Source: Chelatococcus asaccharovorans
GTDB taxonomy: Bacteria > Pseudomonadota > Alphaproteobacteria > Rhizobiales > Beijerinckiaceae
Assembly: GCF_003201475.1 (NCBI RefSeq)
Contig: NZ_QJJK01000007.1
Location: forward strand, 62,001 to 126,000
Direction: 5' to 3'
Length of the DNA stretch: 64,000 nt
In this document: positions 1 through 64,000 of the stretch, piece by piece
Numbering within the stretch: position 1 is the stretch's first letter
Layout: every line of letters begins with the position of its first letter
Notes under the pieces: model-generated
Database searches by the model: none
The model's input: only the letters and a program-made list of their open reading frames with translations
What the model was told of the DNA's origin: nothing
Made by a program: the position numbers and the translations under genes

Positions 1-1308
1 CGACGTCAAGCTCAGGCAGGGTGTCAAATGCCACGACGGCAGCCCCTTCAACGCCAATGACGTACTGGCGACCTTCTCGCCGGACCGCCTATGGGGAGAA
101 AAGCCCTACTATCCCGACGGCCGCGTTTACTTCGGAAATTTGACCGGCGTCGATAAGCTCGACGACTTTACGGTGCGATTTACTGTCGCCCAGCACGATC
201 CGATCATGGCGCATCGTCTGTCGAGCTACATGTCCTTCGTCATTTGCGACGAGCCATGGAACGCCTTCAAGAAGGACGGCGTCGCGGCCAAGGTCTGGAT
301 GGACGAGGCCGCGAAGGCTCTGCGTTGGAAACCGGTCGGCACCGGTCCCTATAAGTTCTCCGAATATCAGAGAAACGATCGCATCAAGCTCGTCGCCTTT
401 GATGAGTATTACGAGGGTGCCCCCGCCGCGAAGTCGATCACCTTCCGCTCTGTGCCCGAAGTCGCAGCGCGCGTCGCCGGGCTCGTTGCCGGGGATTTCG
501 ACATTGCCGTCGAGATCCCGCCGGATCAGTGGGAGAGCCTCAAGAAGTACAATGACATCGTGCTGAAGACCGAGCCGCTGGAAAACAGCCACGTACTTCA
601 GTTCAACACGAACGATCCCGTGCTTGCGGACAAGAAGCTGCGCCATGCGATGAGCCTTGCCATCGACCGCAAGGCGCTGATCGACGCGCTGTGGAAGGGC
701 GAGACCTACGCGCCGAACGGCCATCAGCTTCCGAGCTTCGGAGCGATGTATGTCAAGGACAACCCGGGCTACGACTACAACCCTGAACTTGCCAAGAAGC
801 TCGTAGCTGAAAGTGGCTACAAGGGTCAGGAAATTTCCTACCGCCTGATTCCGAATTACTATCTCTATAATGTCGAGGCGGCGCAGATCATCCAGGAGAT
901 GTGGCGCGCCGTAGGCATCAATGCCCGGATCGATTTCGTCGAAAGCTTCAACGAGGTGCGCAAGCCCGGCGCCCAGGTCTTCGCCTGGTCGAACACCTAC
1001 CGCGTCCCTGACCCGACGGGCTCGATCCTCGCGCTCTGGGGGCCCGACACCGAGAACCAGACGGGCTGGAAGTTCTACGGGGCGAGCGAGGCCTTCAACA
1101 CCGCGGCGCGCGAGTTGCAGGCCGAAAGCGACGAGGCCAAGCGCAAGGCCATTTTCGCCAGGCTGCTGACGGCGTTCCAGGACGACATGCCGATGACCAT
1201 GCTTTACAATCCGGTCACGGGCTATGCCATGAAGAAGACGATCAACTGGACACCCTATAGCCAGTATTACATGGACTTCCGCCCGTCGAACTTCTCGATC
1301 GCCGCGAA

Positions 1309-1312
<4 letters not shown>
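1..1312 (+). CDS. ABC transporter substrate-binding protein, family 5 (peptide/nickel type), 5' truncated by window edge
   Basis: This is the periplasmic binding protein of a dipeptide/oligopeptide-type importer. The frame is open from base 2 to the TGA at 1310-1312, giving 436 visible residues. Family members have about 510-540 residues, so the signal peptide and roughly the first 90 residues lie left of the window. The visible N-terminal part carries the family 5 core motif (GVKCHDGSPFNANDV). Later motifs such as LRHAMSLAIDRKALID and a GTGPYKF segment are also typical. It is the first visible gene of an operon: the two ATPase genes follow with a 4-base overlap, then a phosphodiesterase and two permeases. 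The family binds peptides but also opines, sugars and metal chelates, so the ligand is not known; the embedded phosphodiesterase gene hints at a glycerophosphodiester-like ligand. Confidence 0.95.
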
Positions 1313-2165
<853 letters not shown>

Positions 2166-2169
<4 letters not shown>

Positions 2170-3230
2170 CGGACGCGCAAAGGCCACAGACGCAAGGGCC
2201 ACAGATGCAAGGGCCAAAGACGCAAGGGACCGGCTCGCAAGAGCGGGAGATGCCTGACACCCTGCTCACGGTCACACATCTGCGCCGCCATTTCGGCGGC
2301 CGGCACGCGCTGTTGCGGCGGGAGCGCACCATTCGTGCCGTCGAGGATGTCTCGCTGACGTTGCGGGTGGGCGAGACGCTCGGCCTTGTCGGCGAATCCG
2401 GCTGCGGCAAGTCCACGACGGGGCGCATGATCGTCGGGCTCGAAACGCCGAGCGGCGGTACGATCACCTTCAAGGGTAGGGATCTGACGCGGCTGACGCC
2501 GAAGGACTGGCAACGCCAGCGGCGCGATGTGCAGATGATCTTCCAGAATCCGCAGTCGGCGCTTGATCCGCGCCTGACGATCGCCCGTCAGATCCGCGAG
2601 CCGCTCGATCTCCACGATATCGGCGCGCGTGCCGGTCGCGACGAGGAGGTGGCGAGGCTGATGCAGGCCGTCGCGCTGCCCGTCGAATTGGCGGATCGCT
2701 ATCCTCACCAGATCAGCGGCGGGCAGGCGCAACGCGTGGTCATTGCCCGCGCGCTTGCCATGCGGCCGAGCCTGATCGTCTGTGACGAACCGGTGTCGGC
2801 GCTTGATGTGTCCGTGCAGGCGACCGTGACGGACCTGCTTCAGGACCTGCAGGAGCGACTGGATATCGCCTATCTCTTTATCTCCCACGACCTCAGGGTG
2901 GTGAAGAAGCTCTCGCACCGGGTCGCGGTGATGTATCTCGGCCAGATCGTCGAGGAGGGCTTGACCGATCCGCTCTATCGGCAGCCGCTGCACCCCTACA
3001 CCATGGCCTTGCTGGCCGCCATTCCGGACCTGTCAGTGGCCAAGGGTGAACCAAGGGCGCGGCTCGTCGGCGATCCGCCGTCGCCCGCCAATCCGCCGTC
3101 CGGCTGCCATTTCCACACCCGCTGCCCCTATGCGCAGCCACGCTGCTCTGCGGAGAAGCCGGAGTTGCGCGCCGTCGATGACCGGCGTGTTCGCTGCCAT
3201 TTCGCTGAAGACTTCAGGACCGCATCATGA
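2166..3230 (+). CDS. ABC transporter ATP-binding protein, DppF/OppF type
   Basis: This is the second ATPase of the same importer. The ATG at 2166 overlaps the TGA of the preceding ATPase gene (ATGA). The first 28 or so residues are a low-complexity Gln/Gly/Thr-rich leader encoded by imperfect repeats of a 12-base unit (2181-2232). The nucleotide-binding domain then shows Walker A GESGCGKS, signature ISGGQAQR and Walker B LIVCDEPVSALD. The C-terminal oligopeptide-ABC extension is present, with the Cys-containing segment CHFHTRCPYAQPRCS near residue 320. Since the repetitive leader has no counterpart in the family, the true start could be a later ATG at 2250 (MPDTLLTV). Confidence 0.92.
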
Positions 3231-3243
3231 CCAGGCTCCCGTC

Positions 3244-3966
3244 GTGACCAGACCGCTCGCCATCGCGCATCGTGGCTATTCCGCGCGTTACCCCGAGAAC
3301 ACGCTTGAGGCCTATCGCGCCGCCATCGCGGCCGGCGCCGATATCGTCGAGACGGATGCCCGCCTTGCCGCCGACGGCGTCGTCGTCGCCTGCCATGACC
3401 CGACGTTGGCGCGTCTGGCAGGCCGCGACGATGCGGTCGCCGATCTCCCGAGCGACGTGCTCCTCGCCATGCCGCTTGCGCAGGGCGCGATCACGACCCT
3501 TGCGGAGGCTTTGGCGACGATCTGCCCGCAGCGGCCGGCGCTGATCGACGTGAAGACGCAGGATCTCGCCATCATCGATGCCATCGCCGCGACGGTGTCG
3601 CGCGCCGGGGCCGGTGATCGCGTCTGGATCGGCGTGCGTGATCATCGCCAGGCAACCGAGGCGAGCCGTCTCATTCCGGGCGTCAACATTCTCGCTTTCC
3701 TGCCGGAGAAAGCGGATGTCGAGGCCTTCGCACGCGCCGGTGCGCGCGCATTCCGCGTCTGGGAAGGGGATTTGGGGGGCGAAGAGGCCGAGCGCCTCCT
3801 CGCTAGGCGGCCGGTGTGGGTGACGGCGGGGGGCCCCCGCACCGGCCGTGACGCGGGCGACATCGACGGGGCAACCCTCTCAACAATCATCGCCAAGGCG
3901 CCACAGGCCGTGCTCGTCAACGATCCGACGCTGCTGACAGCACCGTCCGCCGCCGGAGCCACCTGA
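3244..3966 (+). CDS. glycerophosphodiester phosphodiesterase (GDPD family, UgpQ-like)
   Basis: The family hydrolyses glycerophosphodiesters to sn-glycerol 3-phosphate and an alcohol. The 240-residue protein has the GDPD catalytic set: HRG at residues 9-11, ENT at 18-20, the metal-binding ExD (E36, D38) and the HD pair (H51, D52), followed by LIDVKT, which corresponds to the usual EIK/ELK motif. No signal peptide is seen, so it should act in the cytoplasm. The GTG at 3244 is chosen because the family fold begins immediately after it (TRPLAIAHRG); an upstream extension of the frame overlaps the ATPase gene and has no family similarity. The gene sits between the ATPase and permease genes, and its stop overlaps the ATG of the first permease, so it is cotranscribed and probably works on the transported ligand. 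Confidence 0.9.
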   Translation: MTRPLAIAHRGYSARYPENTLEAYRAAIAAGADIVETDARLAADGVVVACHDPTLARLAGRDDAVADLPSDVLLAMPLAQGAITTLAEALATICPQRPALIDVKTQDLAIIDAIAATVSRAGAGDRVWIGVRDHRQATEASRLIPGVNILAFLPEKADVEAFARAGARAFRVWEGDLGGEEAERLLARRPVWVTAGGPRTGRDAGDIDGATLSTIIAKAPQAVLVNDPTLLTAPSAAGAT

Positions 3967-4898
3967 TGCTCGGTCGTCACTACCTCACGAAAATCGTCCG
4001 CGGTCTCCTGACCATCTGGATCATCGTGACGTTCACCTTCATCGCGCTGAACCTCTCGGGAGACCCGGTCGATGCGCTGGTGGGAGACCAAGCCTCGCCC
4101 GAGGTCATCGCCCATTATCGCGAGAAGTTCGGTCTCGACCGGCCGCTATGGCAGCAATATCTCGCCTATCTCGGCAGTATCGCGCAGGGGGATTTCGGCC
4201 TGTCGCTGTCGGATCAGCAGCCGGCCGTATCGCTGATCGCCGCCGCCCTGCCGCATACGCTGCGGCTCGGCCTCCTCGCCTTTTCCGTCGGGCTCCTGCT
4301 CGGCATCGGTCTCGGCATCGTCGCTGCACTCAACCGCAACCGGCCGATCGACCGCTTCGTGATGAGCTTTGCCGTGCTCGGCTTCAGCCTGCCGAACTTC
4401 TTTCTCGGTATCCTGCTCATCCTCCTGTTCTCACTCCACTGGCGGCTCCTGCCGAGTTCCGGCGACGCCACCATCTGGCATCTCATCCTGCCGGCGGTCA
4501 CCCTCGGCACCCATTTTGCCGGGACCTTCGCGCGCTTCACGCGTTCGGCGATGCTGGAGGTGCTCAACAAGCAATATGTCGTTGCCGCGCGCGCCAAGGG
4601 CGTGCCGCGCCCGCGCCGGGTGCTGTGGCATGCGCTGCCCAATGCCGCCATCCCGATCATCACCATCATTGGCCTGAAGCTCGGCGATCTCGTCGCCGGC
4701 TCGATCATCGTGGAGACCGTCTTCGCCGTTCCCGGCGTCGGGCGGCTCCTGGTCAATGCCGTGACCTCGCGTGACTTCGCGCTGGTGCAGGCCATCCTCA
4801 TCATGGTGTCGATCACGATGATCCTGGCCAATCTCGCCGTCGACGTCATCTACACCCTCATCGACCCCCGCATGCGTGCGGCGCGGGCCGAGAGCTGA
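3966..4898 (+). CDS. ABC transporter permease, DppB/OppB type
   Basis: This is an inner-membrane permease of the peptide-type importer (310 residues, normal length). It starts with the N-terminal DppB signature (KIVRGLLTIWIIVTFTFIAL) and the typical FGLDRPLWQQYLAYL segment. Several hydrophobic membrane spans follow. The cytoplasmic EAA loop that docks the ATPases is visible as AARAKGVPRPRRVLWHALPN near residues 204-223, and the C terminus ends with VDVIYTLIDPRMR, as in the family. The start overlaps the phosphodiesterase stop (TGATG), so translation is coupled. Confidence 0.94.
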   Translation: MLGRHYLTKIVRGLLTIWIIVTFTFIALNLSGDPVDALVGDQASPEVIAHYREKFGLDRPLWQQYLAYLGSIAQGDFGLSLSDQQPAVSLIAAALPHTLRLGLLAFSVGLLLGIGLGIVAALNRNRPIDRFVMSFAVLGFSLPNFFLGILLILLFSLHWRLLPSSGDATIWHLILPAVTLGTHFAGTFARFTRSAMLEVLNKQYVVAARAKGVPRPRRVLWHALPNAAIPIITIIGLKLGDLVAGSIIVETVFAVPGVGRLLVNAVTSRDFALVQAILIMVSITMILANLAVDVIYTLIDPRMRAARAES

Positions 4899-4911
4899 GG
4901 GGGAGGGCGAT

Positions 4912-5793
4912 ATGGCATTGTTCTGGCCAACGCGCCGCGGCGTTGAGACGCCCGTCAAGGCGGAGGCGCGCTATCCCGCGCTCGTCGTGGCCTCGCTCGT
5001 CTTCGTGGCGCTGATCGTCGTCGTCTTCCTGTTCGCCGACGTGCTCGCGCCCTATGACTACCGGACCCAGTCGCTCATCAATCGCCTGAAGCCGCCGGTT
5101 TTTCTCGGGGGCACCTGGGCCCACATGCTGGGGACCGATGAACTCGGGCGCGACGTCCTGAGCCGGTTGATCTATGCCATCCGCTTCAGCGTGCTGGTCG
5201 CGCTGGGTGGAACGACGATCGGCGCCGTCATCGGCACGCTGCTCGGCTTCCTCGCCGCGCATTTCCGCGGCTGGGTGGAGGAAGCCATCATGATGATGGC
5301 CGACGTGCAGGCTTCGCTGCCCTTCATGCTGATCGCACTGGCGCTGATCGCCCTCTTCGGCGGCAGCTTCGCGCTGTTCATCGTCATCATGGGCTTCTAC
5401 GGCTGGGAGGTCTTCGCGCGCCTCACGCGCGGCGTCGTCATATCAGCCAACACCCAGGGCTTTGCCCTGGCCGTCGTGGCGCTCGGTGCGCCGCCTTGGC
5501 ATGTCTATGCCAGGCATATCCTGCCCAACATCCTGAGTGTCCTGATCGTCCAGTTCACCCTGAACTTTCCGCAGGTGATCCTGCTTGAGACATCGCTGAG
5601 CTTCCTCGGGCTCGGTATCCGCCCGCCGCTGACGAGCCTCGGCCAGATGCTCGGCGCCGGCCGCGCCTATCTCATGACGGCGTGGTGGATCGCCATCCTG
5701 CCCGGCATGGCGATATTTCTGACGACGATGTCCATCTCGATCCTCGGCGACTGGATCCGTGATCGCCTCGACCCGACGCTGAAATCAGGCTGA
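4912..5793 (+). CDS. ABC transporter permease, DppC/OppC type
   Basis: This is the partner permease, 293 residues from the ATG at 4912, which has a strong ribosome binding site (GGGGGAGGG at 4899-4907). Family landmarks are the LGTDELGRDVLSRLIY segment, the EAA loop (VALGAPPWHVYARHILPN), and the SLSFLGLGI segment before the last spans. It ends with ILGDWIRDRLDPTLKSG, as most DppC proteins do. It is the last gene of the operon; about 90 bases later the opposite-strand gene at 5882 ends. Confidence 0.94.
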   Translation: MALFWPTRRGVETPVKAEARYPALVVASLVFVALIVVVFLFADVLAPYDYRTQSLINRLKPPVFLGGTWAHMLGTDELGRDVLSRLIYAIRFSVLVALGGTTIGAVIGTLLGFLAAHFRGWVEEAIMMMADVQASLPFMLIALALIALFGGSFALFIVIMGFYGWEVFARLTRGVVISANTQGFALAVVALGAPPWHVYARHILPNILSVLIVQFTLNFPQVILLETSLSFLGLGIRPPLTSLGQMLGAGRAYLMTAWWIAILPGMAIFLTTMSISILGDWIRDRLDPTLKSG

Positions 5794-5881
5794 AGATTCT
5801 CATGCCCAAGGGTGCACCGCCGCCGCTCGGTCTGGCCGTACATGAATAGCAAGGCCGGGAGCCGCGGCCCCTCAGCTTCAT

Positions 5882-6298
5882 CTAGTCGATCGCCGACTGG
5901 ACGATGTCGCACAGTCCCTTACGCACCACACTGTTGTCGGTGACCTGTCCGGCCTGGATTTCGAAGATTGCATCGACGCGCGTGCCGGAACCGCGCTTGC
6001 GTGCCACGACGCGCAAGGTCTGGATGCGGCCGGAGCCCGACGTCTCCTGGAACGCGTCGATCGCGCTCAGCGCCTTGTTGACCTTGACGCCGCGAAATCC
6101 CTCCGCCGCCACGCCCTGGGCGAGCCGGTTCAGGGCCACGTCGGCGCGCAGTTTGGGGAATTCCTGGAAGGTCTTGAAAGTCATTGCCGTCATCATCGGC
6201 ACGCCGCTGACGCTGAAGTTCTGCGCGCATGTTTGCGCCTTGGCCCCCGCCACACTGGCCACAATGAATACCGCACTCACGATAAAGCGCTGCCGCAT
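5882..6298 (-). CDS. small secreted protein of unknown function
   Basis: I do not recognise this 138-residue protein. It begins with a clear Sec signal peptide (MRQRFIVSAVFIVASVAGA, cleavage probably after AKA), so it should be periplasmic or secreted. The mature part has one Cys right at its N terminus and another near the C terminus (KGLCDIVQS), which could form a disulfide. The start at 6298 is supported by a GGGGAGG ribosome binding site; the frame stays open upstream but without signal-like or protein-like sequence. It faces away from the neighbouring secreted gene at 6565 and shares an intergenic region of about 270 bases with it. Confidence 0.7.
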   Translation of the reverse strand: MRQRFIVSAVFIVASVAGAKAQTCAQNFSVSGVPMMTAMTFKTFQEFPKLRADVALNRLAQGVAAEGFRGVKVNKALSAIDAFQETSGSGRIQTLRVVARKRGSGTRVDAIFEIQAGQVTDNSVVRKGLCDIVQSAID

Positions 6299-6564
6299 GC
6301 CAAGCCTCCCCGAGTCGCGCTGCCTATGTCCATAGTCCAGAAGAGGGATAACTTGGGTAGTCTCCCACCGAGAAACCCGGCCCTGCCGCATGCGGGGCGC
6401 GCGAATCCCGCCTTTGCCGCAGCAAGGCAAAGTCCAAGCTGGAATATCATCTGGAAGCAAGGCCTCGCACAAGAGAATGTGATGGGACCAGGACGATCGT
6501 TCTCCCGTTTAAATCGAGTTGCATGGCTCGGACGAAGATCGCGAGCGCGACGAGGGAGGGCGGT

Positions 6565-7230
6565 ATGGGCTTTGTAATCAGAACATCGGCATTGGCTTGC
6601 GGGTTATTGGTCGGCGCATTGGGAGCCACTGCTCTAGCTCAGCAGGCGGATATGACGTTTTTCGTGACGAGTGCCGGCTCCGGCCAGGGCGCCAATCTGG
6701 GCGGCCTCGAAGGCGCGGACCGCCTGTGCCAGACGCTGGCCCAGGCCGTTGGCGCAGGGGCGAAGAGCTGGCGCGCTTATCTCTCGACCCAGGCCGCGAA
6801 CGGCGCCACGGCCGTCAATGCCCGCGATCGCATTGGCCGGGGACCATGGCAGAACGTCAAGGGCGTTGTTGTAGCTAAGGATGTTGCTGACCTTCACGGC
6901 GCTGGCAACAACCTCACCAAGCAGACGGCCCTGACGGAAAAGGGCACGGTCGTGAACGGGCGCGGCGACACGCCCAACATCCACGACGTGCTCACGGGCT
7001 CCCAGCCGGATGGTACCGCCTTTCCCGCGGGCAACGACATGACATGCGGCAACTGGACGAAGGGCGGTGCCGACGGCGCGGCGATGGTCGGCCATCACGA
7101 CCGCATGGGCCTCAACGAGGAGCCGCCGGCAAAGTCCTGGAACTCATCGCATCCCTCACGCGGCTGTAGCCAGGATGCCTTGAAGACGACCGGCGGGGCC
7201 GGCCTGTTCTATTGCTTCGCGGCCAATTGA
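6565..7230 (+). CDS. secreted lectin-like / DUF1554-type protein
   Basis: This 221-residue exported protein has a signal peptide (cleavage probably at ALA-QQ near residue 26). The mature part begins MTFFVTSAGSGQGANLGGLEGADRLC-type sequence, shared with rhizobial proteins often annotated as lectin and related to the endostatin/C-type-lectin-like fold. Conserved-looking features are the four Cys residues, a Trp-containing SWRAYLS segment, and NARDRIGRGPW. The start at 6565 follows a GAGGGAGGG ribosome binding site; an upstream in-frame ATG (6523) is less likely. Ligand and role are unknown; no operon partner is evident. Confidence 0.75.
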   Translation: MGFVIRTSALACGLLVGALGATALAQQADMTFFVTSAGSGQGANLGGLEGADRLCQTLAQAVGAGAKSWRAYLSTQAANGATAVNARDRIGRGPWQNVKGVVVAKDVADLHGAGNNLTKQTALTEKGTVVNGRGDTPNIHDVLTGSQPDGTAFPAGNDMTCGNWTKGGADGAAMVGHHDRMGLNEEPPAKSWNSSHPSRGCSQDALKTTGGAGLFYCFAAN

Positions 7231-7288
7231 TCGCCGCGCCCTTCGTGGCAGACGATGGGAATGCCGCTCCGGCGTCATTCCACCGTCG

Positions 7289-8347
7289 TCATGAACTGTC
7301 GCGGACCAAGAGTTCAAAGCCGATGTCAATCACGCGTTCTGTGACGGGCTTGTTCTGCATCCTGGCGAGCAGCAGCTCGGCCGAGAGCATGCCGATCCTG
7401 CGGCTTGCAATGGCAACGGTCGTCAGGCTCGGCCGTAGATGTCCCGCGATATCGTAGTTGCCGAAGCCTGTGATGGCGAGATCGGCTGGAACCCGAACGC
7501 CCAGATCATTGCAGCGCAGCACGGCGCCGGAGGCAAGCACGTCGCTGGTGAAGACGATGGCGTCGGTCTCGGGATAGGTGGCGCGCACAAGGTCAAGTAA
7601 CTCGGCGCCCGTCGCCATGATCATCGAGTTGCTGGCGACCGTCACCACCTGCGGTTCGACGCCGGGAAACCGTTCCCCGTGAGCGTCGAGGAAGCCCTTG
7701 CGGCGTTCCTTGGCGCGATCGTCGCCCGGCTTCATGACGCCGGCAAAGGTGAGCCGATGATAGCCGCGGTCGGCGAGGTGGTTCACCACCGTCTTCATGG
7801 CCGCGTGGTTGGAGAAGCCGACCACGAGGTCAATCGGCCGCGAGGTCAGGCCCCAGCTTTCGACGACGGGCACGCCGGCCCGCTTGAGAATATGCGTCGC
7901 GTCGCGGGTGTGCTGTGTGCCGATGATGAAGAAGCCGTCCGGCCGTCGGCCGCTGAGACTCCGGATGAGCGCTTCCTCCCGCGCGGCGACATAGTCGGTG
8001 TGGCCGAGGAAGACCTGGTAGCCTTCCGGCAGGAGGACGTCCGACAGCCCCTGGATCGTTTCGGCAAAGATCGAGGTTGATATGGCCGGAATGATCGCAG
8101 CGACGGTCATGCTCCGGTTGGATGCCAGATGGCTCGCCGCGAAATTCTGCACGTAATGCGTGTTGCGGACGGCCTCCTCGATGCGCTGCAACGTCTCGCC
8201 GCTGACGCTCGCCGGATCACGCAGAGCGCGGGAAACGGTCTGGGTCGAAACGCCTGCGGCCGCCGCGACATCAGCCATGGTCACGGCTGACGTGGCGGAG
8301 CGGCGACGCGGAGCCCTCGTTTTCGTCGGTACGCTCTCCCTGGGCAT
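7289..8347 (-). CDS. LacI-family transcriptional regulator
   Basis: This 352-residue repressor has an N-terminal LacI helix-turn-helix (TMADVAAAAGVSTQTVSRALRDP, given in part as VSTQTVSRALRDP, near residues 23-45) and a periplasmic-binding-protein-like effector domain. It resembles GntR/IdnR-type members that sense sugar acids, but the ligand is not readable from sequence. The first 20 or so residues are basic and disordered. It is transcribed divergently from the SDR gene at 8637, and the 289-base intergenic region holds two dyads matching the LacI/GntR operator pattern (see 8495 and 8559), so it probably represses the downstream SDR/CoA-transferase/ABC genes and possibly itself. Confidence 0.93.
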   Translation of the reverse strand: MPRESVPTKTRAPRRRSATSAVTMADVAAAAGVSTQTVSRALRDPASVSGETLQRIEEAVRNTHYVQNFAASHLASNRSMTVAAIIPAISTSIFAETIQGLSDVLLPEGYQVFLGHTDYVAAREEALIRSLSGRRPDGFFIIGTQHTRDATHILKRAGVPVVESWGLTSRPIDLVVGFSNHAAMKTVVNHLADRGYHRLTFAGVMKPGDDRAKERRKGFLDAHGERFPGVEPQVVTVASNSMIMATGAELLDLVRATYPETDAIVFTSDVLASGAVLRCNDLGVRVPADLAITGFGNYDIAGHLRPSLTTVAIASRRIGMLSAELLLARMQNKPVTERVIDIGFELLVRDSS

Positions 8348-8494
8348 GGGGCGACAGTCTCTCCTCGATCACCATGGCATGGACGTCGTCGCCCACACTT
8401 TTACTAGACTTGATGCCCGCACCCGCGTTGCCGCGCAAGGCGCAGCTTTCCTGGTTCCGCGCCGGCCTCTTGCCAGGTGGGTTGGGGCAATTGC

Positions 8495-8506
8495 GTTAGC
8501 GCTAAC
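8495..8506. promoter_or_regulatory. LacI-type operator dyad 1
   Basis: GTTAGCGCTAAC is a perfect 12-base palindrome with the central CG of LacI-family operators. It lies between the divergent LacI gene and the SDR gene. Confidence 0.6.
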
Positions 8507-8558
8507 ATATTTTTCGCGAGTCGGCTTGCATCCATTTCGCGGAGTATGTTATCGCTCA

Positions 8559-8572
8559 TGTTAGCGGTAACA
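8559..8572. promoter_or_regulatory. LacI-type operator dyad 2
   Basis: TGTTAGCGGTAACA is a 14-base dyad with only the pair flanking the central CG mismatched. It matches the TGTTANCGNTAACA pattern of GntR-like LacI regulators. It lies 65 bases, centre to centre, from the first dyad and about 65 bases before the SDR start, a spacing compatible with looping or with blocking the promoter. Confidence 0.65.
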
Positions 8573-8636
8573 AAATTGAGATGCAGGCGGAGCCCCGGGC
8601 GGGTTACCGGGCTGCGCGGGAACGGAAGCGCGGGTC

Positions 8637-9386
8637 ATGAGCGGGCTGGTTGGCAAGATCGCCTGGATAACCGGAGGCGGAAGCGGTATCGGCGAGGCTG
8701 GTGCAAAGGTGCTCGCCGCGGCCGGTGCACATGTCATCGTCTCGGGCCGGCGTTCAGAGGCTTTGAACCATGTCGTGGAGCGCATTGTCGCGTCCGGCGG
8801 CACCGCCGAGGCGGCCGTCGTTGATGTGGCTGACGAGGCTCAGGTGCGCAGCGTCGCCGATAGCATCATCGCCAACCATGGCGGCATCGATATTCTCGTC
8901 GCCAGCGCCGGCGTCAATGTGCCCAATCGTTCCTTCTCGGCCCTCGATTCGGCAAGCTGGACGACGCTGATCGACGTCAATCTGAATGGGACGATGTATG
9001 CCATCCAGTCCGTGCTGCCCGGCATGCGCGCCCGGCGTGATGGGCTCGTCATCATCATATCGTCCTGGGTCGGGCGGCACCCCGCGCTTATGGGAGGCCC
9101 CGGCTATAACGCGTCAAAACAGGCACTGGTGACGCTCAGCCATTCGCTGAACATGGAAGAATGCGGCAACGGCATCCGTTCGAGTGTCATCATGCCGGGT
9201 GAGGTTGCAACGGAGCTCATCATGAAGCGCGCCGTGCCGCCGACGCCGGACGAACTGGAGCGCCTGCTCAAGCCTGACGACATCGGAGAGATGATCCGCG
9301 TGGTCGCCGAAATGCCGGCGCGGATCTGTGTGAATGAAATTGTCATCAGCCCAACCTGGAATCGCAGCTTCATCAAGGCGGGCTGA
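8637..9386 (+). CDS. SDR-family NAD(P)-dependent oxidoreductase
   Basis: This is a classical short-chain dehydrogenase of 249 residues. The cofactor motif is TGGGSGIG near residue 12, the structural motif is SAGVN, the catalytic Ser is in IISSWVG and the Tyr/Lys pair is in YNASK. The substrate is unknown. It is the first gene downstream of the two LacI-type operators and is followed after 243 bases by a CoA-transferase gene on the same strand, so it is likely part of the LacI-controlled pathway. Confidence 0.92.
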   Translation: MSGLVGKIAWITGGGSGIGEAGAKVLAAAGAHVIVSGRRSEALNHVVERIVASGGTAEAAVVDVADEAQVRSVADSIIANHGGIDILVASAGVNVPNRSFSALDSASWTTLIDVNLNGTMYAIQSVLPGMRARRDGLVIIISSWVGRHPALMGGPGYNASKQALVTLSHSLNMEECGNGIRSSVIMPGEVATELIMKRAVPPTPDELERLLKPDDIGEMIRVVAEMPARICVNEIVISPTWNRSFIKAG

Positions 9387-9629
9387 TCACAGACAGGGCG
9401 GCTCGGCGCCGCTCTGACGGAAGCGATCCGGTCTGGTGGTTCGCTTCCACGAATACTTTGCCGATACCAGTTTCGCGGCCCACGACCGGCACGGCGTGGA
9501 CGCCGGATGCTGTCGGCTGTCCTTGTCCATCATCCGCGTCCCCAAGGGCCGCGGAGACGGCAGATCTTTGCCCGCCGCGGTCTCTTGAGACGATCGTCGC
9601 CGCGACTGCACCACAGGATAAATCAGGTT

Positions 9630-10838
9630 ATGACCAGCAAGCGTAACGTACTCAGCGGTTATCGCGTCCTTGACTGCTCGATCGCCATGGCCGGCCCCCT
9701 GGCGGCGCAGCGGCTGGGTGATCTTGGCGCCGATGTGGTGAAGGTTGAGCCGGTGACGGGCGAATGGCAGCGCCATGTCGCGGCGGGCGGGGCCGGCGGC
9801 AACCGCATCAACGTGTCGTTCCTCTCGCTCAATCGCAACAAACGCTCGCTGTCCGTGAACCTGAAGGACCCGGCGGGCAAGGCGCTGTTGCTTGATCTCG
9901 TTAAGACGGCGGACGTATTTCTTCAGAATTACCGTCCGGGTGTCGCGCAACGTCTTGGCGTCGACTATGAAACCCTGTCGGCGATCAATCCGCGCCTGGT
10001 CTACTGCTCCATGTCCGGCTATGGCGAGAGTGGGCCTTATACCAACCATCCCGGCCAGGACCTCATCCTCCAGGGGCTTTCCGGTGCCATGCTGTCGGCA
10101 GGCCGCGAGGGCGAGGCGCCGACACCCGCCGGGCAGTATCTCGTCGACGCGGTGACCGCCTACACGGCCTTCGAGGGCGTGCTCGCCGCGCTCCTCCACC
10201 GCGAGCGAACGGGGGAGGGGCAACTCGTCCAGGTCAACATGCTCGATGCCATCACGACCCTGCAGATGCAGGAATTATCGGTCTATACGGTGGCCGGCAA
10301 GCCGCAGAAGCGTTCCAGTGAGCCGCATGCCCATGTCTATATCCGCTCGCCTTATGGCGCCTTCGCGACGCGCGACGGCTTCATCATTCTCGCCTTTCCA
10401 CCGCTGAAACGTCTCGGCGAACTGATCGGCGAGCCGTCCTTCCTCACCATGAACGACGAAGTCGACAGCTGGTCGCGTCGCGACGAGATCTTCGCGAAGA
10501 CCCGCGCAAAGCTGACGGAGCGCACAAGTGCTGAATGGCTGGAGCTGTTCCGCGCCAACGACATCTGGTGCGGGCCGGTCTATGGCTACGAGGATTTGCT
10601 GAAGGATCCGCAGATCGCCCATAACGGCACCTTCGTCACTTACGATCATCCGACCGAGGGGCGTGTCACCACGCCCGGCTTCCCGATCAAATTCTCGAAG
10701 ACCCCGTCCAGCGTCGAACGCGGCGCGCCGCTCGCAGGAGAGCATACGCGCGAGGTGCTGGCGGAAGCGGGCTATGCCCCGGACAAGATCGACGCACTGC
10801 TGGCCTCCGGCGTCGTCGGCGAGGCGGAGACGGCGTGA
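9630..10838 (+). CDS. type III CoA-transferase (CaiB/BaiF family)
   Basis: The family moves CoA between organic acids through an enzyme-bound Asp anhydride. The 402-residue protein has the N-terminal landmark LDCSIAMAGPLAAQRLGDLG and GADVVKVEP, and the likely catalytic Asp is D173 in LVDAVTAYTA. The C-terminal TPGFPIKFSKTP segment is also typical. The ATG at 9630 is chosen because the family sequence starts there; the frame extends upstream without similarity. Its stop overlaps the start of the next gene (TGATG). With the enoyl-CoA hydratase downstream it suggests that an imported acid is activated as a CoA thioester; the acid is not identifiable. Confidence 0.92.
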   Translation: MTSKRNVLSGYRVLDCSIAMAGPLAAQRLGDLGADVVKVEPVTGEWQRHVAAGGAGGNRINVSFLSLNRNKRSLSVNLKDPAGKALLLDLVKTADVFLQNYRPGVAQRLGVDYETLSAINPRLVYCSMSGYGESGPYTNHPGQDLILQGLSGAMLSAGREGEAPTPAGQYLVDAVTAYTAFEGVLAALLHRERTGEGQLVQVNMLDAITTLQMQELSVYTVAGKPQKRSSEPHAHVYIRSPYGAFATRDGFIILAFPPLKRLGELIGEPSFLTMNDEVDSWSRRDEIFAKTRAKLTERTSAEWLELFRANDIWCGPVYGYEDLLKDPQIAHNGTFVTYDHPTEGRVTTPGFPIKFSKTPSSVERGAPLAGEHTREVLAEAGYAPDKIDALLASGVVGEAETA

Positions 10839-11986
10839 TGCGCTATCGTGCCCTCACATGGGATCATCCCCGCGGTTACAACGCCCTTGCCGCGGCTGCG
10901 GGCCGGCTCGACGCGCGCCGGGATGGCCTCGCCATCGACTGGGACAAGCAACCGCTGGAGGGCTTCGAGGCGCATCCCATCGAGGATCTCTGCGCGCGCT
11001 ACGATCTCGTGGTGATGGACCATCCCCATGTCGGCGAGGCGGTGGCGCGCGGCTGCCTGCGCGCGCTCGAAGATGTCTTTCCGGAGGAAGATATCGCCGC
11101 CTGGGGGCGCGACAGCATCGGCCCGAGCCTCGCCAGCTACCGTTTCGGCGGCGTACATTGGGCGCTGCCGCTCGATGCCGCGACGCAGGTGATGGCGCTG
11201 CGCGCCGATCTTCTCGATGAGGCGCCCCCTCGGACCTGGCAGGATGTTCTCGATCTCTCCCGGCGCAAGCCGGTGGTGCTGTCGCTCGCCGGCCCCCATG
11301 CCTGCCTCAGCTTCCTGTCGATCGCCGCAGCGCTCGGGGAGCCGCCCGCCGTCGCGGATGCCGATGTCCTCATATCCGAGACAGTCGGCCTCGCGGTGCT
11401 CGCCATCATGGCCGAGCTCGATGGCCGGATGCCGGAGGCAACGCGCGCGAAGAACCCGATCGGCATCCTGGAATACATGGCGCGCCACGCCGATGTGGCG
11501 CTCTGCCCGCTCGTCTATGGCTATGTGAACTACGCAGCACCCCGGGAAGGGCAGGGCCTGCCCATCACCTTCGCCAATGCCCCGCGCGGGGAGGCGGGTG
11601 GGCACCCCGGCTCGACGCTGGGCGGCACCGGCATCGGGCTGTCGACGCGCTGCGAGATCACCCCGCAGCTGCTCGATCATCTGCGCTGGCTGCTGGGTGC
11701 GGAGACGCAGCGCCGCTTCATTCCCGATCATGACGGCCAGCCGAGCCGGCGCGCGGCCTGGCATGACGCCGGCGTCAACGCGCGCTGGGGCGGATTCTAC
11801 GCCCATACGGCCGAGACGCTGGAGGCGGCCTATGTCCGCCCGCGCCACGACGGCTACATCGCCTTTCAGACGGATGCCGCGGCGATGCTGCGCGACGCCC
11901 TCGCCACGCGCAGTTCGCATCGTGAGGTCCTTGCCCGTCTCCAGGATCGATATGCCGAGAGCCGCCGCAGCGGCGGCGAGCGTTAG
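10838..11986 (+). CDS. solute-binding-like protein (ABC family 1 fold) without signal peptide
   Basis: This 382-residue protein resembles family 1 extracellular solute-binding proteins: it has DLVVMDHPHVGEA and WALPLDAATQVMALR segments and a GTGIGLS stretch. However, it starts directly with MRYRALTWDHPRGYNA and shows no signal peptide, lipobox or membrane anchor, so it should be cytoplasmic. It overlaps the CoA-transferase stop and is therefore translated with it. A true exported binding protein for the same cluster is encoded separately at 13081. It could be a ligand-binding or regulatory partner of the CoA-transferase, or a moonlighting enzyme; no function is assigned. Its stop codon TAG is the start of a TAGAGC repeat sequence. 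Confidence 0.8.
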   Translation: MRYRALTWDHPRGYNALAAAAGRLDARRDGLAIDWDKQPLEGFEAHPIEDLCARYDLVVMDHPHVGEAVARGCLRALEDVFPEEDIAAWGRDSIGPSLASYRFGGVHWALPLDAATQVMALRADLLDEAPPRTWQDVLDLSRRKPVVLSLAGPHACLSFLSIAAALGEPPAVADADVLISETVGLAVLAIMAELDGRMPEATRAKNPIGILEYMARHADVALCPLVYGYVNYAAPREGQGLPITFANAPRGEAGGHPGSTLGGTGIGLSTRCEITPQLLDHLRWLLGAETQRRFIPDHDGQPSRRAAWHDAGVNARWGGFYAHTAETLEAAYVRPRHDGYIAFQTDAAAMLRDALATRSSHREVLARLQDRYAESRRSGGER

Positions 11987-12015
11987 AGCATGCTGATTTT
12001 ATACGGAACCACCGT

Positions 12016-12160
12016 GTCATTCCGGGGCGGGCCGAAAGGCCCGAGCCCGGAACCCATGAACACTACGCTTAACCGGGGAGGCACAGTCCGATGCGCCTTG
12101 TTCTCAGACGTCGTGTTCATGGGTTCCGGGCTCCTCGCTGACGCGAGGCCCCGGAATGAC
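12016..12160. repeat. intergenic palindromic repeat (long inverted repeat)
   Basis: The arms 12043-12063 and 12113-12133 are exact reverse complements over 21 bases (GAGCCCGGAACCCATGAACA plus C). The outer ends GTCATTCCGGGG (12016-12027) and CCCCGGAATGAC (12149-12160) also pair. The first 28 bases recur exactly at 33601-33628, so this is a dispersed element of the kind common in Hyphomicrobiales. It lies between the solute-binding-like gene and the enoyl-CoA hydratase gene and could form a large hairpin in RNA. Confidence 0.85.
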
Positions 12161-12212
12161 CGGCGGGATTCCATCCAAACACAGCATACTCCAGACTTTG
12201 CAGGAGCTTGAG

Positions 12213-12983
12213 ATGACAGAAGAAATCGGCTTCACGATCGAGGGCTTCGTTGCCACGATCACCCTGAACCGCCCGGCCAAGCTCAATGCCGTCACGCCGG
12301 AAATGGCCTCGGCCCTCGTGGCCGCCGTCAAGCGCTGCAACGAGGACGATGCCATCCGCTGCGTGGTGCTGACCGGCGCTGGTCCAAAGTCGTTCTCCTG
12401 CGGCTCGGATATCCGTGAGCTCGATCGCTACGACACCGCCTGGAACTTCCGCAACCGCGAGGACTATTGCGACGCCATCCGCAATCTGCGCAAGCCGTCG
12501 ATCGCCGCGGTGAACGGCTACGCCTTCGGCGGCGGGCTCGAGACCGCGATGAGCTGCGACATCCGTATCGCCTCCGACAATGCGCAGTTCGGCGCGCCGG
12601 AGATCAAGCTCGGCTGGATCGGCGGTGGCGGCGTGGCGGCCTTCCTGTCGCACAGCATCGGTTCGTCCAACGCGGCGATGATGATCCTGACCGGCGATCC
12701 GATCGATGCCGCCAAGGCTCTCGCCTGGGGGCTCGTCAGCGAAGTCGTGCCACAGGACGCCTTGCTCGCACGCGCTCAGGAATTGGCGGCGATCATCGCC
12801 AGCCGGGCGCCGGTCGCGGCCGAGACCGCGAAGATGAATCTGGCGGCCGCGCATGCGTTGCCGATCACGCAGGCCATCGCCTATGAACGCGATCTCCAGA
12901 CCATCTGCTTCGCCACGGAGGATGCCACCGAGGGGCGCGCGGCCTTCAAGGAAAAGCGCCCGCCGGTCTTCCGGCGCAAGTAG
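12213..12983 (+). CDS. enoyl-CoA hydratase/isomerase family protein
   Basis: This is a crotonase-fold enzyme of 256 residues acting on acyl-CoA thioesters. The oxyanion-hole regions are CGSDIREL near residue 65 and AFGGGLETAMSCDIRIAS near residue 105. The candidate catalytic Glu is in FGAPEIKLGW. The ATG at 12213 follows a CAGGAG ribosome binding site; upstream in-frame codons fall in the palindromic repeat. With the CoA-transferase at 9630 it suggests a short CoA-dependent catabolic route. The family catalyses hydration, isomerisation, decarboxylation and dehalogenation, so the exact reaction is open. Confidence 0.92.
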   Translation: MTEEIGFTIEGFVATITLNRPAKLNAVTPEMASALVAAVKRCNEDDAIRCVVLTGAGPKSFSCGSDIRELDRYDTAWNFRNREDYCDAIRNLRKPSIAAVNGYAFGGGLETAMSCDIRIASDNAQFGAPEIKLGWIGGGGVAAFLSHSIGSSNAAMMILTGDPIDAAKALAWGLVSEVVPQDALLARAQELAAIIASRAPVAAETAKMNLAAAHALPITQAIAYERDLQTICFATEDATEGRAAFKEKRPPVFRRK

Positions 12984-13080
12984 GGGGATGTCGCCACCGG
13001 CATGGGGACATTCATAACAATAATATGTCGCACTGACCGTTCTATTTCACACTAGAAGAACATCTCGGGAGATGACGTCG

Positions 13081-14325
13081 ATGAACATGCGCAAATTATT
13101 GTCTGGGTCTTTTGCGACAGCGGTCGCGGGGACGATGCTTTTTGCTGCGACGGGTGCCTCTGCGCAGTCGGGAAAGACCGTGGTCACCTTCGCGGCCTCG
13201 CATTTCGCGGAAGTCGGCCGCGGCGACAGGCTGAAGGCCTGGGTCGAGAAGTTCAACGCGGCGAACCCGGACATCGAGGTCAAGCCGGTCACCATTCCCT
13301 TCTCGTCCTTCGCCTCCACCATCTTCACCCAGCTCGGCGGCAAGGGCGGCCCGGATCTCATCCGCTTCGACCTGCCGGAGTTCTATGCGGCGGCCGCCTC
13401 CAATTCCGTGCTCCCCTGGGATGGCGTGATCAATGACGCCGACTATAAATTCACCAGCGCCGACAAGTATCTGAAGATCAACGGCAAGCGCTATGGCGTG
13501 GCCTTCGATACCGCCAATTACGCGATGATTTACAATGCGGCGCTGCTTCCGGACGGCAAGCCGCCGAAGACCTTCGACGAGTTCCTGACCGCCGCCAAGG
13601 CGGCGACGAAGGACGGCAACTACGGCTTCGCCTATCGCGCCACAATGGCCGAGCGCGGCGGCGCCTGGTACGATGTGACCAACTTCGTCTACGGCTTCGG
13701 CGGCCGCTGGTCGAAGCCCGATGGCACGCCGACCTTCAACAGCCCGGAGGTCGTTGCGGGTATCGCCGCCTACAAGCAGGTCTATGACGCCGGCATCACC
13801 CCGAAGGGCACCGATGCGGCCACCTATCGTCGCATGTTCTGGGAAGGCAAGATCGCGACCGTCGTCGACAACGGCGGCGTGGCGACGATCCTGACCTCGC
13901 AGGGCAAGGCGCATCCCATCAGCGCCGCCCACTCGCCCTTCCCGCATCGCGAGCAGGGGATGATCCTTGCCCCGATCACCATCAACGCCAATACGAAGGT
14001 GAAGGATGCCGCAGCCAAGTTCCTGCGGTGGATGCTGGAGCCCAAGAACCAGCAGGAGTTGCAGACCCTGCTCGGGGCGGTCAATGTCGCGACGATCGTC
14101 GAGCGCACGCCCGAGGAACTCAAGGCCATGCCCTGGCTGAAGGCCTATGACGAGCAGACACCTTACAGCGTCCCCGCCTTGCCGCAGGGCCTCGAGGTGA
14201 AGTCGCCGGAGATCCAGCAGATCGTCGTGCAGCAGCTCCTCAAGGTTCTGCAGGGCGGCGTCGCGCCCCAGGTGGCCATGGATGAGGCGCAGCGCCTGGT
14301 GCAGACGCGCGTCCTCGGCCAGTAA
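13081..14325 (+). CDS. ABC transporter substrate-binding protein, family 1 (sugar type)
   Basis: This exported binding protein has a clear Sec signal peptide (MNMRKLLSGSFATAVAGTML, cleavage probably after ASA near residue 29). The mature protein has the family 1 layout, with VTFAASHFAEVGRGDRLKAW at its N terminus and a KFLRWMLEPKNQQEL segment near the C terminus. The ATG at 13081 is preferred over the one at 13072 because the GGGAG ribosome binding site (13067-13071) is correctly spaced only for the former. It opens a four-gene importer with two permeases and an ATPase. The ligand may be a sugar, polyol or another small polar molecule. Confidence 0.93.
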   Translation: MNMRKLLSGSFATAVAGTMLFAATGASAQSGKTVVTFAASHFAEVGRGDRLKAWVEKFNAANPDIEVKPVTIPFSSFASTIFTQLGGKGGPDLIRFDLPEFYAAAASNSVLPWDGVINDADYKFTSADKYLKINGKRYGVAFDTANYAMIYNAALLPDGKPPKTFDEFLTAAKAATKDGNYGFAYRATMAERGGAWYDVTNFVYGFGGRWSKPDGTPTFNSPEVVAGIAAYKQVYDAGITPKGTDAATYRRMFWEGKIATVVDNGGVATILTSQGKAHPISAAHSPFPHREQGMILAPITINANTKVKDAAAKFLRWMLEPKNQQELQTLLGAVNVATIVERTPEELKAMPWLKAYDEQTPYSVPALPQGLEVKSPEIQQIVVQQLLKVLQGGVAPQVAMDEAQRLVQTRVLGQ

Positions 14326-14460
14326 GCTCCGATCGGATCGACGTCGGCCTTCGCGGATCAGCGCAGGCCGCTTCGGTTCATCGCCGATGACATTTGTTCT
14401 GGATGGCGGCGGCGCCTTGAGCGCGGCCGCCTCTCACCATCCCGCAGCCGGATTTGCGCC

Positions 14461-15393
14461 ATGACCAGACCGCCCTCGCACGATACGGCGATAGCCGCCC
14501 GCAAAACGGATCCGAGCCGATGGCTGCCGATGGTCTTCATCGCGCCTGTGACGCTGTATCTCTTGGCTTTCCAGTTCTACCCGCTCGTGCAGCAGTTCTT
14601 CCTGAGCGTGACCTCGACGTCGCTGCTCAATCCCGGCAGCAGCACCTTCGTGGGGGCCGACAACTACCGGGAATTGCTCACGGATCCGGAATTCGCACAG
14701 TCATTGCGGGTGACTGTCGTCTACACCGTGGTCTGCGTCGTGGGATCCATTTTCCTCGGCCTGATGGCGGCGCTTCTGCTCGATCGGCCGTTCCGCGGGC
14801 GCGGTCTGGCGCGCGCCTTGGTGACGGTCCCCTGGGCTGCGCCGCCCGTCGCGGCCGCACTGATCTTCACCTGGATGTATAACGCGCAATATGGCCTCTT
14901 CAGCCGGCTGTCGCAGTTCCTCGGTTTCTCCGCGGGAGGCGTGAACTGGCTGGATGAGCCGTCCATGGCGTTGCCGGCGATCCTGATCACCACGCTCTGG
15001 CAGATCTTTCCCTTCTCGGCCGTGGTCATCCTCGCCGCGCTTCAGGGCGTTCCATCGGAACTGCGCGAGGCCGCCGTCATCGATGGCGCCGATCGCTTCA
15101 GCGTCTTCAAGGCGGTGGTCTGGCCGACGATCCGCCCCACCGTCACCCTGCTCACGCTGCTCATCACGGTCTGGTCGCTGCGGCGCTTCGACGTGATCTG
15201 GCTGATGACGCAAGGCGGTCCGCTTGGCGAGACCAACACCCTCGTCATCGATCTCTACCGGCGCGCCTTCGTCTATCTCGATCTCGGCAAGGCTGCGGCG
15301 GTCGGCGTGATCGGCCTCGTCATCGCGGTTCTCGTGACCGTCATCTATTTCTGGGTTTCGCAGCGCACCGAAGCTGCGACCGGCAAGCGGTGA
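14461..15393 (+). CDS. ABC transporter permease, MalF/UgpA type
   Basis: This 310-residue inner-membrane permease has the MalF-family N terminus (WLPMVFIAPVTLYLLAFQFY) and FVGADNYRELLTDPEF. The EAA loop is ELREAAVIDGADRFSVFKAV near residues 200-219. It has six or so membrane spans. It lies 135 bases after the binding-protein gene and overlaps the next permease gene by 4 bases. Confidence 0.94.
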   Translation: MTRPPSHDTAIAARKTDPSRWLPMVFIAPVTLYLLAFQFYPLVQQFFLSVTSTSLLNPGSSTFVGADNYRELLTDPEFAQSLRVTVVYTVVCVVGSIFLGLMAALLLDRPFRGRGLARALVTVPWAAPPVAAALIFTWMYNAQYGLFSRLSQFLGFSAGGVNWLDEPSMALPAILITTLWQIFPFSAVVILAALQGVPSELREAAVIDGADRFSVFKAVVWPTIRPTVTLLTLLITVWSLRRFDVIWLMTQGGPLGETNTLVIDLYRRAFVYLDLGKAAAVGVIGLVIAVLVTVIYFWVSQRTEAATGKR

Positions 15394-16223
15394 GCACCAG
15401 CATGGCGCGTTTCCATCCCTTCCATGCCGCTGCGGTCCTTGCGGTTCTTGGCGTCGCCGTCTTCCCGCTGTACTGGATGTTCGTCACCTCGCTGACGCCG
15501 TCCGACCAGCTCTTCGCCGACCGGCCGCAGCTGCTGCCGTCGCTTGCGCAACTGCCCACCTATATCGAGGCCTGGAGCGGCACGTCGCTCCGGCACTGGC
15601 TGTTCAACAGCATCATCGTCGCCGTGGGCACAACGGCGCTCAGCATCGTCCTCGCCATCCTGCCGGCCTATGCGCTCTCGCGCATGGATTTCAGGGGCAA
15701 GCTTCTGTTCGGCTTCGCGCTGTTCCTGACGCAGATGCTGCCGGAAGCGATGCTGGTGGTGCCGCTCTACGACATCTTCACCAAGCTCTCCCTGCTCAAC
15801 ACCCTGCTCGGGTTGATCCTGGCCAATGCCGCCTTCACTGTGCCGGTCGTCACCTGGATCCTGAAGGGCGCGATCGACGCGGTTCCCTACGAGATCGAGG
15901 AGGCGGCGCGCATCGACGGCTGCTCGCGCATCGGCATCGTCCTTGCCGTCGTTGTCCCCCTGATCGCGCCGACGCTGGCGGCTGCCGCCGTCATCGCCTT
16001 CTTCCACGGCTGGAACGAATATGTCTTCGCGCAGACCTTCATCAGCGACGACCAGTGGCGCACGGCCTCCGTCGGCCTCGCGAGCTTCATCGGCGAGCTC
16101 AGCACGCCGGTTCATACGGTGATGGCGGTGGGCTTCATCTACACGGTTCCCGCCGTTGTCTTCTATCTCTTCGTCCAGCGCTACGTGGTTGCCGGCATGA
16201 CGTCCGGTGGTGTCAAGGGATGA
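15390..16223 (+). CDS. ABC transporter permease, MalG/UgpE type
   Basis: This is the partner permease, 277 residues, starting at a GTG that overlaps the stop of the MalF-type gene (GTGA); an ATG four codons later (15402) is an alternative. It begins with a membrane span ending in FPLYWMFVTSLTP, as in MalG proteins. The EAA loop is EIEEAARIDGCSRIGIVLAV, and the C-terminal end is QRYVVAGMTSGGVKG, a hallmark of the family. Confidence 0.94.
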   Translation: MSTSMARFHPFHAAAVLAVLGVAVFPLYWMFVTSLTPSDQLFADRPQLLPSLAQLPTYIEAWSGTSLRHWLFNSIIVAVGTTALSIVLAILPAYALSRMDFRGKLLFGFALFLTQMLPEAMLVVPLYDIFTKLSLLNTLLGLILANAAFTVPVVTWILKGAIDAVPYEIEEAARIDGCSRIGIVLAVVVPLIAPTLAAAAVIAFFHGWNEYVFAQTFISDDQWRTASVGLASFIGELSTPVHTVMAVGFIYTVPAVVFYLFVQRYVVAGMTSGGVKG

Positions 16224-16272
16224 TCGACACCGTGACAATCACGAACGGGCCGTATTCTCCAAGGGGACGCGC

Positions 16273-17460
16273 ATGTCGCTCAAGTTGAACAACGTCACCA
16301 AGTCCTTTCAGGACGTAAAGGTGATCGACGGGGTCGATATCGAGGTCGGCGACAACGAATTTCTCGTCCTGCTGGGGCCTTCAGGCTGCGGAAAATCCAC
16401 GATCCTGCGGATGATCGCCGGGCTCGAGACGGTCAGCGGCGGCAGTATTCATCTGGGCGGGCGGCGTGTCGATGAATTGCCGCCGAGCGAGCGCGACATG
16501 GCCTTCGTGTTCCAGTCCTATGCGCTTTATCCGCATATGACGGTGCGCCGGAACATCGCCTTTCCGCTGATCATGCGGCAGTTTCGCTGGTGGTATCACC
16601 TGCCGGTCGTCGGCGGATACTTCAAGCGCCGCATCGAGAACTCATCGGACGTGCGCGAAAAGGTCGAGCGTACGGCCGATATGCTGGCCCTGACCAAGAT
16701 GCTCGATCGCTATCCGCGCACCTTGTCGGGTGGACAGCGGCAGCGCGTGGCGTTGGGGCGCGCGATGGTGCGCCAGCCGTCGGCCTTCCTCATGGATGAG
16801 CCGTTGTCGAACCTCGACGCCAAGCTGCGCACCGCCATGCGTGCCGAAATCACCCAGCTCCATCGCGATGTCGGTGGCAATTTCGTCTATGTCACGCACG
16901 ACCAGATCGAGGCGATGACCATGGGCACGCGCATCGCCCTTTTGCGCGACGGCAAGCTGCAGCAGTTCGGCACCCCGCGCGAGATCTACGAGCGCCCGGC
17001 CAATACCTATGTCGCGCGTTTCATCGGCACGCCGCCGATGAACCTGATCGAGGCTGTCGTCGAGGGGTGGGCGATCCGGATCGGTGCGGCGCTTCTGCCC
17101 GTGCCGGAGAGCGCGGAATTGCCCGCCGGCAACGGCACCAGGGTCTGGTTGGGCGTGCGCCCGGGAACGCTGAAGCTCAAGGCGGGCGCCGCGCCGGCCG
17201 ACAGCGCTTCCCTGACGGGGCGGGTCGCGCTGATCGAGCATATCGGCGCCGAGTCGCTGGTGTCGGTCGCGCTCGATGGCGTTCAGACCGCCCATGACGA
17301 CGAGGGCCGCCACGGCGACAAGGTCATGGCAGCCCTTCCGGGCTACACGGACCTTGGCCTCGGCGACGTGGTGACCGTGACCTGTGATCTGAGCGATTTC
17401 TCGCTTTTCGCCCATGACAGCGGCCGCCGCGTGGGCGGTTCGCGGGCGGCGAAGCACTAG
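16273..17460 (+). CDS. ABC transporter ATP-binding protein, UgpC/MsmX/MalK type
   Basis: This 395-residue ATPase energises the sugar-type importer. It has Walker A GPSGCGKS, signature LSGGQRQR, Walker B AFLMDEPLSNLD and a C-terminal TOBE regulatory domain (WLGVRPGTLKLK region). There is an insertion of roughly 20 residues between the Q-loop and the signature (MRQFRWWYHLPVVGGYFKRR), longer than in standard MalK. The ATG at 16273 is where the family sequence starts. It is the last gene of this transporter; a palindrome and an intrinsic terminator follow. Confidence 0.94.
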   Translation: MSLKLNNVTKSFQDVKVIDGVDIEVGDNEFLVLLGPSGCGKSTILRMIAGLETVSGGSIHLGGRRVDELPPSERDMAFVFQSYALYPHMTVRRNIAFPLIMRQFRWWYHLPVVGGYFKRRIENSSDVREKVERTADMLALTKMLDRYPRTLSGGQRQRVALGRAMVRQPSAFLMDEPLSNLDAKLRTAMRAEITQLHRDVGGNFVYVTHDQIEAMTMGTRIALLRDGKLQQFGTPREIYERPANTYVARFIGTPPMNLIEAVVEGWAIRIGAALLPVPESAELPAGNGTRVWLGVRPGTLKLKAGAAPADSASLTGRVALIEHIGAESLVSVALDGVQTAHDDEGRHGDKVMAALPGYTDLGLGDVVTVTCDLSDFSLFAHDSGRRVGGSRAAKH

Positions 17461-17488
17461 ATTCAACCGACAGTCAGCGTTCTCCGCT

Positions 17489-17571
17489 GTCATGGCCGGG
17501 CTTGTCCCGGCCATCCCGATGAATGGAGGTGTCTTTCGGGTCGGGATCACCGGGACAAGCCCGGTGATGAC
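17489..17571. repeat. intergenic palindromic repeat
   Basis: The segments 17489-17519 and 17541-17571 are imperfect inverted copies of each other. Each arm contains a smaller palindrome: GGCCGGGCTTGTCCCGGCC on the left and CACCGGGACAAGCCCGGTG on the right. It differs in sequence from the 12016 element, so it belongs to another dispersed family. Confidence 0.75.
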
Positions 17572-17638
17572 GATGGCATTTTGGGCAGTTCTTGAATGTC
17601 GCTTGGCCCTAATCCTTCCGATTTCCTCCCTGTCTTCC

Positions 17639-17670
17639 GGCGGCCGCGCTCTGCATGGCCGCCTTTTTTT
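17639..17670 (+). terminator. rho-independent terminator
   Basis: GGCGGCC (17639-17645) pairs with GGCCGCC (17657-17663) around an 11-base loop and is followed by seven T residues (17664-17670). It lies between the transporter ATPase gene and the DapA-family gene, so it probably ends the transporter transcript. Confidence 0.8.
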
Positions 17671-17740
17671 GGCGAGACGTCTTGCGGTTCCTGCGATTGC
17701 TGGCTTTGTGTATCGAGCAAGACTAAGAGGAGACATCGCC

Positions 17741-18688
17741 ATGGCACTCGAGGCGTCCGCAAAGGGGCTCTTTCCCATAGCACCGACCCCGTTCACTCCC
17801 GACGGGGCGATCGATTTTGATTCGATCGACAGGCTGACGGATTTCTACGGGGAATGCGGCAGCACGGGCATGACCGTCCTTGGCGTCATGGGCGAGGCGC
17901 CCAAGCTCGATGGGGCCGAAGCGCTCGACGTCGCCAGGCGCTATATCAAGCGCGCGCCGCAACTGCCGGTGATCGTCGGCGTGTCCGCGCCGGGCTTTGC
18001 GGCCATGCGCAGGCTGAGCATGGCGGCGATGGACGCGGGCGCGGCCGGCGTCATGATCGCCCCGCCCAACACGCTGCGCACGGACGACCAGATCGTCACC
18101 TACTACCGGCAGGCGGTCGAGGCGATCGGCGCGGACATTCCCTTCTGCATCCAGGACTTTCCGCTGACCTTCACGGTCGTCATGACGCCCGGCGTGATCC
18201 GCCGGATCATCACGGACAACCCGTCCTGCGTGATGCTGAAGCACGAGGATTGGCCAGGCCTCGAGAAGATCTCGACACTGCGCAAGTGGGAAGCCGAGGG
18301 TTCGCTGCGCCATGTCTCCATCCTCTGCGGCAACGGCGGCCTGTTCCTCGACTTCGAGACGGAGCGCGGGGCCGACGGCGCCATGACCGGCTACGCCTTC
18401 CCGGACATGCTGGCCGATCTCGTACGCCTCGCGGCGGCCGGTGAGCGCGACGCGGCGCATGATCTCTTCGATGCGCATCTGCCGCTCCTGCGCTACGAGC
18501 AGCAGCAGGGCATAGGCCTTGCCGTCCGCAAATATGTGATGGCGCGCCGTGGCTTGATCGCCTCCGACGCCCAGCGCGCACCCGCGGGCGGCCTGTCCGC
18601 CACGGCCAAGGCGGAGGTCGAGTATCTGCTGGCGCGTCTCGCCACCAAGGACAAGCGCGCTACAGCCGCGCGTCGAACACCATGTTGA
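17741..18688 (+). CDS. DapA/NAL-family (dihydrodipicolinate synthase-like) lyase with altered active site
   Basis: This is a TIM-barrel, class I aldolase-fold protein of 315 residues. The Schiff-base Lys is present as K167 in VMLKHED. The GTTGE motif is replaced by GVMGE (V49, M50), and the position of the proton-relay Tyr of DapA is Gln138 (CIQDFP instead of a LYNVP-like motif). It is therefore unlikely to be dihydrodipicolinate synthase; another pyruvate-type lyase or dehydratase activity is more plausible. The ATG at 17741 has an AAGAGGAGA ribosome binding site. A terminator lies upstream, so it may have its own promoter. Its 3' end overlaps the convergent methyltransferase gene by 29 bases. 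Confidence 0.88.
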   Translation: MALEASAKGLFPIAPTPFTPDGAIDFDSIDRLTDFYGECGSTGMTVLGVMGEAPKLDGAEALDVARRYIKRAPQLPVIVGVSAPGFAAMRRLSMAAMDAGAAGVMIAPPNTLRTDDQIVTYYRQAVEAIGADIPFCIQDFPLTFTVVMTPGVIRRIITDNPSCVMLKHEDWPGLEKISTLRKWEAEGSLRHVSILCGNGGLFLDFETERGADGAMTGYAFPDMLADLVRLAAAGERDAAHDLFDAHLPLLRYEQQQGIGLAVRKYVMARRGLIASDAQRAPAGGLSATAKAEVEYLLARLATKDKRATAARRTPC

Positions 18689-19757
18689 ACGGCGTGTCCA
18701 CCGCGACCTTCACGTGGTTGAAGCCGCCCTCTCTCATTACGTCACCCAGGCGCTTCCTGCCGGCCTGGGCGCCGAGCGCAAGCCCGACGTCCTGGGACAT
18801 GGAGGCGGGGGTGCAGATCATGGTTGAGGCCGCATAGAAAATCCGGCCAACGGGGTTGAGGTTATCGGCAACACTGTCCGCCGCCTGCGGCTCCACGACC
18901 ATCCAGACGCCGTCCCGCTTGAGCTCTTCCTTGACGTGGGCGGCCGCGCCGGCCGGATCTCCCATGTCATGGAGGCAATCGAAGAAGCAGACGAGATCGT
19001 ACGGCCCGCCTGTGAAGTCCTTCGCCGTGGCGCGTTCGAAATGGACGCGATCCGCCAGGCCGGCATCCGCTGCCGCCTCCCTCGCGGCGAGAATGGACGG
19101 CATGTGATAGTCGAAACCGAAGAACTGCGATTTCGGAAAGGCTTGTGCCATGATCAGGGTCGAGGCCCCATGGCCGCAGCCGACGTCGGCCACACGCGCG
19201 CCGGCTTCAAGCCGCGCCACCACGCCGTCCAGGCTCGGTAGCCATTCCGACACGAGATGGGCCTTGTATCCTGTCTTGAAAAAGCGCTCCGTGCCGCGGA
19301 ACAGGCAGGTATGATGCTCGTGCCAGCCGAGCCCGCGGCCCGTCTTGAAAGCCTCTCGCACACGCGGCTCGTCGCGGTAGCCGGCGGCGACGATGTCATA
19401 GGCGCTCGCCAGGAATGCCGGCCCGTCTTCGTCGGCGAAGATCATGGCCTGTTCCGGATCGAGCGTATAGGTTCCGGCGACCGGATCGAAATTCACGTAG
19501 CCTGCGGCGGCCTGGGCCGCGAGCCACTCCTGCACCATCCGGGCATTGGTGGCGGTGAGCTGCGCCAGTTCATAGGGATTGACCGGTCCGGCCTCGGCCA
19601 TCGCCCGATAGAGCCCGAGTTCGTCGCCGATCATGACCAGCGAACCGGTCATCGCGGCGCCGACATCGCCGAGCATCTTGTCGACGAACGCTTGCAGCTT
19701 GGTGCTGTCGATCTCACGCGAGATTGGTTGTCTTGAACTGCTCTGCCTTGCCTCCAT
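18660..19757 (-). CDS. class I SAM-dependent methyltransferase with N-terminal winged-helix domain
   Basis: This 365-residue protein resembles the mycobacterial Rv2258c-type methyltransferases. An N-terminal helical/winged-helix part (residues about 20-110) is followed by a Rossmann domain with the SAM motif VADVGCGHGAST near residue 190. Further motifs are FFGFDYHMPSI and DLVCFFDCLHDMGDP. The substrate is unknown. It is convergent with the DapA-family gene, so it is not in the same transcript. The first 17 residues (Ser/Gln/Arg-rich) may be disordered or the start may lie a little later. Confidence 0.9.
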   Translation of the reverse strand: MEARQSSSRQPISREIDSTKLQAFVDKMLGDVGAAMTGSLVMIGDELGLYRAMAEAGPVNPYELAQLTATNARMVQEWLAAQAAAGYVNFDPVAGTYTLDPEQAMIFADEDGPAFLASAYDIVAAGYRDEPRVREAFKTGRGLGWHEHHTCLFRGTERFFKTGYKAHLVSEWLPSLDGVVARLEAGARVADVGCGHGASTLIMAQAFPKSQFFGFDYHMPSILAAREAAADAGLADRVHFERATAKDFTGGPYDLVCFFDCLHDMGDPAGAAAHVKEELKRDGVWMVVEPQAADSVADNLNPVGRIFYAASTMICTPASMSQDVGLALGAQAGRKRLGDVMREGGFNHVKVAVDTPFNMVFDARL

Positions 19758-19971
19758 CAGAACCTCCCGTGTCTGGGGCGGAGACTGACATCAGAAGGCG
19801 CCCGACCTGGAGTTGCGTCAAGCGTGAGCAAGGCAATCGCGGCCACAGGGGGCGTCTTGGAACGCCGATGCCGAACGAATGGAATGCGTGACATTCAAGA
19901 GCGCGCGGGACATGCGACCGGTTGGCTCTTGCGCGCCGGGCTGCCGCGCGCAAAAGAAGGCGTAGCGGTTG

Positions 19972-21327
19972 ATGAGCAGCCGCATGGCGTCGGGATGGGC
20001 AATGAGGCACCGGTTGTTCGCATATCCCGGCGTCACCGTGGCTCTCGCCAGCCTCTTCGCGTTGCCGACGGCCACCGGCGCGCTCGCCTTGGCGAAACGA
20101 CGACCCGCCCTCCAGGGCTGCACCGTGTCCGTGCCAACGCCCAACCCGATTTTCGCTGCCGCGGAAGGAGATGGGGCACGGCGCGCGCAGGACGACGATT
20201 CCGATTCCGAGGATTCCGACGACGGTGATGACGGCGACGGCGATGATGACGACGCGGATGACGACGACGATAGCCCTGCAGGCTTCAACGTTCCGGGATC
20301 GGACACCTGCATGGCGATCTCGGGAACAGCGACGACCGGCATGCAGTATGATGGATACCGGATCAAGGCGCAGGCGAAGGCGGCGGCAAAGGCAGCCGGA
20401 CTGGCGGCCCTCGATACGACCACATTTCCGATAACGGCCTCGTTTCGTCTTGAAACCGGGCAAGCCCTGGCCAATGGACTCTATCTCTCCACGGCCTTGG
20501 AATTTTCGTTCGATACCCCGAACGGTGGGGACAATCCAACCTTCGTGGAAGCGAGCATGACGCTCGGCCCCTACACCTTCGGGGTCACGGATTCGTGGTT
20601 CGATTTCTGGACAGGGGAGGATTTCGTCCTCGTCGCCCGCGTTCCGAGCCGGACTGTCGGCCTCGCCGGGATCAACAGGGCCGTCACGGATAAAGTCACA
20701 TTCTCGCTGTCGGCCGAGACCCTTGAAAGCAATCAGAACTCCATACAGCTTCCCGATGGTGCGCGTGTGCCGGACGGTGTGGCGCGACTGGTCTACGACG
20801 ATGGCACGCTGACGCTGCACACCGCTGCTGCCTATCATGACGTCCCGGCGACAGCCCTGTCTCCCGGCCGTCTGGGCAGAGCGGGGATCGTCGGTGCAAC
20901 CTGGCAGGCCGATCTCTTCGGGAAAAGCACGACAATCTCAGGCCAGGTCGCGGGCGCGATCAATGCGGCGCCCTACATCGGCTCGCAGCTCGACCGCCGG
21001 AGCGTGGCGGGACTGCTCGTGGCGGACGATGCAACACGGGGGTGGTCGGGCGTGGTCTCGATCGGCCGCGATCTGTCCGACACCTGGTCTGCCAATGCCT
21101 ATGTCAGCCGTTACGATCTCTACCTGCTGCAATCAGGATCAAAGGCCGGACATCTTCGTATCGATCGACTGTCCGCGAACCTGGTCTGGAAGCCTCTCGA
21201 TGGCTTCAAAGCTGGCGTAGAAGGCTCGATCGCCTGGCAAGATGCCGCCATCTCGGGGCGTCTGGCGTCGATCCCGCTTGCTGCGCGCCAGAACTCTGTT
21301 CAGGTCTTTCTTGAACGCACTTTTTGA
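19972..21327 (+). CDS. alphaproteobacterial porin-like outer-membrane protein with Asp-rich segment
   Basis: This 451-residue protein looks like a rhizobial-type porin: alternating beta-strand sequence from about residue 115 on, ending in VFLERTF with the C-terminal Phe that the BAM machinery recognises. A signal-like hydrophobic stretch lies at residues 17-40. Residues 74-100 form an extreme acidic run in which 19 of 27 residues are Asp; this is not typical of the family and could bind cations or line an exposed loop. CxxxxxxxxxxC-type Cys residues flank it (C50, C113). The start is uncertain: ATGs at 19972, 19984 and 20002 are in frame, and AAGAAGG (19954-19960) supports the first. Confidence 0.75.
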   Translation: MSSRMASGWAMRHRLFAYPGVTVALASLFALPTATGALALAKRRPALQGCTVSVPTPNPIFAAAEGDGARRAQDDDSDSEDSDDGDDGDGDDDDADDDDDSPAGFNVPGSDTCMAISGTATTGMQYDGYRIKAQAKAAAKAAGLAALDTTTFPITASFRLETGQALANGLYLSTALEFSFDTPNGGDNPTFVEASMTLGPYTFGVTDSWFDFWTGEDFVLVARVPSRTVGLAGINRAVTDKVTFSLSAETLESNQNSIQLPDGARVPDGVARLVYDDGTLTLHTAAAYHDVPATALSPGRLGRAGIVGATWQADLFGKSTTISGQVAGAINAAPYIGSQLDRRSVAGLLVADDATRGWSGVVSIGRDLSDTWSANAYVSRYDLYLLQSGSKAGHLRIDRLSANLVWKPLDGFKAGVEGSIAWQDAAISGRLASIPLAARQNSVQVFLERTF

Positions 21328-21378
21328 GGAGCCCACTGAACGTCCAATCGGGGGTGCGAGCATCACGTTGCATTGTCG

Positions 21379-22434
21379 TCAGGGGTTTTTGCGGCGGCTC
21401 TGAAGATATTGCAAGGGGAGATAGCCGAAGATGATCACGATGACGCCCCCGATTGCAGTATCGATGAGCCGCTGCACCCCATAATCGATGTCGCGGGTAC
21501 CCGGCACAATGACGTCGACGAGTATCAGGACCAGCGGCGTTAGGAAAACGGCCTGCAGCACATAAGAGCGTTGCATCGCCCAAGGCAATATCCCTGCCAG
21601 GACGGACATCACAACGACTAGCGGCAAGCCCTTCGGCACAGTGGCGAGCGCCGTCGCGCCAATCACTACGCCCGCCAGCGTGCCGATGGTCCGTTGCAGC
21701 GCGCGATCACGGATAGAGCCGAAGTCCGGCTTCAAGACAAGTCCGACGGTCAATGGCACCCAAAACCAATGCGCCGTGTCGTTGACCCAATGCGTACAAT
21801 AGGCGACGCCCAGACAGAGTGAAAACGCTGCAGGCGGAGCCCAGTTCGAGGCAACCGGCCGGGGCGTTCCTTTGGCCTCCTTCTGCGAGGACTGGGTCTC
21901 GGTCGGATTATCCTGCGCGTGCCAGCCGCGAATGAGAACTTCGATGCCAAGCACCAGAGCGTAGAATAATGCACCAACGAGGTAGAGAACGGCAGGCTGC
22001 CAGAACGGGGCAATGGCTGGAACGCCCACGGCAATCGAAGCGACAAGCAAAGTCTGCAACGTCCCGATCGACAGCGCTCTGTTCTTGCTGCTCAGCAACG
22101 CGGATGCGAACCCGATCACCATCATGCCGGCAACAACCGCGCCCCATGGCAGGGTACCGAGGTAGCCCAGAAGGTATCCCAGCGCGCCGATCGGCGCGGA
22201 GATCAACATTGTCTTGTAGATGGAGCCGTAGCTGCCCGCGCTTTCGCCCGTGATCATCATGAGGCAGCCCATGGCGATCCACATGCCGGTCATGATATCG
22301 TTAATAATCAAGCCAAAGACGAATGGGAGCCCGATGCATAAGGCAGATCGTATTGCACGGGTCCATTGCCAAGTCGCCGGCTTCAAACGCAAAAGTCCCG
22401 ACAATGGATCGTCGTTGACAGTCGATCTGGACAT
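21379..22434 (-). CDS. FUSC-family (fusaric acid resistance-like) membrane protein
   Basis: This 351-residue inner-membrane protein has two similar halves of about five spans each, separated by a hydrophilic linker (residues about 175-195). The second half has HWFWVPLTVGLVLKPDFGSIRDRALQRTIGT-like sequence, of which KPDFGSIRDRALQR is the diagnostic FUSC motif. Such proteins are proposed to export aromatic acids or other weak acids. The gene stands alone; it is convergent with the porin gene. Confidence 0.85.
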   Translation of the reverse strand: MSRSTVNDDPLSGLLRLKPATWQWTRAIRSALCIGLPFVFGLIINDIMTGMWIAMGCLMMITGESAGSYGSIYKTMLISAPIGALGYLLGYLGTLPWGAVVAGMMVIGFASALLSSKNRALSIGTLQTLLVASIAVGVPAIAPFWQPAVLYLVGALFYALVLGIEVLIRGWHAQDNPTETQSSQKEAKGTPRPVASNWAPPAAFSLCLGVAYCTHWVNDTAHWFWVPLTVGLVLKPDFGSIRDRALQRTIGTLAGVVIGATALATVPKGLPLVVVMSVLAGILPWAMQRSYVLQAVFLTPLVLILVDVIVPGTRDIDYGVQRLIDTAIGGVIVIIFGYLPLQYLQSRRKNP

Positions 22435-22713
22435 CTACCCTCCGCCGGCGGCGCGCAAAGACCATAGAAAGTTGTCGCCGCCTGTGACGGTGACGTCCGC
22501 GACCTTAGCGTTGGTTCATGGGGGATTGCAATCAATGCAGGCGCGATGATCTTTCACTGAGAACGTCTTCCCCCCTGAAAATTGGATTGGGTCATAGCGG
22601 CGACAGCGCGTATTTTGTAGGAGCGGCATGAGAGGAAGGCGCAACCCCAACCCGGGGTGGCATCCGCCACCGATGATTGTCCGTCGATGTTGAGCCTTGC
22701 CGTCACACCACAT

Positions 22714-22965
22714 CTACCCGGCGGCGCGTCTTGGTCTCATCTCGATAATATCCAGCCCATCATCAGGACGATATTCGAGGATATCGCCGGGTTGACAGCG
22801 CAAGACAGCACAAATTCTGTCGAGCGTGTCGAACCGTATTCCTTTCACCTTTCCCGATTTCAGAAGCGATATATTCTGTTCCGTAATGCCGACGCGTTCG
22901 GCAAGTTCCTTGGATCGCATCTTTCGTCGCGCGAGCATGACATCGAGGTTGACGACGATTGCCAT
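22714..22965 (-). CDS. small XRE/Cro-type HTH regulator (YozG-like)
   Basis: This 83-residue DNA-binding protein is almost only a helix-turn-helix domain: KELAERVGITEQNISLLKSG near residues 19-38 and FDTLDRICAVLRCQPGDILEY after it. The combination is typical of YozG-type regulators that accompany DUF2975 membrane proteins, and a DUF2975 gene lies directly upstream on the same strand (23077-23652), separated by a repeat element. Confidence 0.88.
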   Translation of the reverse strand: MAIVVNLDVMLARRKMRSKELAERVGITEQNISLLKSGKVKGIRFDTLDRICAVLRCQPGDILEYRPDDGLDIIEMRPRRAAG

Positions 22966-22974
22966 GTAACTCCC

Positions 22975-23080
22975 CTAGAGCGATTCCAGCGGACGTGTGT
23001 AGCGGTTCCGCGTGAGGAATTGTGTAATATCACAGAGATAGAGCATGTCCGGCGAACCGTATTTCGCGGAAATGCTCTAG
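22975..23080. repeat. 106-base CTAGAGC/GCTCTAG-bounded repeat element
   Basis: The element starts with CTAGAGC (22975-22981) and ends with GCTCTAG (23074-23080), and has an inner dyad ATTCC...GGAAT. A second element with the same ends and nearly the same length occurs at 30919-31025. The DUF2975 stop codon (TAG on the minus strand, 23077-23079) is supplied by the right end. Confidence 0.7.
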
Positions 23081-23652
23081 ATGATCTGCTCGTTTTCCAG
23101 GGCGATCAGTCCGGCTTCGCTCATCACGCGGCCGAGGACGAGGACCAGCCCGCCGAGAATGGCGATCATGGCGTCGTCCGTTGACAATGCCACCACGATG
23201 TGCCGATCGTCCGCGGCGTTCGCCAAGGTGAGGACGACGGACAGGAACGTGTTGGTGAGCGGACGGAGCACGCTGATCGCCAGCATGGCCCATCCGATCC
23301 GTTGAAGATGCAACGCAGATAGCTGCCAGGAAACGGCCCCTCGTCGCAGTCCATCACAGAGCCGATAAACCTGGTAAAGCGCATAGAACAGCACAGCCAC
23401 CGGGACCATGGATATCGAGAACCCCAGCGCTCGCGACCCGTCATCAAGCGCCAGCGGAACGTGTTCCAACCTCAGCCGGGCCGCGATGAATGTCACGACC
23501 CGATCCGGCGAAAGCCACACCCACGCAAGAATACACTGGGTCGTCACCGCGCCGAAAACCGTTGCGAGGCGAAGGCCACTTGCGATGCGCGTGAGCGACC
23601 GGCCATGGACAGGCGTGATCAAGGCCTGGGGAGTGGTGTTCGAGATAAGCAT
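23077..23652 (-). CDS. DUF2975 membrane protein
   Basis: This 191-residue protein has four predicted membrane spans. Landmarks of DUF2975 are the YALYQVYRLCDGLRRG segment and the ending DAMIAILGGLVLVLGRVMSE-like stretch followed by LIALENEQII, with ENEQ close to the conserved ENE motif near the C terminus. The start at 23652 has a GAGGGCGAG ribosome binding site; an in-frame upstream extension to 23700 lacks similarity. The role of the family is unknown; it commonly pairs with an XRE regulator as here, which suggests membrane sensing or toxin/immunity-like control. Confidence 0.85.
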   Translation of the reverse strand: MLISNTTPQALITPVHGRSLTRIASGLRLATVFGAVTTQCILAWVWLSPDRVVTFIAARLRLEHVPLALDDGSRALGFSISMVPVAVLFYALYQVYRLCDGLRRGAVSWQLSALHLQRIGWAMLAISVLRPLTNTFLSVVLTLANAADDRHIVVALSTDDAMIAILGGLVLVLGRVMSEAGLIALENEQII

Positions 23653-23672
23653 TGACTCGCCCTCATCGACGA

Positions 23673-23701
23673 TTGACAGCAAAAAATCATCGTGTAACAA
23701 T
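23673..23701 (+). promoter_or_regulatory. candidate sigma-70-type promoter for the lipoprotein hydrolase
   Basis: TTGACA (23673-23678) is followed after 17 bases by AACAAT (23696-23701). It lies in an AT-rich divergent intergenic region just before the hydrolase ATG. Confidence 0.45.
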
Positions 23702-23722
23702 AATTAATATAACCTTCATGAG

Positions 23723-24562
23723 ATGTCAATGAACCCGCTATTTTCCCAAGCCCCTGTGCGGGCTGGTTGGCCTTTGCGCGCGGTGACTGGCGCCGTCGCA
23801 TTCAGCCTGCTGCTTGCAGGCTGCGCCTCCTTGCCGGGGAGTGAGGTCTATCGCACCGATACCGGGCGGTTCGAGGCTTCGGTCGCCGGGGCAGGGGCGC
23901 CGACGATTGTGCTCGAGGCTGGCATGGGCGCTCACAAGGAATATTGGCGTGACGTGTTTGTCGCGATGTCATCCACAAACACCGTCTTCGCCTACAACCG
24001 GCCGGGTATTGGCCGAAGCGCGGAAACGACACGACCGCGCGACGGCGCAACGATCGTCGCAGAGCTGCGCGCCCTCTTGCGCAGCCGGAACCTGCAACCA
24101 CCCTATATCCTCGTCGGGCATTCGGTGGGGGGACTGTACATGCAACTCTACGCTCGTCGCTATCCCTCCGAAGTCGCGGGGCTGGTGCTGGTCGATCCGA
24201 CCCACCCGACCCAATTTGAGGGGGAAGGCGCCATCGAGAACCGCGGCCTCGCCTCAGCGCTCATCGCCACGCAAGGGCTGTTCGGACCGGTCAAGGCCGA
24301 GTTCGACGGCGTGGAGCCGACCGGCCGCGCTGTTCTGGCTGCGCCGGGGCTGCCGGCCGACATGCCGGTCGTGATCCTGATCGCGCCGAATCGATCAGGG
24401 ACGGCGATCGGGGCCTTCGACAATGCCAAGCGCGCCGACTTCGCCCGTCTCTACCCTCATGCGGTCATCCGTGAGGTCCAATCTGGTCATAATATTCCCG
24501 TCCAACGTCCCGATGCAGTTGTCCAGGCCATTCGGGAGGTGCTTTCGCGGACCCGCCGCTGA
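23723..24562 (+). CDS. alpha/beta-hydrolase lipoprotein
   Basis: This is a 279-residue serine hydrolase with a lipoprotein signal: the hydrophobic stretch ends in LLAGC with Cys34 as the lipidation site, so it should be anchored in the outer or inner membrane facing the periplasm. The nucleophile is Ser134 in GHSVGG, an oxyanion/NRPG turn is visible in FAYNRPGIGRS, and the likely catalytic His is in VQSGHNIPV near the C terminus. The substrate (ester, lactone or amide) is not known. ATG codons at 23723 and 23729 are both possible. Confidence 0.88.
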   Translation: MSMNPLFSQAPVRAGWPLRAVTGAVAFSLLLAGCASLPGSEVYRTDTGRFEASVAGAGAPTIVLEAGMGAHKEYWRDVFVAMSSTNTVFAYNRPGIGRSAETTRPRDGATIVAELRALLRSRNLQPPYILVGHSVGGLYMQLYARRYPSEVAGLVLVDPTHPTQFEGEGAIENRGLASALIATQGLFGPVKAEFDGVEPTGRAVLAAPGLPADMPVVILIAPNRSGTAIGAFDNAKRADFARLYPHAVIREVQSGHNIPVQRPDAVVQAIREVLSRTRR

Positions 24563-24678
24563 CGATGCGTGTCGATTTCGGCGTGGGCGCAAATCCACAA
24601 TCGACGGACGTGGGCGAGGCGGTATAGCGGCCGTCGGTGGCGCATCCAACAGCGAGGTCAGCCCGCTTCTCGGCGCGC

Positions 24679-25602
24679 CTAATCCTGCGCCATATCCGAT
24701 GCTTGATCTCTGGCAAATGCGACGACGGCTTCGACCAGGGCAGCCTGGCGCGCCACCTTATCGCTGCCGCGGCGCCAGAACACCACATGTTCATAGGTGA
24801 TGGCGGGATGGAGGGGCACGATCGCGAGATCGAACATGCCGCATTGTCGCGCGATGAATTCGTTCATCAAGGTGATACCGGAACCATGGGCGGCAAAAGC
24901 GGCGGCGAAGCCGATGGCATCGGTACGCACCCGGACATTCGGATAGCGGCCCTTGTGAACAAAGGCGTTCAATCCGAGCAGGTTGGATGAGAATTCGCGG
25001 TCGAGCGTGATCAGGCTCTCCGCGGAGACGTCCTCGGCCGTGATCAGCTTCTTGTTCGCGAGGGGATGTCCGGCCCGCATCAGGCAGATGGTCTTGCTGA
25101 TGGATATGGTCCGCCATTCGAAGAACCGCTCGTCGAGCGGCAATCGGGAAATGCCGATGTCGGCCTCTCCGGTCAGCACATGCTGGGCGATCTGATCATA
25201 GCTCTGCGCCCTGATGTAAAATTCCAGCGCTGGATGTGTTGGCTCCAAGGCGGCGACCAGCTTGGGCAGCATCGATAGGCAGACGACATGCGGCGCCGAG
25301 ATGCTCAAGCTGTTTTGTGCGGAACTGAAGGAGCCGAGAATCTCGCGCTCGATATGACCAAGCGTGTCGAAATAGCGATCGATCCGGTTGTAGATATCGA
25401 TGGCACGGGTGGTCGGGATCAGGCCACGCCGATCCCTCACAAAGAGCTTTTCTCCCACCAGTTCCTCGAAGAGCTTCAACTGCTGACTGACCGCGGACTG
25501 GGTGATCTTGAGGACTTTGGACGCCCGCCGCGTGGACCCTGAGCGCACGATTTCCCGGAAGATCTCGGCGCGCCTGAGCCCGACCCCGCCATCGTCCTTC
25601 AT
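24679..25602 (-). CDS. LysR-family transcriptional regulator
   Basis: This 307-residue regulator has the LysR helix-turn-helix near residues 20-50 (STRRASKVLKITQSAVSQQL) and a PBP2-like effector domain. The start ATG at 25602 has a strong GGAGGGACGAG ribosome binding site. It is divergent from the peptide-type importer at 25814; the 211-base region between them is AT-rich and is the likely binding site. It probably controls the importer and the capA/pepT genes, which are on one strand in close succession. Confidence 0.93.
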   Translation of the reverse strand: MKDDGGVGLRRAEIFREIVRSGSTRRASKVLKITQSAVSQQLKLFEELVGEKLFVRDRRGLIPTTRAIDIYNRIDRYFDTLGHIEREILGSFSSAQNSLSISAPHVVCLSMLPKLVAALEPTHPALEFYIRAQSYDQIAQHVLTGEADIGISRLPLDERFFEWRTISISKTICLMRAGHPLANKKLITAEDVSAESLITLDREFSSNLLGLNAFVHKGRYPNVRVRTDAIGFAAAFAAHGSGITLMNEFIARQCGMFDLAIVPLHPAITYEHVVFWRRGSDKVARQAALVEAVVAFARDQASDMAQD

Positions 25603-25813
25603 CTCGTCCCTCCTTCGTCGTCCTCGGCTGGCATGCGGCCGCGAAGCGCCGAATTTTTGATATAAGTCAGCCTAATAGGGTGGCGAAAAAACTTAATAAA
25701 TTGACGGATTGCCCCAAATTTTTGAATTCTCGATCTCAGGGTTTTTTGACTCTCAAATATGCGGATCCGGTTCGGGTTTCGCGCGATCCGCGCCGATAAT
25801 AAGGGGAACGAGG

Positions 25814-27400
25814 ATGAACATCACGACGCGTTTTCGCGCCAGCGGCCTGTCGGTTGCTTCCGTATTAATTGCACTGTTCGCTGCGGGCCCGGGCGCCGCG
25901 CAGGACTTGCGCGTTGCGACGTCCTATAAGCTGATGACGCTCGATCCGCATTTCGCGACCCTGAATGAGAACTCCTCGCTGCTGTCCCATGTCTTCGAGC
26001 GGCTGGTCTATCAGGACGAGAAACTTGCGCTTCAGCCCGGGCTTGCCACATCCTGGAAGCGCGTTTCCGATACGCGGTGGGAGTTCAAGCTCCGCGACAA
26101 TGTCCGCTTTCACGATGGCTCGCCCTTCACGGCCGATGACGTCGTCTACACGATCGAACGCGTCCGCGACTTTCTGAAGCCGCCAAGCGGCGGATTTCAG
26201 GCCTACACCAAGGCCATCGCCGCGGTTAAGGCTGTCGACCCGACAACCGTGGTCATCGACACGGTCGACAGCCAGCCGACATTGCCGCTCGCGCTTTCGG
26301 CGATCTTCATCATGCCGCGCGGCTCGGCCGGTTTCGCAACAACCGAAGCGCTCAACACCGGCTCGTCCCTTGTTGGCACGGGCCCCTACAAGTTCAAGGC
26401 CTGGCGTTCCGGCGAGACCCTGGACCTCGCCCGCAATGACGACTACTGGGGCGGCCGTCCCACCTGGTCGAACGTGTCCTTCCGCATCGTCGAAAGCCCC
26501 GCGGCCCGCGTCGCCGCCCTGGCAGCCGGCGATGTCGACATCGCCGATTTCGTGCCGGCCCGGGACGTCGAGACGCTGAAGCAGAGGGGGGCGAAGGTCG
26601 AAAGCGTCCCCGCCGCGCGCTTGAACTTCTTTCAGTTCGAGCTCGGCAAGGAGGTCGCGCCGGGCGTGACCGACAAGGCGGACAAACCCATCCCAAACCC
26701 CTTCCGCGACGCGCGGGTGCGCAAGGCGCTGGCCCTGGCCGTGGACCGCAACGTCATCGTCGACAAGATCCTGTCAGGCTACGGCACCGCCGCCTCGCAG
26801 TTCTTTCCCAACGGGCTCGCCGGCACGTCGCCAAACCTTACCCCGCAGCCGGCGCGCTACGAGGACGCCAAGGCCCTGCTCGCGGAAGCGGGATATCCCA
26901 ACGGCTTCAAGGTGGTGCTCAACGGACCGGCCGGCCGCTATCCCGGTGACGGTGAGACGCTGCAGGCGGTTGCCCAGAGCTGGGCACGGATCGGCGTGAA
27001 CGCGCGGCCTGTCGGCGTTCCCTTCTCCGTGTTCAATACGAAGCGCGGCGCCGGTGAATACGGCATCTGGTACGGCGGATGCTCCGGCGAGTCGGTTGAT
27101 GTCTGCCTCGAGGCCGTCTTGAAATCGCCGGATAGCGCGACCGGCGCGGGCGCGCTGAATTTCGGGCAATATCGCAATCCAGCCTACGACGAGAGGCTCG
27201 ACAAGGCCCGGACGGTGGATGCCGGCCCGGATCGCGACAAGGCGCTGGCGGACTTGACGGATTTTGTCATGAGCGACGAGCCGATCATTCCGCTCTATCA
27301 TTTCCACCACATCTCGGGTCATGGCCCGCGCGTGACGAGCTATCTGATGCATCCGCGCGGCTGGACCACAGCGATGCAGGCGAAGCCGGCGGCGAACTGA
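25814..27400 (+). CDS. ABC transporter substrate-binding protein, family 5 (peptide type)
   Basis: This 528-residue exported binding protein has a Sec signal peptide (MNITTRFRASGLSVASVLIA, cleavage after AAQ near residue 29). The core motif WEFKLRDNVRFHDGSPFTADDV is present (read here as NVRFHDGSPFTADDV), as are GTGPYKFKAW and VRKALALAVDRNVIVD. The ATG at 25814 follows an AGGGGAACGAGG ribosome binding site. The neighbouring CapA-family gene and peptidase T suggest that the ligand is a peptide or gamma-linked peptide. Confidence 0.95.
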   Translation: MNITTRFRASGLSVASVLIALFAAGPGAAQDLRVATSYKLMTLDPHFATLNENSSLLSHVFERLVYQDEKLALQPGLATSWKRVSDTRWEFKLRDNVRFHDGSPFTADDVVYTIERVRDFLKPPSGGFQAYTKAIAAVKAVDPTTVVIDTVDSQPTLPLALSAIFIMPRGSAGFATTEALNTGSSLVGTGPYKFKAWRSGETLDLARNDDYWGGRPTWSNVSFRIVESPAARVAALAAGDVDIADFVPARDVETLKQRGAKVESVPAARLNFFQFELGKEVAPGVTDKADKPIPNPFRDARVRKALALAVDRNVIVDKILSGYGTAASQFFPNGLAGTSPNLTPQPARYEDAKALLAEAGYPNGFKVVLNGPAGRYPGDGETLQAVAQSWARIGVNARPVGVPFSVFNTKRGAGEYGIWYGGCSGESVDVCLEAVLKSPDSATGAGALNFGQYRNPAYDERLDKARTVDAGPDRDKALADLTDFVMSDEPIIPLYHFHHISGHGPRVTSYLMHPRGWTTAMQAKPAAN

Positions 27401-28381
27401 GTGATGGCGCTGTTCAAGGTCATCGCGGGGAGGCTTTATCAGGCCTTCCTCCTCCTTGCCGTGATGTCCCTGGTCGGGTTCGTCGGCATCCATAGCGTCG
27501 GCAACCCGGTCTACAACGTCGTCAATATCGAAACGGCCACGCCGGAGGACATCAGGCGCGCGACCGAGCTGCTGGGTTTGGACCTGCCCCTGTGGCGCCA
27601 GTATTTCGTCTTTCTTCAGAACCTCGCCACCGGCAGCTTCGGCATCTCCTACATCTACCATCAGCCGGCCTTCGCGCTCGTCATGAGCAAGCTGCCGGCC
27701 ACATTCGAACTTGCCGCCGTCGCGATGATTGTCGCGACGGTGACGGGGACCGGGCTCGGATTGCTCGCGGGGACCCGGCCGGGAAGCCGCCTCGATCGCG
27801 TCGTCGTCGCGGCCACCGTCTATGCCCTGAGTGTCCCGTCGTTCTGGCTCAGCATGATGCTGATACTGCTCTGCGCGGTCACGACCGGTTGGTTTCCGTC
27901 GGGGGGGAGGGGCAGCACCGCCGAATTTCTCGGATGGGACTGGAGTTTCCTGACGATCGACGGGCTCAGGCATCTGGTGCTGCCCGCCTTGGCCCTCGCC
28001 ATTCCCAATATCGCGCTGATCGCCCGGCTTGCGCGCGCCGGCACGGTGGAGGTGCAACGGGCGGATTTCGTGCGCTTCTGCCGTGCGAAGGGCATATCCG
28101 ACCGGCGCATCCTGTTCAGGCACACGCTGCCCAACATCAGCCTGCCGATCATCACGATCGTCGGGTTGCAATTCGGCGGCATGCTGGCCTTTGCGGTCGT
28201 GGTGGAGAGCATTTTCGCCTGGCCGGGGGTCGGCAAACTGCTGATCGATTCGATTCAGCTTCTCGACCGGCCCGTCGTGGTGGCGACGCTGACCCTGGTC
28301 GCGCTCACCTTCGTCGTCCTCAACGCGATCGTCGACCTGCTCTATGCCGTGCTCGATCCACGCGTCCGTATCTCGGCCTGA
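27401..28381 (+). CDS. ABC transporter permease, DppB type
   Basis: This 326-residue inner-membrane permease starts at a GTG directly after the binding-protein stop, or at the ATG next to it (27404). It has ELLGLDLPLWRQYFVFL near residue 50 and the EAA loop (FCRAKGISDRRILFRHTLPN). The C-terminal VDLLYAVLDPRVRIS is as in the family. Confidence 0.94.
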   Translation: MMALFKVIAGRLYQAFLLLAVMSLVGFVGIHSVGNPVYNVVNIETATPEDIRRATELLGLDLPLWRQYFVFLQNLATGSFGISYIYHQPAFALVMSKLPATFELAAVAMIVATVTGTGLGLLAGTRPGSRLDRVVVAATVYALSVPSFWLSMMLILLCAVTTGWFPSGGRGSTAEFLGWDWSFLTIDGLRHLVLPALALAIPNIALIARLARAGTVEVQRADFVRFCRAKGISDRRILFRHTLPNISLPIITIVGLQFGGMLAFAVVVESIFAWPGVGKLLIDSIQLLDRPVVVATLTLVALTFVVLNAIVDLLYAVLDPRVRISA

Positions 28382-28394
28382 TGGGGAAGCGGAT

Positions 28395-29270
28395 ATGGAG
28401 ATTATCAACACCATGACCCGCGCGCCACGCCGCTTCCTACCGGTCCTGACGCTGCCCAATGCGATCCTCGCGCTGTTCGTGATGGCCGCGCTTGCGGCGC
28501 CGCTGCTGGCGCCGCAGAATCCTTACGACCTCCTGCAGATCCTGGGCTGGGAGGCCTCCTCGCCACCCGGCACGATGAGCGGCAACGGCTATCGCTACTG
28601 GCTCGGGACCGATGGGCTTGGCCGCGATATCGCGAGCTGCATTCTCTTCGGATTGCGTATCAGCCTCCTGGTCTCCGTTATCAGCGCCGCGGTTGCGGCA
28701 GCCCTCGGCCTCACGCTTGGCGTCGCCGCCGCCTATTTCGGCGGCTGGGTCGATGCGGTGATCATGCGCGTCGTCGACCTGCAACTCAGCCTGCCGACCA
28801 TGCTCGTCGCGCTTATCGCGATCGTCACTCTGGGACCCGGCGTCGACCGGATCATCCTGGCGCTGATCATCGTGCAATGGGCGACCTATGCGCGGGTGGT
28901 CCGCAGCGTGGCGCTAAGCGAGGCGGGAAAGCCCTATATCGATGCAGTGCGCACGATGCCGCTGTCGCGCGGGCGGATCATCCTGCGGCATCTCCTGCCG
29001 AACAGCATCGCGCCGGCCATCACGCTGCTACCGATCGAGATCGGCCACGCGGTCGCCCTCGAAGCCACCTTGTCCTTCCTCGGGCTCGGCGTCCCGATGG
29101 ATCAGCCCTCGCTCGGCTCCACGGTGGCGAACGGCTTCCAGTACCTGCTGACGGGCCAGTACTGGATCAGCCTGTTTCCGGGCATCGCGCTGTTCACGCT
29201 GATCGCCGCCATCAATTTTTCCGGCGAGGACATCCGCCGGCTCTGGGACCCAAGGAGCAGGTCGCTATGA
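28395..29270 (+). CDS. ABC transporter permease, DppC type
   Basis: This is the partner permease, 291 residues from the ATG at 28395, preceded by GGGGAAG 14 bases after the DppB-type stop. Family motifs are LGTDGLGRDIASCILFG, the EAA loop (AVRTMPLSRGRIILRHLLPN) and ATLSFLGLGVP. Its stop overlaps the start of the ATPase gene (ATGA). Confidence 0.94.
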   Translation: MEIINTMTRAPRRFLPVLTLPNAILALFVMAALAAPLLAPQNPYDLLQILGWEASSPPGTMSGNGYRYWLGTDGLGRDIASCILFGLRISLLVSVISAAVAAALGLTLGVAAAYFGGWVDAVIMRVVDLQLSLPTMLVALIAIVTLGPGVDRIILALIIVQWATYARVVRSVALSEAGKPYIDAVRTMPLSRGRIILRHLLPNSIAPAITLLPIEIGHAVALEATLSFLGLGVPMDQPSLGSTVANGFQYLLTGQYWISLFPGIALFTLIAAINFSGEDIRRLWDPRSRSL

Positions 29271-30922
29271 CGGCGGAGAACCACACGGCCCCTCTGCTCG
29301 AGGTGAGCGAACTATCCCTCGTCTACCGGGGAGCGTCGCGATCCTTGCCGATCGTTCGCAACGTGAATTTTTCGCTGGACCATGGCGAAGTGCTCGGCAT
29401 TATCGGTGAATCGGGAGCCGGCAAGTCCTCGATCGGCAATGCCGTGATCGGCCTTCTGGCGCCGGGCATCGCGCAGACCGCCGGCACCATCCGGTTGGAG
29501 GGAACCGCGCTCGAGGCCGTCGACGGCGAGGCGAGACGTGCCCTCAGGGGCCGGGCGATCGCCAGCATCTTCCAGGATCCCTCATCCTCCCTCGACCCCC
29601 TGATGACGGTCGGGGCGCAACTTGACGAAACAATCGCGGCGCTTTCGCCCGAACTGTCCCGTTCCGATGTACGGGCACGCGCCATCCAGCTCCTGGAGCG
29701 GGTCGGGATACCCGATGCGCCACGGCGTCACCACAGCTACCCCCACCAATTGTCGGGCGGCCAACGGCAGCGCATCGTCATTGCTATGGCGCTGGCGGGC
29801 GCGCCCTCCCTGATCGTGGCCGATGAGCCCACATCGGCGCTCGATGCCACCGTTCAGAAGCAGATCCTGCACGTGCTGAAGGGGCTCGTTCAAGACCACG
29901 GCCTTTCCATCCTCCTCATCACCCATGACATGGGCGTCATCGCCGAGATCGCCGACCGGGTCGTGGTCATGAAGGATGGCGCGGTCATCGAACAGGGCGC
30001 CACCGCCGCGCTGTTGCAGGCGCCGCAGGATCCCTACACCCAGAGGCTTCTGGCGGCGGTGCCGAAGCTGCGTTCGGTCCACCCCGACCCGGCGTCCCCG
30101 GGTGTGGGCGCGCGTGAACCGATCCTCGTCGTCGAAAACCTGTCGAAGTCGTTCGGCGGCAGGAGCATCCTCGACCTGTTCGGTGCCGGAAAGCCCCATT
30201 TCGCGCTGCGCGATATCGGCTTCCGGGTGCCGCGCGCCGGCGTCCTCGGCATCGTCGGGGAAAGCGGCAGCGGCAAATCGACGATCGGCCGCATACTGGC
30301 CGGGCTCGAGTCCGCCGAGGCCGACAGGATCGAGCTCGACGGACAGCGTTGCGACATCAGCCACCGCAACCGGGCCGGAAGCCTGCTCGGCCGGGTCCAG
30401 ATGATCTTTCAGGACCCTTCCTCCGCGCTGAACCCGCGGCTTACGGTGGCGCAAGCGTTGACGGAATGTGCGCGGGCGACCGCGCCGGCTGGAGAGGATA
30501 CCAGCCAGGCGGCGGTTAGGGCCCGGGTCATCGAGACGATCGAGAGGCTCGGCCTGCAGACACTCCATCTCGACCGCTTTCCGCACCAATTGTCCGGCGG
30601 CCAGAAGCAGCGCGTCTGCATTGCACGCGCCCTGCTGGCCCGGCCAAAAATCGTGATCGCAGACGAACCCACGTCGGCGCTCGATGTATCCGTGCAGGCG
30701 GAAATCCTGGCGCTGCTCAAGGAGACGGTTGCGGAGAACCGCCTCTCGATGATCTTCATCTCCCATGATCTCGCCGTCGTCCAGGACATCTGCGACGATG
30801 TCTGCGTGATGCGGAATGGCCGGATCGAAGACTACGGCTCGTCCGATTTCATCTTCGGCCAATCCGAGAATCCCTACACCCGGCATCTGATCGACGCGCG
30901 CCCGAAAATCCTCGCCGCCTAG
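29267..30922 (+). CDS. tandem ABC ATPase (fused DppD-DppF type)
   Basis: One 551-residue protein carries both nucleotide-binding domains, as in YejF or GsiA. Domain 1 (about residues 8-260) has GESGAGKSS, LSGGQRQR and LIVADEPTSALD. Domain 2 (about residues 290-545) has GESGSGKST, LSGGQKQR and IVIADEPTSALD. It completes the importer with the binding protein and two permeases. The stop codon TAG is the beginning of a TAGAGC-type repeat element (30919-31025). Confidence 0.95.
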   Translation: MTAENHTAPLLEVSELSLVYRGASRSLPIVRNVNFSLDHGEVLGIIGESGAGKSSIGNAVIGLLAPGIAQTAGTIRLEGTALEAVDGEARRALRGRAIASIFQDPSSSLDPLMTVGAQLDETIAALSPELSRSDVRARAIQLLERVGIPDAPRRHHSYPHQLSGGQRQRIVIAMALAGAPSLIVADEPTSALDATVQKQILHVLKGLVQDHGLSILLITHDMGVIAEIADRVVVMKDGAVIEQGATAALLQAPQDPYTQRLLAAVPKLRSVHPDPASPGVGAREPILVVENLSKSFGGRSILDLFGAGKPHFALRDIGFRVPRAGVLGIVGESGSGKSTIGRILAGLESAEADRIELDGQRCDISHRNRAGSLLGRVQMIFQDPSSALNPRLTVAQALTECARATAPAGEDTSQAAVRARVIETIERLGLQTLHLDRFPHQLSGGQKQRVCIARALLARPKIVIADEPTSALDVSVQAEILALLKETVAENRLSMIFISHDLAVVQDICDDVCVMRNGRIEDYGSSDFIFGQSENPYTRHLIDARPKILAA

Positions 30923-31025
30923 AGCAAGTCCGTCTGTTGCGGACTTGCTCCGTTCAAAAATTGACGAGCAAATTCACTGGCTTAGATGGTATCAGACGAT
31001 TCCGTTTAAGCCGGATTTGCTCTAG
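30919..31025. repeat. 107-base CTAGAGC/GCTCTAG-bounded repeat element
   Basis: The element starts CTAGAGC (30919-30925) and ends GCTCTAG (31019-31025). Its left part is a perfect hairpin: GAGCAAGTCCG (30922-30932) pairs with CGGACTTGCTC (30940-30950). It matches the 22975-23080 element in its ends and length. Position and hairpin suggest a role in 3'-end processing or termination of the ATPase transcript, though there is no T run. Confidence 0.7.
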
Positions 31026-31066
31026 ATGCTCCTCTATCAACAAACACTCATAACGCGAGTACTCGA

Positions 31067-32302
31067 ATGAGCGATAGTTTTACTTTGGCCGTTACGGGCC
31101 AATCCTTGATAAAACATGACACGAGAGCTATACAAAGTCCGGAGTTCGATCGTATCAAGGCGGTTGTGAAAAGCGCGGATCTCGCCTTCACCAATTTCGA
31201 AGGAACCATATACGGGACCCATGGCGGCTGGCCGATGAAGGGTTTCTACTACGGCAGTGCCAAGCCCGCCGTTCTCGATGCGCTGGACGAGATCGGCTTC
31301 AAGGCGCTGTCATTGTCCAACAACCATGCCTTCGATCTCGGGCCCCCCGGCGTTCTGTCGACCTTGGATGAAGTCGGCAGGCGGGGATTTCTGCATGCCG
31401 GCATCGGGCGCAGCAAAAGCGCGGCGCGAGAGGCGGCGAGCACCTCATTCGACGGCAAGTCTGTCGCTATGGTCGCGATGGACGGCGGGCCAGGACCGGA
31501 CTTCATGTATGCGACCGATGCCGCAGGTGAACGGGGCGAGAGACCCGGCGTCAACCGCATCCGCCTATCGCGCATTCTCGAGCTCGAAAGCGAGACCTTC
31601 CAACAGCTGCAGGGGATCCTCGAAAAGGCCGGATATTCTTCCCTCAACTTGTTGATGGACAATCAACCGGATGACGAACCCCCGGTTGCGGCGGATGAAC
31701 TCGCGATCGGCCGCGCGATCTTCCGCAGTTCCGACCGTTTCAAGCGAACGGTGAAGATCGACCCGGACGATCTCGAGGCCAATCTGCGCGCCGTTCGCAT
31801 CGCGGCGGAGGCGGGAGATCTGGTCATCGCCTATCTTCATCACCATCACTGGTCGAGCGACTGGCTGCAATCCCCGGACTGGATGAGCGCATTCGCGCGG
31901 CAATTCATCGACGCCGGTGCGGCGATCTTCGTGAGCCACGGCGTTCCCGTGCTCCTGCCGATCGAGATCTATCGCGGACGCCCGATCTTCCACAGTCTCG
32001 GCAATTTCATCTTTCACACGCGGTCCGAGATCGCGCTCTGGCAGCAGAGGGAGGTCTGGGAGAGCGTCGTTGCGCGCTGTACGTTCGGCGCGGACAACCG
32101 GCTCACCGCGCTGACGCTGCATCCGCTGATCGTCGGCGGCGAAGAGGGGCTTCGGGACGACCGGCTTGAGAACCGGCTTGTACCGCATCCGGCAACCGGC
32201 GCGTCCGCCGAACGCATTCTCAAGAGGGTTAAAACATCCTCCGCAGACTATGGCTCCCGCATCGAAATTGCCGATGGGCACGGGCAGTTTGATCTGGAAT
32301 GA
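31067..32302 (+). CDS. CapA-family protein (poly-gamma-glutamate-type metallophosphatase fold)
   Basis: This 411-residue protein belongs to the CapA/PgsA-like family. The diagnostic segments are AFTNFEGT near residue 44, ALSLSNNHAFDLG near residue 82, AYLHHHHWSSD near residue 260 and IEIYRGRPIFHSLGNFIF near residue 304, which carry the His/Asp/Asn metal-binding residues. No signal peptide or membrane anchor is visible, unlike the capsule-synthesis CapA, so it is probably a cytoplasmic enzyme acting on phosphate or gamma-linked amide substrates. It lies just after the peptide importer and 39 bases before peptidase T. Confidence 0.88.
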   Translation: MSDSFTLAVTGQSLIKHDTRAIQSPEFDRIKAVVKSADLAFTNFEGTIYGTHGGWPMKGFYYGSAKPAVLDALDEIGFKALSLSNNHAFDLGPPGVLSTLDEVGRRGFLHAGIGRSKSAAREAASTSFDGKSVAMVAMDGGPGPDFMYATDAAGERGERPGVNRIRLSRILELESETFQQLQGILEKAGYSSLNLLMDNQPDDEPPVAADELAIGRAIFRSSDRFKRTVKIDPDDLEANLRAVRIAAEAGDLVIAYLHHHHWSSDWLQSPDWMSAFARQFIDAGAAIFVSHGVPVLLPIEIYRGRPIFHSLGNFIFHTRSEIALWQQREVWESVVARCTFGADNRLTALTLHPLIVGGEEGLRDDRLENRLVPHPATGASAERILKRVKTSSADYGSRIEIADGHGQFDLE

Positions 32303-32340
32303 TATCGTCAGCCGTCGTCTGTGACGCAAAAGGGGGCCCG

Positions 32341-33555
32341 ATGGATATCCGCAGTGAATTGACCCAACGCTTCTTTCGCTACCTTGCCGTCGAAAGCCAG
32401 AGCGATGCCCGTTCCACCAGCCTGCCCTCGACCCAGGGGCAGCAACGACTTGCGGCATTGCTGGCGAGCGAACTGCAAGAGTTGGGATTGGATGACATCG
32501 TTCTCGACGATCATGCGACCGTGACGGCGGTCAGACGCGGAACACGGATGGATTCGCCCAAGATCGGCTTTATCGCCCATCTCGATACGGCCGATGTCGG
32601 CCTGTCCGCGATCATCCGGCCGCAGGTTCTGCGCTTCGAGGGCGTGGATATCTGCCTGAATGCCAAGGACGATATCTGGTTGCGCACGGCCGAGCACCCC
32701 GAGATCATGCCGTGGGGCGGCCACGACATCATCTTCAGCAATGGGACGAGTGTGCTGGGCGCCGACAACAAGGCCGCGATCGCCGTCATCATGACGCTGC
32801 TCGCGCGGCTTCCGCCCGATCGCGACCACGGTGACATCCACATCGCTTTCGCGCCGGACGAGGAAATCGGCATGCGCGGCGCCAAGGCGCTCGATCTCGC
32901 GCGCTTCGCCTGCGACTTCGCCTATACGATCGATTGCTGCGAGTTGGGCGAGGTCGTCCTCGAGACCTTTAACGCGGCCACGGCGGACATCGTCTTCTCG
33001 GGCGTGAGCGTCCACCCGATGTCCGCCTATGGCGTCATGGTCAATCCCCTGCTGATGGCGACCGATTTCATCGCCGGGTTCGACCGGAACGATACGCCTG
33101 AGAGAACGAAGGGGCGCCAGGGCTTCTTCTGGTTCAAGGAGCTGACGTCCAATGATCAGGAGGCGCGCCTTACGGTCCTGATCCGGGATTTCGACGAAGA
33201 CGGATTGCTGAAACGCAAGGAATGTCTCCGGGAAGCCGTGCGCCTCGCGGCAGCGCACTATCCGTCCGCCAAGGTCAGTTGCGTGATCACGGATACCTAC
33301 GCCAACATCGGGCAATCCATGAAGGCGGATACCCGCCCGGCCGAACGGCTCCTTGCCGCGATGAAAGCTTTGGATATCGCGCCAAAGATCGTGCCGATGC
33401 GCGGCGGAACGGACGGCTCCGTGCTGTCGGCACGGGGTATCCCCACGCCGAATGTCTTCACGGGCGCGTACAACTTTCACTCGCGGTTCGAGTTTCTTCC
33501 ATTGGACGCGTTCGAAAAATCGTACCAAACGGCAAGACTCCTCTGTCTGTCCTAG
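32341..33555 (+). CDS. pepT: peptidase T-like tripeptidase (M20B)
   Basis: This is a zinc aminopeptidase that releases the N-terminal residue from tripeptides, 404 residues. The metal and catalytic residues are visible: H80 and D82 in AHLDTAD, D141 in LGADNKAA, the Glu pair E173/E174 in PDEEIG, D197 in TIDCCELGE, and a His in NFHSRFEF near the C terminus. The ATG at 32341 follows AAGGGGGCCCG; an upstream frame extension overlaps the CapA-family gene. In the operon it would degrade peptides brought in by the importer. Confidence 0.92.
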   Translation: MDIRSELTQRFFRYLAVESQSDARSTSLPSTQGQQRLAALLASELQELGLDDIVLDDHATVTAVRRGTRMDSPKIGFIAHLDTADVGLSAIIRPQVLRFEGVDICLNAKDDIWLRTAEHPEIMPWGGHDIIFSNGTSVLGADNKAAIAVIMTLLARLPPDRDHGDIHIAFAPDEEIGMRGAKALDLARFACDFAYTIDCCELGEVVLETFNAATADIVFSGVSVHPMSAYGVMVNPLLMATDFIAGFDRNDTPERTKGRQGFFWFKELTSNDQEARLTVLIRDFDEDGLLKRKECLREAVRLAAAHYPSAKVSCVITDTYANIGQSMKADTRPAERLLAAMKALDIAPKIVPMRGGTDGSVLSARGIPTPNVFTGAYNFHSRFEFLPLDAFEKSYQTARLLCLS

Positions 33556-33600
33556 CGCCGTGTGGACAGTTGCCCTGATGAAGCCGCCGGAAGCTCCGTC

Positions 33601-33628
33601 GTCATTCCGGGGCGGGCCGAAAGGCCCG
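33601..33628 (+). repeat. second copy of the 12016-type repeat (partial)
   Basis: These 28 bases are identical to 12016-12043 (starting GTCATTCCGGGGCGGGCC). The rest of the palindrome is not conserved here. The copy lies between the convergent pepT and ABC exporter genes. Confidence 0.85.
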
Positions 33629-33660
33629 CTCGCGGCCCCCGCCTTGTCACGGGACCGGAT

Positions 33661-35520
33661 TCACATCGCCTCGACGGTGTCGGCAATATAGCCGCCGGTC
33701 TGCCGCTTCCAGAGACGGGCATAGAGGCCGTCGCGTTCGAGCAGGGCCTGCGGCGTGCCTTCCTCGACGATGCGTCCGCGGTCGACGACAATGATGCGGT
33801 CCATGCTGGCGATGGTCGAGAGGCGGTGGGCAATGGCGATGACCGTCTTGCCTTGCATCAGGAGGGTGAGCTTGTCCTGAACCGCCGCCTCGGCTTCGCT
33901 GTCCAGCGCCGAAGTCGCCTCATCCAGAATGAGGATAGGCGCGTCCTTGAGCAGCACGCGGGCAATCGCGACGCGCTGACGCTGTCCGCCCGAAAGCTTG
34001 ACGCCCCGATCCCCGACGAAAGCCTCGTAGCCGGTGCGGCCTTCCCCGTCTTTCAACGGGGTGATGAAGCCGTCGGCTTCGGCAAGCACGGCCGCATGCC
34101 GGATCTCCGCCGGCGAGGCGCTGGGGCGCCCGTAGCGGATGTTGTCGCCGACCGAGCGATGCAGCAGCGAGACCTCCTGGGTGACGACGCCGATGCTCTC
34201 CCTGAGGCTCGCCTGGGTGACGGAGCGGATGTCCTGCCCGTCGATCAGGATCGTGCCGTCCTTCAGTTCGAAGAACCGCAGCAGCAGGCTGACAAGGGTC
34301 GATTTACCCGCGCCGGAGAGGCCGACCAGTCCGACCTTCTCGCCGGCGCGGACGGTGAGCGAGAGGTCTTCGATGACGGCCTGTCCCTGTCGATAGGCGA
34401 AATGGACGTTGCGGAATTCGACCTCGCCCGCGGTGACCCTGAGCGGTTGGGCGTCGGGAGCATCGATGATGGTGGGCGGGGTCGTCACCACCGGCATCGC
34501 GTCGCGGATCGTGCCAACCGCCTGGAAGATCTGCTGCCCCATCTGGAGGAAGGCGCGGGAATTGGCGCTGAGGCGCTGCACAATGGCGATCGAGGCGACG
34601 AATTGGCCGATCGTCACGAAGCCGGCAACAAGGCCCCAGAAGCCGATGGCAAAATTGGCGAGCACAAGCAGGGTGTTGAGCAAAATGACGGCCGTGTCCG
34701 TCGTCAGATGGACCCGCCTCTCGCGCTGCTGGGTCTCGATGGCGGTCGCCATGAAGGTCCGCATCGCGCCTGCTTCGCTGTCTTCAGCCGCGAACAGCTT
34801 CACCATCTGGATGTTGCTGTAGACGTCGGTCATGGCGCCGACGATGAGGCTGCGCGCCCGGGCCGTCCGGCGCGAACGCTCGGAAAAATGGGGTACGGCG
34901 ACAACGGCGAGGGCGATGTTGCCGACGATCCAGACGAAGACCGGCAGCGCCAGCGGCCAGCACAATGCGCCAAGCAGCGCTAATGACCCGACGAACTGCA
35001 CCAGGAAGAGCGGTATCTGGTAGAAGGCCACCACGATCTGCTGCTGCACCGCCGAGGCGACCTGGGCAATGCGTGCCGCGACCTGTCCGGCGAACAGGTC
35101 GTGGAAGAAGGCGAGGTCCTGACGCTCCACCGCCTTATGGCCCTGCCACTGGATGGCGGCTGGCATGCACACCGCGACGGCTTGCGAGTTCAGCGTGTTG
35201 CCCAGGAAGATCAGCACCGGCAGAAGGGGAAAAATCAAAACCCCAAGAAGGGCCAGCGTCGGCCACTCCTTATCCAGGAAAGCGGCCGCACCGCTGGCGG
35301 TCACGCCATCGACGACGAAGGAAATACCCCAGATGGTCGCGAGATTGATGCCCTCGACGGCGATCATGAGCAACGCGACGGCGACAAGCACGCCGCGGAA
35401 CAGCGCGGCGAAATGTCTGAGAAGCGCGAAAGGACCGCTCGAGGGCAGGGGCGTTGCGGGAATATCGAGCGGATGGACGAGCGTCTCGAAGGGGCGATAG
35501 ACGGAATCGGAAAAGGACAT
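33661..35520 (-). CDS. ABC exporter, fused membrane domain and ATPase (half-transporter)
   Basis: This 619-residue protein has an N-terminal six-span membrane domain (about residues 30-340) and a C-terminal ATPase domain with Walker A GLSGAGKST, signature LSGGQRQR and Walker B ILILDEATSALD. It is a homodimeric type IV exporter of the MsbA/LmrA group or a heavy-metal/lipid/drug exporter; the substrate is not readable. It stands alone on the minus strand; its stop lies just after the repeat copy at 33601. Confidence 0.93.
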   Translation of the reverse strand: MSFSDSVYRPFETLVHPLDIPATPLPSSGPFALLRHFAALFRGVLVAVALLMIAVEGINLATIWGISFVVDGVTASGAAAFLDKEWPTLALLGVLIFPLLPVLIFLGNTLNSQAVAVCMPAAIQWQGHKAVERQDLAFFHDLFAGQVAARIAQVASAVQQQIVVAFYQIPLFLVQFVGSLALLGALCWPLALPVFVWIVGNIALAVVAVPHFSERSRRTARARSLIVGAMTDVYSNIQMVKLFAAEDSEAGAMRTFMATAIETQQRERRVHLTTDTAVILLNTLLVLANFAIGFWGLVAGFVTIGQFVASIAIVQRLSANSRAFLQMGQQIFQAVGTIRDAMPVVTTPPTIIDAPDAQPLRVTAGEVEFRNVHFAYRQGQAVIEDLSLTVRAGEKVGLVGLSGAGKSTLVSLLLRFFELKDGTILIDGQDIRSVTQASLRESIGVVTQEVSLLHRSVGDNIRYGRPSASPAEIRHAAVLAEADGFITPLKDGEGRTGYEAFVGDRGVKLSGGQRQRVAIARVLLKDAPILILDEATSALDSEAEAAVQDKLTLLMQGKTVIAIAHRLSTIASMDRIIVVDRGRIVEEGTPQALLERDGLYARLWKRQTGGYIADTVEAM

Positions 35521-35767
35521 GAGGTCTCAGCGGCAATCGTGAAAGGAACGTGCGACAGCGGGAATCGCCCGAGCGTTGATCAGGCACCTCACGCCATTCA
35601 ACTGCAAGAGCTTGATGCTGGACCGAGAACAAGGCTCGGCGCGCGCGCCAATCAGGCCCCGGCGACGATCACCTGCATCACTTGATGATCCCGAACAACG
35701 CTGGTGGATTTATGTCGGAATCGAGGGGGCCGCGACGGTTTCGCAAGTCATGGCGGTCATTGCAGCG

Positions 35768-37006
35768 TCAGGGTGGGCGTTTGGTGGGCTTACGATCTAC
35801 GAACGCAATGCCGATGGCGACAAGCATCATGGTGCCAGCCAGCAGGAAGGTCAGCCGCATCCCCGCTGCGATAGCCGAGGCAGTCGCGCGCGCCAATTCT
35901 TCCGACCCCACGCCGATGGCGAAGACGCCCCCCATGGCGGATGCCCCGGCGATTAGTCCGATATTGCGTGACAGGCCGAGCAATCCGGACACCGTGCCGC
36001 GCCGGTCCTTGGTGACGTCGGCCAGCGCGGCGGTGTTATTGGCGGCCTGGAAGAGCTGATAGCCAGGCGTCAGCACCATGATGGAGAGCACATAGCCGGC
36101 CACGCCGATGCCGTTCGGCAGAAGGGCCAGCAGGAACGCGCCGGTCGCGAGGAGGGCAAGGCCGATGGCGAGCATGCGATTGCTGCCCCAGGCATCCACC
36201 AGTCGCCCGGACGGTACGCCGCTGACGATGGAGATCACCGGCCCGACCGCCATGACGAAGCCGACCTGCGCCGGCGGCAGACCAAGCCCGATGCCGAGAT
36301 AGAAGGGCCCGACCACCAGCGTCGTCATCATGACGGCCGCGACCACGCCATTCACGAGGAGATTGGGCGCGAGCTTCCGGTTCATGACGGAGCGCAGGCG
36401 AACGGCCGGTGCCCTCTGCTTGACGGGCTCGGCCGGGAGGATGGTGATCGCCAGTATCAGGGCCAGCGCCGCCAATGGCACCTGTACCCAGAAGACGCCG
36501 CGCCATCCTGCCAGCGGGATCAGCAGCCCACCGAGCGAGGGGCCCAGCGCCGTGCCCAGCGCCGATACGGTGCCGAGCAGACCCATGGCCCGCCCGACAC
36601 GCGCCTCGCTCGCGGTCTGGCGCATCAGCGCCATGGCGAGCGTCATCAGGAATGCCGCGCCAATGCCCTGCAACGCCCGCGCAGCGATCAGCAGGAAGAG
36701 GTTCGGAGCGACTGCGCATAGCAGCGAGGCGGCGGAGAAAATGGCGAGGCCGGCCACCAGCATGGGCTTCAGTCCACGACTGTCACCGAGCCGACCCGCG
36801 ATCACCACGCAGATCGTCAGGGTCGCGAGATAGGCGACGACAACGGCCTGCACCTGCGCGAAGGGGGCTGAGAAGGCCTCGGCAAGCGCCGGCAGTGCGA
36901 TATTGGCGATGCTGGTGCCGAGCGCGGCCAACAGCATCGCGAGCGCCGATGTGATCGTGATGCCTGGCTGGGAACTCTCCGATACGACTGATTCCGCCTG
37001 TTCCAT
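35768..37006 (-). CDS. MFS efflux transporter (14-TM/12-TM drug-proton antiporter type)
   Basis: This 412-residue transporter resembles DHA-type drug exporters. Motif A between spans 2 and 3 is GRLGDSRGLKPML, motif B-like ARALQGIGAAFL follows, and motif C-like GPSLGGLLI is present. The ATG at 37006 has an AGAGGGA ribosome binding site and is preferred over an upstream start at 37057. It is transcribed divergently from the MerR-type gene at 37076. Its promoter lies in the 70-base gap and has the over-long spacer of MerR-controlled promoters (see 37043-37073). Confidence 0.92.
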   Translation of the reverse strand: MEQAESVVSESSQPGITITSALAMLLAALGTSIANIALPALAEAFSAPFAQVQAVVVAYLATLTICVVIAGRLGDSRGLKPMLVAGLAIFSAASLLCAVAPNLFLLIAARALQGIGAAFLMTLAMALMRQTASEARVGRAMGLLGTVSALGTALGPSLGGLLIPLAGWRGVFWVQVPLAALALILAITILPAEPVKQRAPAVRLRSVMNRKLAPNLLVNGVVAAVMMTTLVVGPFYLGIGLGLPPAQVGFVMAVGPVISIVSGVPSGRLVDAWGSNRMLAIGLALLATGAFLLALLPNGIGVAGYVLSIMVLTPGYQLFQAANNTAALADVTKDRRGTVSGLLGLSRNIGLIAGASAMGGVFAIGVGSEELARATASAIAAGMRLTFLLAGTMMLVAIGIAFVDRKPTKRPP

Positions 37007-37042
37007 TGCCAATCCCTCTTGCTTGCATGTCCGTTGCAGAGC

Positions 37043-37073
37043 ATGCTGCCACTTCAAGCCGACTTGAGGTCAA
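37043..37073 (-). promoter_or_regulatory. MerR-type promoter/operator for the MFS gene
   Basis: On the minus strand TTGACC (37073-37068) and CAGCAT (37048-37043) are 19 bases apart. The spacer contains the 18-base dyad 37052-37069, plus-strand CTTCAAGCCGACTTGAGG, which has the layout of the SoxR box (CCTCAAG-4-CTTGAGG) with one mismatch. A MerR-family activator that untwists a 19-base spacer is expected. Confidence 0.65.
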
Positions 37074-37075
37074 GC

Positions 37076-37510
37076 ATGAAATTTCTGGATATTGGAGAGG
37101 TTGCGGAAAAGAGCGGTATCAAGCCCTCGGCGCTTCGCTACTATGAAGAGGCCGGGCTGATTTCCTCGGTTTCACGCCATGGCTTGCGCCGACAGTTTGC
37201 CCCGGAAGTCCTGTTGCAACTCAAATTGATTGCGATGGGCAAGTCGGCCGGCTTTTCGCTCGGCGAGATCGGAGGAATGTTTCACCGAGACGGTATGCCC
37301 AATCTGCCGCGCGCCGTGATACACGCGAAGGCCGACGAGATTGACCGGAAGATCCGCGAATTGGTGGCGCTGCGCGATACGCTGCGTCACGTCGCTGATT
37401 GCCCGGCGCCCTCCCATATGGAGTGTCCGACGTTTCGCCGACTGGTCGACATGGCGGGCAAACGGGGTGCCAGGCGCGGGAAATGGGACAAGCCGAAGCG
37501 AGCCACCTGA
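37076..37510 (+). CDS. MerR-family regulator (SoxR-like DNA-binding part, two Cys only)
   Basis: This 144-residue regulator has the MerR winged helix at residues 4-40 (IGEVAEKSGIKPSALRYYEE) and a dimerisation helix. The C-terminal part has only two Cys, C109 and C117 (ADCPAPSHMECPTFRRL), instead of the four that hold the [2Fe-2S] cluster in SoxR. It may sense thiols, drugs or oxidants through the pair or without it. The ATG at 37076 is where the family sequence starts. It is divergent from the MFS transporter, whose promoter it probably controls. Confidence 0.88.
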   Translation: MKFLDIGEVAEKSGIKPSALRYYEEAGLISSVSRHGLRRQFAPEVLLQLKLIAMGKSAGFSLGEIGGMFHRDGMPNLPRAVIHAKADEIDRKIRELVALRDTLRHVADCPAPSHMECPTFRRLVDMAGKRGARRGKWDKPKRAT

Positions 37511-37846
37511 CCTGCCTAACCAAGCTCGTCCGATCGCGGCCGCGACGGATTGGCCCACAACCATGCGGGTCATCAACGCGGAGCAGGGAAGGGGGATTTG
37601 GAGGGAAACCGGCGGAAGCCTTTCGCGATGTTGGCCGTTTTGCCGATATGGCGGGCAGAGACCGACGATGAGTGCGATGAGAAAGTGAGAAGACTCTGAC
37701 AATTATGAAGATATTCAGCATTATGCGGCAATTGGTGCCGGCGTCTGCGCATCGAACGGCGGCAATATTGCGCATTTGGCTGCAAATTTGCGCGCCGCAG
37801 CCAAAGTCCGCTCTGGCGTTTTTCCCGAAGGCAGATGGCTATCATG
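37511..37846. other. intergenic, no gene seen
   Basis: These 336 bases lie between the convergent ends of the MerR-type and TetR-type genes. The open frames here are short and have no protein-like composition or plausible ribosome binding sites. I see no RNA gene, repeat or clear terminator. Confidence 0.6.
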
Positions 37847-38449
37847 CTATCCCTTGACGACATCAATGCGCCTACCGCGATCATCGCAGGAGTTTGAGCG
37901 CTCGACGATCCCATTCATAAAGATGGCTACCAGATGAGCGATGCGCGCTTGTGGTGAGCTGTCTTGCTCTGTAGCGAGTGAAATTGCGGTCACAACGCAA
38001 ACGATGTCTTTGAAGCTGATATCAGGCCTAACAGCTTTCGCCTCCTGCGCCGCATGCAAAAGTCGGGCACCTTCCTCACTGGTTGCGACACATCCGGGCG
38101 TTCCAATCTGTAGAACTGTCCCGAGGGAAGCCGAAAAACCTCGATAAATATTTGTATATTGGACGAGTTCTTCAAGGTAAGCGCGCAAGGCGTGTGAGGG
38201 TGCAAGATGAACTGATCTGGCACGGCTCCTCTCAGCCAATACCAAGAACCGGGCGCTATACGTCGCGGCCAGAAGGTCTTCCCGTGTTGGGAAGCGGCGA
38301 TAGAGCGTCCCGATCCCAACCCCGGCGCTCCTTGCGACGTCGTCCAATGAGGCACCGGCGCCTCGCTCTGCAAAGATGTCCTCCGCTGCCGCGAGGATTC
38401 GCTCCTTGTTGAGCTGCGCATCGGCGCGCAATGGCGTTTCGTCAGCCAA
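37847..38449 (-). CDS. TetR-family transcriptional regulator
   Basis: This 200-residue repressor has an N-terminal TetR helix-turn-helix (SLDDVARSAGVGIGTLYRRF, residues 34-53) and a helical effector domain. The TTG at 38449 is chosen as start because a GAGG ribosome binding site lies eight bases before it and the TetR domain begins soon after (ADETPLRADAQLNKERIL); the frame stays open for 80 more codons upstream but that part is antisense to the SDR gene. It is divergent from the SDR gene at 38541, and two perfect dyads lie in the 91-base gap. Confidence 0.88.
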   Translation of the reverse strand: MADETPLRADAQLNKERILAAAEDIFAERGAGASLDDVARSAGVGIGTLYRRFPTREDLLAATYSARFLVLAERSRARSVHLAPSHALRAYLEELVQYTNIYRGFSASLGTVLQIGTPGCVATSEEGARLLHAAQEAKAVRPDISFKDIVCVVTAISLATEQDSSPQARIAHLVAIFMNGIVERSNSCDDRGRRIDVVKG

Positions 38450-38469
38450 GGAATCTGCCTCACCATGAC

Positions 38470-38515
38470 TTGTAAGTGGAGAATACCTCCATATAATAAC
38501 TGGAGCAATCCTCCA
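38470..38515 (+). promoter_or_regulatory. promoter with two tandem TetR-type operators
   Basis: TGGAG-N5-CTCCA occurs twice as perfect dyads, at 38477-38491 and 38501-38515, 24 bases centre to centre. Between them lies a consensus -10 box TATAAT (38492-38497), with TTGTAA (38470-38475) 16 bases upstream as -35. Binding at either dyad would block the promoter of the SDR gene. Confidence 0.75.
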
Positions 38516-38540
38516 CTTCTTGCGCGGGCGGGCCAATGAC

Positions 38541-39284
38541 ATGATGAAGCGATTTGAGGACAAGGTCGTGGTGATCACGGGCGGAACGGACGGCATAGGC
38601 TTGGCAGCCGCCAAGTCGTTCGCCGCAGAAGGTGCCCATGTGTACGTCACCGGACGTCGGCAAGAACGGTTGGCCGAGGCGCTTGAGGAAATCGGCAACG
38701 GCGCTGTGGGCGTTCAAGGCGATGTCAGCAGTCTTGCAGATCTCGACAGGCTCTATGCAGACATAAAGCGTGATCACGGCCGTGTGGACGTCGTATTCGC
38801 CAATGCCGGCGTGTCCGAGTCTGCCGCCATTGGTTCCATTGAAGAGGACCATTTCGACCGCGTCTTCGGCATCAACGTGAAGAGCATTGTCTTCACGGTG
38901 CAAAAGGCCCTCCCGCTGATGTCTGCTGGAGGGGCTGTGGTGATGACTGGATCGGGGGCAGGCAGCAAAGGCTTTGGCAACCTGTCCATCTATAGCGCGA
39001 CGAAGGCGGCGATCCGCTCGTTCGCACGAACGTGGACGACCGATCTCAAAAGCCAGGGCATCCGTGTGAACGTCGTTTCGCCCGGCATGGTCCTGACACC
39101 GGCAATGCAGACCTATCTTCAGAACAATGCTGGTGCGGAAGACTGGATGAAGCAAACCATTCCGTTCGGCAGGCTCGCCCGGACCGAAGAAGTCGCCAAG
39201 GCGGTTCTGTTTCTGGCATCGGACGAAAGCAGCTTTGTCGGCGGCGAGGAACTACTCGTCGACGGCGGTTTCGTGGCCGTCTGA
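38541..39284 (+). CDS. SDR-family oxidoreductase under TetR control
   Basis: This 247-residue short-chain dehydrogenase has the cofactor motif TGGTDGIG, ANAGVS, and the catalytic Tyr/Lys in YSATK. The C-terminal FVGGEELLVDGG is typical of the classical subfamily. ATGs at 38541 and 38544 are adjacent and no strong ribosome binding site precedes them. Its promoter carries two TetR-type operators, so it is probably induced by a small, perhaps toxic, carbonyl or alcohol. Confidence 0.92.
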   Translation: MMKRFEDKVVVITGGTDGIGLAAAKSFAAEGAHVYVTGRRQERLAEALEEIGNGAVGVQGDVSSLADLDRLYADIKRDHGRVDVVFANAGVSESAAIGSIEEDHFDRVFGINVKSIVFTVQKALPLMSAGGAVVMTGSGAGSKGFGNLSIYSATKAAIRSFARTWTTDLKSQGIRVNVVSPGMVLTPAMQTYLQNNAGAEDWMKQTIPFGRLARTEEVAKAVLFLASDESSFVGGEELLVDGGFVAV

Positions 39285-39803
39285 AAGCTGGGTCAGTCTT
39301 GTGATGTCCTGAAGTCTTCAAGCCGTTCCGCCGCAAAACGCCCTCGTAAAAGTCGGACTTTCGCGGTGGCCTTGTCCCCGCGACCGTCGACCGATTCGGG
39401 CCAACCCCCAACTCTGGCGGTAAGAATGGTGATGTCCGCATTCTTGGCGGTGCCCTGGCCGCGGCATGTCCGCTTGCAGCCACGTTCGGCAGGATCGCAA
39501 CGGATAAACGCGCGCCCAGAAGAACGGGACGAACGCCGATACCGACTGCGTCCAACGTCAATGCGAGCTCGATTTCCTGGGTAACAAGTAGGCTTCGGTT
39601 TCGGGTGTTGCCGTGCCCCTTGCGATGCTTACGCGGCTTAGCGTGAACACATTGTCGCCGCGTGAAGGTCGGCTTCCAGACCTACGCGAGAGCCTTCCGG
39701 CTTCCATCGCATCGACGGCAGTGCCCCGGCCTCGAGAGAGAGTGTGCGCGTCACCGAGCCGTGACGCTGCGCCATTTCGGGACGCAACACGTTTGGCGCA
39801 AGT
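39285..39803. other. intergenic, apparently decayed sequence
   Basis: These 519 bases show several overlapping open frames, none with recognisable protein family sequence, ribosome binding site and length together. A minus-strand frame ending near 39300 reads like the end of a real protein (RLLRGRFAAERLEDFRTSQD) but has no start. I treat the stretch as gene debris. Confidence 0.45.
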
Positions 39804-40124
39804 TTAGATCGCCGAAAGCACGTAACGTGCAGCCTCGCCGAACTCGCCGATAGATGACGACCGCTTGTCTTCTAAGAGGATCGCAGCCACCTGAAGTGCC
39901 GGAATCGCGATCGGCTCCGGGATCTCGTCCGCGGTGATACGGAGAAATTCCGATAGCGCCATCGCAAGCCGAGACTTGATGCCAGTTGTGGGCACTCCAG
40001 CGGCTACACGTTCGAGTAGCTGCGGAACGAGCTGACAAAGTGACGGCGGCAACAGGATTTGCGCTGGATGTGAGGTTAGTGCGTCGACCAACGCAGCGGC
40101 ACCTTCAGGGCTGCCTGATGACAT
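39804..40124 (-). CDS. hypothetical protein, possibly a remnant
   Basis: I do not recognise this 106-residue open frame. The composition is protein-like and helix-rich (CQLVPQLLERVAAG, SRLAMALSEFLRITADEIPE, AIPALQVAAILLED), without signal peptide or membrane span. The ATG at 40124 lies inside the SDR fossil on the other strand, and no strong ribosome binding site is seen. It may be a C-terminal piece of a larger lost gene. Confidence 0.35.
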   Translation of the reverse strand: MSSGSPEGAAALVDALTSHPAQILLPPSLCQLVPQLLERVAAGVPTTGIKSRLAMALSEFLRITADEIPEPIAIPALQVAAILLEDKRSSSIGEFGEAARYVLSAI

Positions 40125-40215
40125 AGCGGCTGTAGTTGAGACCGTACTTAACTTACCCAACAACGCTGCGGTTTCGGAGTTGCTCGTTCACTCCCAGTTT
40201 GAGCCAATGCTCTGA
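40114..40215 (+). pseudogene. fossil of an SDR C terminus
   Basis: The plus strand encodes about 33 residues and a stop (TGA 40213-40215) that match the C terminus of the SDR encoded on the opposite strand at 40311: PNNAAVSELLVHSQFEPML here against PNNAAVSELLVHCQFEPTL there. The DNA differs mainly at third positions, so this is not a recent copy. No upstream part of the gene remains. Confidence 0.75.
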
Positions 40216-40310
40216 GTATCCATACAAAGCGGAGCCCGGTTCTCAACGCCGTTGAAGCCGGGCGTCTGTTGATCAGAACTTAATTGTAGTCAGCCCTTGA
40301 TACCATTTCA

Positions 40311-41003
40311 TCAAAGGGTCGGTTCAAACTGACAATGGACCAGAAGCTCTGATACGGCGGCATTATTAGGTAGCAGCAGTGCGGTCTGCACCAGTTGCGC
40401 CAGATCTTCAGGCGAACTCATATCGTGACGCGGAATCTCATCGTCCGCAAGTGTCATGTCCGTCGCCACATAACCGGGGCAGATCACCGTCGCACGAATA
40501 CCCGCCGCCCGGCCTTCCCGCCGGATGCCGTGGGTGAGCGCGACGACCGCGAACTTGGTCATGGCGTAGCCCACGTTGGAGCCCACTCGCTTTCCGGCAA
40601 GCGACCCAAGATTGACGACCCGCCCATGGCCGCAGACCTCCAGATGGGGCAGAGCGGCGCGCACAAGCCTGAGGGGCCCCTTCACATTGATCCGCCACAT
40701 CTGATCGAGCGCATCTTCCTCCGGATCCGACACCCTGACCTTGGGGTTGATCCCGGCGGAATTGACGAGGGCGTCCACCCCGCCCCACCGGGCGACCGTT
40801 GCTGCGACCCAGGTGCGCGGGTTGTCGGGATCCTCGGCCTCGTAAGCATGTGTCATGAGGCGATCGGTCTCCGCCAGCCGCGAGGGATCGCGCATCCCGG
40901 CGGACACACGAAAACCGGAGGCGAGCAGAAGCTCCACCACCGCCCGTCCGATGCCGCGCGAGGCGCCTGATACCATGACGATGCGGTTGTCGACAGCCAG
41001 CAT
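40311..41003 (-). CDS. SDR-family oxidoreductase
   Basis: This is a 230-residue short-chain dehydrogenase with SGASRGIG near residue 12, NSAGIN, and the Tyr/Lys pair in YAMTK. It is shorter than the usual 250 and has an unusual C terminus (LLVHCQFEPTL). The conserved GSLAGKR segment holds the catalytic Ser. It stands alone between the fossil of a related gene and the divergent SDR gene at 41273. The substrate is unknown. Confidence 0.9.
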   Translation of the reverse strand: MLAVDNRIVMVSGASRGIGRAVVELLLASGFRVSAGMRDPSRLAETDRLMTHAYEAEDPDNPRTWVAATVARWGGVDALVNSAGINPKVRVSDPEEDALDQMWRINVKGPLRLVRAALPHLEVCGHGRVVNLGSLAGKRVGSNVGYAMTKFAVVALTHGIRREGRAAGIRATVICPGYVATDMTLADDEIPRHDMSSPEDLAQLVQTALLLPNNAAVSELLVHCQFEPTL

Positions 41004-41272
41004 ATGCCGCTCCTCGTTCGTATTTCATTCTGTATTGGCAACAAAACTAGGAGGTGCTGCCCGGCGGAGCTAAGAGCAATTCGCTCTGTCGCCATCCGAT
41101 GCGCTTATAGCCCGCCCCCGCTTGAAACCGCTGCACCGACCAGCGCCGCATCGCCCCTCCTTATGAGGGCAGATCAAATAGCTAGTATGCGCTGCAGGAT
41201 CGCCCTCCTAACGTGGCCCCAGAGACAAGCACGGCGCTTGCCTGACTGGCGTGGGCGCGGGGAACGTAACGC

Positions 41273-42034
41273 ATGGCTTTTTCGGATTATCGCATGGCGC
41301 TCGTGACGGGTGCCTCATCCGGGATCGGGGCCACCGCGGTGCGCCGGCTATGCGCTGAGGGCTTGACTGTTCACGCTGTTGCGCGGAACGCCGCTCGCCT
41401 CGCAGAGCTCGCTGCGGAGACAGGCTGCGAACCACACGCGTTGGATGTGTGCGACAGCTTCGCAGTCGAACGCCTAGTGAAGTCCATCGACGTTGATATC
41501 CTCGTCAATAATGCTGGACAGTCAAGGCGCGGCACTATTCTCGAAACGACACCCGGAGATGTAAACACGCTGGTCGATATCAACCTGCGCGCGGTTCTTC
41601 ATCTCACGCGCCTTATTGTACCTGGCATGGGCGAGCGTAACCGTGGCCATGTCGTCAATATTTCCTCCATCGCCGGGCTTTATGCTTTTGGTGAGAACGA
41701 GACGACCTTCAACTCCTCAATCGCCTACCATGCGACAAAGGCCGGTATCCATTTGCTATCGCAGCAGTTGCGGGTGGATCTGCTAGGCAAGAGCGTGCGC
41801 GTCACCGAGATCGCGCCGGGCCGCGTGGCCACCAATGTCTTCGCCCACGCCAAAGTCGCGCCGGATGACAGCGCGCGACTCACGACATCGTTTGAAACCT
41901 TGCAGCCGTCGGATATCGCCGACCTGTTGATCTTCGCCATCAAGGCCCCGGAACGCATGAATGTGGCAACTCTGGAAGTGACGCCGACCTGTCAAGTCGT
42001 CGGCGGTCTGCAGTTTGCCAGGCGCGCCGTCTAA
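41273..42034 (+). CDS. SDR-family oxidoreductase, copy 1 of a paralogous pair
   Basis: This 253-residue short-chain dehydrogenase begins MAFSDYRMALVTGASSGIGA, with NNAGQS and the catalytic YHATK. It is closely similar along its whole length to the protein encoded at 54839; both keep the same N terminus and the same final VVGGL segment. The ATG follows a GGGGAAC ribosome binding site. It opens the plus-strand block with the aminotransferase, a polyamine-type importer and pxpBCA, so it probably acts in the same pathway. Confidence 0.92.
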   Translation: MAFSDYRMALVTGASSGIGATAVRRLCAEGLTVHAVARNAARLAELAAETGCEPHALDVCDSFAVERLVKSIDVDILVNNAGQSRRGTILETTPGDVNTLVDINLRAVLHLTRLIVPGMGERNRGHVVNISSIAGLYAFGENETTFNSSIAYHATKAGIHLLSQQLRVDLLGKSVRVTEIAPGRVATNVFAHAKVAPDDSARLTTSFETLQPSDIADLLIFAIKAPERMNVATLEVTPTCQVVGGLQFARRAV

Positions 42035-42078
42035 GGGGGGCTCAAACTCACAGTATAGCATAAACGATTGGAATACTG

Positions 42079-43284
42079 ATGCTGATGTCTGCAGACCGCC
42101 TTAGAAACGTGAAAGTGTCCGCCTCAGCGGCGATGACTGACAAGGCGCGCGAACTGCGCGCGCAAGGGATCGGGATCATCAGCTTGTCCTCCGGCGAGCC
42201 TGACTTTCCAACCCCTCTCCACGCGATCGAGGCCGCCCATAAGGCAGCGCTTGCCGGTGACACGAAGTATCCGCCCCAACCCGGAACGCCCGCGTTGCGC
42301 GCGGCCATCCAGCGCAAGTTCAAGCGCGACAACAATCTCGATTATGCGATCGGGGAAATCCTCGTCGCCAACGGTGGCAAGCAGATCATCTTCAACGCGC
42401 TGCTTGCCACCTGCAATCCTGGCGACGAGGTCATCATCCCATCGCCGGGCTGGATTACCTATGCGGATATCGCCTATCTCGCCGAGGCAACCCCGATTCC
42501 CGTTCCCTGCCCGGAGAATAACGGGTTCAAGCTGCGCCCGGAGGATATCGAGGCAGCCATCACGCCCCGAACGAAATGGCTGATCCTAAACTTCCCCAAT
42601 AACCCGACCGGCGCAGCGTGCACGCGGGACGAGATGCGGGCGATCGCCGAGGTCCTGCTCAGGCATCCGCATGTCTTGATCCTCACCGACGACATCTATG
42701 AACATCTGACCTATGACGGCTTCAAGTTCTGCACTTTGGCGGAGGTCGAACCCGCGTTGCGGGACCGCGTCCTGACGGTGAACGGGGTCTCGAAGGCTTA
42801 TGCGATGACGGGGTGGCGCGTGGGCTATTGCGGAGGCCCGAAGTCCTTGATCGACGTCATGAACAATGTGCATGGACAGGCGACGGGGGGCATTACAACC
42901 GTCAGTCAGGCGGCAGCGGTCGCGGTGCTGGACGGGCCCCAAGACCTTCTGAAGGAGCGCGCCACGATCTATCAGGCCCGTCGCGATCTCGTCGTGGAAT
43001 TGCTCAATGCGATCCCCGGCATCACCTGCCACAAGCCCGAGGGCGCATTCTACGTCTATCCGAACATCGCCAGCTGTATCGGCAAGACGACAGCGGGCGG
43101 TCGCGCTATCGAGACGGACACGGACTTCGTGTCTGCTTTGTTGGAGGAAGCTCATGTCGCCGCGGTACCGGGTAGCGCCTATGGCATGAGCCCCCACTTT
43201 CGCATTTCCTATGCGACGGATATTGACTCGCTGAAAGAGGGATGTCTCCGCATTGCTCAGCTCTGCGCTGGCTTGTCGTCATAG
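42079..43284 (+). CDS. class I PLP-dependent aminotransferase (aspartate aminotransferase-like)
   Basis: This 401-residue aminotransferase has the AspC-type layout: ISLSSGEPDFPTP near residue 35, NFPNNPTGAACT near residue 172, and the PLP-binding Lys in NGVSKAYAMTGWRVGY near residue 239. Substrate is not readable; members act on Asp, Glu, prephenate or hydroxy-glutamate-like acids. It lies 44 bases after the SDR gene. Because pxpA, pxpB and pxpC in the same block would release a glutamate-like product, a role in deaminating that product is plausible. Confidence 0.92.
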   Translation: MLMSADRLRNVKVSASAAMTDKARELRAQGIGIISLSSGEPDFPTPLHAIEAAHKAALAGDTKYPPQPGTPALRAAIQRKFKRDNNLDYAIGEILVANGGKQIIFNALLATCNPGDEVIIPSPGWITYADIAYLAEATPIPVPCPENNGFKLRPEDIEAAITPRTKWLILNFPNNPTGAACTRDEMRAIAEVLLRHPHVLILTDDIYEHLTYDGFKFCTLAEVEPALRDRVLTVNGVSKAYAMTGWRVGYCGGPKSLIDVMNNVHGQATGGITTVSQAAAVAVLDGPQDLLKERATIYQARRDLVVELLNAIPGITCHKPEGAFYVYPNIASCIGKTTAGGRAIETDTDFVSALLEEAHVAAVPGSAYGMSPHFRISYATDIDSLKEGCLRIAQLCAGLSS

Positions 43285-43630
43285 GGCCATCGTGGATCGG
43301 ACTGGCTCGGCCATCAATCCTGGGTTCGGCTGACCAACCCCAGCTTGATCAGGCGCGTTCCGGTCCATAAGCCATAAGGCGCAACGATGACCCTAAACGA
43401 AGATCGTCTTGGCGCAGAAGAGGGGTGCCGCCTAAGCTATTGCAAAAGTGAGGGGTTCGGTCGCCACACTCGGCCCAGGCGATCTGACGCGTATTAGTAT
43501 TGGCTATGAGCCATTTGCTGAACATCATTGTGGCGCATCGCGCGTCTGCGATGATTCGTTTGGGCGGACCATTCAGTCACTGCAGCCGCTTGGCGGAAGG
43601 TCTAGAGGTTGTCGTTCACGGGAGGTAGAT
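43285..43630. other. intergenic region with one candidate operator dyad
   Basis: No gene is seen in these 346 bases between the aminotransferase and the leader peptide/permease. CATCGC (43536-43541) and GCGATG (43548-43553) form an inverted repeat with a 6-base spacer that could be a regulator site. The promoter of the transporter genes is probably here, but I cannot place it with confidence. Confidence 0.4.
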
Positions 43631-43684
43631 TTGAGCGACCATTTCAATCCGTTTTCGCCGAGGGCATCCGGTGATGGCCGCTGA
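43631..43684 (+). CDS. possible leader peptide overlapping the permease start
   Basis: A 17-codon frame (MSDHFNPFSPRASGDGR) starts at a TTG behind a strong GGAGGT ribosome binding site (43621-43626) and ends at TGA 43682-43684, overlapping the GTG/ATG start of the permease. It could couple translation to the permease. The sequence of the peptide is not distinctive. Confidence 0.3.
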   Translation: MSDHFNPFSPRASGDGR

Positions 43685-44588
43685 GATTGATTCCTCAATC
43701 ACTCAGCCCCGCGGGCGGGCGCCGGCGTTCGGTCTCCGGTTATCGGCCAGTTATTTGATGATACCAATGCTGGCCTTCCTCGCCTATTTCTTCTTCTATC
43801 CCGCGCTGCGTCTGCTGTTCTCCAGCATTCAGACGCAGAACAGTCAGGGGATAGTCGGCCCACCCTATACCTTGGAGCACTATACGCGCCTGCTCAACGT
43901 AGATCTCTATGCACGCGTATTCTGGAATACGCTTCGCATGAGCGTCATCACATCGTTGATTGCTACGATTCTGGCCTATCCGGTCGCGATCGTGATGGTC
44001 AAAAGTCGGCCGATGGTGACGCGGATCATCACCCTCATCGTCATCGCCCCCTTGATCGTCAGTGTGGTCGTGCGCGGCTACGGCTGGCAGCTCATCCTGA
44101 CGAACGGGCCGAAGGGCCTCCTGAATTGGCTTCTGATGAGCCTCGGGATCGTCGATGCGCCCCTGTCCATTCTCTATACCGAGGCAGCGGTCATCATCGG
44201 CTCCCTGCATGTATTCTATCCGATGATGGTTTTGCCGCTCGCTTCGGCTTTGGGAAAAATAGATCCCAATCTCGAGGACGCCGCACGCATGCTTGGCGCG
44301 CCCTGGTGGAAGGTATTCCTTCGGGTGACGCTTCCGCTCAGCCTCCCAGGATTCGTTGCGGGTTTCACGATCGTCTTTTCGCTCACCGCCGGATCCTTCG
44401 TTATCCCCGCGATATTGGGCGGCGCTTCAGCCATCATGCTTGGAAATCTCATCGAGCAACAGATATTCGTGGTCTACGACTGGCCCTTCGGCGCGGCGAT
44501 CGCCCTCATCCTTGTTGCCGTCGTCTTTGCGGTGAACGGGTTTTCAATGTGGCTCCTTGAGGGCCGCCGCCTGAGGAGGCCGGCCTGA
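43671..44588 (+). CDS. ABC transporter permease, PotB type
   Basis: This 305-residue inner-membrane permease is of the spermidine/putrescine-type family. The GTG at 43671 and the ATG at 43674 are adjacent starts. It has a first span ending in the periplasmic FSSIQTQNSQGIVGPPYTLEHY-like loop, of which GPPYTLEHYTRLL is conserved, and the EAA loop NLEDAARMLGAPWWKVFLRV near residue 200. Its stop overlaps the next permease ATG. The substrate may be a polyamine, an amino-acid derivative or another small cation. Confidence 0.93.
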   Translation: MMAAEIDSSITQPRGRAPAFGLRLSASYLMIPMLAFLAYFFFYPALRLLFSSIQTQNSQGIVGPPYTLEHYTRLLNVDLYARVFWNTLRMSVITSLIATILAYPVAIVMVKSRPMVTRIITLIVIAPLIVSVVVRGYGWQLILTNGPKGLLNWLLMSLGIVDAPLSILYTEAAVIIGSLHVFYPMMVLPLASALGKIDPNLEDAARMLGAPWWKVFLRVTLPLSLPGFVAGFTIVFSLTAGSFVIPAILGGASAIMLGNLIEQQIFVVYDWPFGAAIALILVAVVFAVNGFSMWLLEGRRLRRPA

Positions 44589-45391
44589 TGGACGAGCGCT
44601 TTTCCGGCCCAGGAGCCTGGATCCTCTATGCGATAACGATCGCCATGATGATCTTCATCCTGTCGCCTCTATTGCTGGTGATGGCCGTATCGGTCTCGGA
44701 TTCGTACTTCGTCACCTTTCCACCCGAGGGCTTCACCTTGAAATGGTACGCCAAGGTGCTGCAGGATCGGGACTTCATAGACGCGATGCAATTGAGCATC
44801 CTGCTCGCGCTCGGCGCCACCATAGGTTCGCTTCTCCTGGGTGTCCCCGCGGCCTTCGCGCTCGTGCGCGGCGACTTCTTCGGCGCGGCGGCGATCACGG
44901 GCTTCCTGCTCTCGCCGCTGATCTTTCCGGCACTTGTCACGGGCTTGGCCCTATTGCAGGTCTTGTCCAGGCTGGGTTCCGAGGATGCGCGTCTGAACCT
45001 TCTGATCGGCCATATCGTTGTGACAGCGCCCTATGTTATCCGCACGGTTTTGAGCAGCCTGCTGCTGGTCGACGAGAATCTCGAGGACGCCGCACGGACG
45101 CTGGGCGCGAGCCGCATGCGCACGTTCTGGCGGGTGACGTTGCCACAGATCGCCTCTGGCGTTGCTGCCGGCGGGCTGTTCGCTTTCATGGTCTCTTTTG
45201 ACAATTACCCGATTTCCATGTGGCTGGCGAACTCGGAGTATTCGCCTGTGCCGCTTGTCCTCATGCGCCAACTGGTCAATGTCTTCGATCCATCGGTTCC
45301 AGCGATGTCGACGATCATCATTCTCTTCGCGATGGCCGGTGTGCTGGTGCTGGAGCGCTTGGTTGGCCTGCGGCGAGCCCTAACCGTATAG
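44588..45391 (+). CDS. ABC transporter permease, PotC type
   Basis: This 267-residue partner permease starts with ATG overlapping the previous TGA (TGATG). It has SPLLLVMAVSVSDSYFVTFP near residue 25, FTLKWYAKVL, and the EAA loop NLEDAARTLGASRMRTFWRV. The binding-protein gene follows after 118 bases with its own ribosome binding site. Confidence 0.93.
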   Translation: MDERFSGPGAWILYAITIAMMIFILSPLLLVMAVSVSDSYFVTFPPEGFTLKWYAKVLQDRDFIDAMQLSILLALGATIGSLLLGVPAAFALVRGDFFGAAAITGFLLSPLIFPALVTGLALLQVLSRLGSEDARLNLLIGHIVVTAPYVIRTVLSSLLLVDENLEDAARTLGASRMRTFWRVTLPQIASGVAAGGLFAFMVSFDNYPISMWLANSEYSPVPLVLMRQLVNVFDPSVPAMSTIIILFAMAGVLVLERLVGLRRALTV

Positions 45392-45509
45392 GATCGACGC
45401 GGGTCCTAACGATACACCGGTCTAGTAGGACAAGAAATATACCTGGATTTACCAGGGTGTTGAAAATTCGCCTCGCTCAAATACTATTTATAATGATGGG
45501 GAACTTATA

Positions 45510-46571
45510 ATGACCTTTACACGCAGAAATCTTATGAAAGCAGGAGCGGCTGCGGCTGTCTTTCCGACGATCATCAGCCGCGCGTCGGCGCAGGCCAAGC
45601 AGCTGCATGTCGGCGTTTATAATTCGGCACAAGGCAAACTCATCCAAAAAGAAGTCATTCCCAAATTCGAGGCGGAGTACAAGTGCCGGGTCTTCACGAC
45701 CGAGGGCGCGACGCTCGCCAATATCGCCGCGTTGCGCGCCACGCGGGATGCCCCACGCTTCAGCGTCATGTCGATGGACGACGTCGGCATTCCGCAAGCC
45801 AAGCAGGAAGGCCTGATCGACAAGCTCGATCCCGCCAAGATTCCGAATCTGGAAAAGGTCTACAAGCGCTATATTTTCGAGGACGGCTTTGGCGTGGGCT
45901 TCGCTATATCGAGCGCGGCGCTCTTTATCAACCCGCAGGTTACCAAGCCTATCCAGAGCTACGAAGAAATATTCGATCCGAAGTACCGCAAGCAGATATT
46001 GCTGAATACACCGAAGAACACGCAGAGCATCCTGATGCTCATCGTCGCGACCGCCTTGGCGACGGGCAAGCCCCTCAAGGAGGCGCAGTATCTGGTCGAC
46101 AGCGGCTGGGACAAGCTGGCGACGCTCAAGCCAAACATTCTGACGATTTACGACAGCGAGGCACAGGTGCTGCAGGTCGCCCAGGGCCAGGCGGCTATCG
46201 GCGGTATCGAATACTCCAAGGCCGTCTATCCGCATACTGCCAAGGGCGTTCCGCTCGACATGACCTTCCCCAAGGAAGGATCCTTCACAGGCATCAACAG
46301 CATCACGATGGTCAAGAATGCACCGGAGCCCGAACTGGGCGCCGCCTTCATCAATCGCATTCTCGAGCCGTCCGTGGCCAAGATGCTGGCGGAGCAGACC
46401 TTGAGCGCGCCGTCAGTCAGCGGTATCGAGTTCAAGCCGGAAGTCGCAAAGTTCTTGGCCTACCCCGATACCAAAGCCACAGAACTCGGGTTGTTCACGC
46501 CGGACTGGAACTATATCGTCCCACGCCGGGGTCCGTGGCTCGAGCGCTACAACCAGTTGTTCACAAGCTGA
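45510..46571 (+). CDS. ABC transporter substrate-binding protein, PotD type, with Tat-like signal
   Basis: This 353-residue binding protein starts MTFTRRNLMKAGAAAAVFPT with a twin-arginine pattern (TRRNLMK), cleavage probably after SAQA near residue 30, so it may be exported folded by the Tat system. The mature protein resembles spermidine/putrescine- and iron-type binding proteins (LHVGVYNSAQGKLIQKEVIP). A GGGGAAC ribosome binding site and a TATAAT-like box (45489-45494) precede it, so an internal promoter is possible. It supplies ligand to the two permeases upstream and the ATPase downstream. Confidence 0.92.
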   Translation: MTFTRRNLMKAGAAAAVFPTIISRASAQAKQLHVGVYNSAQGKLIQKEVIPKFEAEYKCRVFTTEGATLANIAALRATRDAPRFSVMSMDDVGIPQAKQEGLIDKLDPAKIPNLEKVYKRYIFEDGFGVGFAISSAALFINPQVTKPIQSYEEIFDPKYRKQILLNTPKNTQSILMLIVATALATGKPLKEAQYLVDSGWDKLATLKPNILTIYDSEAQVLQVAQGQAAIGGIEYSKAVYPHTAKGVPLDMTFPKEGSFTGINSITMVKNAPEPELGAAFINRILEPSVAKMLAEQTLSAPSVSGIEFKPEVAKFLAYPDTKATELGLFTPDWNYIVPRRGPWLERYNQLFTS

Positions 46572-46580
46572 GTGGATGTC

Positions 46581-47678
46581 ATGAAGTCGGCCGAAGTCAG
46601 GCTTGAGAATATCAGCAAGCAATACCACCGCTTGACGGCGGTCGACAATGTTTCGCTGAAGATTGAACCGGGCAGCATGATCGCGCTGCTCGGTCCAAGC
46701 GGATGTGGAAAGACCACCTGCCTGCGCATGATCGCCGGGCTTATCCGCCCCACTTCAGGTGGAATATTCGTCAACAATGCTGATATCACGCATGTTCCGG
46801 TCCATCGCCGGAACATCGGCATGTTGTTCCAGAATTATGCGCTGTTTCCGCATCTCACGGTCGAGGAGAACATTGCCTTCGGCCTCGAGATGCGGGGCAT
46901 CAAAAAGGCGGCGGCGAAGGCCAGGGTCGCGGAAGCGCTCACCCTGGTGCAGCTTTCGTCTTTTGGGGGCCGTTATCCGGCCCAGCTCTCAGGCGGCCAG
47001 CAACAGCGCGTTGCACTGGGGCGGGCGCTGGTCATCGAGCCGGCGATGCTGTTGCTTGACGAGCCGCTCGGTGCGCTCGACAAAGGGCTGCGCGAGAGCA
47101 TGCAGGTCGAATTGCGAGCCTTGCAGCAACGTCTCGGCCTGACGACGATCATGGTCACCCACGATCAGGATGAAGCCCTGACAATGGCCGACAAGATCGT
47201 TGTCATGCGGGCTGGAAATCTTGAGCAGGTCGGCTCTGCGACCGAGATTTACCAACGCCCCGTTTCGAAATTCGTCGCTAGCTTCATCGGCGTTTCTAAC
47301 ATGTTCGAGGGTGCTGTCGAGCGGCGTGAGGGCGCCGGCGGGCTTGTCGCAGCCAAATCGGGGATTAGGCTTCAGGTCGACAGCATGCCGTCGATGGCCT
47401 CCTCGGATGTGACCGTTTCCATCCGCCCGGAAGCGATCACCGTCGAGAAGGCGAATGGCCTTGAGGTGGCGGACCGTCCCAATGTCGTGGCGGCGCGTGT
47501 CGAGCAGGTGATCTACCGCGGGTTCATAAGCCATTATTACTTGAGGACCCAGGGTGGCCAGCAGCTCATTGCTTTCGAGCAAAACCAGCTTCACACCACA
47601 GGGCTGCGCCATACCGTTGGTGACGAGGTCGTCGCGCGCTGGGACGCCTCCAGTAATCACGTTATTCCGAACCCATAG
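46581..47678 (+). CDS. ABC transporter ATP-binding protein, PotA type
   Basis: This 365-residue ATPase has Walker A GPSGCGKTT, signature LSGGQQQR, Walker B MLLLDEPLGALD and a C-terminal TOBE domain (SIRPEAITVEK onward). The ATG at 46581 is preferred; a GTG right after the previous stop (46572) would add three residues. It completes the importer whose permeases and binding protein precede it. About 200 bases separate it from pxpB. Confidence 0.93.
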   Translation: MKSAEVRLENISKQYHRLTAVDNVSLKIEPGSMIALLGPSGCGKTTCLRMIAGLIRPTSGGIFVNNADITHVPVHRRNIGMLFQNYALFPHLTVEENIAFGLEMRGIKKAAAKARVAEALTLVQLSSFGGRYPAQLSGGQQQRVALGRALVIEPAMLLLDEPLGALDKGLRESMQVELRALQQRLGLTTIMVTHDQDEALTMADKIVVMRAGNLEQVGSATEIYQRPVSKFVASFIGVSNMFEGAVERREGAGGLVAAKSGIRLQVDSMPSMASSDVTVSIRPEAITVEKANGLEVADRPNVVAARVEQVIYRGFISHYYLRTQGGQQLIAFEQNQLHTTGLRHTVGDEVVARWDASSNHVIPNP

Positions 47679-47880
47679 AGGATCTGATCGGGGAATGGTT
47701 GGCACATTGCGTTACACCCTCCCTCTTCGCCCTGTCGTCAAGCTCAATGAAAGCCACGGGGCGTGTCATCGACGCGACTTATGCCCGTAGAACCACAACC
47801 TCTTGGAACGCGCAGCATCATTTATCTAGGTTGCTCCAGCCGGAGGCTCCTCGAAAGACAGCCGGAATCGGAGAAATATC

Positions 47881-48579
47881 TTGTTGACCGACCATGCTGC
47901 CCTCGCACCCTTCATCGCAACGATTGCGAAGGATCCGAAGATCAGCTCCATCGGCACCCTGGCTCTGCTGGTGGAGGCACCGGGTGAATTCACAATTGAG
48001 CAACAGAGCCGCATCTGGGCTTTGGCGGATATTGTCTCATCCTGGCCGAATGTTCAGGAGGCTGTTCCGGGTGTCACCAATCTCATGCTGATATTCGATC
48101 AGCCGCCTGAAGCTCTTGACGGGTTGAGCGCAGCCATCGTCGAACTCTGGCATAATCTGCCGTGCAGGGACATCTCAGGCAAGCTCATTGAGATACCGGT
48201 GATCTACGGCGGCGAAGCCGGGTTTGACCTGCCCGCGGTGGCGGCACGCACCCGGCTATCGGAGCGAGATGTCATCCGCATCCACAGCGGGGGCGAGTAT
48301 ACGGTCTGTGCCATCGCCAGTTCGCCCGGCTTCGGATATCTCCATGGTCTTGATCCGCGCATCTTCATGCCGCGGAAGTCGGTGCCTTCGCTGAACATGC
48401 GCGCCGGTTCCGTCACCATCGGCGGCATGCAGACCGGCGTGGCGGTGGTGACGAGCCCCAATGGCTGGAATGCCATCGGCTGGGCGTCGCTGCCAATGTT
48501 CGATCCCCTGAGCGACAACCCGTCGCTGATGCTGCCGGGCGATCAAGTCAAGTTCAGGATCGATCGGATCGAGCTGTGA
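47881..48579 (+). CDS. pxpB: 5-oxoprolinase subunit B-like protein (PxpB/KipI family), copy 1
   Basis: PxpB with PxpA and PxpC hydrolyses 5-oxoproline to glutamate with ATP. The 232-residue protein has the family core VIYGGEAGFDLPAVAARTRL, IHSGGEYTVCAI, SPGFGYLHGLDPRIFMPRK and SVTIGGMQTGV. The N-terminal part (LGTLALLVEAPGEFT-type sequence, read here as IGTLALLVEAPGEF) is closer to that of copy 2 at 57557 than to textbook PxpB. The start is a TTG at 47881 with GGAG seven bases before it. Its stop overlaps the pxpC start. Confidence 0.88.
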   Translation: MLTDHAALAPFIATIAKDPKISSIGTLALLVEAPGEFTIEQQSRIWALADIVSSWPNVQEAVPGVTNLMLIFDQPPEALDGLSAAIVELWHNLPCRDISGKLIEIPVIYGGEAGFDLPAVAARTRLSERDVIRIHSGGEYTVCAIASSPGFGYLHGLDPRIFMPRKSVPSLNMRAGSVTIGGMQTGVAVVTSPNGWNAIGWASLPMFDPLSDNPSLMLPGDQVKFRIDRIEL

Positions 48580-49547
48580 TTGAAGTGCTGACGAGCTTCG
48601 CGCTCAACACCGTTCAGGACAAGGGTCGTGTCGGCGTGCGCCGCTTCGGTGTCAGCACGTCCGGCGTCATGGATCCCCTCGCGCTGACGGTCGGCAATAC
48701 GCTTCTGGGCAATGACGAGAACGCCGCGTGCATCGAGGTGCAGACCTTTCCTTTCCGGATCCGTTTCACCATCGATTGCGCGTTCGCAGTCACGGGGGCC
48801 GACTGCATGGCGAGGCTCGGGGAGGTATCCTTGCCGCCGTGGTGGTGTGCTCAGGCCAAGGCTGGAGATGTACTTCAGCTCAACGCACCAAAACGGGGTG
48901 CGCGCGGCTATATTACCTTTCGCGGCGGCCTTGATCTGCCGCTGATCCTGGGTTCGCGCAGCACGCATTTGCGGTCCGGGTTTGGCGGCTTCGAGGGCCG
49001 TCCGCTGATGGCGGGTGACGCGCTTCCGCTCTGCTCGGCGGCGGCCCCCACCGAGGGACGTGTGGGCTTCGGTGCCGAGCCGCCGGACATCGCGATTCCT
49101 GCGCCGGTCGACGGAAAGGCTTTGCAGGTGCGCGCGCTGCGCGCCGGTGAATACGACCTGTTCCCCACGGCGATGCAAGACCTGTTCTGGTCGACGCTCT
49201 GGAAAATCGGCATGCAAAGCGATCGCGGCGGCTATCGCCTCGCGGGGCCGAAACTCTTGCTGCCAGAGCCCGTCGAGATGCGCTCTCACGGCGTGGTTCC
49301 GGGCGTCATACAGGTGCCACCGGCGGGCGAACCTATTGTCCAGATGAGCGATGCAAACACGGCGGGCGGCTATCCGAAGATCGCCGCCGTCGTACAAGCC
49401 GACCTCTGGCGGCTTGGGCAGGCGAAGCCGGGATCATTCGTGACCTTCAAGGGTGTGAGCTACCGCGAGGCCGTCGCCGCGATGGATCCGGTCGAAAACT
49501 ACCTTGCGCGCGTTGGCACAACGAGTGCGCTCTACCGGGCGCTTTGA
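48576..49547 (+). CDS. pxpC: 5-oxoprolinase subunit C-like protein (PxpC/KipA family), copy 1
   Basis: This 323-residue protein is the carboxyltransferase-fold partner of PxpB. It begins MIEVLTSFALNTVQDKGRVG and has the RFGVSTSGVMDPLAL motif, GNDENAACIEVQ, FRGGLDLPLILGSRSTHLR and the ending with GYPKIAAVVQADLWRLGQ. The GTG at 48576 overlaps the pxpB stop (GTGA). In urea carboxylase the equivalents of PxpC and PxpB form the carboxyltransferase domain. Together with pxpA downstream this makes a complete PxpABC set. Confidence 0.9.
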   Translation: MIEVLTSFALNTVQDKGRVGVRRFGVSTSGVMDPLALTVGNTLLGNDENAACIEVQTFPFRIRFTIDCAFAVTGADCMARLGEVSLPPWWCAQAKAGDVLQLNAPKRGARGYITFRGGLDLPLILGSRSTHLRSGFGGFEGRPLMAGDALPLCSAAAPTEGRVGFGAEPPDIAIPAPVDGKALQVRALRAGEYDLFPTAMQDLFWSTLWKIGMQSDRGGYRLAGPKLLLPEPVEMRSHGVVPGVIQVPPAGEPIVQMSDANTAGGYPKIAAVVQADLWRLGQAKPGSFVTFKGVSYREAVAAMDPVENYLARVGTTSALYRAL

Positions 49548-49585
49548 GGCGGCTATCGATTTATGTTCTGGGAGCTGGATCAACG

Positions 49586-50353
49586 ATGAAGATCGATGTC
49601 AATTCGGATATGGGTGAGGGCTTCGGGCCCTATCGCATTGGCGACGACGAGGCTCTGATGAACATCGTCTCGTCCGCCAATATCGCATGCGGCTTTCACG
49701 CTGGTGATCCCCTTATCATGGATCGCACGGTGCGCATGGCCAAGGCGAAGGGTGTGGGCATCGGTGCGCATCCCGGCCTGCCCGATCTCCTGGGCTTCGG
49801 ACGTCGCGTCATCCAGATGGATGCCACGGAGATCGAGAAGCACATGGTCTACCAGATCGGTGCTTTGCAAGCGATTGCCCTGAACGCCGGCCATCGCGTC
49901 ACCCATGTCAGCTTCCATGCGGCCATGGGCAACATGGTCAATGCCGATCCCGACATGGCGGATCTCGTCGCACGGGCGATCGCTGCCGTCGATCGCGATC
50001 TCATCGTGTTCTCCATGCCGGATATGGAGATCGTGCGGGCCGCTCAGGCCGCGGGCTTGCGGGTTCTTACGATGTTCCTGGCAGACCGCGCCTATGATGC
50101 GGACGCCAATCTCGTGTCCCGGAAACTCCGCAACTCGGTCATCACGTCACCGGATGCAGTGGCGAAGCGTGTTCAGCGCTTTCTCGACAGCGGAACGATA
50201 GAGACCATCGAGGGCCAGTCGATCAAGATTGAGGCCCGCTCCATTCTCGTCCACAGCGACACGCCCGGCGCCGTCGATCTCGCGGCCACGGTCCGCCGTG
50301 TCATCGAACAGGGCGGCGGCACCATTACTCCGGCGACGGCATTGCTGGCGTGA
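49586..50353 (+). CDS. pxpA: 5-oxoprolinase subunit A (PxpA, LamB/YcsF family)
   Basis: This 255-residue protein has the diagnostic N terminus MKIDVNSDMGEGFGPY, then SSANIACGFHAGDP, GIGAHPGLPDLLGFGRR and LVHSDTPGAVDLA near the C terminus. PxpA is needed with PxpB and PxpC for ATP-dependent opening of 5-oxoproline. The ATG at 49586 follows GGGAGCTGG and begins the conserved sequence. It is the last gene of the block and is followed by a bidirectional terminator. Confidence 0.94.
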   Translation: MKIDVNSDMGEGFGPYRIGDDEALMNIVSSANIACGFHAGDPLIMDRTVRMAKAKGVGIGAHPGLPDLLGFGRRVIQMDATEIEKHMVYQIGALQAIALNAGHRVTHVSFHAAMGNMVNADPDMADLVARAIAAVDRDLIVFSMPDMEIVRAAQAAGLRVLTMFLADRAYDADANLVSRKLRNSVITSPDAVAKRVQRFLDSGTIETIEGQSIKIEARSILVHSDTPGAVDLAATVRRVIEQGGGTITPATALLA

Positions 50354-50377
50354 TGGACCTGCGGCCGTCTTTCCAGG

Positions 50378-50412
50378 AATAAGCCCCCGCGAGATGATCT
50401 CGGGGGCTTATT
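50378..50412. terminator. bidirectional rho-independent terminator
   Basis: AATAAGCCCCCG (50378-50389) pairs perfectly with CGGGGGCTTATT (50401-50412) around an 11-base loop. The A/T-rich ends provide U tracts in both directions. It lies between the convergent pxpA and denD-like genes. Confidence 0.85.
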
Positions 50413-50424
50413 ATTACCGATGGA

Positions 50425-51405
50425 TCAGCCGCGAAGTTCATCTGCGATGTGAATGCGGATGATGTCTTCGAAGTTGCTCTCGGCCTTGAAGCCAAGAGAC
50501 AGCGCGCGGCGCGCATCGAAATCCCGTGGCCAACCATCAACGATCCGGATGATCTTCTCGTCGGGCTCCCGGCGGATGCGCGCGACGACGGCGTCGCCCG
50601 CGATGTTGCGCAGGGCCTCGATCTGCTCGCCAACGGTGCATGAGACACCGGGCATGCTGAGCGTGCGCCGGGGGCCCACGGCGTCCCCATTGATGGTCGC
50701 CGCGTGCAGGAGGAAGGCGACGGCCGAACGGGGAGACGCATGCCAGTGCCGCACATCTTCCGAAACAGGCAGCACAGCCTCAAGCCCCGCAAGAGGTTCG
50801 CGGATGATGCTGGAGAAGAAGCCTGACGCCGCCTTGTTGGGCTTGCCAGGACGCACGCAGATGGTAGGCAGGCGAATGCCGATGCCGTCGAAAAAGCCCT
50901 TGCGCGTGTAGTCGGCGAGCAGGAGCTCACCGATAGCCTTCTGGGTTCCATAGGAGGTCAGCGGAGCCTGAAGGAACTCATCCATGATGCGCGGAGGATA
51001 GGGGCCGCCGAACACGCCTGTCGACGAGGTGAAGACCACGCGCGGCTTGTAAGCGCCGGCGCTGGCTCTGTTGAGCGCACGGATTTCCTCGAAGAGTGAC
51101 CATGTACCGTTCAGGTTGATGCGGTAGCCTTTGTCGAAGTCGTCCTCGGCCTCTCCCGATACGATGGCCGCGAGGTGGAAGATGAGATCCGGCTTGTCCG
51201 CCAACAGCCGCTTGGCTTCCCCGGCGGCAGAGAAGTCGGACGCCCTCGTCTCCATGGTGAAAGACGCCTCGACTCGGGCCGGTTCGATCACATCATGCAA
51301 CGTCAGCCGGGTAATGGGCGCTTCACCAAGCTGCGCGTCAGCGACCAGCCGGTTGGTCAGCTTGCGGCCGACCATGCCGGCCGCGCCGATGATGAGAATG
51401 TGCAT
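50425..51405 (-). CDS. denD: NAD-dependent epimerase/dehydratase, DenD-like (D-erythronate dehydrogenase)
   Basis: This 326-residue extended-SDR protein matches DenD, which oxidises D-erythronate at C2 in four-carbon sugar-acid catabolism. The cofactor motif is GAAGMVGRKL at the N terminus, with DLIFHLAAIVSGEAEDDF near residue 75, FTSSTGVFGGP and the catalytic YGTQK. The other four-carbon acid genes (kinase, OtnC aldolase) are absent here, so another sugar-acid or hydroxy-acid substrate is possible. It is the last gene of the minus-strand set LysR, RraA, LysR, DenD. Confidence 0.85.
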   Translation of the reverse strand: MHILIIGAAGMVGRKLTNRLVADAQLGEAPITRLTLHDVIEPARVEASFTMETRASDFSAAGEAKRLLADKPDLIFHLAAIVSGEAEDDFDKGYRINLNGTWSLFEEIRALNRASAGAYKPRVVFTSSTGVFGGPYPPRIMDEFLQAPLTSYGTQKAIGELLLADYTRKGFFDGIGIRLPTICVRPGKPNKAASGFFSSIIREPLAGLEAVLPVSEDVRHWHASPRSAVAFLLHAATINGDAVGPRRTLSMPGVSCTVGEQIEALRNIAGDAVVARIRREPDEKIIRIVDGWPRDFDARRALSLGFKAESNFEDIIRIHIADELRG

Positions 51406-51634
51406 GAATTACTCCGAGAGATGGAAAAATTGACGGCGGCAGTCCGACCGTATCGCCGAGTTGTAACGAGATGCCGTATGGCATCGTTGATGGCGAAACT
51501 GGCCGGCAATGGAAAAGCACCGGCGGCAGTGCAGATACGGTTAGAATGCTTGGCGATTGCAACATAGGAACAAAAGTAAAATGGCGAGATGACGGCCTGT
51601 GCGGATATCGCGGAAACCGCCTTCGCCAGCGCGA

Positions 51635-52579
51635 TCAGTCAGCATGTTTTCCTATGATATCGGTTTGCTCTTGATCCAGTGATTCACTCAACCTGCAAGT
51701 GAGCTTCTCAAGTATTTGGCGCACAGCTTCCGCTGGTTCTGACAGGGGATTGTTGTCCGGCGTGCAGATGGACAATGTTTCCTCGATAGTCGGGGCAACG
51801 ATTGGATTCACGGTCGTTTGGTCGTTGAGCTGCATATCCCGCGCGAAGGCAGCGGGTAGAATCGTCGCGGCAATGCCCTCGTTCACGCTTTGCGCAAGAG
51901 TGATCAGCGATTCCACCTCAGCAATGAGATTGAGCGGTGTGCCGTTCCGGGTGAAGGCCAGTTCGACGGCCCGTCGTACGAAGTTGTAGATGGGAGGAAG
52001 CAGCATGGGAATGTCGGCCAGTTGCTCAACGGAAACGGGCTCGCCTTGCTGCCAACCGGACGTCGCCGGCGAGATCAAGCAGAAACGTTCGGTCATGATG
52101 GGCTTGAAGCGCGCGCCCTTGATCGGGCCCGCACCATGGATCACTGCAAGGTCGAGCCTGCCGTTGATGACGAGTTCGCTATAGGCTTGTCCGAAGCTGT
52201 CCACGATATGCAATCGCACGCCGGGCAGCTCGCTGCGAACCGCCTTCAACAGCGGCACGGAAAGTCGCATGCCGCTGCTATAGGGTGCAACGCCGATCGA
52301 GACCTTTCCTGAGACGGTATAGCGGGAAACGCTGACGTCTGAATAGGCTTGGTCGAGTTGCCTCAGGATGACTTGCGCGTGCCGGTAGAGCGTCCTGCCG
52401 GCCTCCGTCAATGTAACGCCTTGTGGCCCACGAATAAGCAACTGTTGTCGGAAATGGACTTCCAAAGCGGCGAGTTGCTGGCTCAATGCGGGTTGCGCAA
52501 TGTTCAAGGCGTCAGCAGCACGTGTGATGCTGCCGGTATCGACAATCTTGATGAAGGACTGAAGGCGCCGCGTCTCCAA
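51635..52579 (-). CDS. LysR-family regulator A (Nac/Cbl-like), TTG start
   Basis: This 314-residue regulator begins METRRLQSFIKIVDTGSITR, with the helix-turn-helix in TRAADALNIAQPALSQQLAA. The TTG at 52579 is preferred because a GGAG ribosome binding site lies eight bases before it and because the paralogue at 53689 has the same arrangement; the frame stays open 53 codons upstream without similarity. It is related to Nac-type nitrogen regulators. It lies between the rraA-like and denD-like genes on the same strand. Confidence 0.9.
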   Translation of the reverse strand: METRRLQSFIKIVDTGSITRAADALNIAQPALSQQLAALEVHFRQQLLIRGPQGVTLTEAGRTLYRHAQVILRQLDQAYSDVSVSRYTVSGKVSIGVAPYSSGMRLSVPLLKAVRSELPGVRLHIVDSFGQAYSELVINGRLDLAVIHGAGPIKGARFKPIMTERFCLISPATSGWQQGEPVSVEQLADIPMLLPPIYNFVRRAVELAFTRNGTPLNLIAEVESLITLAQSVNEGIAATILPAAFARDMQLNDQTTVNPIVAPTIEETLSICTPDNNPLSEPAEAVRQILEKLTCRLSESLDQEQTDIIGKHAD

Positions 52580-52865
52580 GGGCCAAACTCCGCACAGCTG
52601 TAGCGTGTACAGCCACCACAATAGAGCATCAGGCATCGATTTGGCTTGAAGCAGTGGATGCTTGAAGAGAATGAGAGGCGTCCCTTCATCCCTCTGTCGA
52701 GGCACCTGCTTGCCCCATTGATGAGGTCGCCGAGGCAATGCTCAAGACAATGCGACGAAGAGACCCCATTCGGCCCTTAACGCAGGTCCTATGAAAGACC
52801 TCTCCGTCCCCAGGCAGGCGCGGCGCGCGACTTGAGCGCCTCGCCCCTCATTCCATCACACCCGC

Positions 52866-53537
52866 TCAGGCGAAGGCGCAGCCCTTAGCTTGCAGGACCT
52901 TGCCGATGCCGGACAATTCCAGAATATCTCCTCCGGCTTCCAGAGCCTTCATCACCTCGGCCTCCTTGTCCTCGCGCGCGCGGGACTTGGCCGTGACGTC
53001 GGCGATAGTCTCCCATGGCACAACGACAACCCCGTCGTCATCGGCGCTGACGATGTCGCCCGGACGGACGGCAACCCCGCCGATCACGATGGGGTGGTTG
53101 ATGAAACCGAGCGTTTCCTTGACCGTGCCCTTCATGCACAGGCCATAACAAAAAACGTTGAAGCCGCGCGCATGAATGGCGGGCCCGTCACGGACACCCG
53201 CGTCCGTCACAAGGCCGACGATGCCCTTTGCCATGCAGGCGGTCGATAGAACCTCTCCAAAACCACCTTGCTCCGGGTGGTCGCCCGCGCTCACTACGAG
53301 AATGTCGCCAGGGCTTGCAAGCGAGATCGCGGTTATCAGCATCATGTTGTCGCCAGGGTGGCAGCTGACGGTAAAAGCCGGACCGCAAGCGCGCATGCCC
53401 GGATAAATCGGCTTGATGCGTGAAGTCAGCGCGCCGGAACGCCCCTGCGCCTCGTGCAGCGTCGACGGCGGAAACTGCTTGATCCGTTCGACAAGTTCCG
53501 CAGCAGGCCGCTCGAAGTTTCTGATGACGTGAGCCAT
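52866..53537 (-). CDS. RraA-family protein (4-hydroxy-4-methyl-2-oxoglutarate aldolase-like)
   Basis: This 223-residue protein has the RraA/HMG-aldolase fold. The conserved GLVTDAGVRDGPAI segment carries the Arg-Asp pair that binds pyruvate and metal, and GDIVSADDDGVVVVP is a family hallmark. Enzymes of this family cleave 4-hydroxy-2-oxo acids to pyruvate and a second carbonyl compound. The ATG at 53537 follows GGGAGGA. Its position between two LysR genes and near pxpABC and an aminotransferase suggests the substrate derives from a 4-hydroxyglutamate-like compound; that is inference. Confidence 0.88.
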   Translation of the reverse strand: MAHVIRNFERPAAELVERIKQFPPSTLHEAQGRSGALTSRIKPIYPGMRACGPAFTVSCHPGDNMMLITAISLASPGDILVVSAGDHPEQGGFGEVLSTACMAKGIVGLVTDAGVRDGPAIHARGFNVFCYGLCMKGTVKETLGFINHPIVIGGVAVRPGDIVSADDDGVVVVPWETIADVTAKSRAREDKEAEVMKALEAGGDILELSGIGKVLQAKGCAFA

Positions 53538-53688
53538 GGTTCCTCCCAAGGATGGCGCGAATTGATCACACGTCACGCTACTTAGTCAGCCCGACATCCA
53601 GGGGACAAATCCATATTTTCTGATTGAGGTATTGGATTTCGTTATGGGGGGACGCCACGCTGGGGCGTGGCGTCGCGCGCCTTCAGAT

Positions 53689-54639
53689 CTACTCGGCGAG
53701 AAACGCCTCCGGGTCCATGCTGTGAGGCGAAATATCGTCTTTGAACAGCGCGATCGTTTCCAAAAGTATATTGTAGACAGCAAATGCCGCATCCGACAGG
53801 CGAGCATAGTCCGATATGCAGAGCGACATCTGCAAAGACGCAGCAGGCGAATCGATCCGTCGAAGGCCGAGCTGCTCAAAATTCGGCAAGGCTTGCGCGA
53901 CTGTTTTCGGAAGCACCGTCGCGCCCACGCCCGCCATCATTGCAGATGACAATGTCGAGCGGGATTGGATTTCCGCCACGATGCGCAAGCGCTCGCCAAC
54001 TTCAGCGCAAACCCGCTCTATCGCCTGCCGCAGGAACGACTCGCGTGAAGGCAGCATCAAGTCGATCTTTGCCAATTCCTCGGGCCGGATATCTTGCGCC
54101 CATAGCTCGGAGGAGAATATATCGCGTGGTGCAACCAAGTAGAACTCTTCCATCACAAGAGGCTTGTAGTCGAGACCACGCACTGAACGGTCGCCATAAA
54201 GGATGGCTATGTCCATGCTACCTTTGAGCATGAGTTCGCTGAGTGTGACACCAAAGCTGTCGAAGATGTGCAGGATGATACCGGGATGGCGCCGGCGCAG
54301 CTGCGTCAGCAGAGGCGGCCCGAACAAGGTCGCGGAGCTGAGAGGCGCAAGGCCTATGGTTACGTTGCCTGAGAGCTCCTGCTCACTGTCGAGTACGCTG
54401 CGCCGGGCTTCATCGATCTGCCGCTGGATGGATTTCGCATAGCGATAGAGCGTCCGGCCCGCTTCCGTGGGCATGACGCCACGCGTGCTCCTCACGAGTA
54501 GCTGACGCTTGAATTCGGCTTCCAGGCTGGCGATCTGCTGACTCAACGCCGGTTGGGCAACGTTCAAAACCTTAGCTGCGCTCGTCACGCTACCGAGGTC
54601 GACCACCTTCACAAAAGCTTCTAGACGTCGAGTTTCCAA
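53689..54639 (-). CDS. LysR-family regulator B (paralogue of A), TTG start
   Basis: This 316-residue regulator begins METRRLEAFVKVVDLGSVTS and is similar to regulator A over the whole length (ALSQQIASLE, LTEAGRTLYRYAK-like and HIFDSFGVTLSEL segments in both). The TTG at 54639 has a GGAGAAGG ribosome binding site; a GTG at 54654 is an alternative start. It is divergent from the SDR gene at 54839, the head of the biotin-carboxylase block, which it probably regulates. The intergenic region contains a GCTCTAGAGC palindrome (54691-54700). Confidence 0.9.
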   Translation of the reverse strand: METRRLEAFVKVVDLGSVTSAAKVLNVAQPALSQQIASLEAEFKRQLLVRSTRGVMPTEAGRTLYRYAKSIQRQIDEARRSVLDSEQELSGNVTIGLAPLSSATLFGPPLLTQLRRRHPGIILHIFDSFGVTLSELMLKGSMDIAILYGDRSVRGLDYKPLVMEEFYLVAPRDIFSSELWAQDIRPEELAKIDLMLPSRESFLRQAIERVCAEVGERLRIVAEIQSRSTLSSAMMAGVGATVLPKTVAQALPNFEQLGLRRIDSPAASLQMSLCISDYARLSDAAFAVYNILLETIALFKDDISPHSMDPEAFLAE

Positions 54640-54838
54640 TCCGGCCTTCTCCACGCGCAGGCTTAGAAAACGTTATACACCAAACCTATGGCTCTAGAGC
54701 GAAATCTTCTTAGCGCTCGCCGCACGCCGCGTCCTATAGCTATTCGAGGAATTGATATCGAGAGCAATCCCGTCCACTGGCAGGTTCACCGCGCTGTCAC
54801 GGATGGGAAGGCCGGCATATGCACAGGGAGCCGTCGCG

Positions 54839-55597
54839 ATGGCTTTTTCGGATTATCGAACGGCATTGGTGACGGGCGCATCCTCCGGGATCGGCGCCGC
54901 CACCGTACGCCGGCTATGCGCCGAAGGCTTGACGGTTCATGCCGTCGCCCGCAATGCCGAGCGGCTGGAAGAACTGGCAGCCGAGACCGGATGTAAACCG
55001 CATCCGGTGGACGTCGGAGACAGCGCCGCAGTCGAGCGCCTTATCGACGCCATCGAGATCGATGTTCTCGTCAATAATGCCGGCCAGTCACGGCGGGGAA
55101 ACATTCTTGACACCACACCCGAGGATGTCGACGCGCTGGTCGACATCAATCTGCGAGCGGTCCTGCATCTCACGCGCCTCGTCGTGCCGGGGATGGCGCA
55201 GCGCAACCGTGGTCATGTCATCAACATCTCCTCGATTGCCGGGCACTACGCCTTTCCGGGCGGAAACACAGTTTATCACGCGACGAAGGCGGGTGTCCAT
55301 TCGCTGTCGCAGCAGTTGCGGGTTGATCTTTTCGGGAAGAACGTGCGGGTTACGGAAATATCTCCTGCCCGCGTGGAAACAGAAGTCTTTGGTCGACTGC
55401 TCGGGGATCTCGCCGAAGCGAAGCGTCGCTTTTTCGACGATTACGATTCTTTGCAGCCCGAAGATCTTGCCAATGCCATCGCCTTCGTCGTCGATGCACC
55501 CGCCCGCATGAATGTTGCTTTCATGGAGGTTTTGCCCACCCAACAAGTCGTCGGTGGACTGAACTTTGCCCAAAGGAAGACACCGACCACCTCGTGA
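54839..55597 (+). CDS. SDR-family oxidoreductase, copy 2 of the paralogous pair
   Basis: This 252-residue short-chain dehydrogenase begins MAFSDYRTALVTGASSGIGA, has NNAGQS and the catalytic YHATK, and is closely similar throughout to the 41273 protein. The ATG follows CAGGGAG. It opens the second block and is separated from the biotin carrier gene by only 46 bases. The presence of one copy in each block suggests that both blocks handle related substrates. Confidence 0.92.
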   Translation: MAFSDYRTALVTGASSGIGAATVRRLCAEGLTVHAVARNAERLEELAAETGCKPHPVDVGDSAAVERLIDAIEIDVLVNNAGQSRRGNILDTTPEDVDALVDINLRAVLHLTRLVVPGMAQRNRGHVINISSIAGHYAFPGGNTVYHATKAGVHSLSQQLRVDLFGKNVRVTEISPARVETEVFGRLLGDLAEAKRRFFDDYDSLQPEDLANAIAFVVDAPARMNVAFMEVLPTQQVVGGLNFAQRKTPTTS

Positions 55598-55643
55598 CGT
55601 GATCCATTGCCTCTCCGTATCGCCTTTATCGCAGAGACTGTCC

Positions 55644-56132
55644 GTGGACCTTGCCCAAATTGCAGAACTGATTGATCTGGTCTCGCGGTCACGCATCGCG
55701 GAACTTGATGTGAGCCGGGACGGAACCCGCGTCAGAATATGGAGATACGCGTCAGCCGGCGACACGGCTGCCGTCTCACACAGCGCCGAAAGAGCTCGTG
55801 AAAGTGCTCCGGTCACCACCGCCGCGGAGGTCTCATCTGAGCCAGCGCCACAAACGGCGCGCGCGGCCACGGAGACGATCGTCCAGGCGCCCATGCACGG
55901 CATTTTCCACCGCGCATCCGCGCCCGGCGCGGCGCCATTCGCCGAGGTCGGCTCGCCTGTCGAAGCCGGCCAGAAAATCTGCATCATCGAGGCGATGAAG
56001 ACGTTCATCGGTGTGGAGGCGGAGGCCAGCGGAACCGTGCTGGCCGTGCTGGCCGACAATGGTGCGGAGGTCGAGGCCGGGCAGCCGTTGTTTCGCATCG
56101 GCCCGCAGCCGGCGGACGTTGATCGCGTATAG
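55644..56132 (+). CDS. accB: biotin carboxyl carrier protein (AccB-like)
   Basis: This 162-residue carrier has an N-terminal helix (MDLAQIAELIDLVSRSRIAE), an Ala/Pro-rich linker (about residues 45-80) and a biotinyl domain with EAMK at residues 116-119; Lys119 should carry biotin. The family length is about 155, which supports the GTG at 55644; a GTG at 55599 is also in frame. It is followed by the biotin carboxylase gene and, further on, the pxpB/pxpC-like genes, so it probably serves that complex and not the housekeeping acetyl-CoA carboxylase alone. Confidence 0.9.
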   Translation: MDLAQIAELIDLVSRSRIAELDVSRDGTRVRIWRYASAGDTAAVSHSAERARESAPVTTAAEVSSEPAPQTARAATETIVQAPMHGIFHRASAPGAAPFAEVGSPVEAGQKICIIEAMKTFIGVEAEASGTVLAVLADNGAEVEAGQPLFRIGPQPADVDRV

Positions 56133-56201
56133 CCCGATCGCTCCAGGCTGCGGGCAGGATCGGGCCTTGAGAACTGCGAGCCGAATAATGCGAGCCCAAA
56201 G

Positions 56202-57557
56202 ATGTTCGACACAATTCTGATCGCCAATCGCGGGGAGATCGCCCTTCGCATTCAGCGTGCCTGCCGGGCGCTGGGGCTAAAGACTGTTGTGATCCACTCC
56301 GAGGCGGACAGGGACGCACGCTATGTGCAACTGGCGGATCAGGCGCTCTGCATCGGCCCGGCACCGGCTGGCAGGACCTATCTCAATTCCGCCGCTATCC
56401 TGCTCGCCGCAGAGGTCAGCGGCGCCGGGGCCATCCATCCCGGATACGGCTTCCTGTCGGAGAATGCCGCCTTCGCGGACAAGGTGGCCGCGGCGGGGCT
56501 GACCTTCATCGGCCCACCGGCCGATTGCATCCGGACCATGGGCGACAAGGTCGCCGCCAAGCGGGCTATGCGTGGCGCGGGCGTGCCCTGTGTCCCGGGG
56601 CCGGACGGTGCGTTGCCCGATGAGGCGAATGACGTCGCCGACATCGCGCGGGAGATCGGATACCCTGTGATCATCAAGGCAGCCGGCGGCGGCGGTGGGC
56701 GCGGCATGCGGATCGTGCGTCAGGAGTCCGAGCTCGCTGAAGCTCTGCCTTTGACGCGCGAGGAGGCGCGCCAGGCCTTTGGAAATCCCGATGTCTATAT
56801 CGAGAAGTTTCTGGAGAACCCGCGCCACATCGAAATCCAGGTTCTGTGTGACAGCCATGGCAATGCCATCTGGCTGGGTGACCGCGATTGCTCGCTCCAG
56901 CGACGCAACCAGAAAGTCGTGGAGGAAGCGCCAGCACCCGGGATCGATCGCGCGCTCCTGCAACGTGTCGGGGAGACCTGTGTCGAGGCGTGCCGTCGCA
57001 TCGGCTATCGCGGCGCCGGCACATTTGAATTTCTTTACGAGGAAAATGCGTTCTTCTTCATAGAGATGAACACGCGCATCCAGGTCGAGCACCCGGTGAC
57101 CGAGGCGGTGACCGGCATCGATATCGTCAAGGAGCAGATCCGCGTCGCCCAGGGCGAGCGGCTGTCATTTTCCCAGAGGGATATCGCACCCCGGGGGCAC
57201 GCGATCGAGTTTCGCATTAACGCGGAAAACCCCTTCACCTTCGCGCCGTCACCTGGAGTCGCGACGTGCTGGGACGTGCCGGGCGGCATCGGCGTCCGCG
57301 TCGATTCCCACATGGTGGCCGGCGGTAGCGTTCCCCGATACTATGACTCGCTCATCGGCAAGCTGATCGTCCATGGCGGGGATCGCGCGGAGGCTCTCTC
57401 TCGCGCGCGCGTCGCGCTGTCGGAGATGCGCGTCGAGGGCATTGACACGAACCTGCCGCTGCATAAGGCGCTTCTCGACGATCCCGTCTTCCGCCAGGGC
57501 GGCTATGCTATTCATTATCTTGAGCATTGGCTGCGCGACAGGGCAGAGGCAGCCTGA
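56202..57557 (+). CDS. accC: biotin carboxylase (AccC-like)
   Basis: This 451-residue ATP-grasp enzyme carboxylates biotin on the carrier with ATP and bicarbonate. The N terminus is [17 protein letters not shown], the Gly-rich loop is [14 protein letters not shown], and [20 protein letters not shown] carries catalytic residues. Length is normal for AccC. Its stop overlaps the next start (TGATG), coupling it to the PxpB-like gene. The standard partner is an acyl-CoA carboxyltransferase (AccAD), but here the adjacent genes encode the PxpB/PxpC-type carboxyltransferase fold, as in urea carboxylase. Confidence 0.93.
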
Positions 57558-58216
57558 TGTCCAGCGCCGGCCCCTGCATCAGCCTTCTCGGCACGACGGC
57601 GGTGCTCCTTGAAGCGCCGGGCGCCATGGACCTGCCGACGCAACGGCGGATCTGGAATCTGGCCGCCCTGATCAGTGGCTGGCCGGGCGTGCGCGAAGCC
57701 ATTCCGGGCGTCACCAACCTGATGGTGACCTTCATATCTCCGCCCAGCGCGATCGGCACATTCGTCGACGCGCTCCGCGATGCCTGGGACGAGGCAGGCG
57801 AGACCGAACTTGTCGGGCGCGAGGTCGAGATGGCCGTGACCTATGGCGGCGAGCTCGGTTTCTCGCTCCACGACGTTGCCGAGCACACCGGCCTGTCGAT
57901 CGACGAGGTCGTTGCGCGTCATGCGGCGCCGCTCTACGTGGTCTTCGCCTTGGGCAGCCACCCTGGTTACTGCTACCTCGGCGGCATGGATCCCAGCCTC
58001 ACCGTGCCACGCCGCAGGTCGCCGCTGCAAAGCGTGGCGGGTGGCTCGGTCTCGATCGGCGGATCGCAGACCGGGGTCGCGGCGTCGCCGGGGCCGAGCG
58101 GCTGGCACACCATCGGCCATACGAGATGGACGTTCTTTGACCCGTCCTGGCCCATTCCCGCGGCCCTCGCCCCTGGAGACAGGGTCCGCTTCAAGATCGA
58201 GCGGGTGATCCGTTGA
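57557..58216 (+). CDS. PxpB/KipI-family protein, copy 2
   Basis: This 219-residue protein is a paralogue of the 47881 product: LGTTAVLLEAPGAMDLPTQR at the N terminus, PGVTNLMVTFISPP, VTYGGELGFSLHDVAEHTGL, HPGYCYLGGMDPSLTVPRR and SVSIGGSQTGV. It overlaps both the biotin carboxylase stop and, with its own stop, the PxpC-like start, so the four genes are tightly coupled. No pxpA is present in this block. It probably forms, with the PxpC-like protein, a carboxyltransferase-like heterodimer. Confidence 0.9.
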   Translation: MSSAGPCISLLGTTAVLLEAPGAMDLPTQRRIWNLAALISGWPGVREAIPGVTNLMVTFISPPSAIGTFVDALRDAWDEAGETELVGREVEMAVTYGGELGFSLHDVAEHTGLSIDEVVARHAAPLYVVFALGSHPGYCYLGGMDPSLTVPRRRSPLQSVAGGSVSIGGSQTGVAASPGPSGWHTIGHTRWTFFDPSWPIPAALAPGDRVRFKIERVIR

Positions 58217-59184
58217 TAGAGATCCTGTCCGTGCTCGGCCCTGCCAGCGTGCAGGACCTCGGGCGCGTCGGCCAATACCGATTCGGCGTGGGCACCTCCG
58301 GCGCGATGGACGACATCGCCTTGCGCGCCGGCAATATTCTCCTCGGCAACGACGAGAATGCCGCCGGCGTGGAGATCGCTTTCGCGCCTTTCAAGCTGCG
58401 TTTCAATGCCGATGCGGCCTTCGCATTGACCGGCGCCGACGGTGGCGCCGAGCTCAACGGACGCCTGCTTCCGCCATGGTGGCGGGCATGCGCTCACGCC
58501 GGCGACATCCTGGTCCTCAAGGCCATGTCCCGGGGCGCGCGCAGCTATCTCACCGTTGCCGGCGGCATTGATGTCCCCTTGGTGCTGGGGTCACGCAGCA
58601 CCCAGTTGCGGGGAGAATTCGGCGGCTTTCACGGTCGCGCCCTTCAGCCGGGGGATATCCTGCCCTGCGACCGCTCTGAATCTCCAGATGACGCCGGTGA
58701 ACTGGGGGCCGAGCCGGCGGATATCGCTCTGCGACAGCGGACCCTCGCCTCCGGGGCGCGCCGTATCCGCGTCATCATCGCCGGCGAATATGACCGGTAT
58801 GACGAGGCGGCGCGCCAGTTATTCTGGCACACCGATTGGAGAGTGACGCCCCAGAGCAACCGTTATGGCTACCGGCTGGAAGGGCCGCCCGTCCAGCCGA
58901 TCGTCCCCATCGAGAAGCGATCCCATGGAATCGTGCCCGGTGTCATACAGATCCCGCCCAACGGCCAGCCGATTATCCAGCTGCGGGACGCGCAGACGTC
59001 GGGAGGCTATCCGAAATTCGCGACCGTCGTCGAAGCGGATCTGTGGCGGATAGGCCAGGCGGGCCTCGGCAGCCGGCTCCGCTTCGAGCCGATCTCCCAT
59101 CAGGAGGCGCTGGCGGCGCAGGCCGAGGTCAGCGTTTACCTCGAGAGATTGCGCGCGAGTGTTCGTCTTCAAGGGGAACTGTAG
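58213..59184 (+). CDS. PxpC/KipA-family (biotin-dependent carboxyltransferase fold) protein, copy 2
   Basis: This 323-residue protein is a paralogue of the 48576 product and has the same length: MIEILSVLGPASVQDLGRVG, YRFGVGTSGAMDDIALRAGN and LLGNDENAAGVEI at the N terminus, and GSRSTQLRGEFGGF and GGYPKFATVVEADLWRIGQ later. The TTG start at 58213 overlaps the stop of the PxpB-like gene. The related domain in urea carboxylase transfers carboxyl from biotin to the substrate; the substrate here is unknown. Confidence 0.9.
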   Translation: MIEILSVLGPASVQDLGRVGQYRFGVGTSGAMDDIALRAGNILLGNDENAAGVEIAFAPFKLRFNADAAFALTGADGGAELNGRLLPPWWRACAHAGDILVLKAMSRGARSYLTVAGGIDVPLVLGSRSTQLRGEFGGFHGRALQPGDILPCDRSESPDDAGELGAEPADIALRQRTLASGARRIRVIIAGEYDRYDEAARQLFWHTDWRVTPQSNRYGYRLEGPPVQPIVPIEKRSHGIVPGVIQIPPNGQPIIQLRDAQTSGGYPKFATVVEADLWRIGQAGLGSRLRFEPISHQEALAAQAEVSVYLERLRASVRLQGEL

Positions 59185-59185
59185 A

Positions 59186-59590
59186 ATGGCGTTGAGCATT
59201 CGGGACATCGAGCATCTGGCGATCCTGCTTGAACGGTCCGGCTTGGGCGGGATCGAGATCGAGGACGCCGGACAGCGCCTGAAGATCACCTTGCACCATG
59301 TGGCCTTTTCGGGCACATCGGCCCATTCTCCCATGAATATTGCCACCACGTCGGCAGGGACCGTCGTGAAGGCGGAGGTCGCCGGCATTTACGTGGCGAG
59401 GCATCCGTGGCGGGAGAACCCGTTTGTTCAGCTTGGCCAGGCAGTCACGGAAGGCGAACTCGTCGGCTTGGTGAAGGTTGGCCGAATTTATACGCCGATT
59501 CCGTCGCCGGCGACCGGCTCGGTTGTAGAAATTTTAGTTGAAACCGGAACCGCGATCGGATTTGGAACACCTATAATCACGATAAAGTAG
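59186..59590 (+). CDS. biotin-carrier-like protein lacking the biotin lysine
   Basis: This 134-residue protein has the AccB layout: an N-terminal helix (RDIEHLAILLERSGLGGIEI) and a C-terminal biotinyl/lipoyl-type domain (AEVAGIYVARHP, GQAVTEGELVGLV, GSVVEILVETG, GTPIITI). At the position of EAMK it has KVGR (residues 97-100), so the modified Lys is missing. It may be a structural subunit, a carrier of another kind or a regulator. The ATG at 59186 follows AAGGGGAA. It is the last gene of the block. Confidence 0.85.
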   Translation: MALSIRDIEHLAILLERSGLGGIEIEDAGQRLKITLHHVAFSGTSAHSPMNIATTSAGTVVKAEVAGIYVARHPWRENPFVQLGQAVTEGELVGLVKVGRIYTPIPSPATGSVVEILVETGTAIGFGTPIITIK

Positions 59591-59706
59591 GTCTTATATT
59601 TACTTTTAAGTGCATTTAGATTAATTAAGGGCATTGAGTAGCTAAAATTTACAATTCGTTCGAAACAACAAACCGAAAAACATAGCGTCTGGCATTAGAC
59701 TCAGCT

Positions 59707-59965
59707 TCATTCAACGACACAGGGCGCGTCGATACGATCGTGGCGCAATGCCGCCAGGAAGGTAAGCGTCCGCCATTTGCCGTGCGGAGCCTTGGCGATC
59801 AGCCTGAGGCCGCGCGGAACCCATCCACGCAAAGGCGCCATGTTGGTCTTGCCCCACGTCTCATCTTGGCCCACGTCTCATGAATGAAGACGAGCCGGTG
59901 CGGATCGAGCCGGCCATGATGCTTTCTCCACTGTGCCCGCCGCCGCGCGGCTGCGATACCAATAA
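59707..59965 (-). pseudogene. IS630-family transposase fragment
   Basis: On the minus strand the sequence reads QWRKHHGRLDPHRLVFIHE-TW and then KTNMAPLRGWVPRGLRLIAK, HGKWRTLTFLAALRHDRIDA and PCVVE-stop, which matches the central part of IS630 transposases. A 17-base tandem duplication (59848-59864 and 59865-59881, one mismatch) shifts the frame within the DETW-like motif. The N- and C-terminal parts are missing, as are clear terminal repeats. Confidence 0.8.
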
Positions 59966-60120
59966 CCATCAAGTGCCGGTGCAGTCTCCCGTCCGGCGCG
60001 ACAATTGGGGTGGAGGAGGCATCCGTGCTGCGTGCGTTAGATGATAGCTACGAAGGCATAAAAGAGACGACCGAGCTCCACGCTTTGATCAATATATTCT
60101 ATCTCATGGCTTCACATTGA

Positions 60121-60373
60121 ATACTCCGCTGCGAGCAGTTCTTCGTTACCCTTTACAATCGCCCCTACTGCGCAGCGATGGGGCGCAACGACTCGCTACC
60201 GCGCATCAGGCAAGCGACCTTTGCCTACTGGGAGAGTGCATTTTACGTGAGATACACTAAAGCCGGGCTCATCGCTCATTCCACAGACGGCCCGGTATCA
60301 TTCACGGCGCTTTGGAACCCTTTTAGGCGGTCGGTGGGAGGGTTTCGTCTTCGCAGGCAGCTTTCTCACTTTG
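60121..60373. other. intergenic, no gene seen
   Basis: These 253 bases, with the adjacent AT-rich 59591-59706 and 59966-60120, contain only short unconvincing frames. I see no RNA gene, repeat or regulator site. Confidence 0.5.
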
Positions 60374-60541
60374 TCAAAGCGCGGTGCGGTCTGCTCCCCA
60401 CTTTTCCAATCCTGCGGGCGTGGTTGCCTCCGCGAAGCCTCCCAGGACGCGGCATCCCCCAGCCAATCCCAGCTTCTGCGGGATGACCATGCCGTTATGA
60501 CCGACAAGGCCTATCGCGACAAGCCCGTCGGATTTGCTCAT
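60374..60541 (-). CDS. possible small protein of unknown function
   Basis: A 55-codon frame (MSKSDGLVAIGLVGHNGMVI...) starts at an ATG behind AAGGAG. The composition (Gly/Ala-rich, then GLEKWGADRTAL) is protein-like. It overlaps the end of the broken gene upstream in another frame and may be debris of it. Confidence 0.25.
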   Translation of the reverse strand: MSKSDGLVAIGLVGHNGMVIPQKLGLAGGCRVLGGFAEATTPAGLEKWGADRTAL

Positions 60542-61045
60542 GCTGCTCCTTGAAGCTGTTGATCTCTGGCAGCGCCTCATCGGCCGCCAGCGATCCCTCA
60601 TCGAGCAAACGTGGATCTTTGCCAAGGGCTAAGGCCGCGGCCTCCGCCACTGTCCCGAACGGCATGTCCCGCCATATGGCCACATTGAGCGATGCACCTG
60701 GTCGATTGCAGGGCAACAGTCGGTCGCGAAGCTCTGACGCGGGGGCGGCCGCAACATGGCATAGAGCATAGCAGCGGCGATGACCGCGCCCTCCACCTCA
60801 GCCTGCTCCTCGTCGCTTCACTCCTGCGGGTCTGAGAAAACCGCTGAGCCAGCCAGCGTACGGCCTATTGCATCATCAGGCCGCACGCCTTCAGACAGCT
60901 CACGCACGTGATCTCTCAGTTCGTCGGTGATCCGCGGAAAGCTGAGCTCCAGAAGCTGCTATACATGTGTTCTGCCCGCTAAGCGCGCGTCAGCCGACAG
61001 AGGGATCGGTTCGAGAACGCACGCTTGCTCCAGAAGCGTCAACAC
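60495..61045 (-). pseudogene. broken gene of unknown family downstream of the Ldh2-type gene
   Basis: A minus-strand reading frame begins by overlapping the Ldh2-type stop (GTG TTG ACG) and reads LLEQACVLEPIPLSADARLA, then stops at TAG (60959-60961). It continues as LELSFPRITDELRDHVRELS and TLAGSAVFSDPQE to a TGA (60818-60820), then EEQAEVEGAVIAAAMLYAML. Near 60710 it shifts frame and ends NVAIWRDMPFGTVAEAAALA ... ALPEINSFKEQHEQIRR at 60495. The coherent protein-like text across two stops and a shift indicates decay. I do not recognise the family. Confidence 0.5.
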
Positions 61046-62091
61046 ACCTCGCCGAGCCCATGGGCCAGCAGACGATCGAGCTGCCTCATCTCCTCACCGC
61101 TGATGCGTATCCCCTCGGTCAGGGCGGCGGCGCGCGCGGCGAAGCGGCGCTGTGATGGCAGCCTTGCACCCTGGCCGAGGATCGCATCGAACAGCGTTTC
61201 CGCTCGGGCGAAGGGGTCTCCAGGGCGTCCCGCTGCGAAAATCTTCGGAGAGAAGGCTAGGATCAACTCGCCGTGAAATGGCGCCAGGGTCGTCGTCCCG
61301 AGAAAATCCAGAACTTCAGGGCTCGTCAGGTCGCCGATCATGACGCCTGCGAGAAGTTCGATCATCGTGCTGATCGCCGATCCCTTGTGTCCGCCGAAGG
61401 GCAGCATGGCGCCCGACAGCGCCGCCGCGGGATCTGTCGTTGGACGGCCGTCCACGTCGATCGCCCAGCCTTCCGGCAAGGGCTCCCCCGCCTGACGCCT
61501 GAGTTCGATCTCGCCACGTGCAGCGACGGATGTCGCGAAGTCGAAGACATACGGATCATTGCCGGGACGCGGCCAGCCGAAGGCGAAAGGGTTGGTACCC
61601 AAAAGCGGCCTGTTGCCTCCGGTCGGCGCCACGGTCGCGTAGCTCGGACACATGGCGAGCCCGGCCAGATTATTCTCCGTCAGCGCCTCGATCTCCGGCC
61701 AGAGCGCGGAGAAGTGACAGCAGTCGTTGATGACAAGCGATGCGAGACCGTAGCGTTCGGCCAGCTCGACAAGGGCCGGCACGCCCAGCTCGAAGGCCGC
61801 ATTGGAAAAGCCGCCGTCGGCATCGACACGCACAATCGCCGACCCGTCCGATGGGAGGACGCGTGGGACCGCATCGGGCCGCACCTTGCCGGCCTTGATC
61901 GTCCGAAGCGCGCCTTCGATCCGGTAGATGCCGTGCGACTTGCACCCGTCGCGCTCGCCGGCAATCAGGGCCCGGGTGAGTGCCGCCGCGTTTGCATCGG
62001 TCAGCCCTGATTTGCGGAAGATGGCTTTCACCTTTTCGGTGAGTTCGTCGATACCGACGAGACACAGGTCGGCCATTGTCGTCATGGGCAT
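61039..62091 (-). CDS. Ldh2-family oxidoreductase (malate/L-lactate dehydrogenase-like)
   Basis: This 350-residue NAD(P)-dependent enzyme is of the YlbC/Ldh2 family, which includes ureidoglycolate dehydrogenase, sulfolactate dehydrogenase and delta-1-piperideine-2-carboxylate reductase. Conserved segments are CKSHGIYRI near residue 50 (catalytic His), INDCCHFSALWPEIEAL near residue 122, GTNPFAFGWP and PFGGHKGSAISTMIE. The usual HFGAAG is here HFSALW, which is often seen in subgroups with unassigned substrates. The ATG at 62091 follows GAGGGGAAC. It is downstream of the importer genes on the same strand and is probably in their operon. Confidence 0.9.
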   Translation of the reverse strand: MPMTTMADLCLVGIDELTEKVKAIFRKSGLTDANAAALTRALIAGERDGCKSHGIYRIEGALRTIKAGKVRPDAVPRVLPSDGSAIVRVDADGGFSNAAFELGVPALVELAERYGLASLVINDCCHFSALWPEIEALTENNLAGLAMCPSYATVAPTGGNRPLLGTNPFAFGWPRPGNDPYVFDFATSVAARGEIELRRQAGEPLPEGWAIDVDGRPTTDPAAALSGAMLPFGGHKGSAISTMIELLAGVMIGDLTSPEVLDFLGTTTLAPFHGELILAFSPKIFAAGRPGDPFARAETLFDAILGQGARLPSQRRFAARAAALTEGIRISGEEMRQLDRLLAHGLGEVC

Positions 62092-62107
62092 GTTCCCCTC
62101 AGCCGGA

Positions 62108-62938
62108 TCACCGCTCAGTTCCCCCCGGTACCAGCGCGGACCGGTTTCCGGTGAGCTGGACGATGACGATGACCGACACCGTGACCAGAATGAACAACGT
62201 GGAAATCGCCGCGATCGTCGGGTCGATCACGTCGGTCAGGGACACGAGCATTCTGCGGCTCAAGGTCGAGGCGCTTCCCGTGGACACCAGCATACTGATG
62301 ATCACTTCGTCGATGGACGAAATGAACGCCAGCAGCGCGGCGGTGACCAGGGACATCTTCAACTGGGGCAAGGTTATGTCGACGACAGCACGGAACTGCG
62401 AAGCGCCGAGGCTGACCGCGGCCTTCTCCTGGCTGAAGTCATAGCTTTTCAGGGCGGACAGCATGACCACGAACACGAAGGGCAAGGCGACGACGACGTG
62501 GCCGATCGTCAGGCCCGTGATCGTGTTGATCAATCCCGCCCAGGACAGGACGAAGAACATGCCGACGGCAACGACGATATGCGGCAGTATCGTCGGCAGG
62601 ACGATGATCGCAGTCGCGACGGAACCTAGCCTGGGCGTCGTGCGCGCAACGGCATAGGCGGCCAGGAAGCCGACCGGGGTTGCGATGAGGACCGTAAGCA
62701 GAGCGGTGCTCAGCGAGATTGCCGTGGCGCGCATCCATTCGCTGGACGAGAAGTAGCTGGCATACCAGCGCCCCGACAACGTGGACGGCGGGAACTCCAG
62801 CAGGTTCGATGCGCTGAACGACATCGGGATGACGATGAGGCTGGGGGCCACCAGGAATGCCAGCACCGCTGCGGTCCAGAGATAAAGCCAGGCTCGCCTG
62901 CCGTGAGAGATCTGTCGATCATTGTTGCTGCTATGCAC
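62108..62938 (-). CDS. ABC transporter permease, PotC type
   Basis: This 276-residue permease has SMSFSASNLLEFPPS-like sequence after the first span (read here as IPMSFSASNLLEFPP), SGRWYASYFSS and the EAA loop KAAVSLGASQFRAVVDITLP. It overlaps the next upstream permease gene by 8 bases. It pairs with the PotB-type permease and the ATPase that runs off the window edge. The binding protein of this importer is not in the window. Confidence 0.93.
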   Translation of the reverse strand: MHSSNNDRQISHGRRAWLYLWTAAVLAFLVAPSLIVIPMSFSASNLLEFPPSTLSGRWYASYFSSSEWMRATAISLSTALLTVLIATPVGFLAAYAVARTTPRLGSVATAIIVLPTILPHIVVAVGMFFVLSWAGLINTITGLTIGHVVVALPFVFVVMLSALKSYDFSQEKAAVSLGASQFRAVVDITLPQLKMSLVTAALLAFISSIDEVIISMLVSTGSASTLSRRMLVSLTDVIDPTIAAISTLFILVTVSVIVIVQLTGNRSALVPGGTER

Positions 62939-63830
62939 GGGAGGTGGTCCTTTTGCGCGTGAGATAGACCATGCACAGCCGCATGAAGCCCAGTGTCAGC
63001 AGGGTGCAAAGGAACAGGACCGTCGCCAGCGCGCCCGCGGCCCCCCAGTTCGGATAGAGGCCGAGATAGGTGTTGATGGCCTGTGCCATCATGATCACCC
63101 GGCCTCCGCCGAGGATCGCCGGCGTCACGTAGAAGCCGAAGCACAGGACGAAGACCAGGAAGCCGCCGGCGAGAAGACCGCTGCGCGCCTGCGGCAGGGT
63201 GATCGTCCAGAAGACGCGGATCGGCGTGGCCCCAAGGCCGGCCGCGGCATTCATCATCCCGCGATCGATCCGCCTGAAACTCACGTAAAGCGGCAGGATG
63301 AAGTAAGGCAGCATGATCTGGGTCATGGCGATCACGGTCCCGATCACATTATGGGCAAGTTGCAGCGGCTCCGCCGTCAATCCGATCGACTGCAGGGTCT
63401 GGTTCACGAGGCCGCGGCGCTGCAGGAGCAGCAGCATCGCGTAGGTGCGGACAAGCAGCGACGTCCAGAAGGGCAGCAGCACAGCGATCAGGAGCAGGCC
63501 GGCGATCTTTTGCGGAAGCTCCGACAGAAGGTAGGCGACGGGCGTCCCGAGCAGTACGCACAACAGGGTGCACCAGAACGCGATGCTCACGGTCGTTCCG
63601 ATGACGGTGGGAAGCGAGGGGTCCGAAATGAGCAGCCGGTAGTTGTCGAGACTGATCGAGCCGGAGCGGTCGACAAACGACAGCAGCACCATCACCAGGA
63701 CGGGGATGACCAGCGCGCCGATGACGATAAAGACGGCTGGGAAGGCCAGCGCCGCCCAGGCAGAGGAATAGCCGTCGGCTCTCCCCTGCGACAGCCCAAC
63801 GGCATCCGACGCGGGCGCTGCCGTGCTCAT
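62931..63830 (-). CDS. ABC transporter permease, PotB type
   Basis: This 299-residue permease has a first span with VLVMVLLSFVDRSGSISLDN and the EAA loop MNAAAGLGATPIRVFWTITL. Six membrane spans are evident. The ATG at 63830 overlaps the ATPase stop (ATGA). Both permeases are distinct from those at 43671 and 44588, so this is a separate polyamine-type importer. Confidence 0.93.
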   Translation of the reverse strand: MSTAAPASDAVGLSQGRADGYSSAWAALAFPAVFIVIGALVIPVLVMVLLSFVDRSGSISLDNYRLLISDPSLPTVIGTTVSIAFWCTLLCVLLGTPVAYLLSELPQKIAGLLLIAVLLPFWTSLLVRTYAMLLLLQRRGLVNQTLQSIGLTAEPLQLAHNVIGTVIAMTQIMLPYFILPLYVSFRRIDRGMMNAAAGLGATPIRVFWTITLPQARSGLLAGGFLVFVLCFGFYVTPAILGGGRVIMMAQAINTYLGLYPNWGAAGALATVLFLCTLLTLGFMRLCMVYLTRKRTTSRA

Positions 63831-64000
63831 GTGTCGCCCCTGACGATCAATGCGTCCTGCCTTGCGAGCTCCAGGGTGACGATCTCGCCCTCTTTCGGGA
63901 GCGCGCGTATCGTCGTCGCGCAGCGCACAGTTACTTCGCGGCCATTCGTCAGGGCCGCCGAGACTGCATAGCTGTCGCCCTCGAATGAAATGTTGGTCAC
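63827..64000 (-). CDS. ABC transporter ATP-binding protein, PotA type (C-terminal end only)
   Basis: The last 57 codons of a PotA-type ATPase are visible: the TOBE domain with TNISFEGDSYAVSAALTNGR and LPKEGEIVTLELARQDALIV. The rest lies beyond the right edge. The stop overlaps the PotB-type start. Confidence 0.85.
   Translation of the reverse strand: MTNISFEGDSYAVSAALTNGREVTVRCATTIRALPKEGEIVTLELARQDALIVRGDT

Follow-up and report, generated by a model that had tools for sequence, protein, structure and literature searches.

Urea carboxylase (TIGR02712; K. lactis structures 3va7 and 5i8i) is a single chain that unites a biotin carboxylase (BC), a biotin carrier (BCCP) and a carboxyltransferase (CT) made of the domains CT_A_B and CT_C_D. 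Split homologues of the two CT domains also occur; section 8 of Lombard and Moreira 2011 (PMC3199775) refers to the two as unstudied. PxpC and PxpB of the prokaryotic 5-oxoprolinase PxpABC (E. coli YbgJK, 5dud) are such split forms. According to the relevant passages of PMC13274462, the C. glutamicum pxpTABC cluster, which has no BC gene, is enough for growth on 5-oxoproline, and its PxpB and PxpC are assumed to phosphorylate this compound.

PDB entry 9yx5 holds the long chain acyl-CoA carboxylase complex of Mycobacterium smegmatis with MSMEG_0435-MSMEG_0436 bound, for which no paper was found among open PMC papers. Judged by the title and chain names of the entry, this PxpB/PxpC-type pair touches a biotin carboxylase complex and is thus a precedent for contact; the contact is with an acyl-CoA carboxylase, and no lactam carboxylation is described there. 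The ATP-dependent caprolactamase CapAB is a lactam-opening enzyme; in passages of PMC8453981 an activation derived from bicarbonate is discussed, the mechanisms listed have no biotin part, and no similarity between CapAB and PxpABC is stated. A Lactiplantibacillus genome paper (PMC12427679), in the part that concerns these genes, assigns an additional BCCP-BC copy to acetyl-CoA carboxylase and pxpB/pxpC to oxoprolinase, as two distinct features. In the sections of open PMC papers covered by our search we found no proposal of a biotin-dependent PxpABC.

Composition of the five-gene block

The stretch of DNA analysed here, called the window, is 64 kb long. The five open reading frames placed at 55644-59590 by the original prediction are all present, on the plus strand. 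The first (55644-56132, GTG start) encodes BCCP, a biotin carrier with an EAMK biotinylation site that scores 122.8 bits against TIGR00531 (curated cut-off 115.2). It is followed by BC (56202-57557; 670.3 bits to TIGR00514, curated cut-off 626.5), by PxpB2, which corresponds to CT_C_D (57557-58216; 166.7 bits to TIGR00370, curated cut-off 145.55), and by PxpC2, which corresponds to CT_A_B (58213-59184, TTG start; 309.1 bits to TIGR00724, curated cut-off 230.2). PxpC2 reaches 301.6 bits with the PxpC equivalog NF045499, under its cut-off of 500. The last gene (59186-59590) encodes BCCP2, a carrier-fold protein with a conserved His-Pro in which EAMK is replaced by KVGR.

Both predicted overlaps are genuine: the TGA stop of BC occupies 57555-57557 and the ATG of PxpB2 begins at 57557, while the TTG of PxpC2 begins at 58213 and the stop of PxpB2 lies at 58214-58216. 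The block is not a chance arrangement, since the identical gene order recurs across many named species. A scan for promoter-like sites (3 found, 2.0 expected) and terminator-like sites (2 found, 4.7 expected) was uninformative. In comparison with 9yx5, where BC and BCCP form the AccA3 chain of the acyl-CoA carboxylase, the block has BC, BCCP and BCCP2 as separate genes.

Comparison with urea carboxylase

Aligned by hhalign, PxpC and PxpB match the two halves of the urea carboxylase CT. PxpC and CT_A_B gave a probability of 100, an E-value of 6.6e-48 and 36% identity over 292 columns, and their homology is also seen by fold; the PxpB half gave a probability of 95.7 and an E-value of 9.6e-9. The predicted urea-carboxylase-like parts, i.e. 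BC, BCCP and both CT halves, are all matched, with the difference that they are encoded as separate subunits and not as one chain.

The similarity does not extend to the catalytic lysine. The general base of urea carboxylase (K1605 in the CT_C_D of K. lactis) is Arg in PxpB2 and in 158 of 158 aligned PxpB sequences, biotin-linked and others alike; the alignment omits 13 of 171 PxpB with 90 bits or less (a type II-like lineage and also L233). Carboxyl transfer would thus need another base, and urea, one of the substrates suggested earlier, is unlikely. PxpB also has an extra loop, PxpA and BCCP2 accompany the block, unlike in urea carboxylase, and TIGR02712 had no match in the same genome (E-values up to 1e-200). 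On the lysine, the loop and the lack of a TIGR02712 match, urea carboxylase was rejected as the identity of the block; judged from the sequences, the block appears to resemble that enzyme in build without being a member of the family.

A carrier-fold protein without the biotinyl lysine

BCCP2 had been described as a second carrier-like protein. As for the fold this is correct: it scores 36.4 bits against Pfam Biotin_lipoyl (cut-off 22.1) and 49.7 bits against TIGR00531 (under the cut-off of 115.2), and a fold search, which covered the protein beyond its N-terminal part, assigned it the BCCP fold. By motif it is no biotin carrier. The window's BCCP2 has Arg at the hairpin position of the biotinyl lysine, and this lysine occurs in 0 of 77 aligned second carriers as against 72 of 73 first carriers; both carriers of the window and two further BCCPs from its genome are included in these counts. 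Nor is it a decaying pseudogene, as the median dN/dS of 0.264 (68 pairs) indicates purifying selection and is close to the 0.281 (85 pairs) of the biotinylated carrier, for pairs with 70-98.5% identity and dS of 0.1-1.5. A single-sequence search with BCCP2 matched 190 of 199 genomes, where it chiefly picks up ordinary BCCPs. A profile exceeded 100 bits in 5 of 397 genomes and stayed at or below 83 bits in the others, which cannot be read as a frequency because that range holds true BCCP2 (L204, 70.8 bits) and ordinary carriers side by side.

Gene neighbourhood and proposed function

The original prediction took PxpA to be missing. This is literally so for the block, but a PxpA gene (LamB/YcsF; 49586-50353, plus strand), coding for the ring-opening hydrolase, ends 5.3 kb upstream in the same window. 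The protein, scanned minus its first Met, scores 341.8 bits against NF003814 (cut-off 226) and is the sole PxpA of the window according to family and genome searches. It adjoins a first PxpB-PxpC pair that had gone unmentioned, made up of PxpB1 (47881-48579, plus strand; 181.3 bits to TIGR00370) and PxpC1 (48576-49547, plus strand; in the type I clade, like PxpC2), so that pxpB-pxpC-pxpA extends over 47881-50353. We note that this position, next to the other pair and away from the five genes, speaks against the function proposed below. Elsewhere in the genome, C2 carries a plain-type PxpBC pair and C10 another PxpA.

Upstream of the block lie an SDR oxidoreductase (54839-55597, plus strand, from an ATG at 54839 within a frame listed from 54752), two NAC-like LysR regulators on the minus strand (53689-54654 and 51635-52738; 293.0 and 302.9 bits to NF008410, both under its cut-off of 309) and, between these, an RraA-like aldolase of the HMG/CHA kind (52866-53576, minus strand; 219.5 bits to NF006731, cut-off 179). 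Further upstream on the plus strand there are a PLP aminotransferase that is aspartate-transaminase-like (42079-43284, under the NF004769 cut-off) and an ABC transporter (43671-47678). Pfam recognised one permease and the binding protein of this transporter, and reading of the frames supplied its ATPase and other permease.

We propose, with a probability of about 0.5, that the products of the five genes and PxpA together open a 5-oxoproline-like lactam in a reaction that depends on biotin and is coupled to PxpA. BC would spend ATP and bicarbonate to carboxylate the biotin on BCCP, and PxpB2 and PxpC2, in complex with them, would pass the carboxyl group onto the ring amide. PxpA would then hydrolyse the activated ring, with loss of the N-carboxy group as CO2, and BCCP2 may dock or organise the subunits as a biotin-free carrier paralogue. 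The ring-opened product would be transaminated and then cleaved. Given the HMG/CHA-type aldolase, its skeleton may be a glutamate hydroxylated at position 4, perhaps 4-hydroxy-4-methyl; that the substrate is a 5-oxoproline-like lactam of this kind is a doubtful guess. From the original prediction, a biotin-dependent amide or lactam carboxylase of unspecified substrate, we retain what the CT homology and the BC clade (see below) favour; the missing-PxpA argument and urea are given up.

Comparison with plain PxpABC loci

Relatives mostly arrange these genes as BCCP-BC-PxpB-PxpC-BCCP2-PxpA. A BC gene is present within 10 kb in 60 of 80 named loci, which is not a frequency since the loci are the best 80 of at least 577 and the alignment came mostly from biotin-linked relatives. 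BCCP2 accompanies BC in all 60 of these. Relative to PxpABC, then, the loci add BC, BCCP and BCCP2, and they also differ from the plain form in a PxpB loop residue and in their neighbours. Within the GSHPG loop PxpB2 has Ser; on the same alignment as above, the residue is S or A in 84 of 84 PxpB from BCCP2-bearing loci. Where the locus lacks BCCP2, 70 of 74 PxpB have F, the remaining four being in the type I clade. Among 70 type I loci, searched over the whole fetched locus, aminotransferases (64), SDR (61), LysR (59), polar amino-acid permease (51) and RraA aldolase (46) genes are common, as opposed to 5, 1, 1, 1 and 0 in 47 plain PxpABC loci, a set that takes in the BCCP2-bearing L204. The ABC-ATPase count was dropped because any ABC ATPase matches. 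That the aldolase was not found in 24 of the 70 type I loci argues against the proposed lactam opening.

The same holds for the 10 of 70 BCCP2-bearing named loci (again from the best 80 of at least 577) without BC within 10 kb. Whole-genome searches for nine of them showed that in seven (L103, L109, L111, L128, L136, L140 and L151) the BC most closely related to that of the window falls among BCs of the AccC kind and not in the type I clade; these genomes have PxpBC and BCCP2 but no dedicated BC. Either AccC serves in these genomes or biotin is dispensable.

These seven genomes would fit an ordinary ATP-dependent PxpABC 5-oxoprolinase, in which PxpBC phosphorylates the lactam, with BC, BCCP and BCCP2 at work in some nearby carboxylation, for instance of the product or in anaplerosis. 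By analogy, the phosphorylation assumed for C. glutamicum may hold here too, and the Arg shared by every aligned PxpB, biotin-linked or otherwise, points the same way. We nevertheless consider this function unlikely, given the overlapping BC, PxpB and PxpC genes, the presence of BCCP2 in 60 of 60 BC-bearing named loci, the loop residue unlike that of the plain form and a family scan of the five genes that recognised no second carboxyltransferase.

Association with BC appears in four or more lineages of the PxpC tree, among them the two that branch off first from the urea carboxylase root, so plain 5-oxoprolinase could have lost biotin. We tentatively suggest, at less than even odds, a biotin-dependent lactam hydrolase in which a PxpBC with a catalytic residue of its own, instead of the urea carboxylase lysine, transiently N-carboxylates the ring and so activates it for PxpA, with BCCP2 as an obligatory structural subunit; plain 5-oxoprolinase is perhaps its biotin-less descendant.

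PxpA in biotin-linked loci

The proposed lactam opening involves PxpA; a carboxylase working without it, whose carboxylated amide or lactam is the product handed to other enzymes, would agree with the position of PxpA outside the five-gene block and with L106, where BC, BCCP2 and PxpBC are present and no PxpA lies within 10 kb. We regard it as quite improbable. PxpA is in the window, and it is nearby in 59 of the 60 BC-bearing named loci (best 80 of at least 577), so the argument drawn from its absence is not supported. In a Pseudomonadota sample (80 of at least 105 split-gene PxpC places outside the window's own genome, those in frames at least 1,179 residues long being set aside as urea-carboxylase-like), BC was found within 9 kb in 24 of 80 loci and PxpA in 23 of these 24, the exception, L190, stopping at a contig edge.

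Relation to acyl-CoA carboxylases

Instead of acting as the carboxyltransferase, PxpB2 and PxpC2 could also be a regulator or docking partner of the biotin carboxylase. The pair bound in entry 9yx5, the missing urea carboxylase lysine and the C2 pair, which precedes an acyl-CoA carboxylase, might suggest this. We find such a role very unlikely, since the family scan of the five genes revealed no acyl-CoA carboxyltransferase (neither AccA nor AccD), and the catabolic neighbours and PxpA point to small-molecule chemistry.

In relatives, annotation assigns these genes to acetyl-CoA carboxylase, as its halves, and to 5-oxoprolinase, as its subunits. A spare half of acetyl-CoA carboxylase, in line with the first of these and with BC and BCCP both exceeding the acetyl-CoA carboxylase equivalog cut-offs, is highly improbable, as PxpBC, BCCP2 and PxpA are consistently alongside, a separate accB-accC locus exists in the genome, and BC, 59% identical to the genome's AccC, belongs to a dedicated clade of 71 sequences, 68 of type I and three of other origin, which has a support of 0.997 and leaves this AccC outside, in a tree into which the genomes searched for a distant BC entered with their best one only. 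The clade and the separate locus make an enzyme other than acetyl-CoA carboxylase likely, as had been predicted.

Implications

If the genes do encode one enzyme, it would represent a new biotin-dependent class of amide-ring opening, and BCCP2, a carrier-fold protein without its cofactor, would gain a testable role. Many annotations in relatives would then be corrected, and the finding would bear on how PxpB and PxpC use ATP.

Gene content of the block

All five open reading frames at 55644-59590 (a biotin carrier, BCCP; a biotin carboxylase, BC; PxpB2; PxpC2; and a second carrier-like protein, BCCP2) were confirmed with their overlaps, and family matches were obtained. What the original prediction picked out is real and non-trivial, and the likeness to urea carboxylase had been correctly named. 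By its motif, the second carrier does not count as a biotin carrier: it carries KVGR at the position of the biotin site, which is EAMK in the first carrier. It also contains a conserved His-Pro. The two are alignable along the length of the second (20% identity), with a probability of 99.8 in profile comparison.

Upstream of the block, 43671-47678 encodes an ABC transporter and 47881-50353 a further set, PxpB1-PxpC1-PxpA, which brings the window to two PxpB-PxpC pairs with a single PxpA. The argument built on an absent PxpA thus fails; this PxpA is part of the other PxpBC set, not of the block. Downstream of that set are two NAC-like LysR genes, an RraA-type aldolase gene and an SDR gene. We note that the SDR genes at 41273-42034 and 54839-55597 are alike, as are the NAC-like LysR genes at 51635-52738 and 53689-54654, one of each lying near each PxpB-PxpC set. 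With these pairs of similar genes, the region resembles a junction of two related operons.

Both sets also occur, there convergent, in the nearest relative among those listed (Bradyrhizobium sp. 62B, plasmid CP092842.1), and in B. iriomotense (L072). A single run, BCCP-BC-PxpB-PxpC-BCCP2-PxpA, is found in B. guangxiense, Burkholderia pyrrocinia and Microvirga terrae. In Rhizobium johnstonii BCCP2 lies 5' of PxpB; the Terrarubrum stretch has a single PxpBC-PxpA set, and BCCP-BC-BCCP2 is separate from it.

Co-occurrence and phylogeny

Among the named loci, i.e. the best 80 of at least 577 relatives found with a mostly biotin-linked alignment, 60 have BC within 10 kb; BCCP2 is present in all 60 of these and PxpA in 59. 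BCCP2 occurs in 70 of the 80, and ten of these loci lack BC within 10 kb. Nine of the ten, L095 being the exception, were followed by a whole-genome BC search: the genomes of L090 and L134 contain BC belonging to the type I clade (type I being the loci with BCCP2), and in the seven other genomes none was found, the nearest BC grouping with AccC-like BC outside the clade. L103, L109 and L111 (Rouxiella, Erwinia) retain PxpB-PxpC-BCCP2-PxpA, with no type I clade BC found in the genome; beyond the nearest BC they have only two, both in frames of urea carboxylase length.

CT_A_B is present in 135 of 299 Pseudomonadota genomes. In a less selected sample (80 split PxpC loci fetched of 105 listed), BC lies within 9 kb in 24 of the 80, with PxpA in 23 of these 24; the exception, L190, ends at a contig edge.

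A PxpC tree of 174 sequences, with four urea carboxylases as the root, places the biotin-linked PxpC in at least four lineages: type I (87 sequences, support 0.956), which includes both PxpC1 and PxpC2, type III (support 1.0), type II, and L233 on its own. Type II comprises PxpA-BCCP-BC-PxpB-PxpC runs (L181, L182, L184-L186, L190, cut by the contig end, L191, L199, L201 and L203) with a strongly diverged PxpB and, where seen, the carrier site EVMK. In type III (L208, L216, L218, L229, L230, L234, L235, L236 and L239) PxpA adjoins PxpB-PxpC, a fusion in 8 of the 9 loci; the BC chain has 587-888 residues, the PxpB loop contains Phe, and BCCP2 is absent. The sister locus of the type I clade, L225 (6281-12089), encodes a second carrier-like protein without canonical EAMK and is a possible intermediate.

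Related genes elsewhere in the genome

The window occupies 62001-126000 of contig C7. The assembly (7.25 Mb, 40 contigs) has a CT_A_B gene on contig C2 besides the two in the window (three in all), two PxpA genes (window and contig C10) and eight Biotin_carb_C matches; urea carboxylase TIGR02712 gave no match at E up to 1e-200. An accB-accC pair on contig C3 is preceded by an aroQ-like gene (named by eye), and its AccC is 59% identical to the window BC. Since the C2 PxpC is placed among the plain PxpC (those of the PxpABC 5-oxoprolinase kind) and the loop of its PxpB carries the plain-type F, a plain 5-oxoprolinase assembled from C2 PxpBC and C10 PxpA could possibly coexist with the window set. 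In the corresponding loop, PxpB2 of the block has a serine, S134. This C2 pair (L029, 7314-12778) lies immediately 5' of a two-subunit acyl-CoA carboxylase (540-aa carboxyltransferase-like and 624-aa BC-BCCP subunits); by its title, PDB 9yx5 has such a pair bound to an acyl-CoA carboxylase. On C3, downstream of ABC transporter genes, L031 (8647-11999) encodes a BCCP (site EVMK), a BC and a protein of 486 aa resembling a carboxyltransferase of the pyruvate carboxylase type; these genes may represent a further split biotin enzyme.

Substrate and mechanism

Homologues of neighbouring genes were sought in the fetched loci of type I (n=70: 61 named, 6 plasmid, 3 sampled) and of plain PxpABC (n=47). 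Those of the window's aminotransferase were found in 64/70 versus 5/47, of its SDR in 61/70 versus 1/47 and of its LysR in 59/70 versus 1/47; those of a polar amino-acid permease in 51/70 versus 1/47, of an RraA-like aldolase in 46/70 versus 0/47 and of a 2-hydroxyacid dehydrogenase in 20/70 versus 3/47. The window aldolase passes NF006731, and HMG/CHA aldolase converts 4-hydroxy-4-methyl-2-oxoglutarate to two pyruvates (available text of PMC5065237). From these neighbours and this aldolase reaction, we infer that the substrate may be a 4-hydroxylated, possibly 4-methylated, 5-oxoproline. Peanut is rich in 4-methyleneglutamine.

Biotin-dependent, PxpA-coupled lactam opening is given a probability of about 0.5. 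For the mechanism, urea carboxylase and the carboxylated-lactim option considered for caprolactamase (available text of PMC8453981) serve as models: the lactam would be N-carboxylated and then hydrolysed by PxpA, followed by loss of CO2. The PxpB of the block, however, has an arginine (R152) in place of the lysine of urea carboxylase, which leaves room for an unlikely alternative: phosphorylation of the lactam by PxpBC, with the biotin genes serving another function. Room for it is also left by plain PxpABC, a cluster that functions with no BC gene (available text of PMC13274462), by the seven searched genomes that retain PxpBC and BCCP2 without a type I clade BC, and by the window PxpA being part of the other PxpBC set. 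This system is unusual in two points: it conserves a biotin-free carrier, and PxpA is its constant companion.
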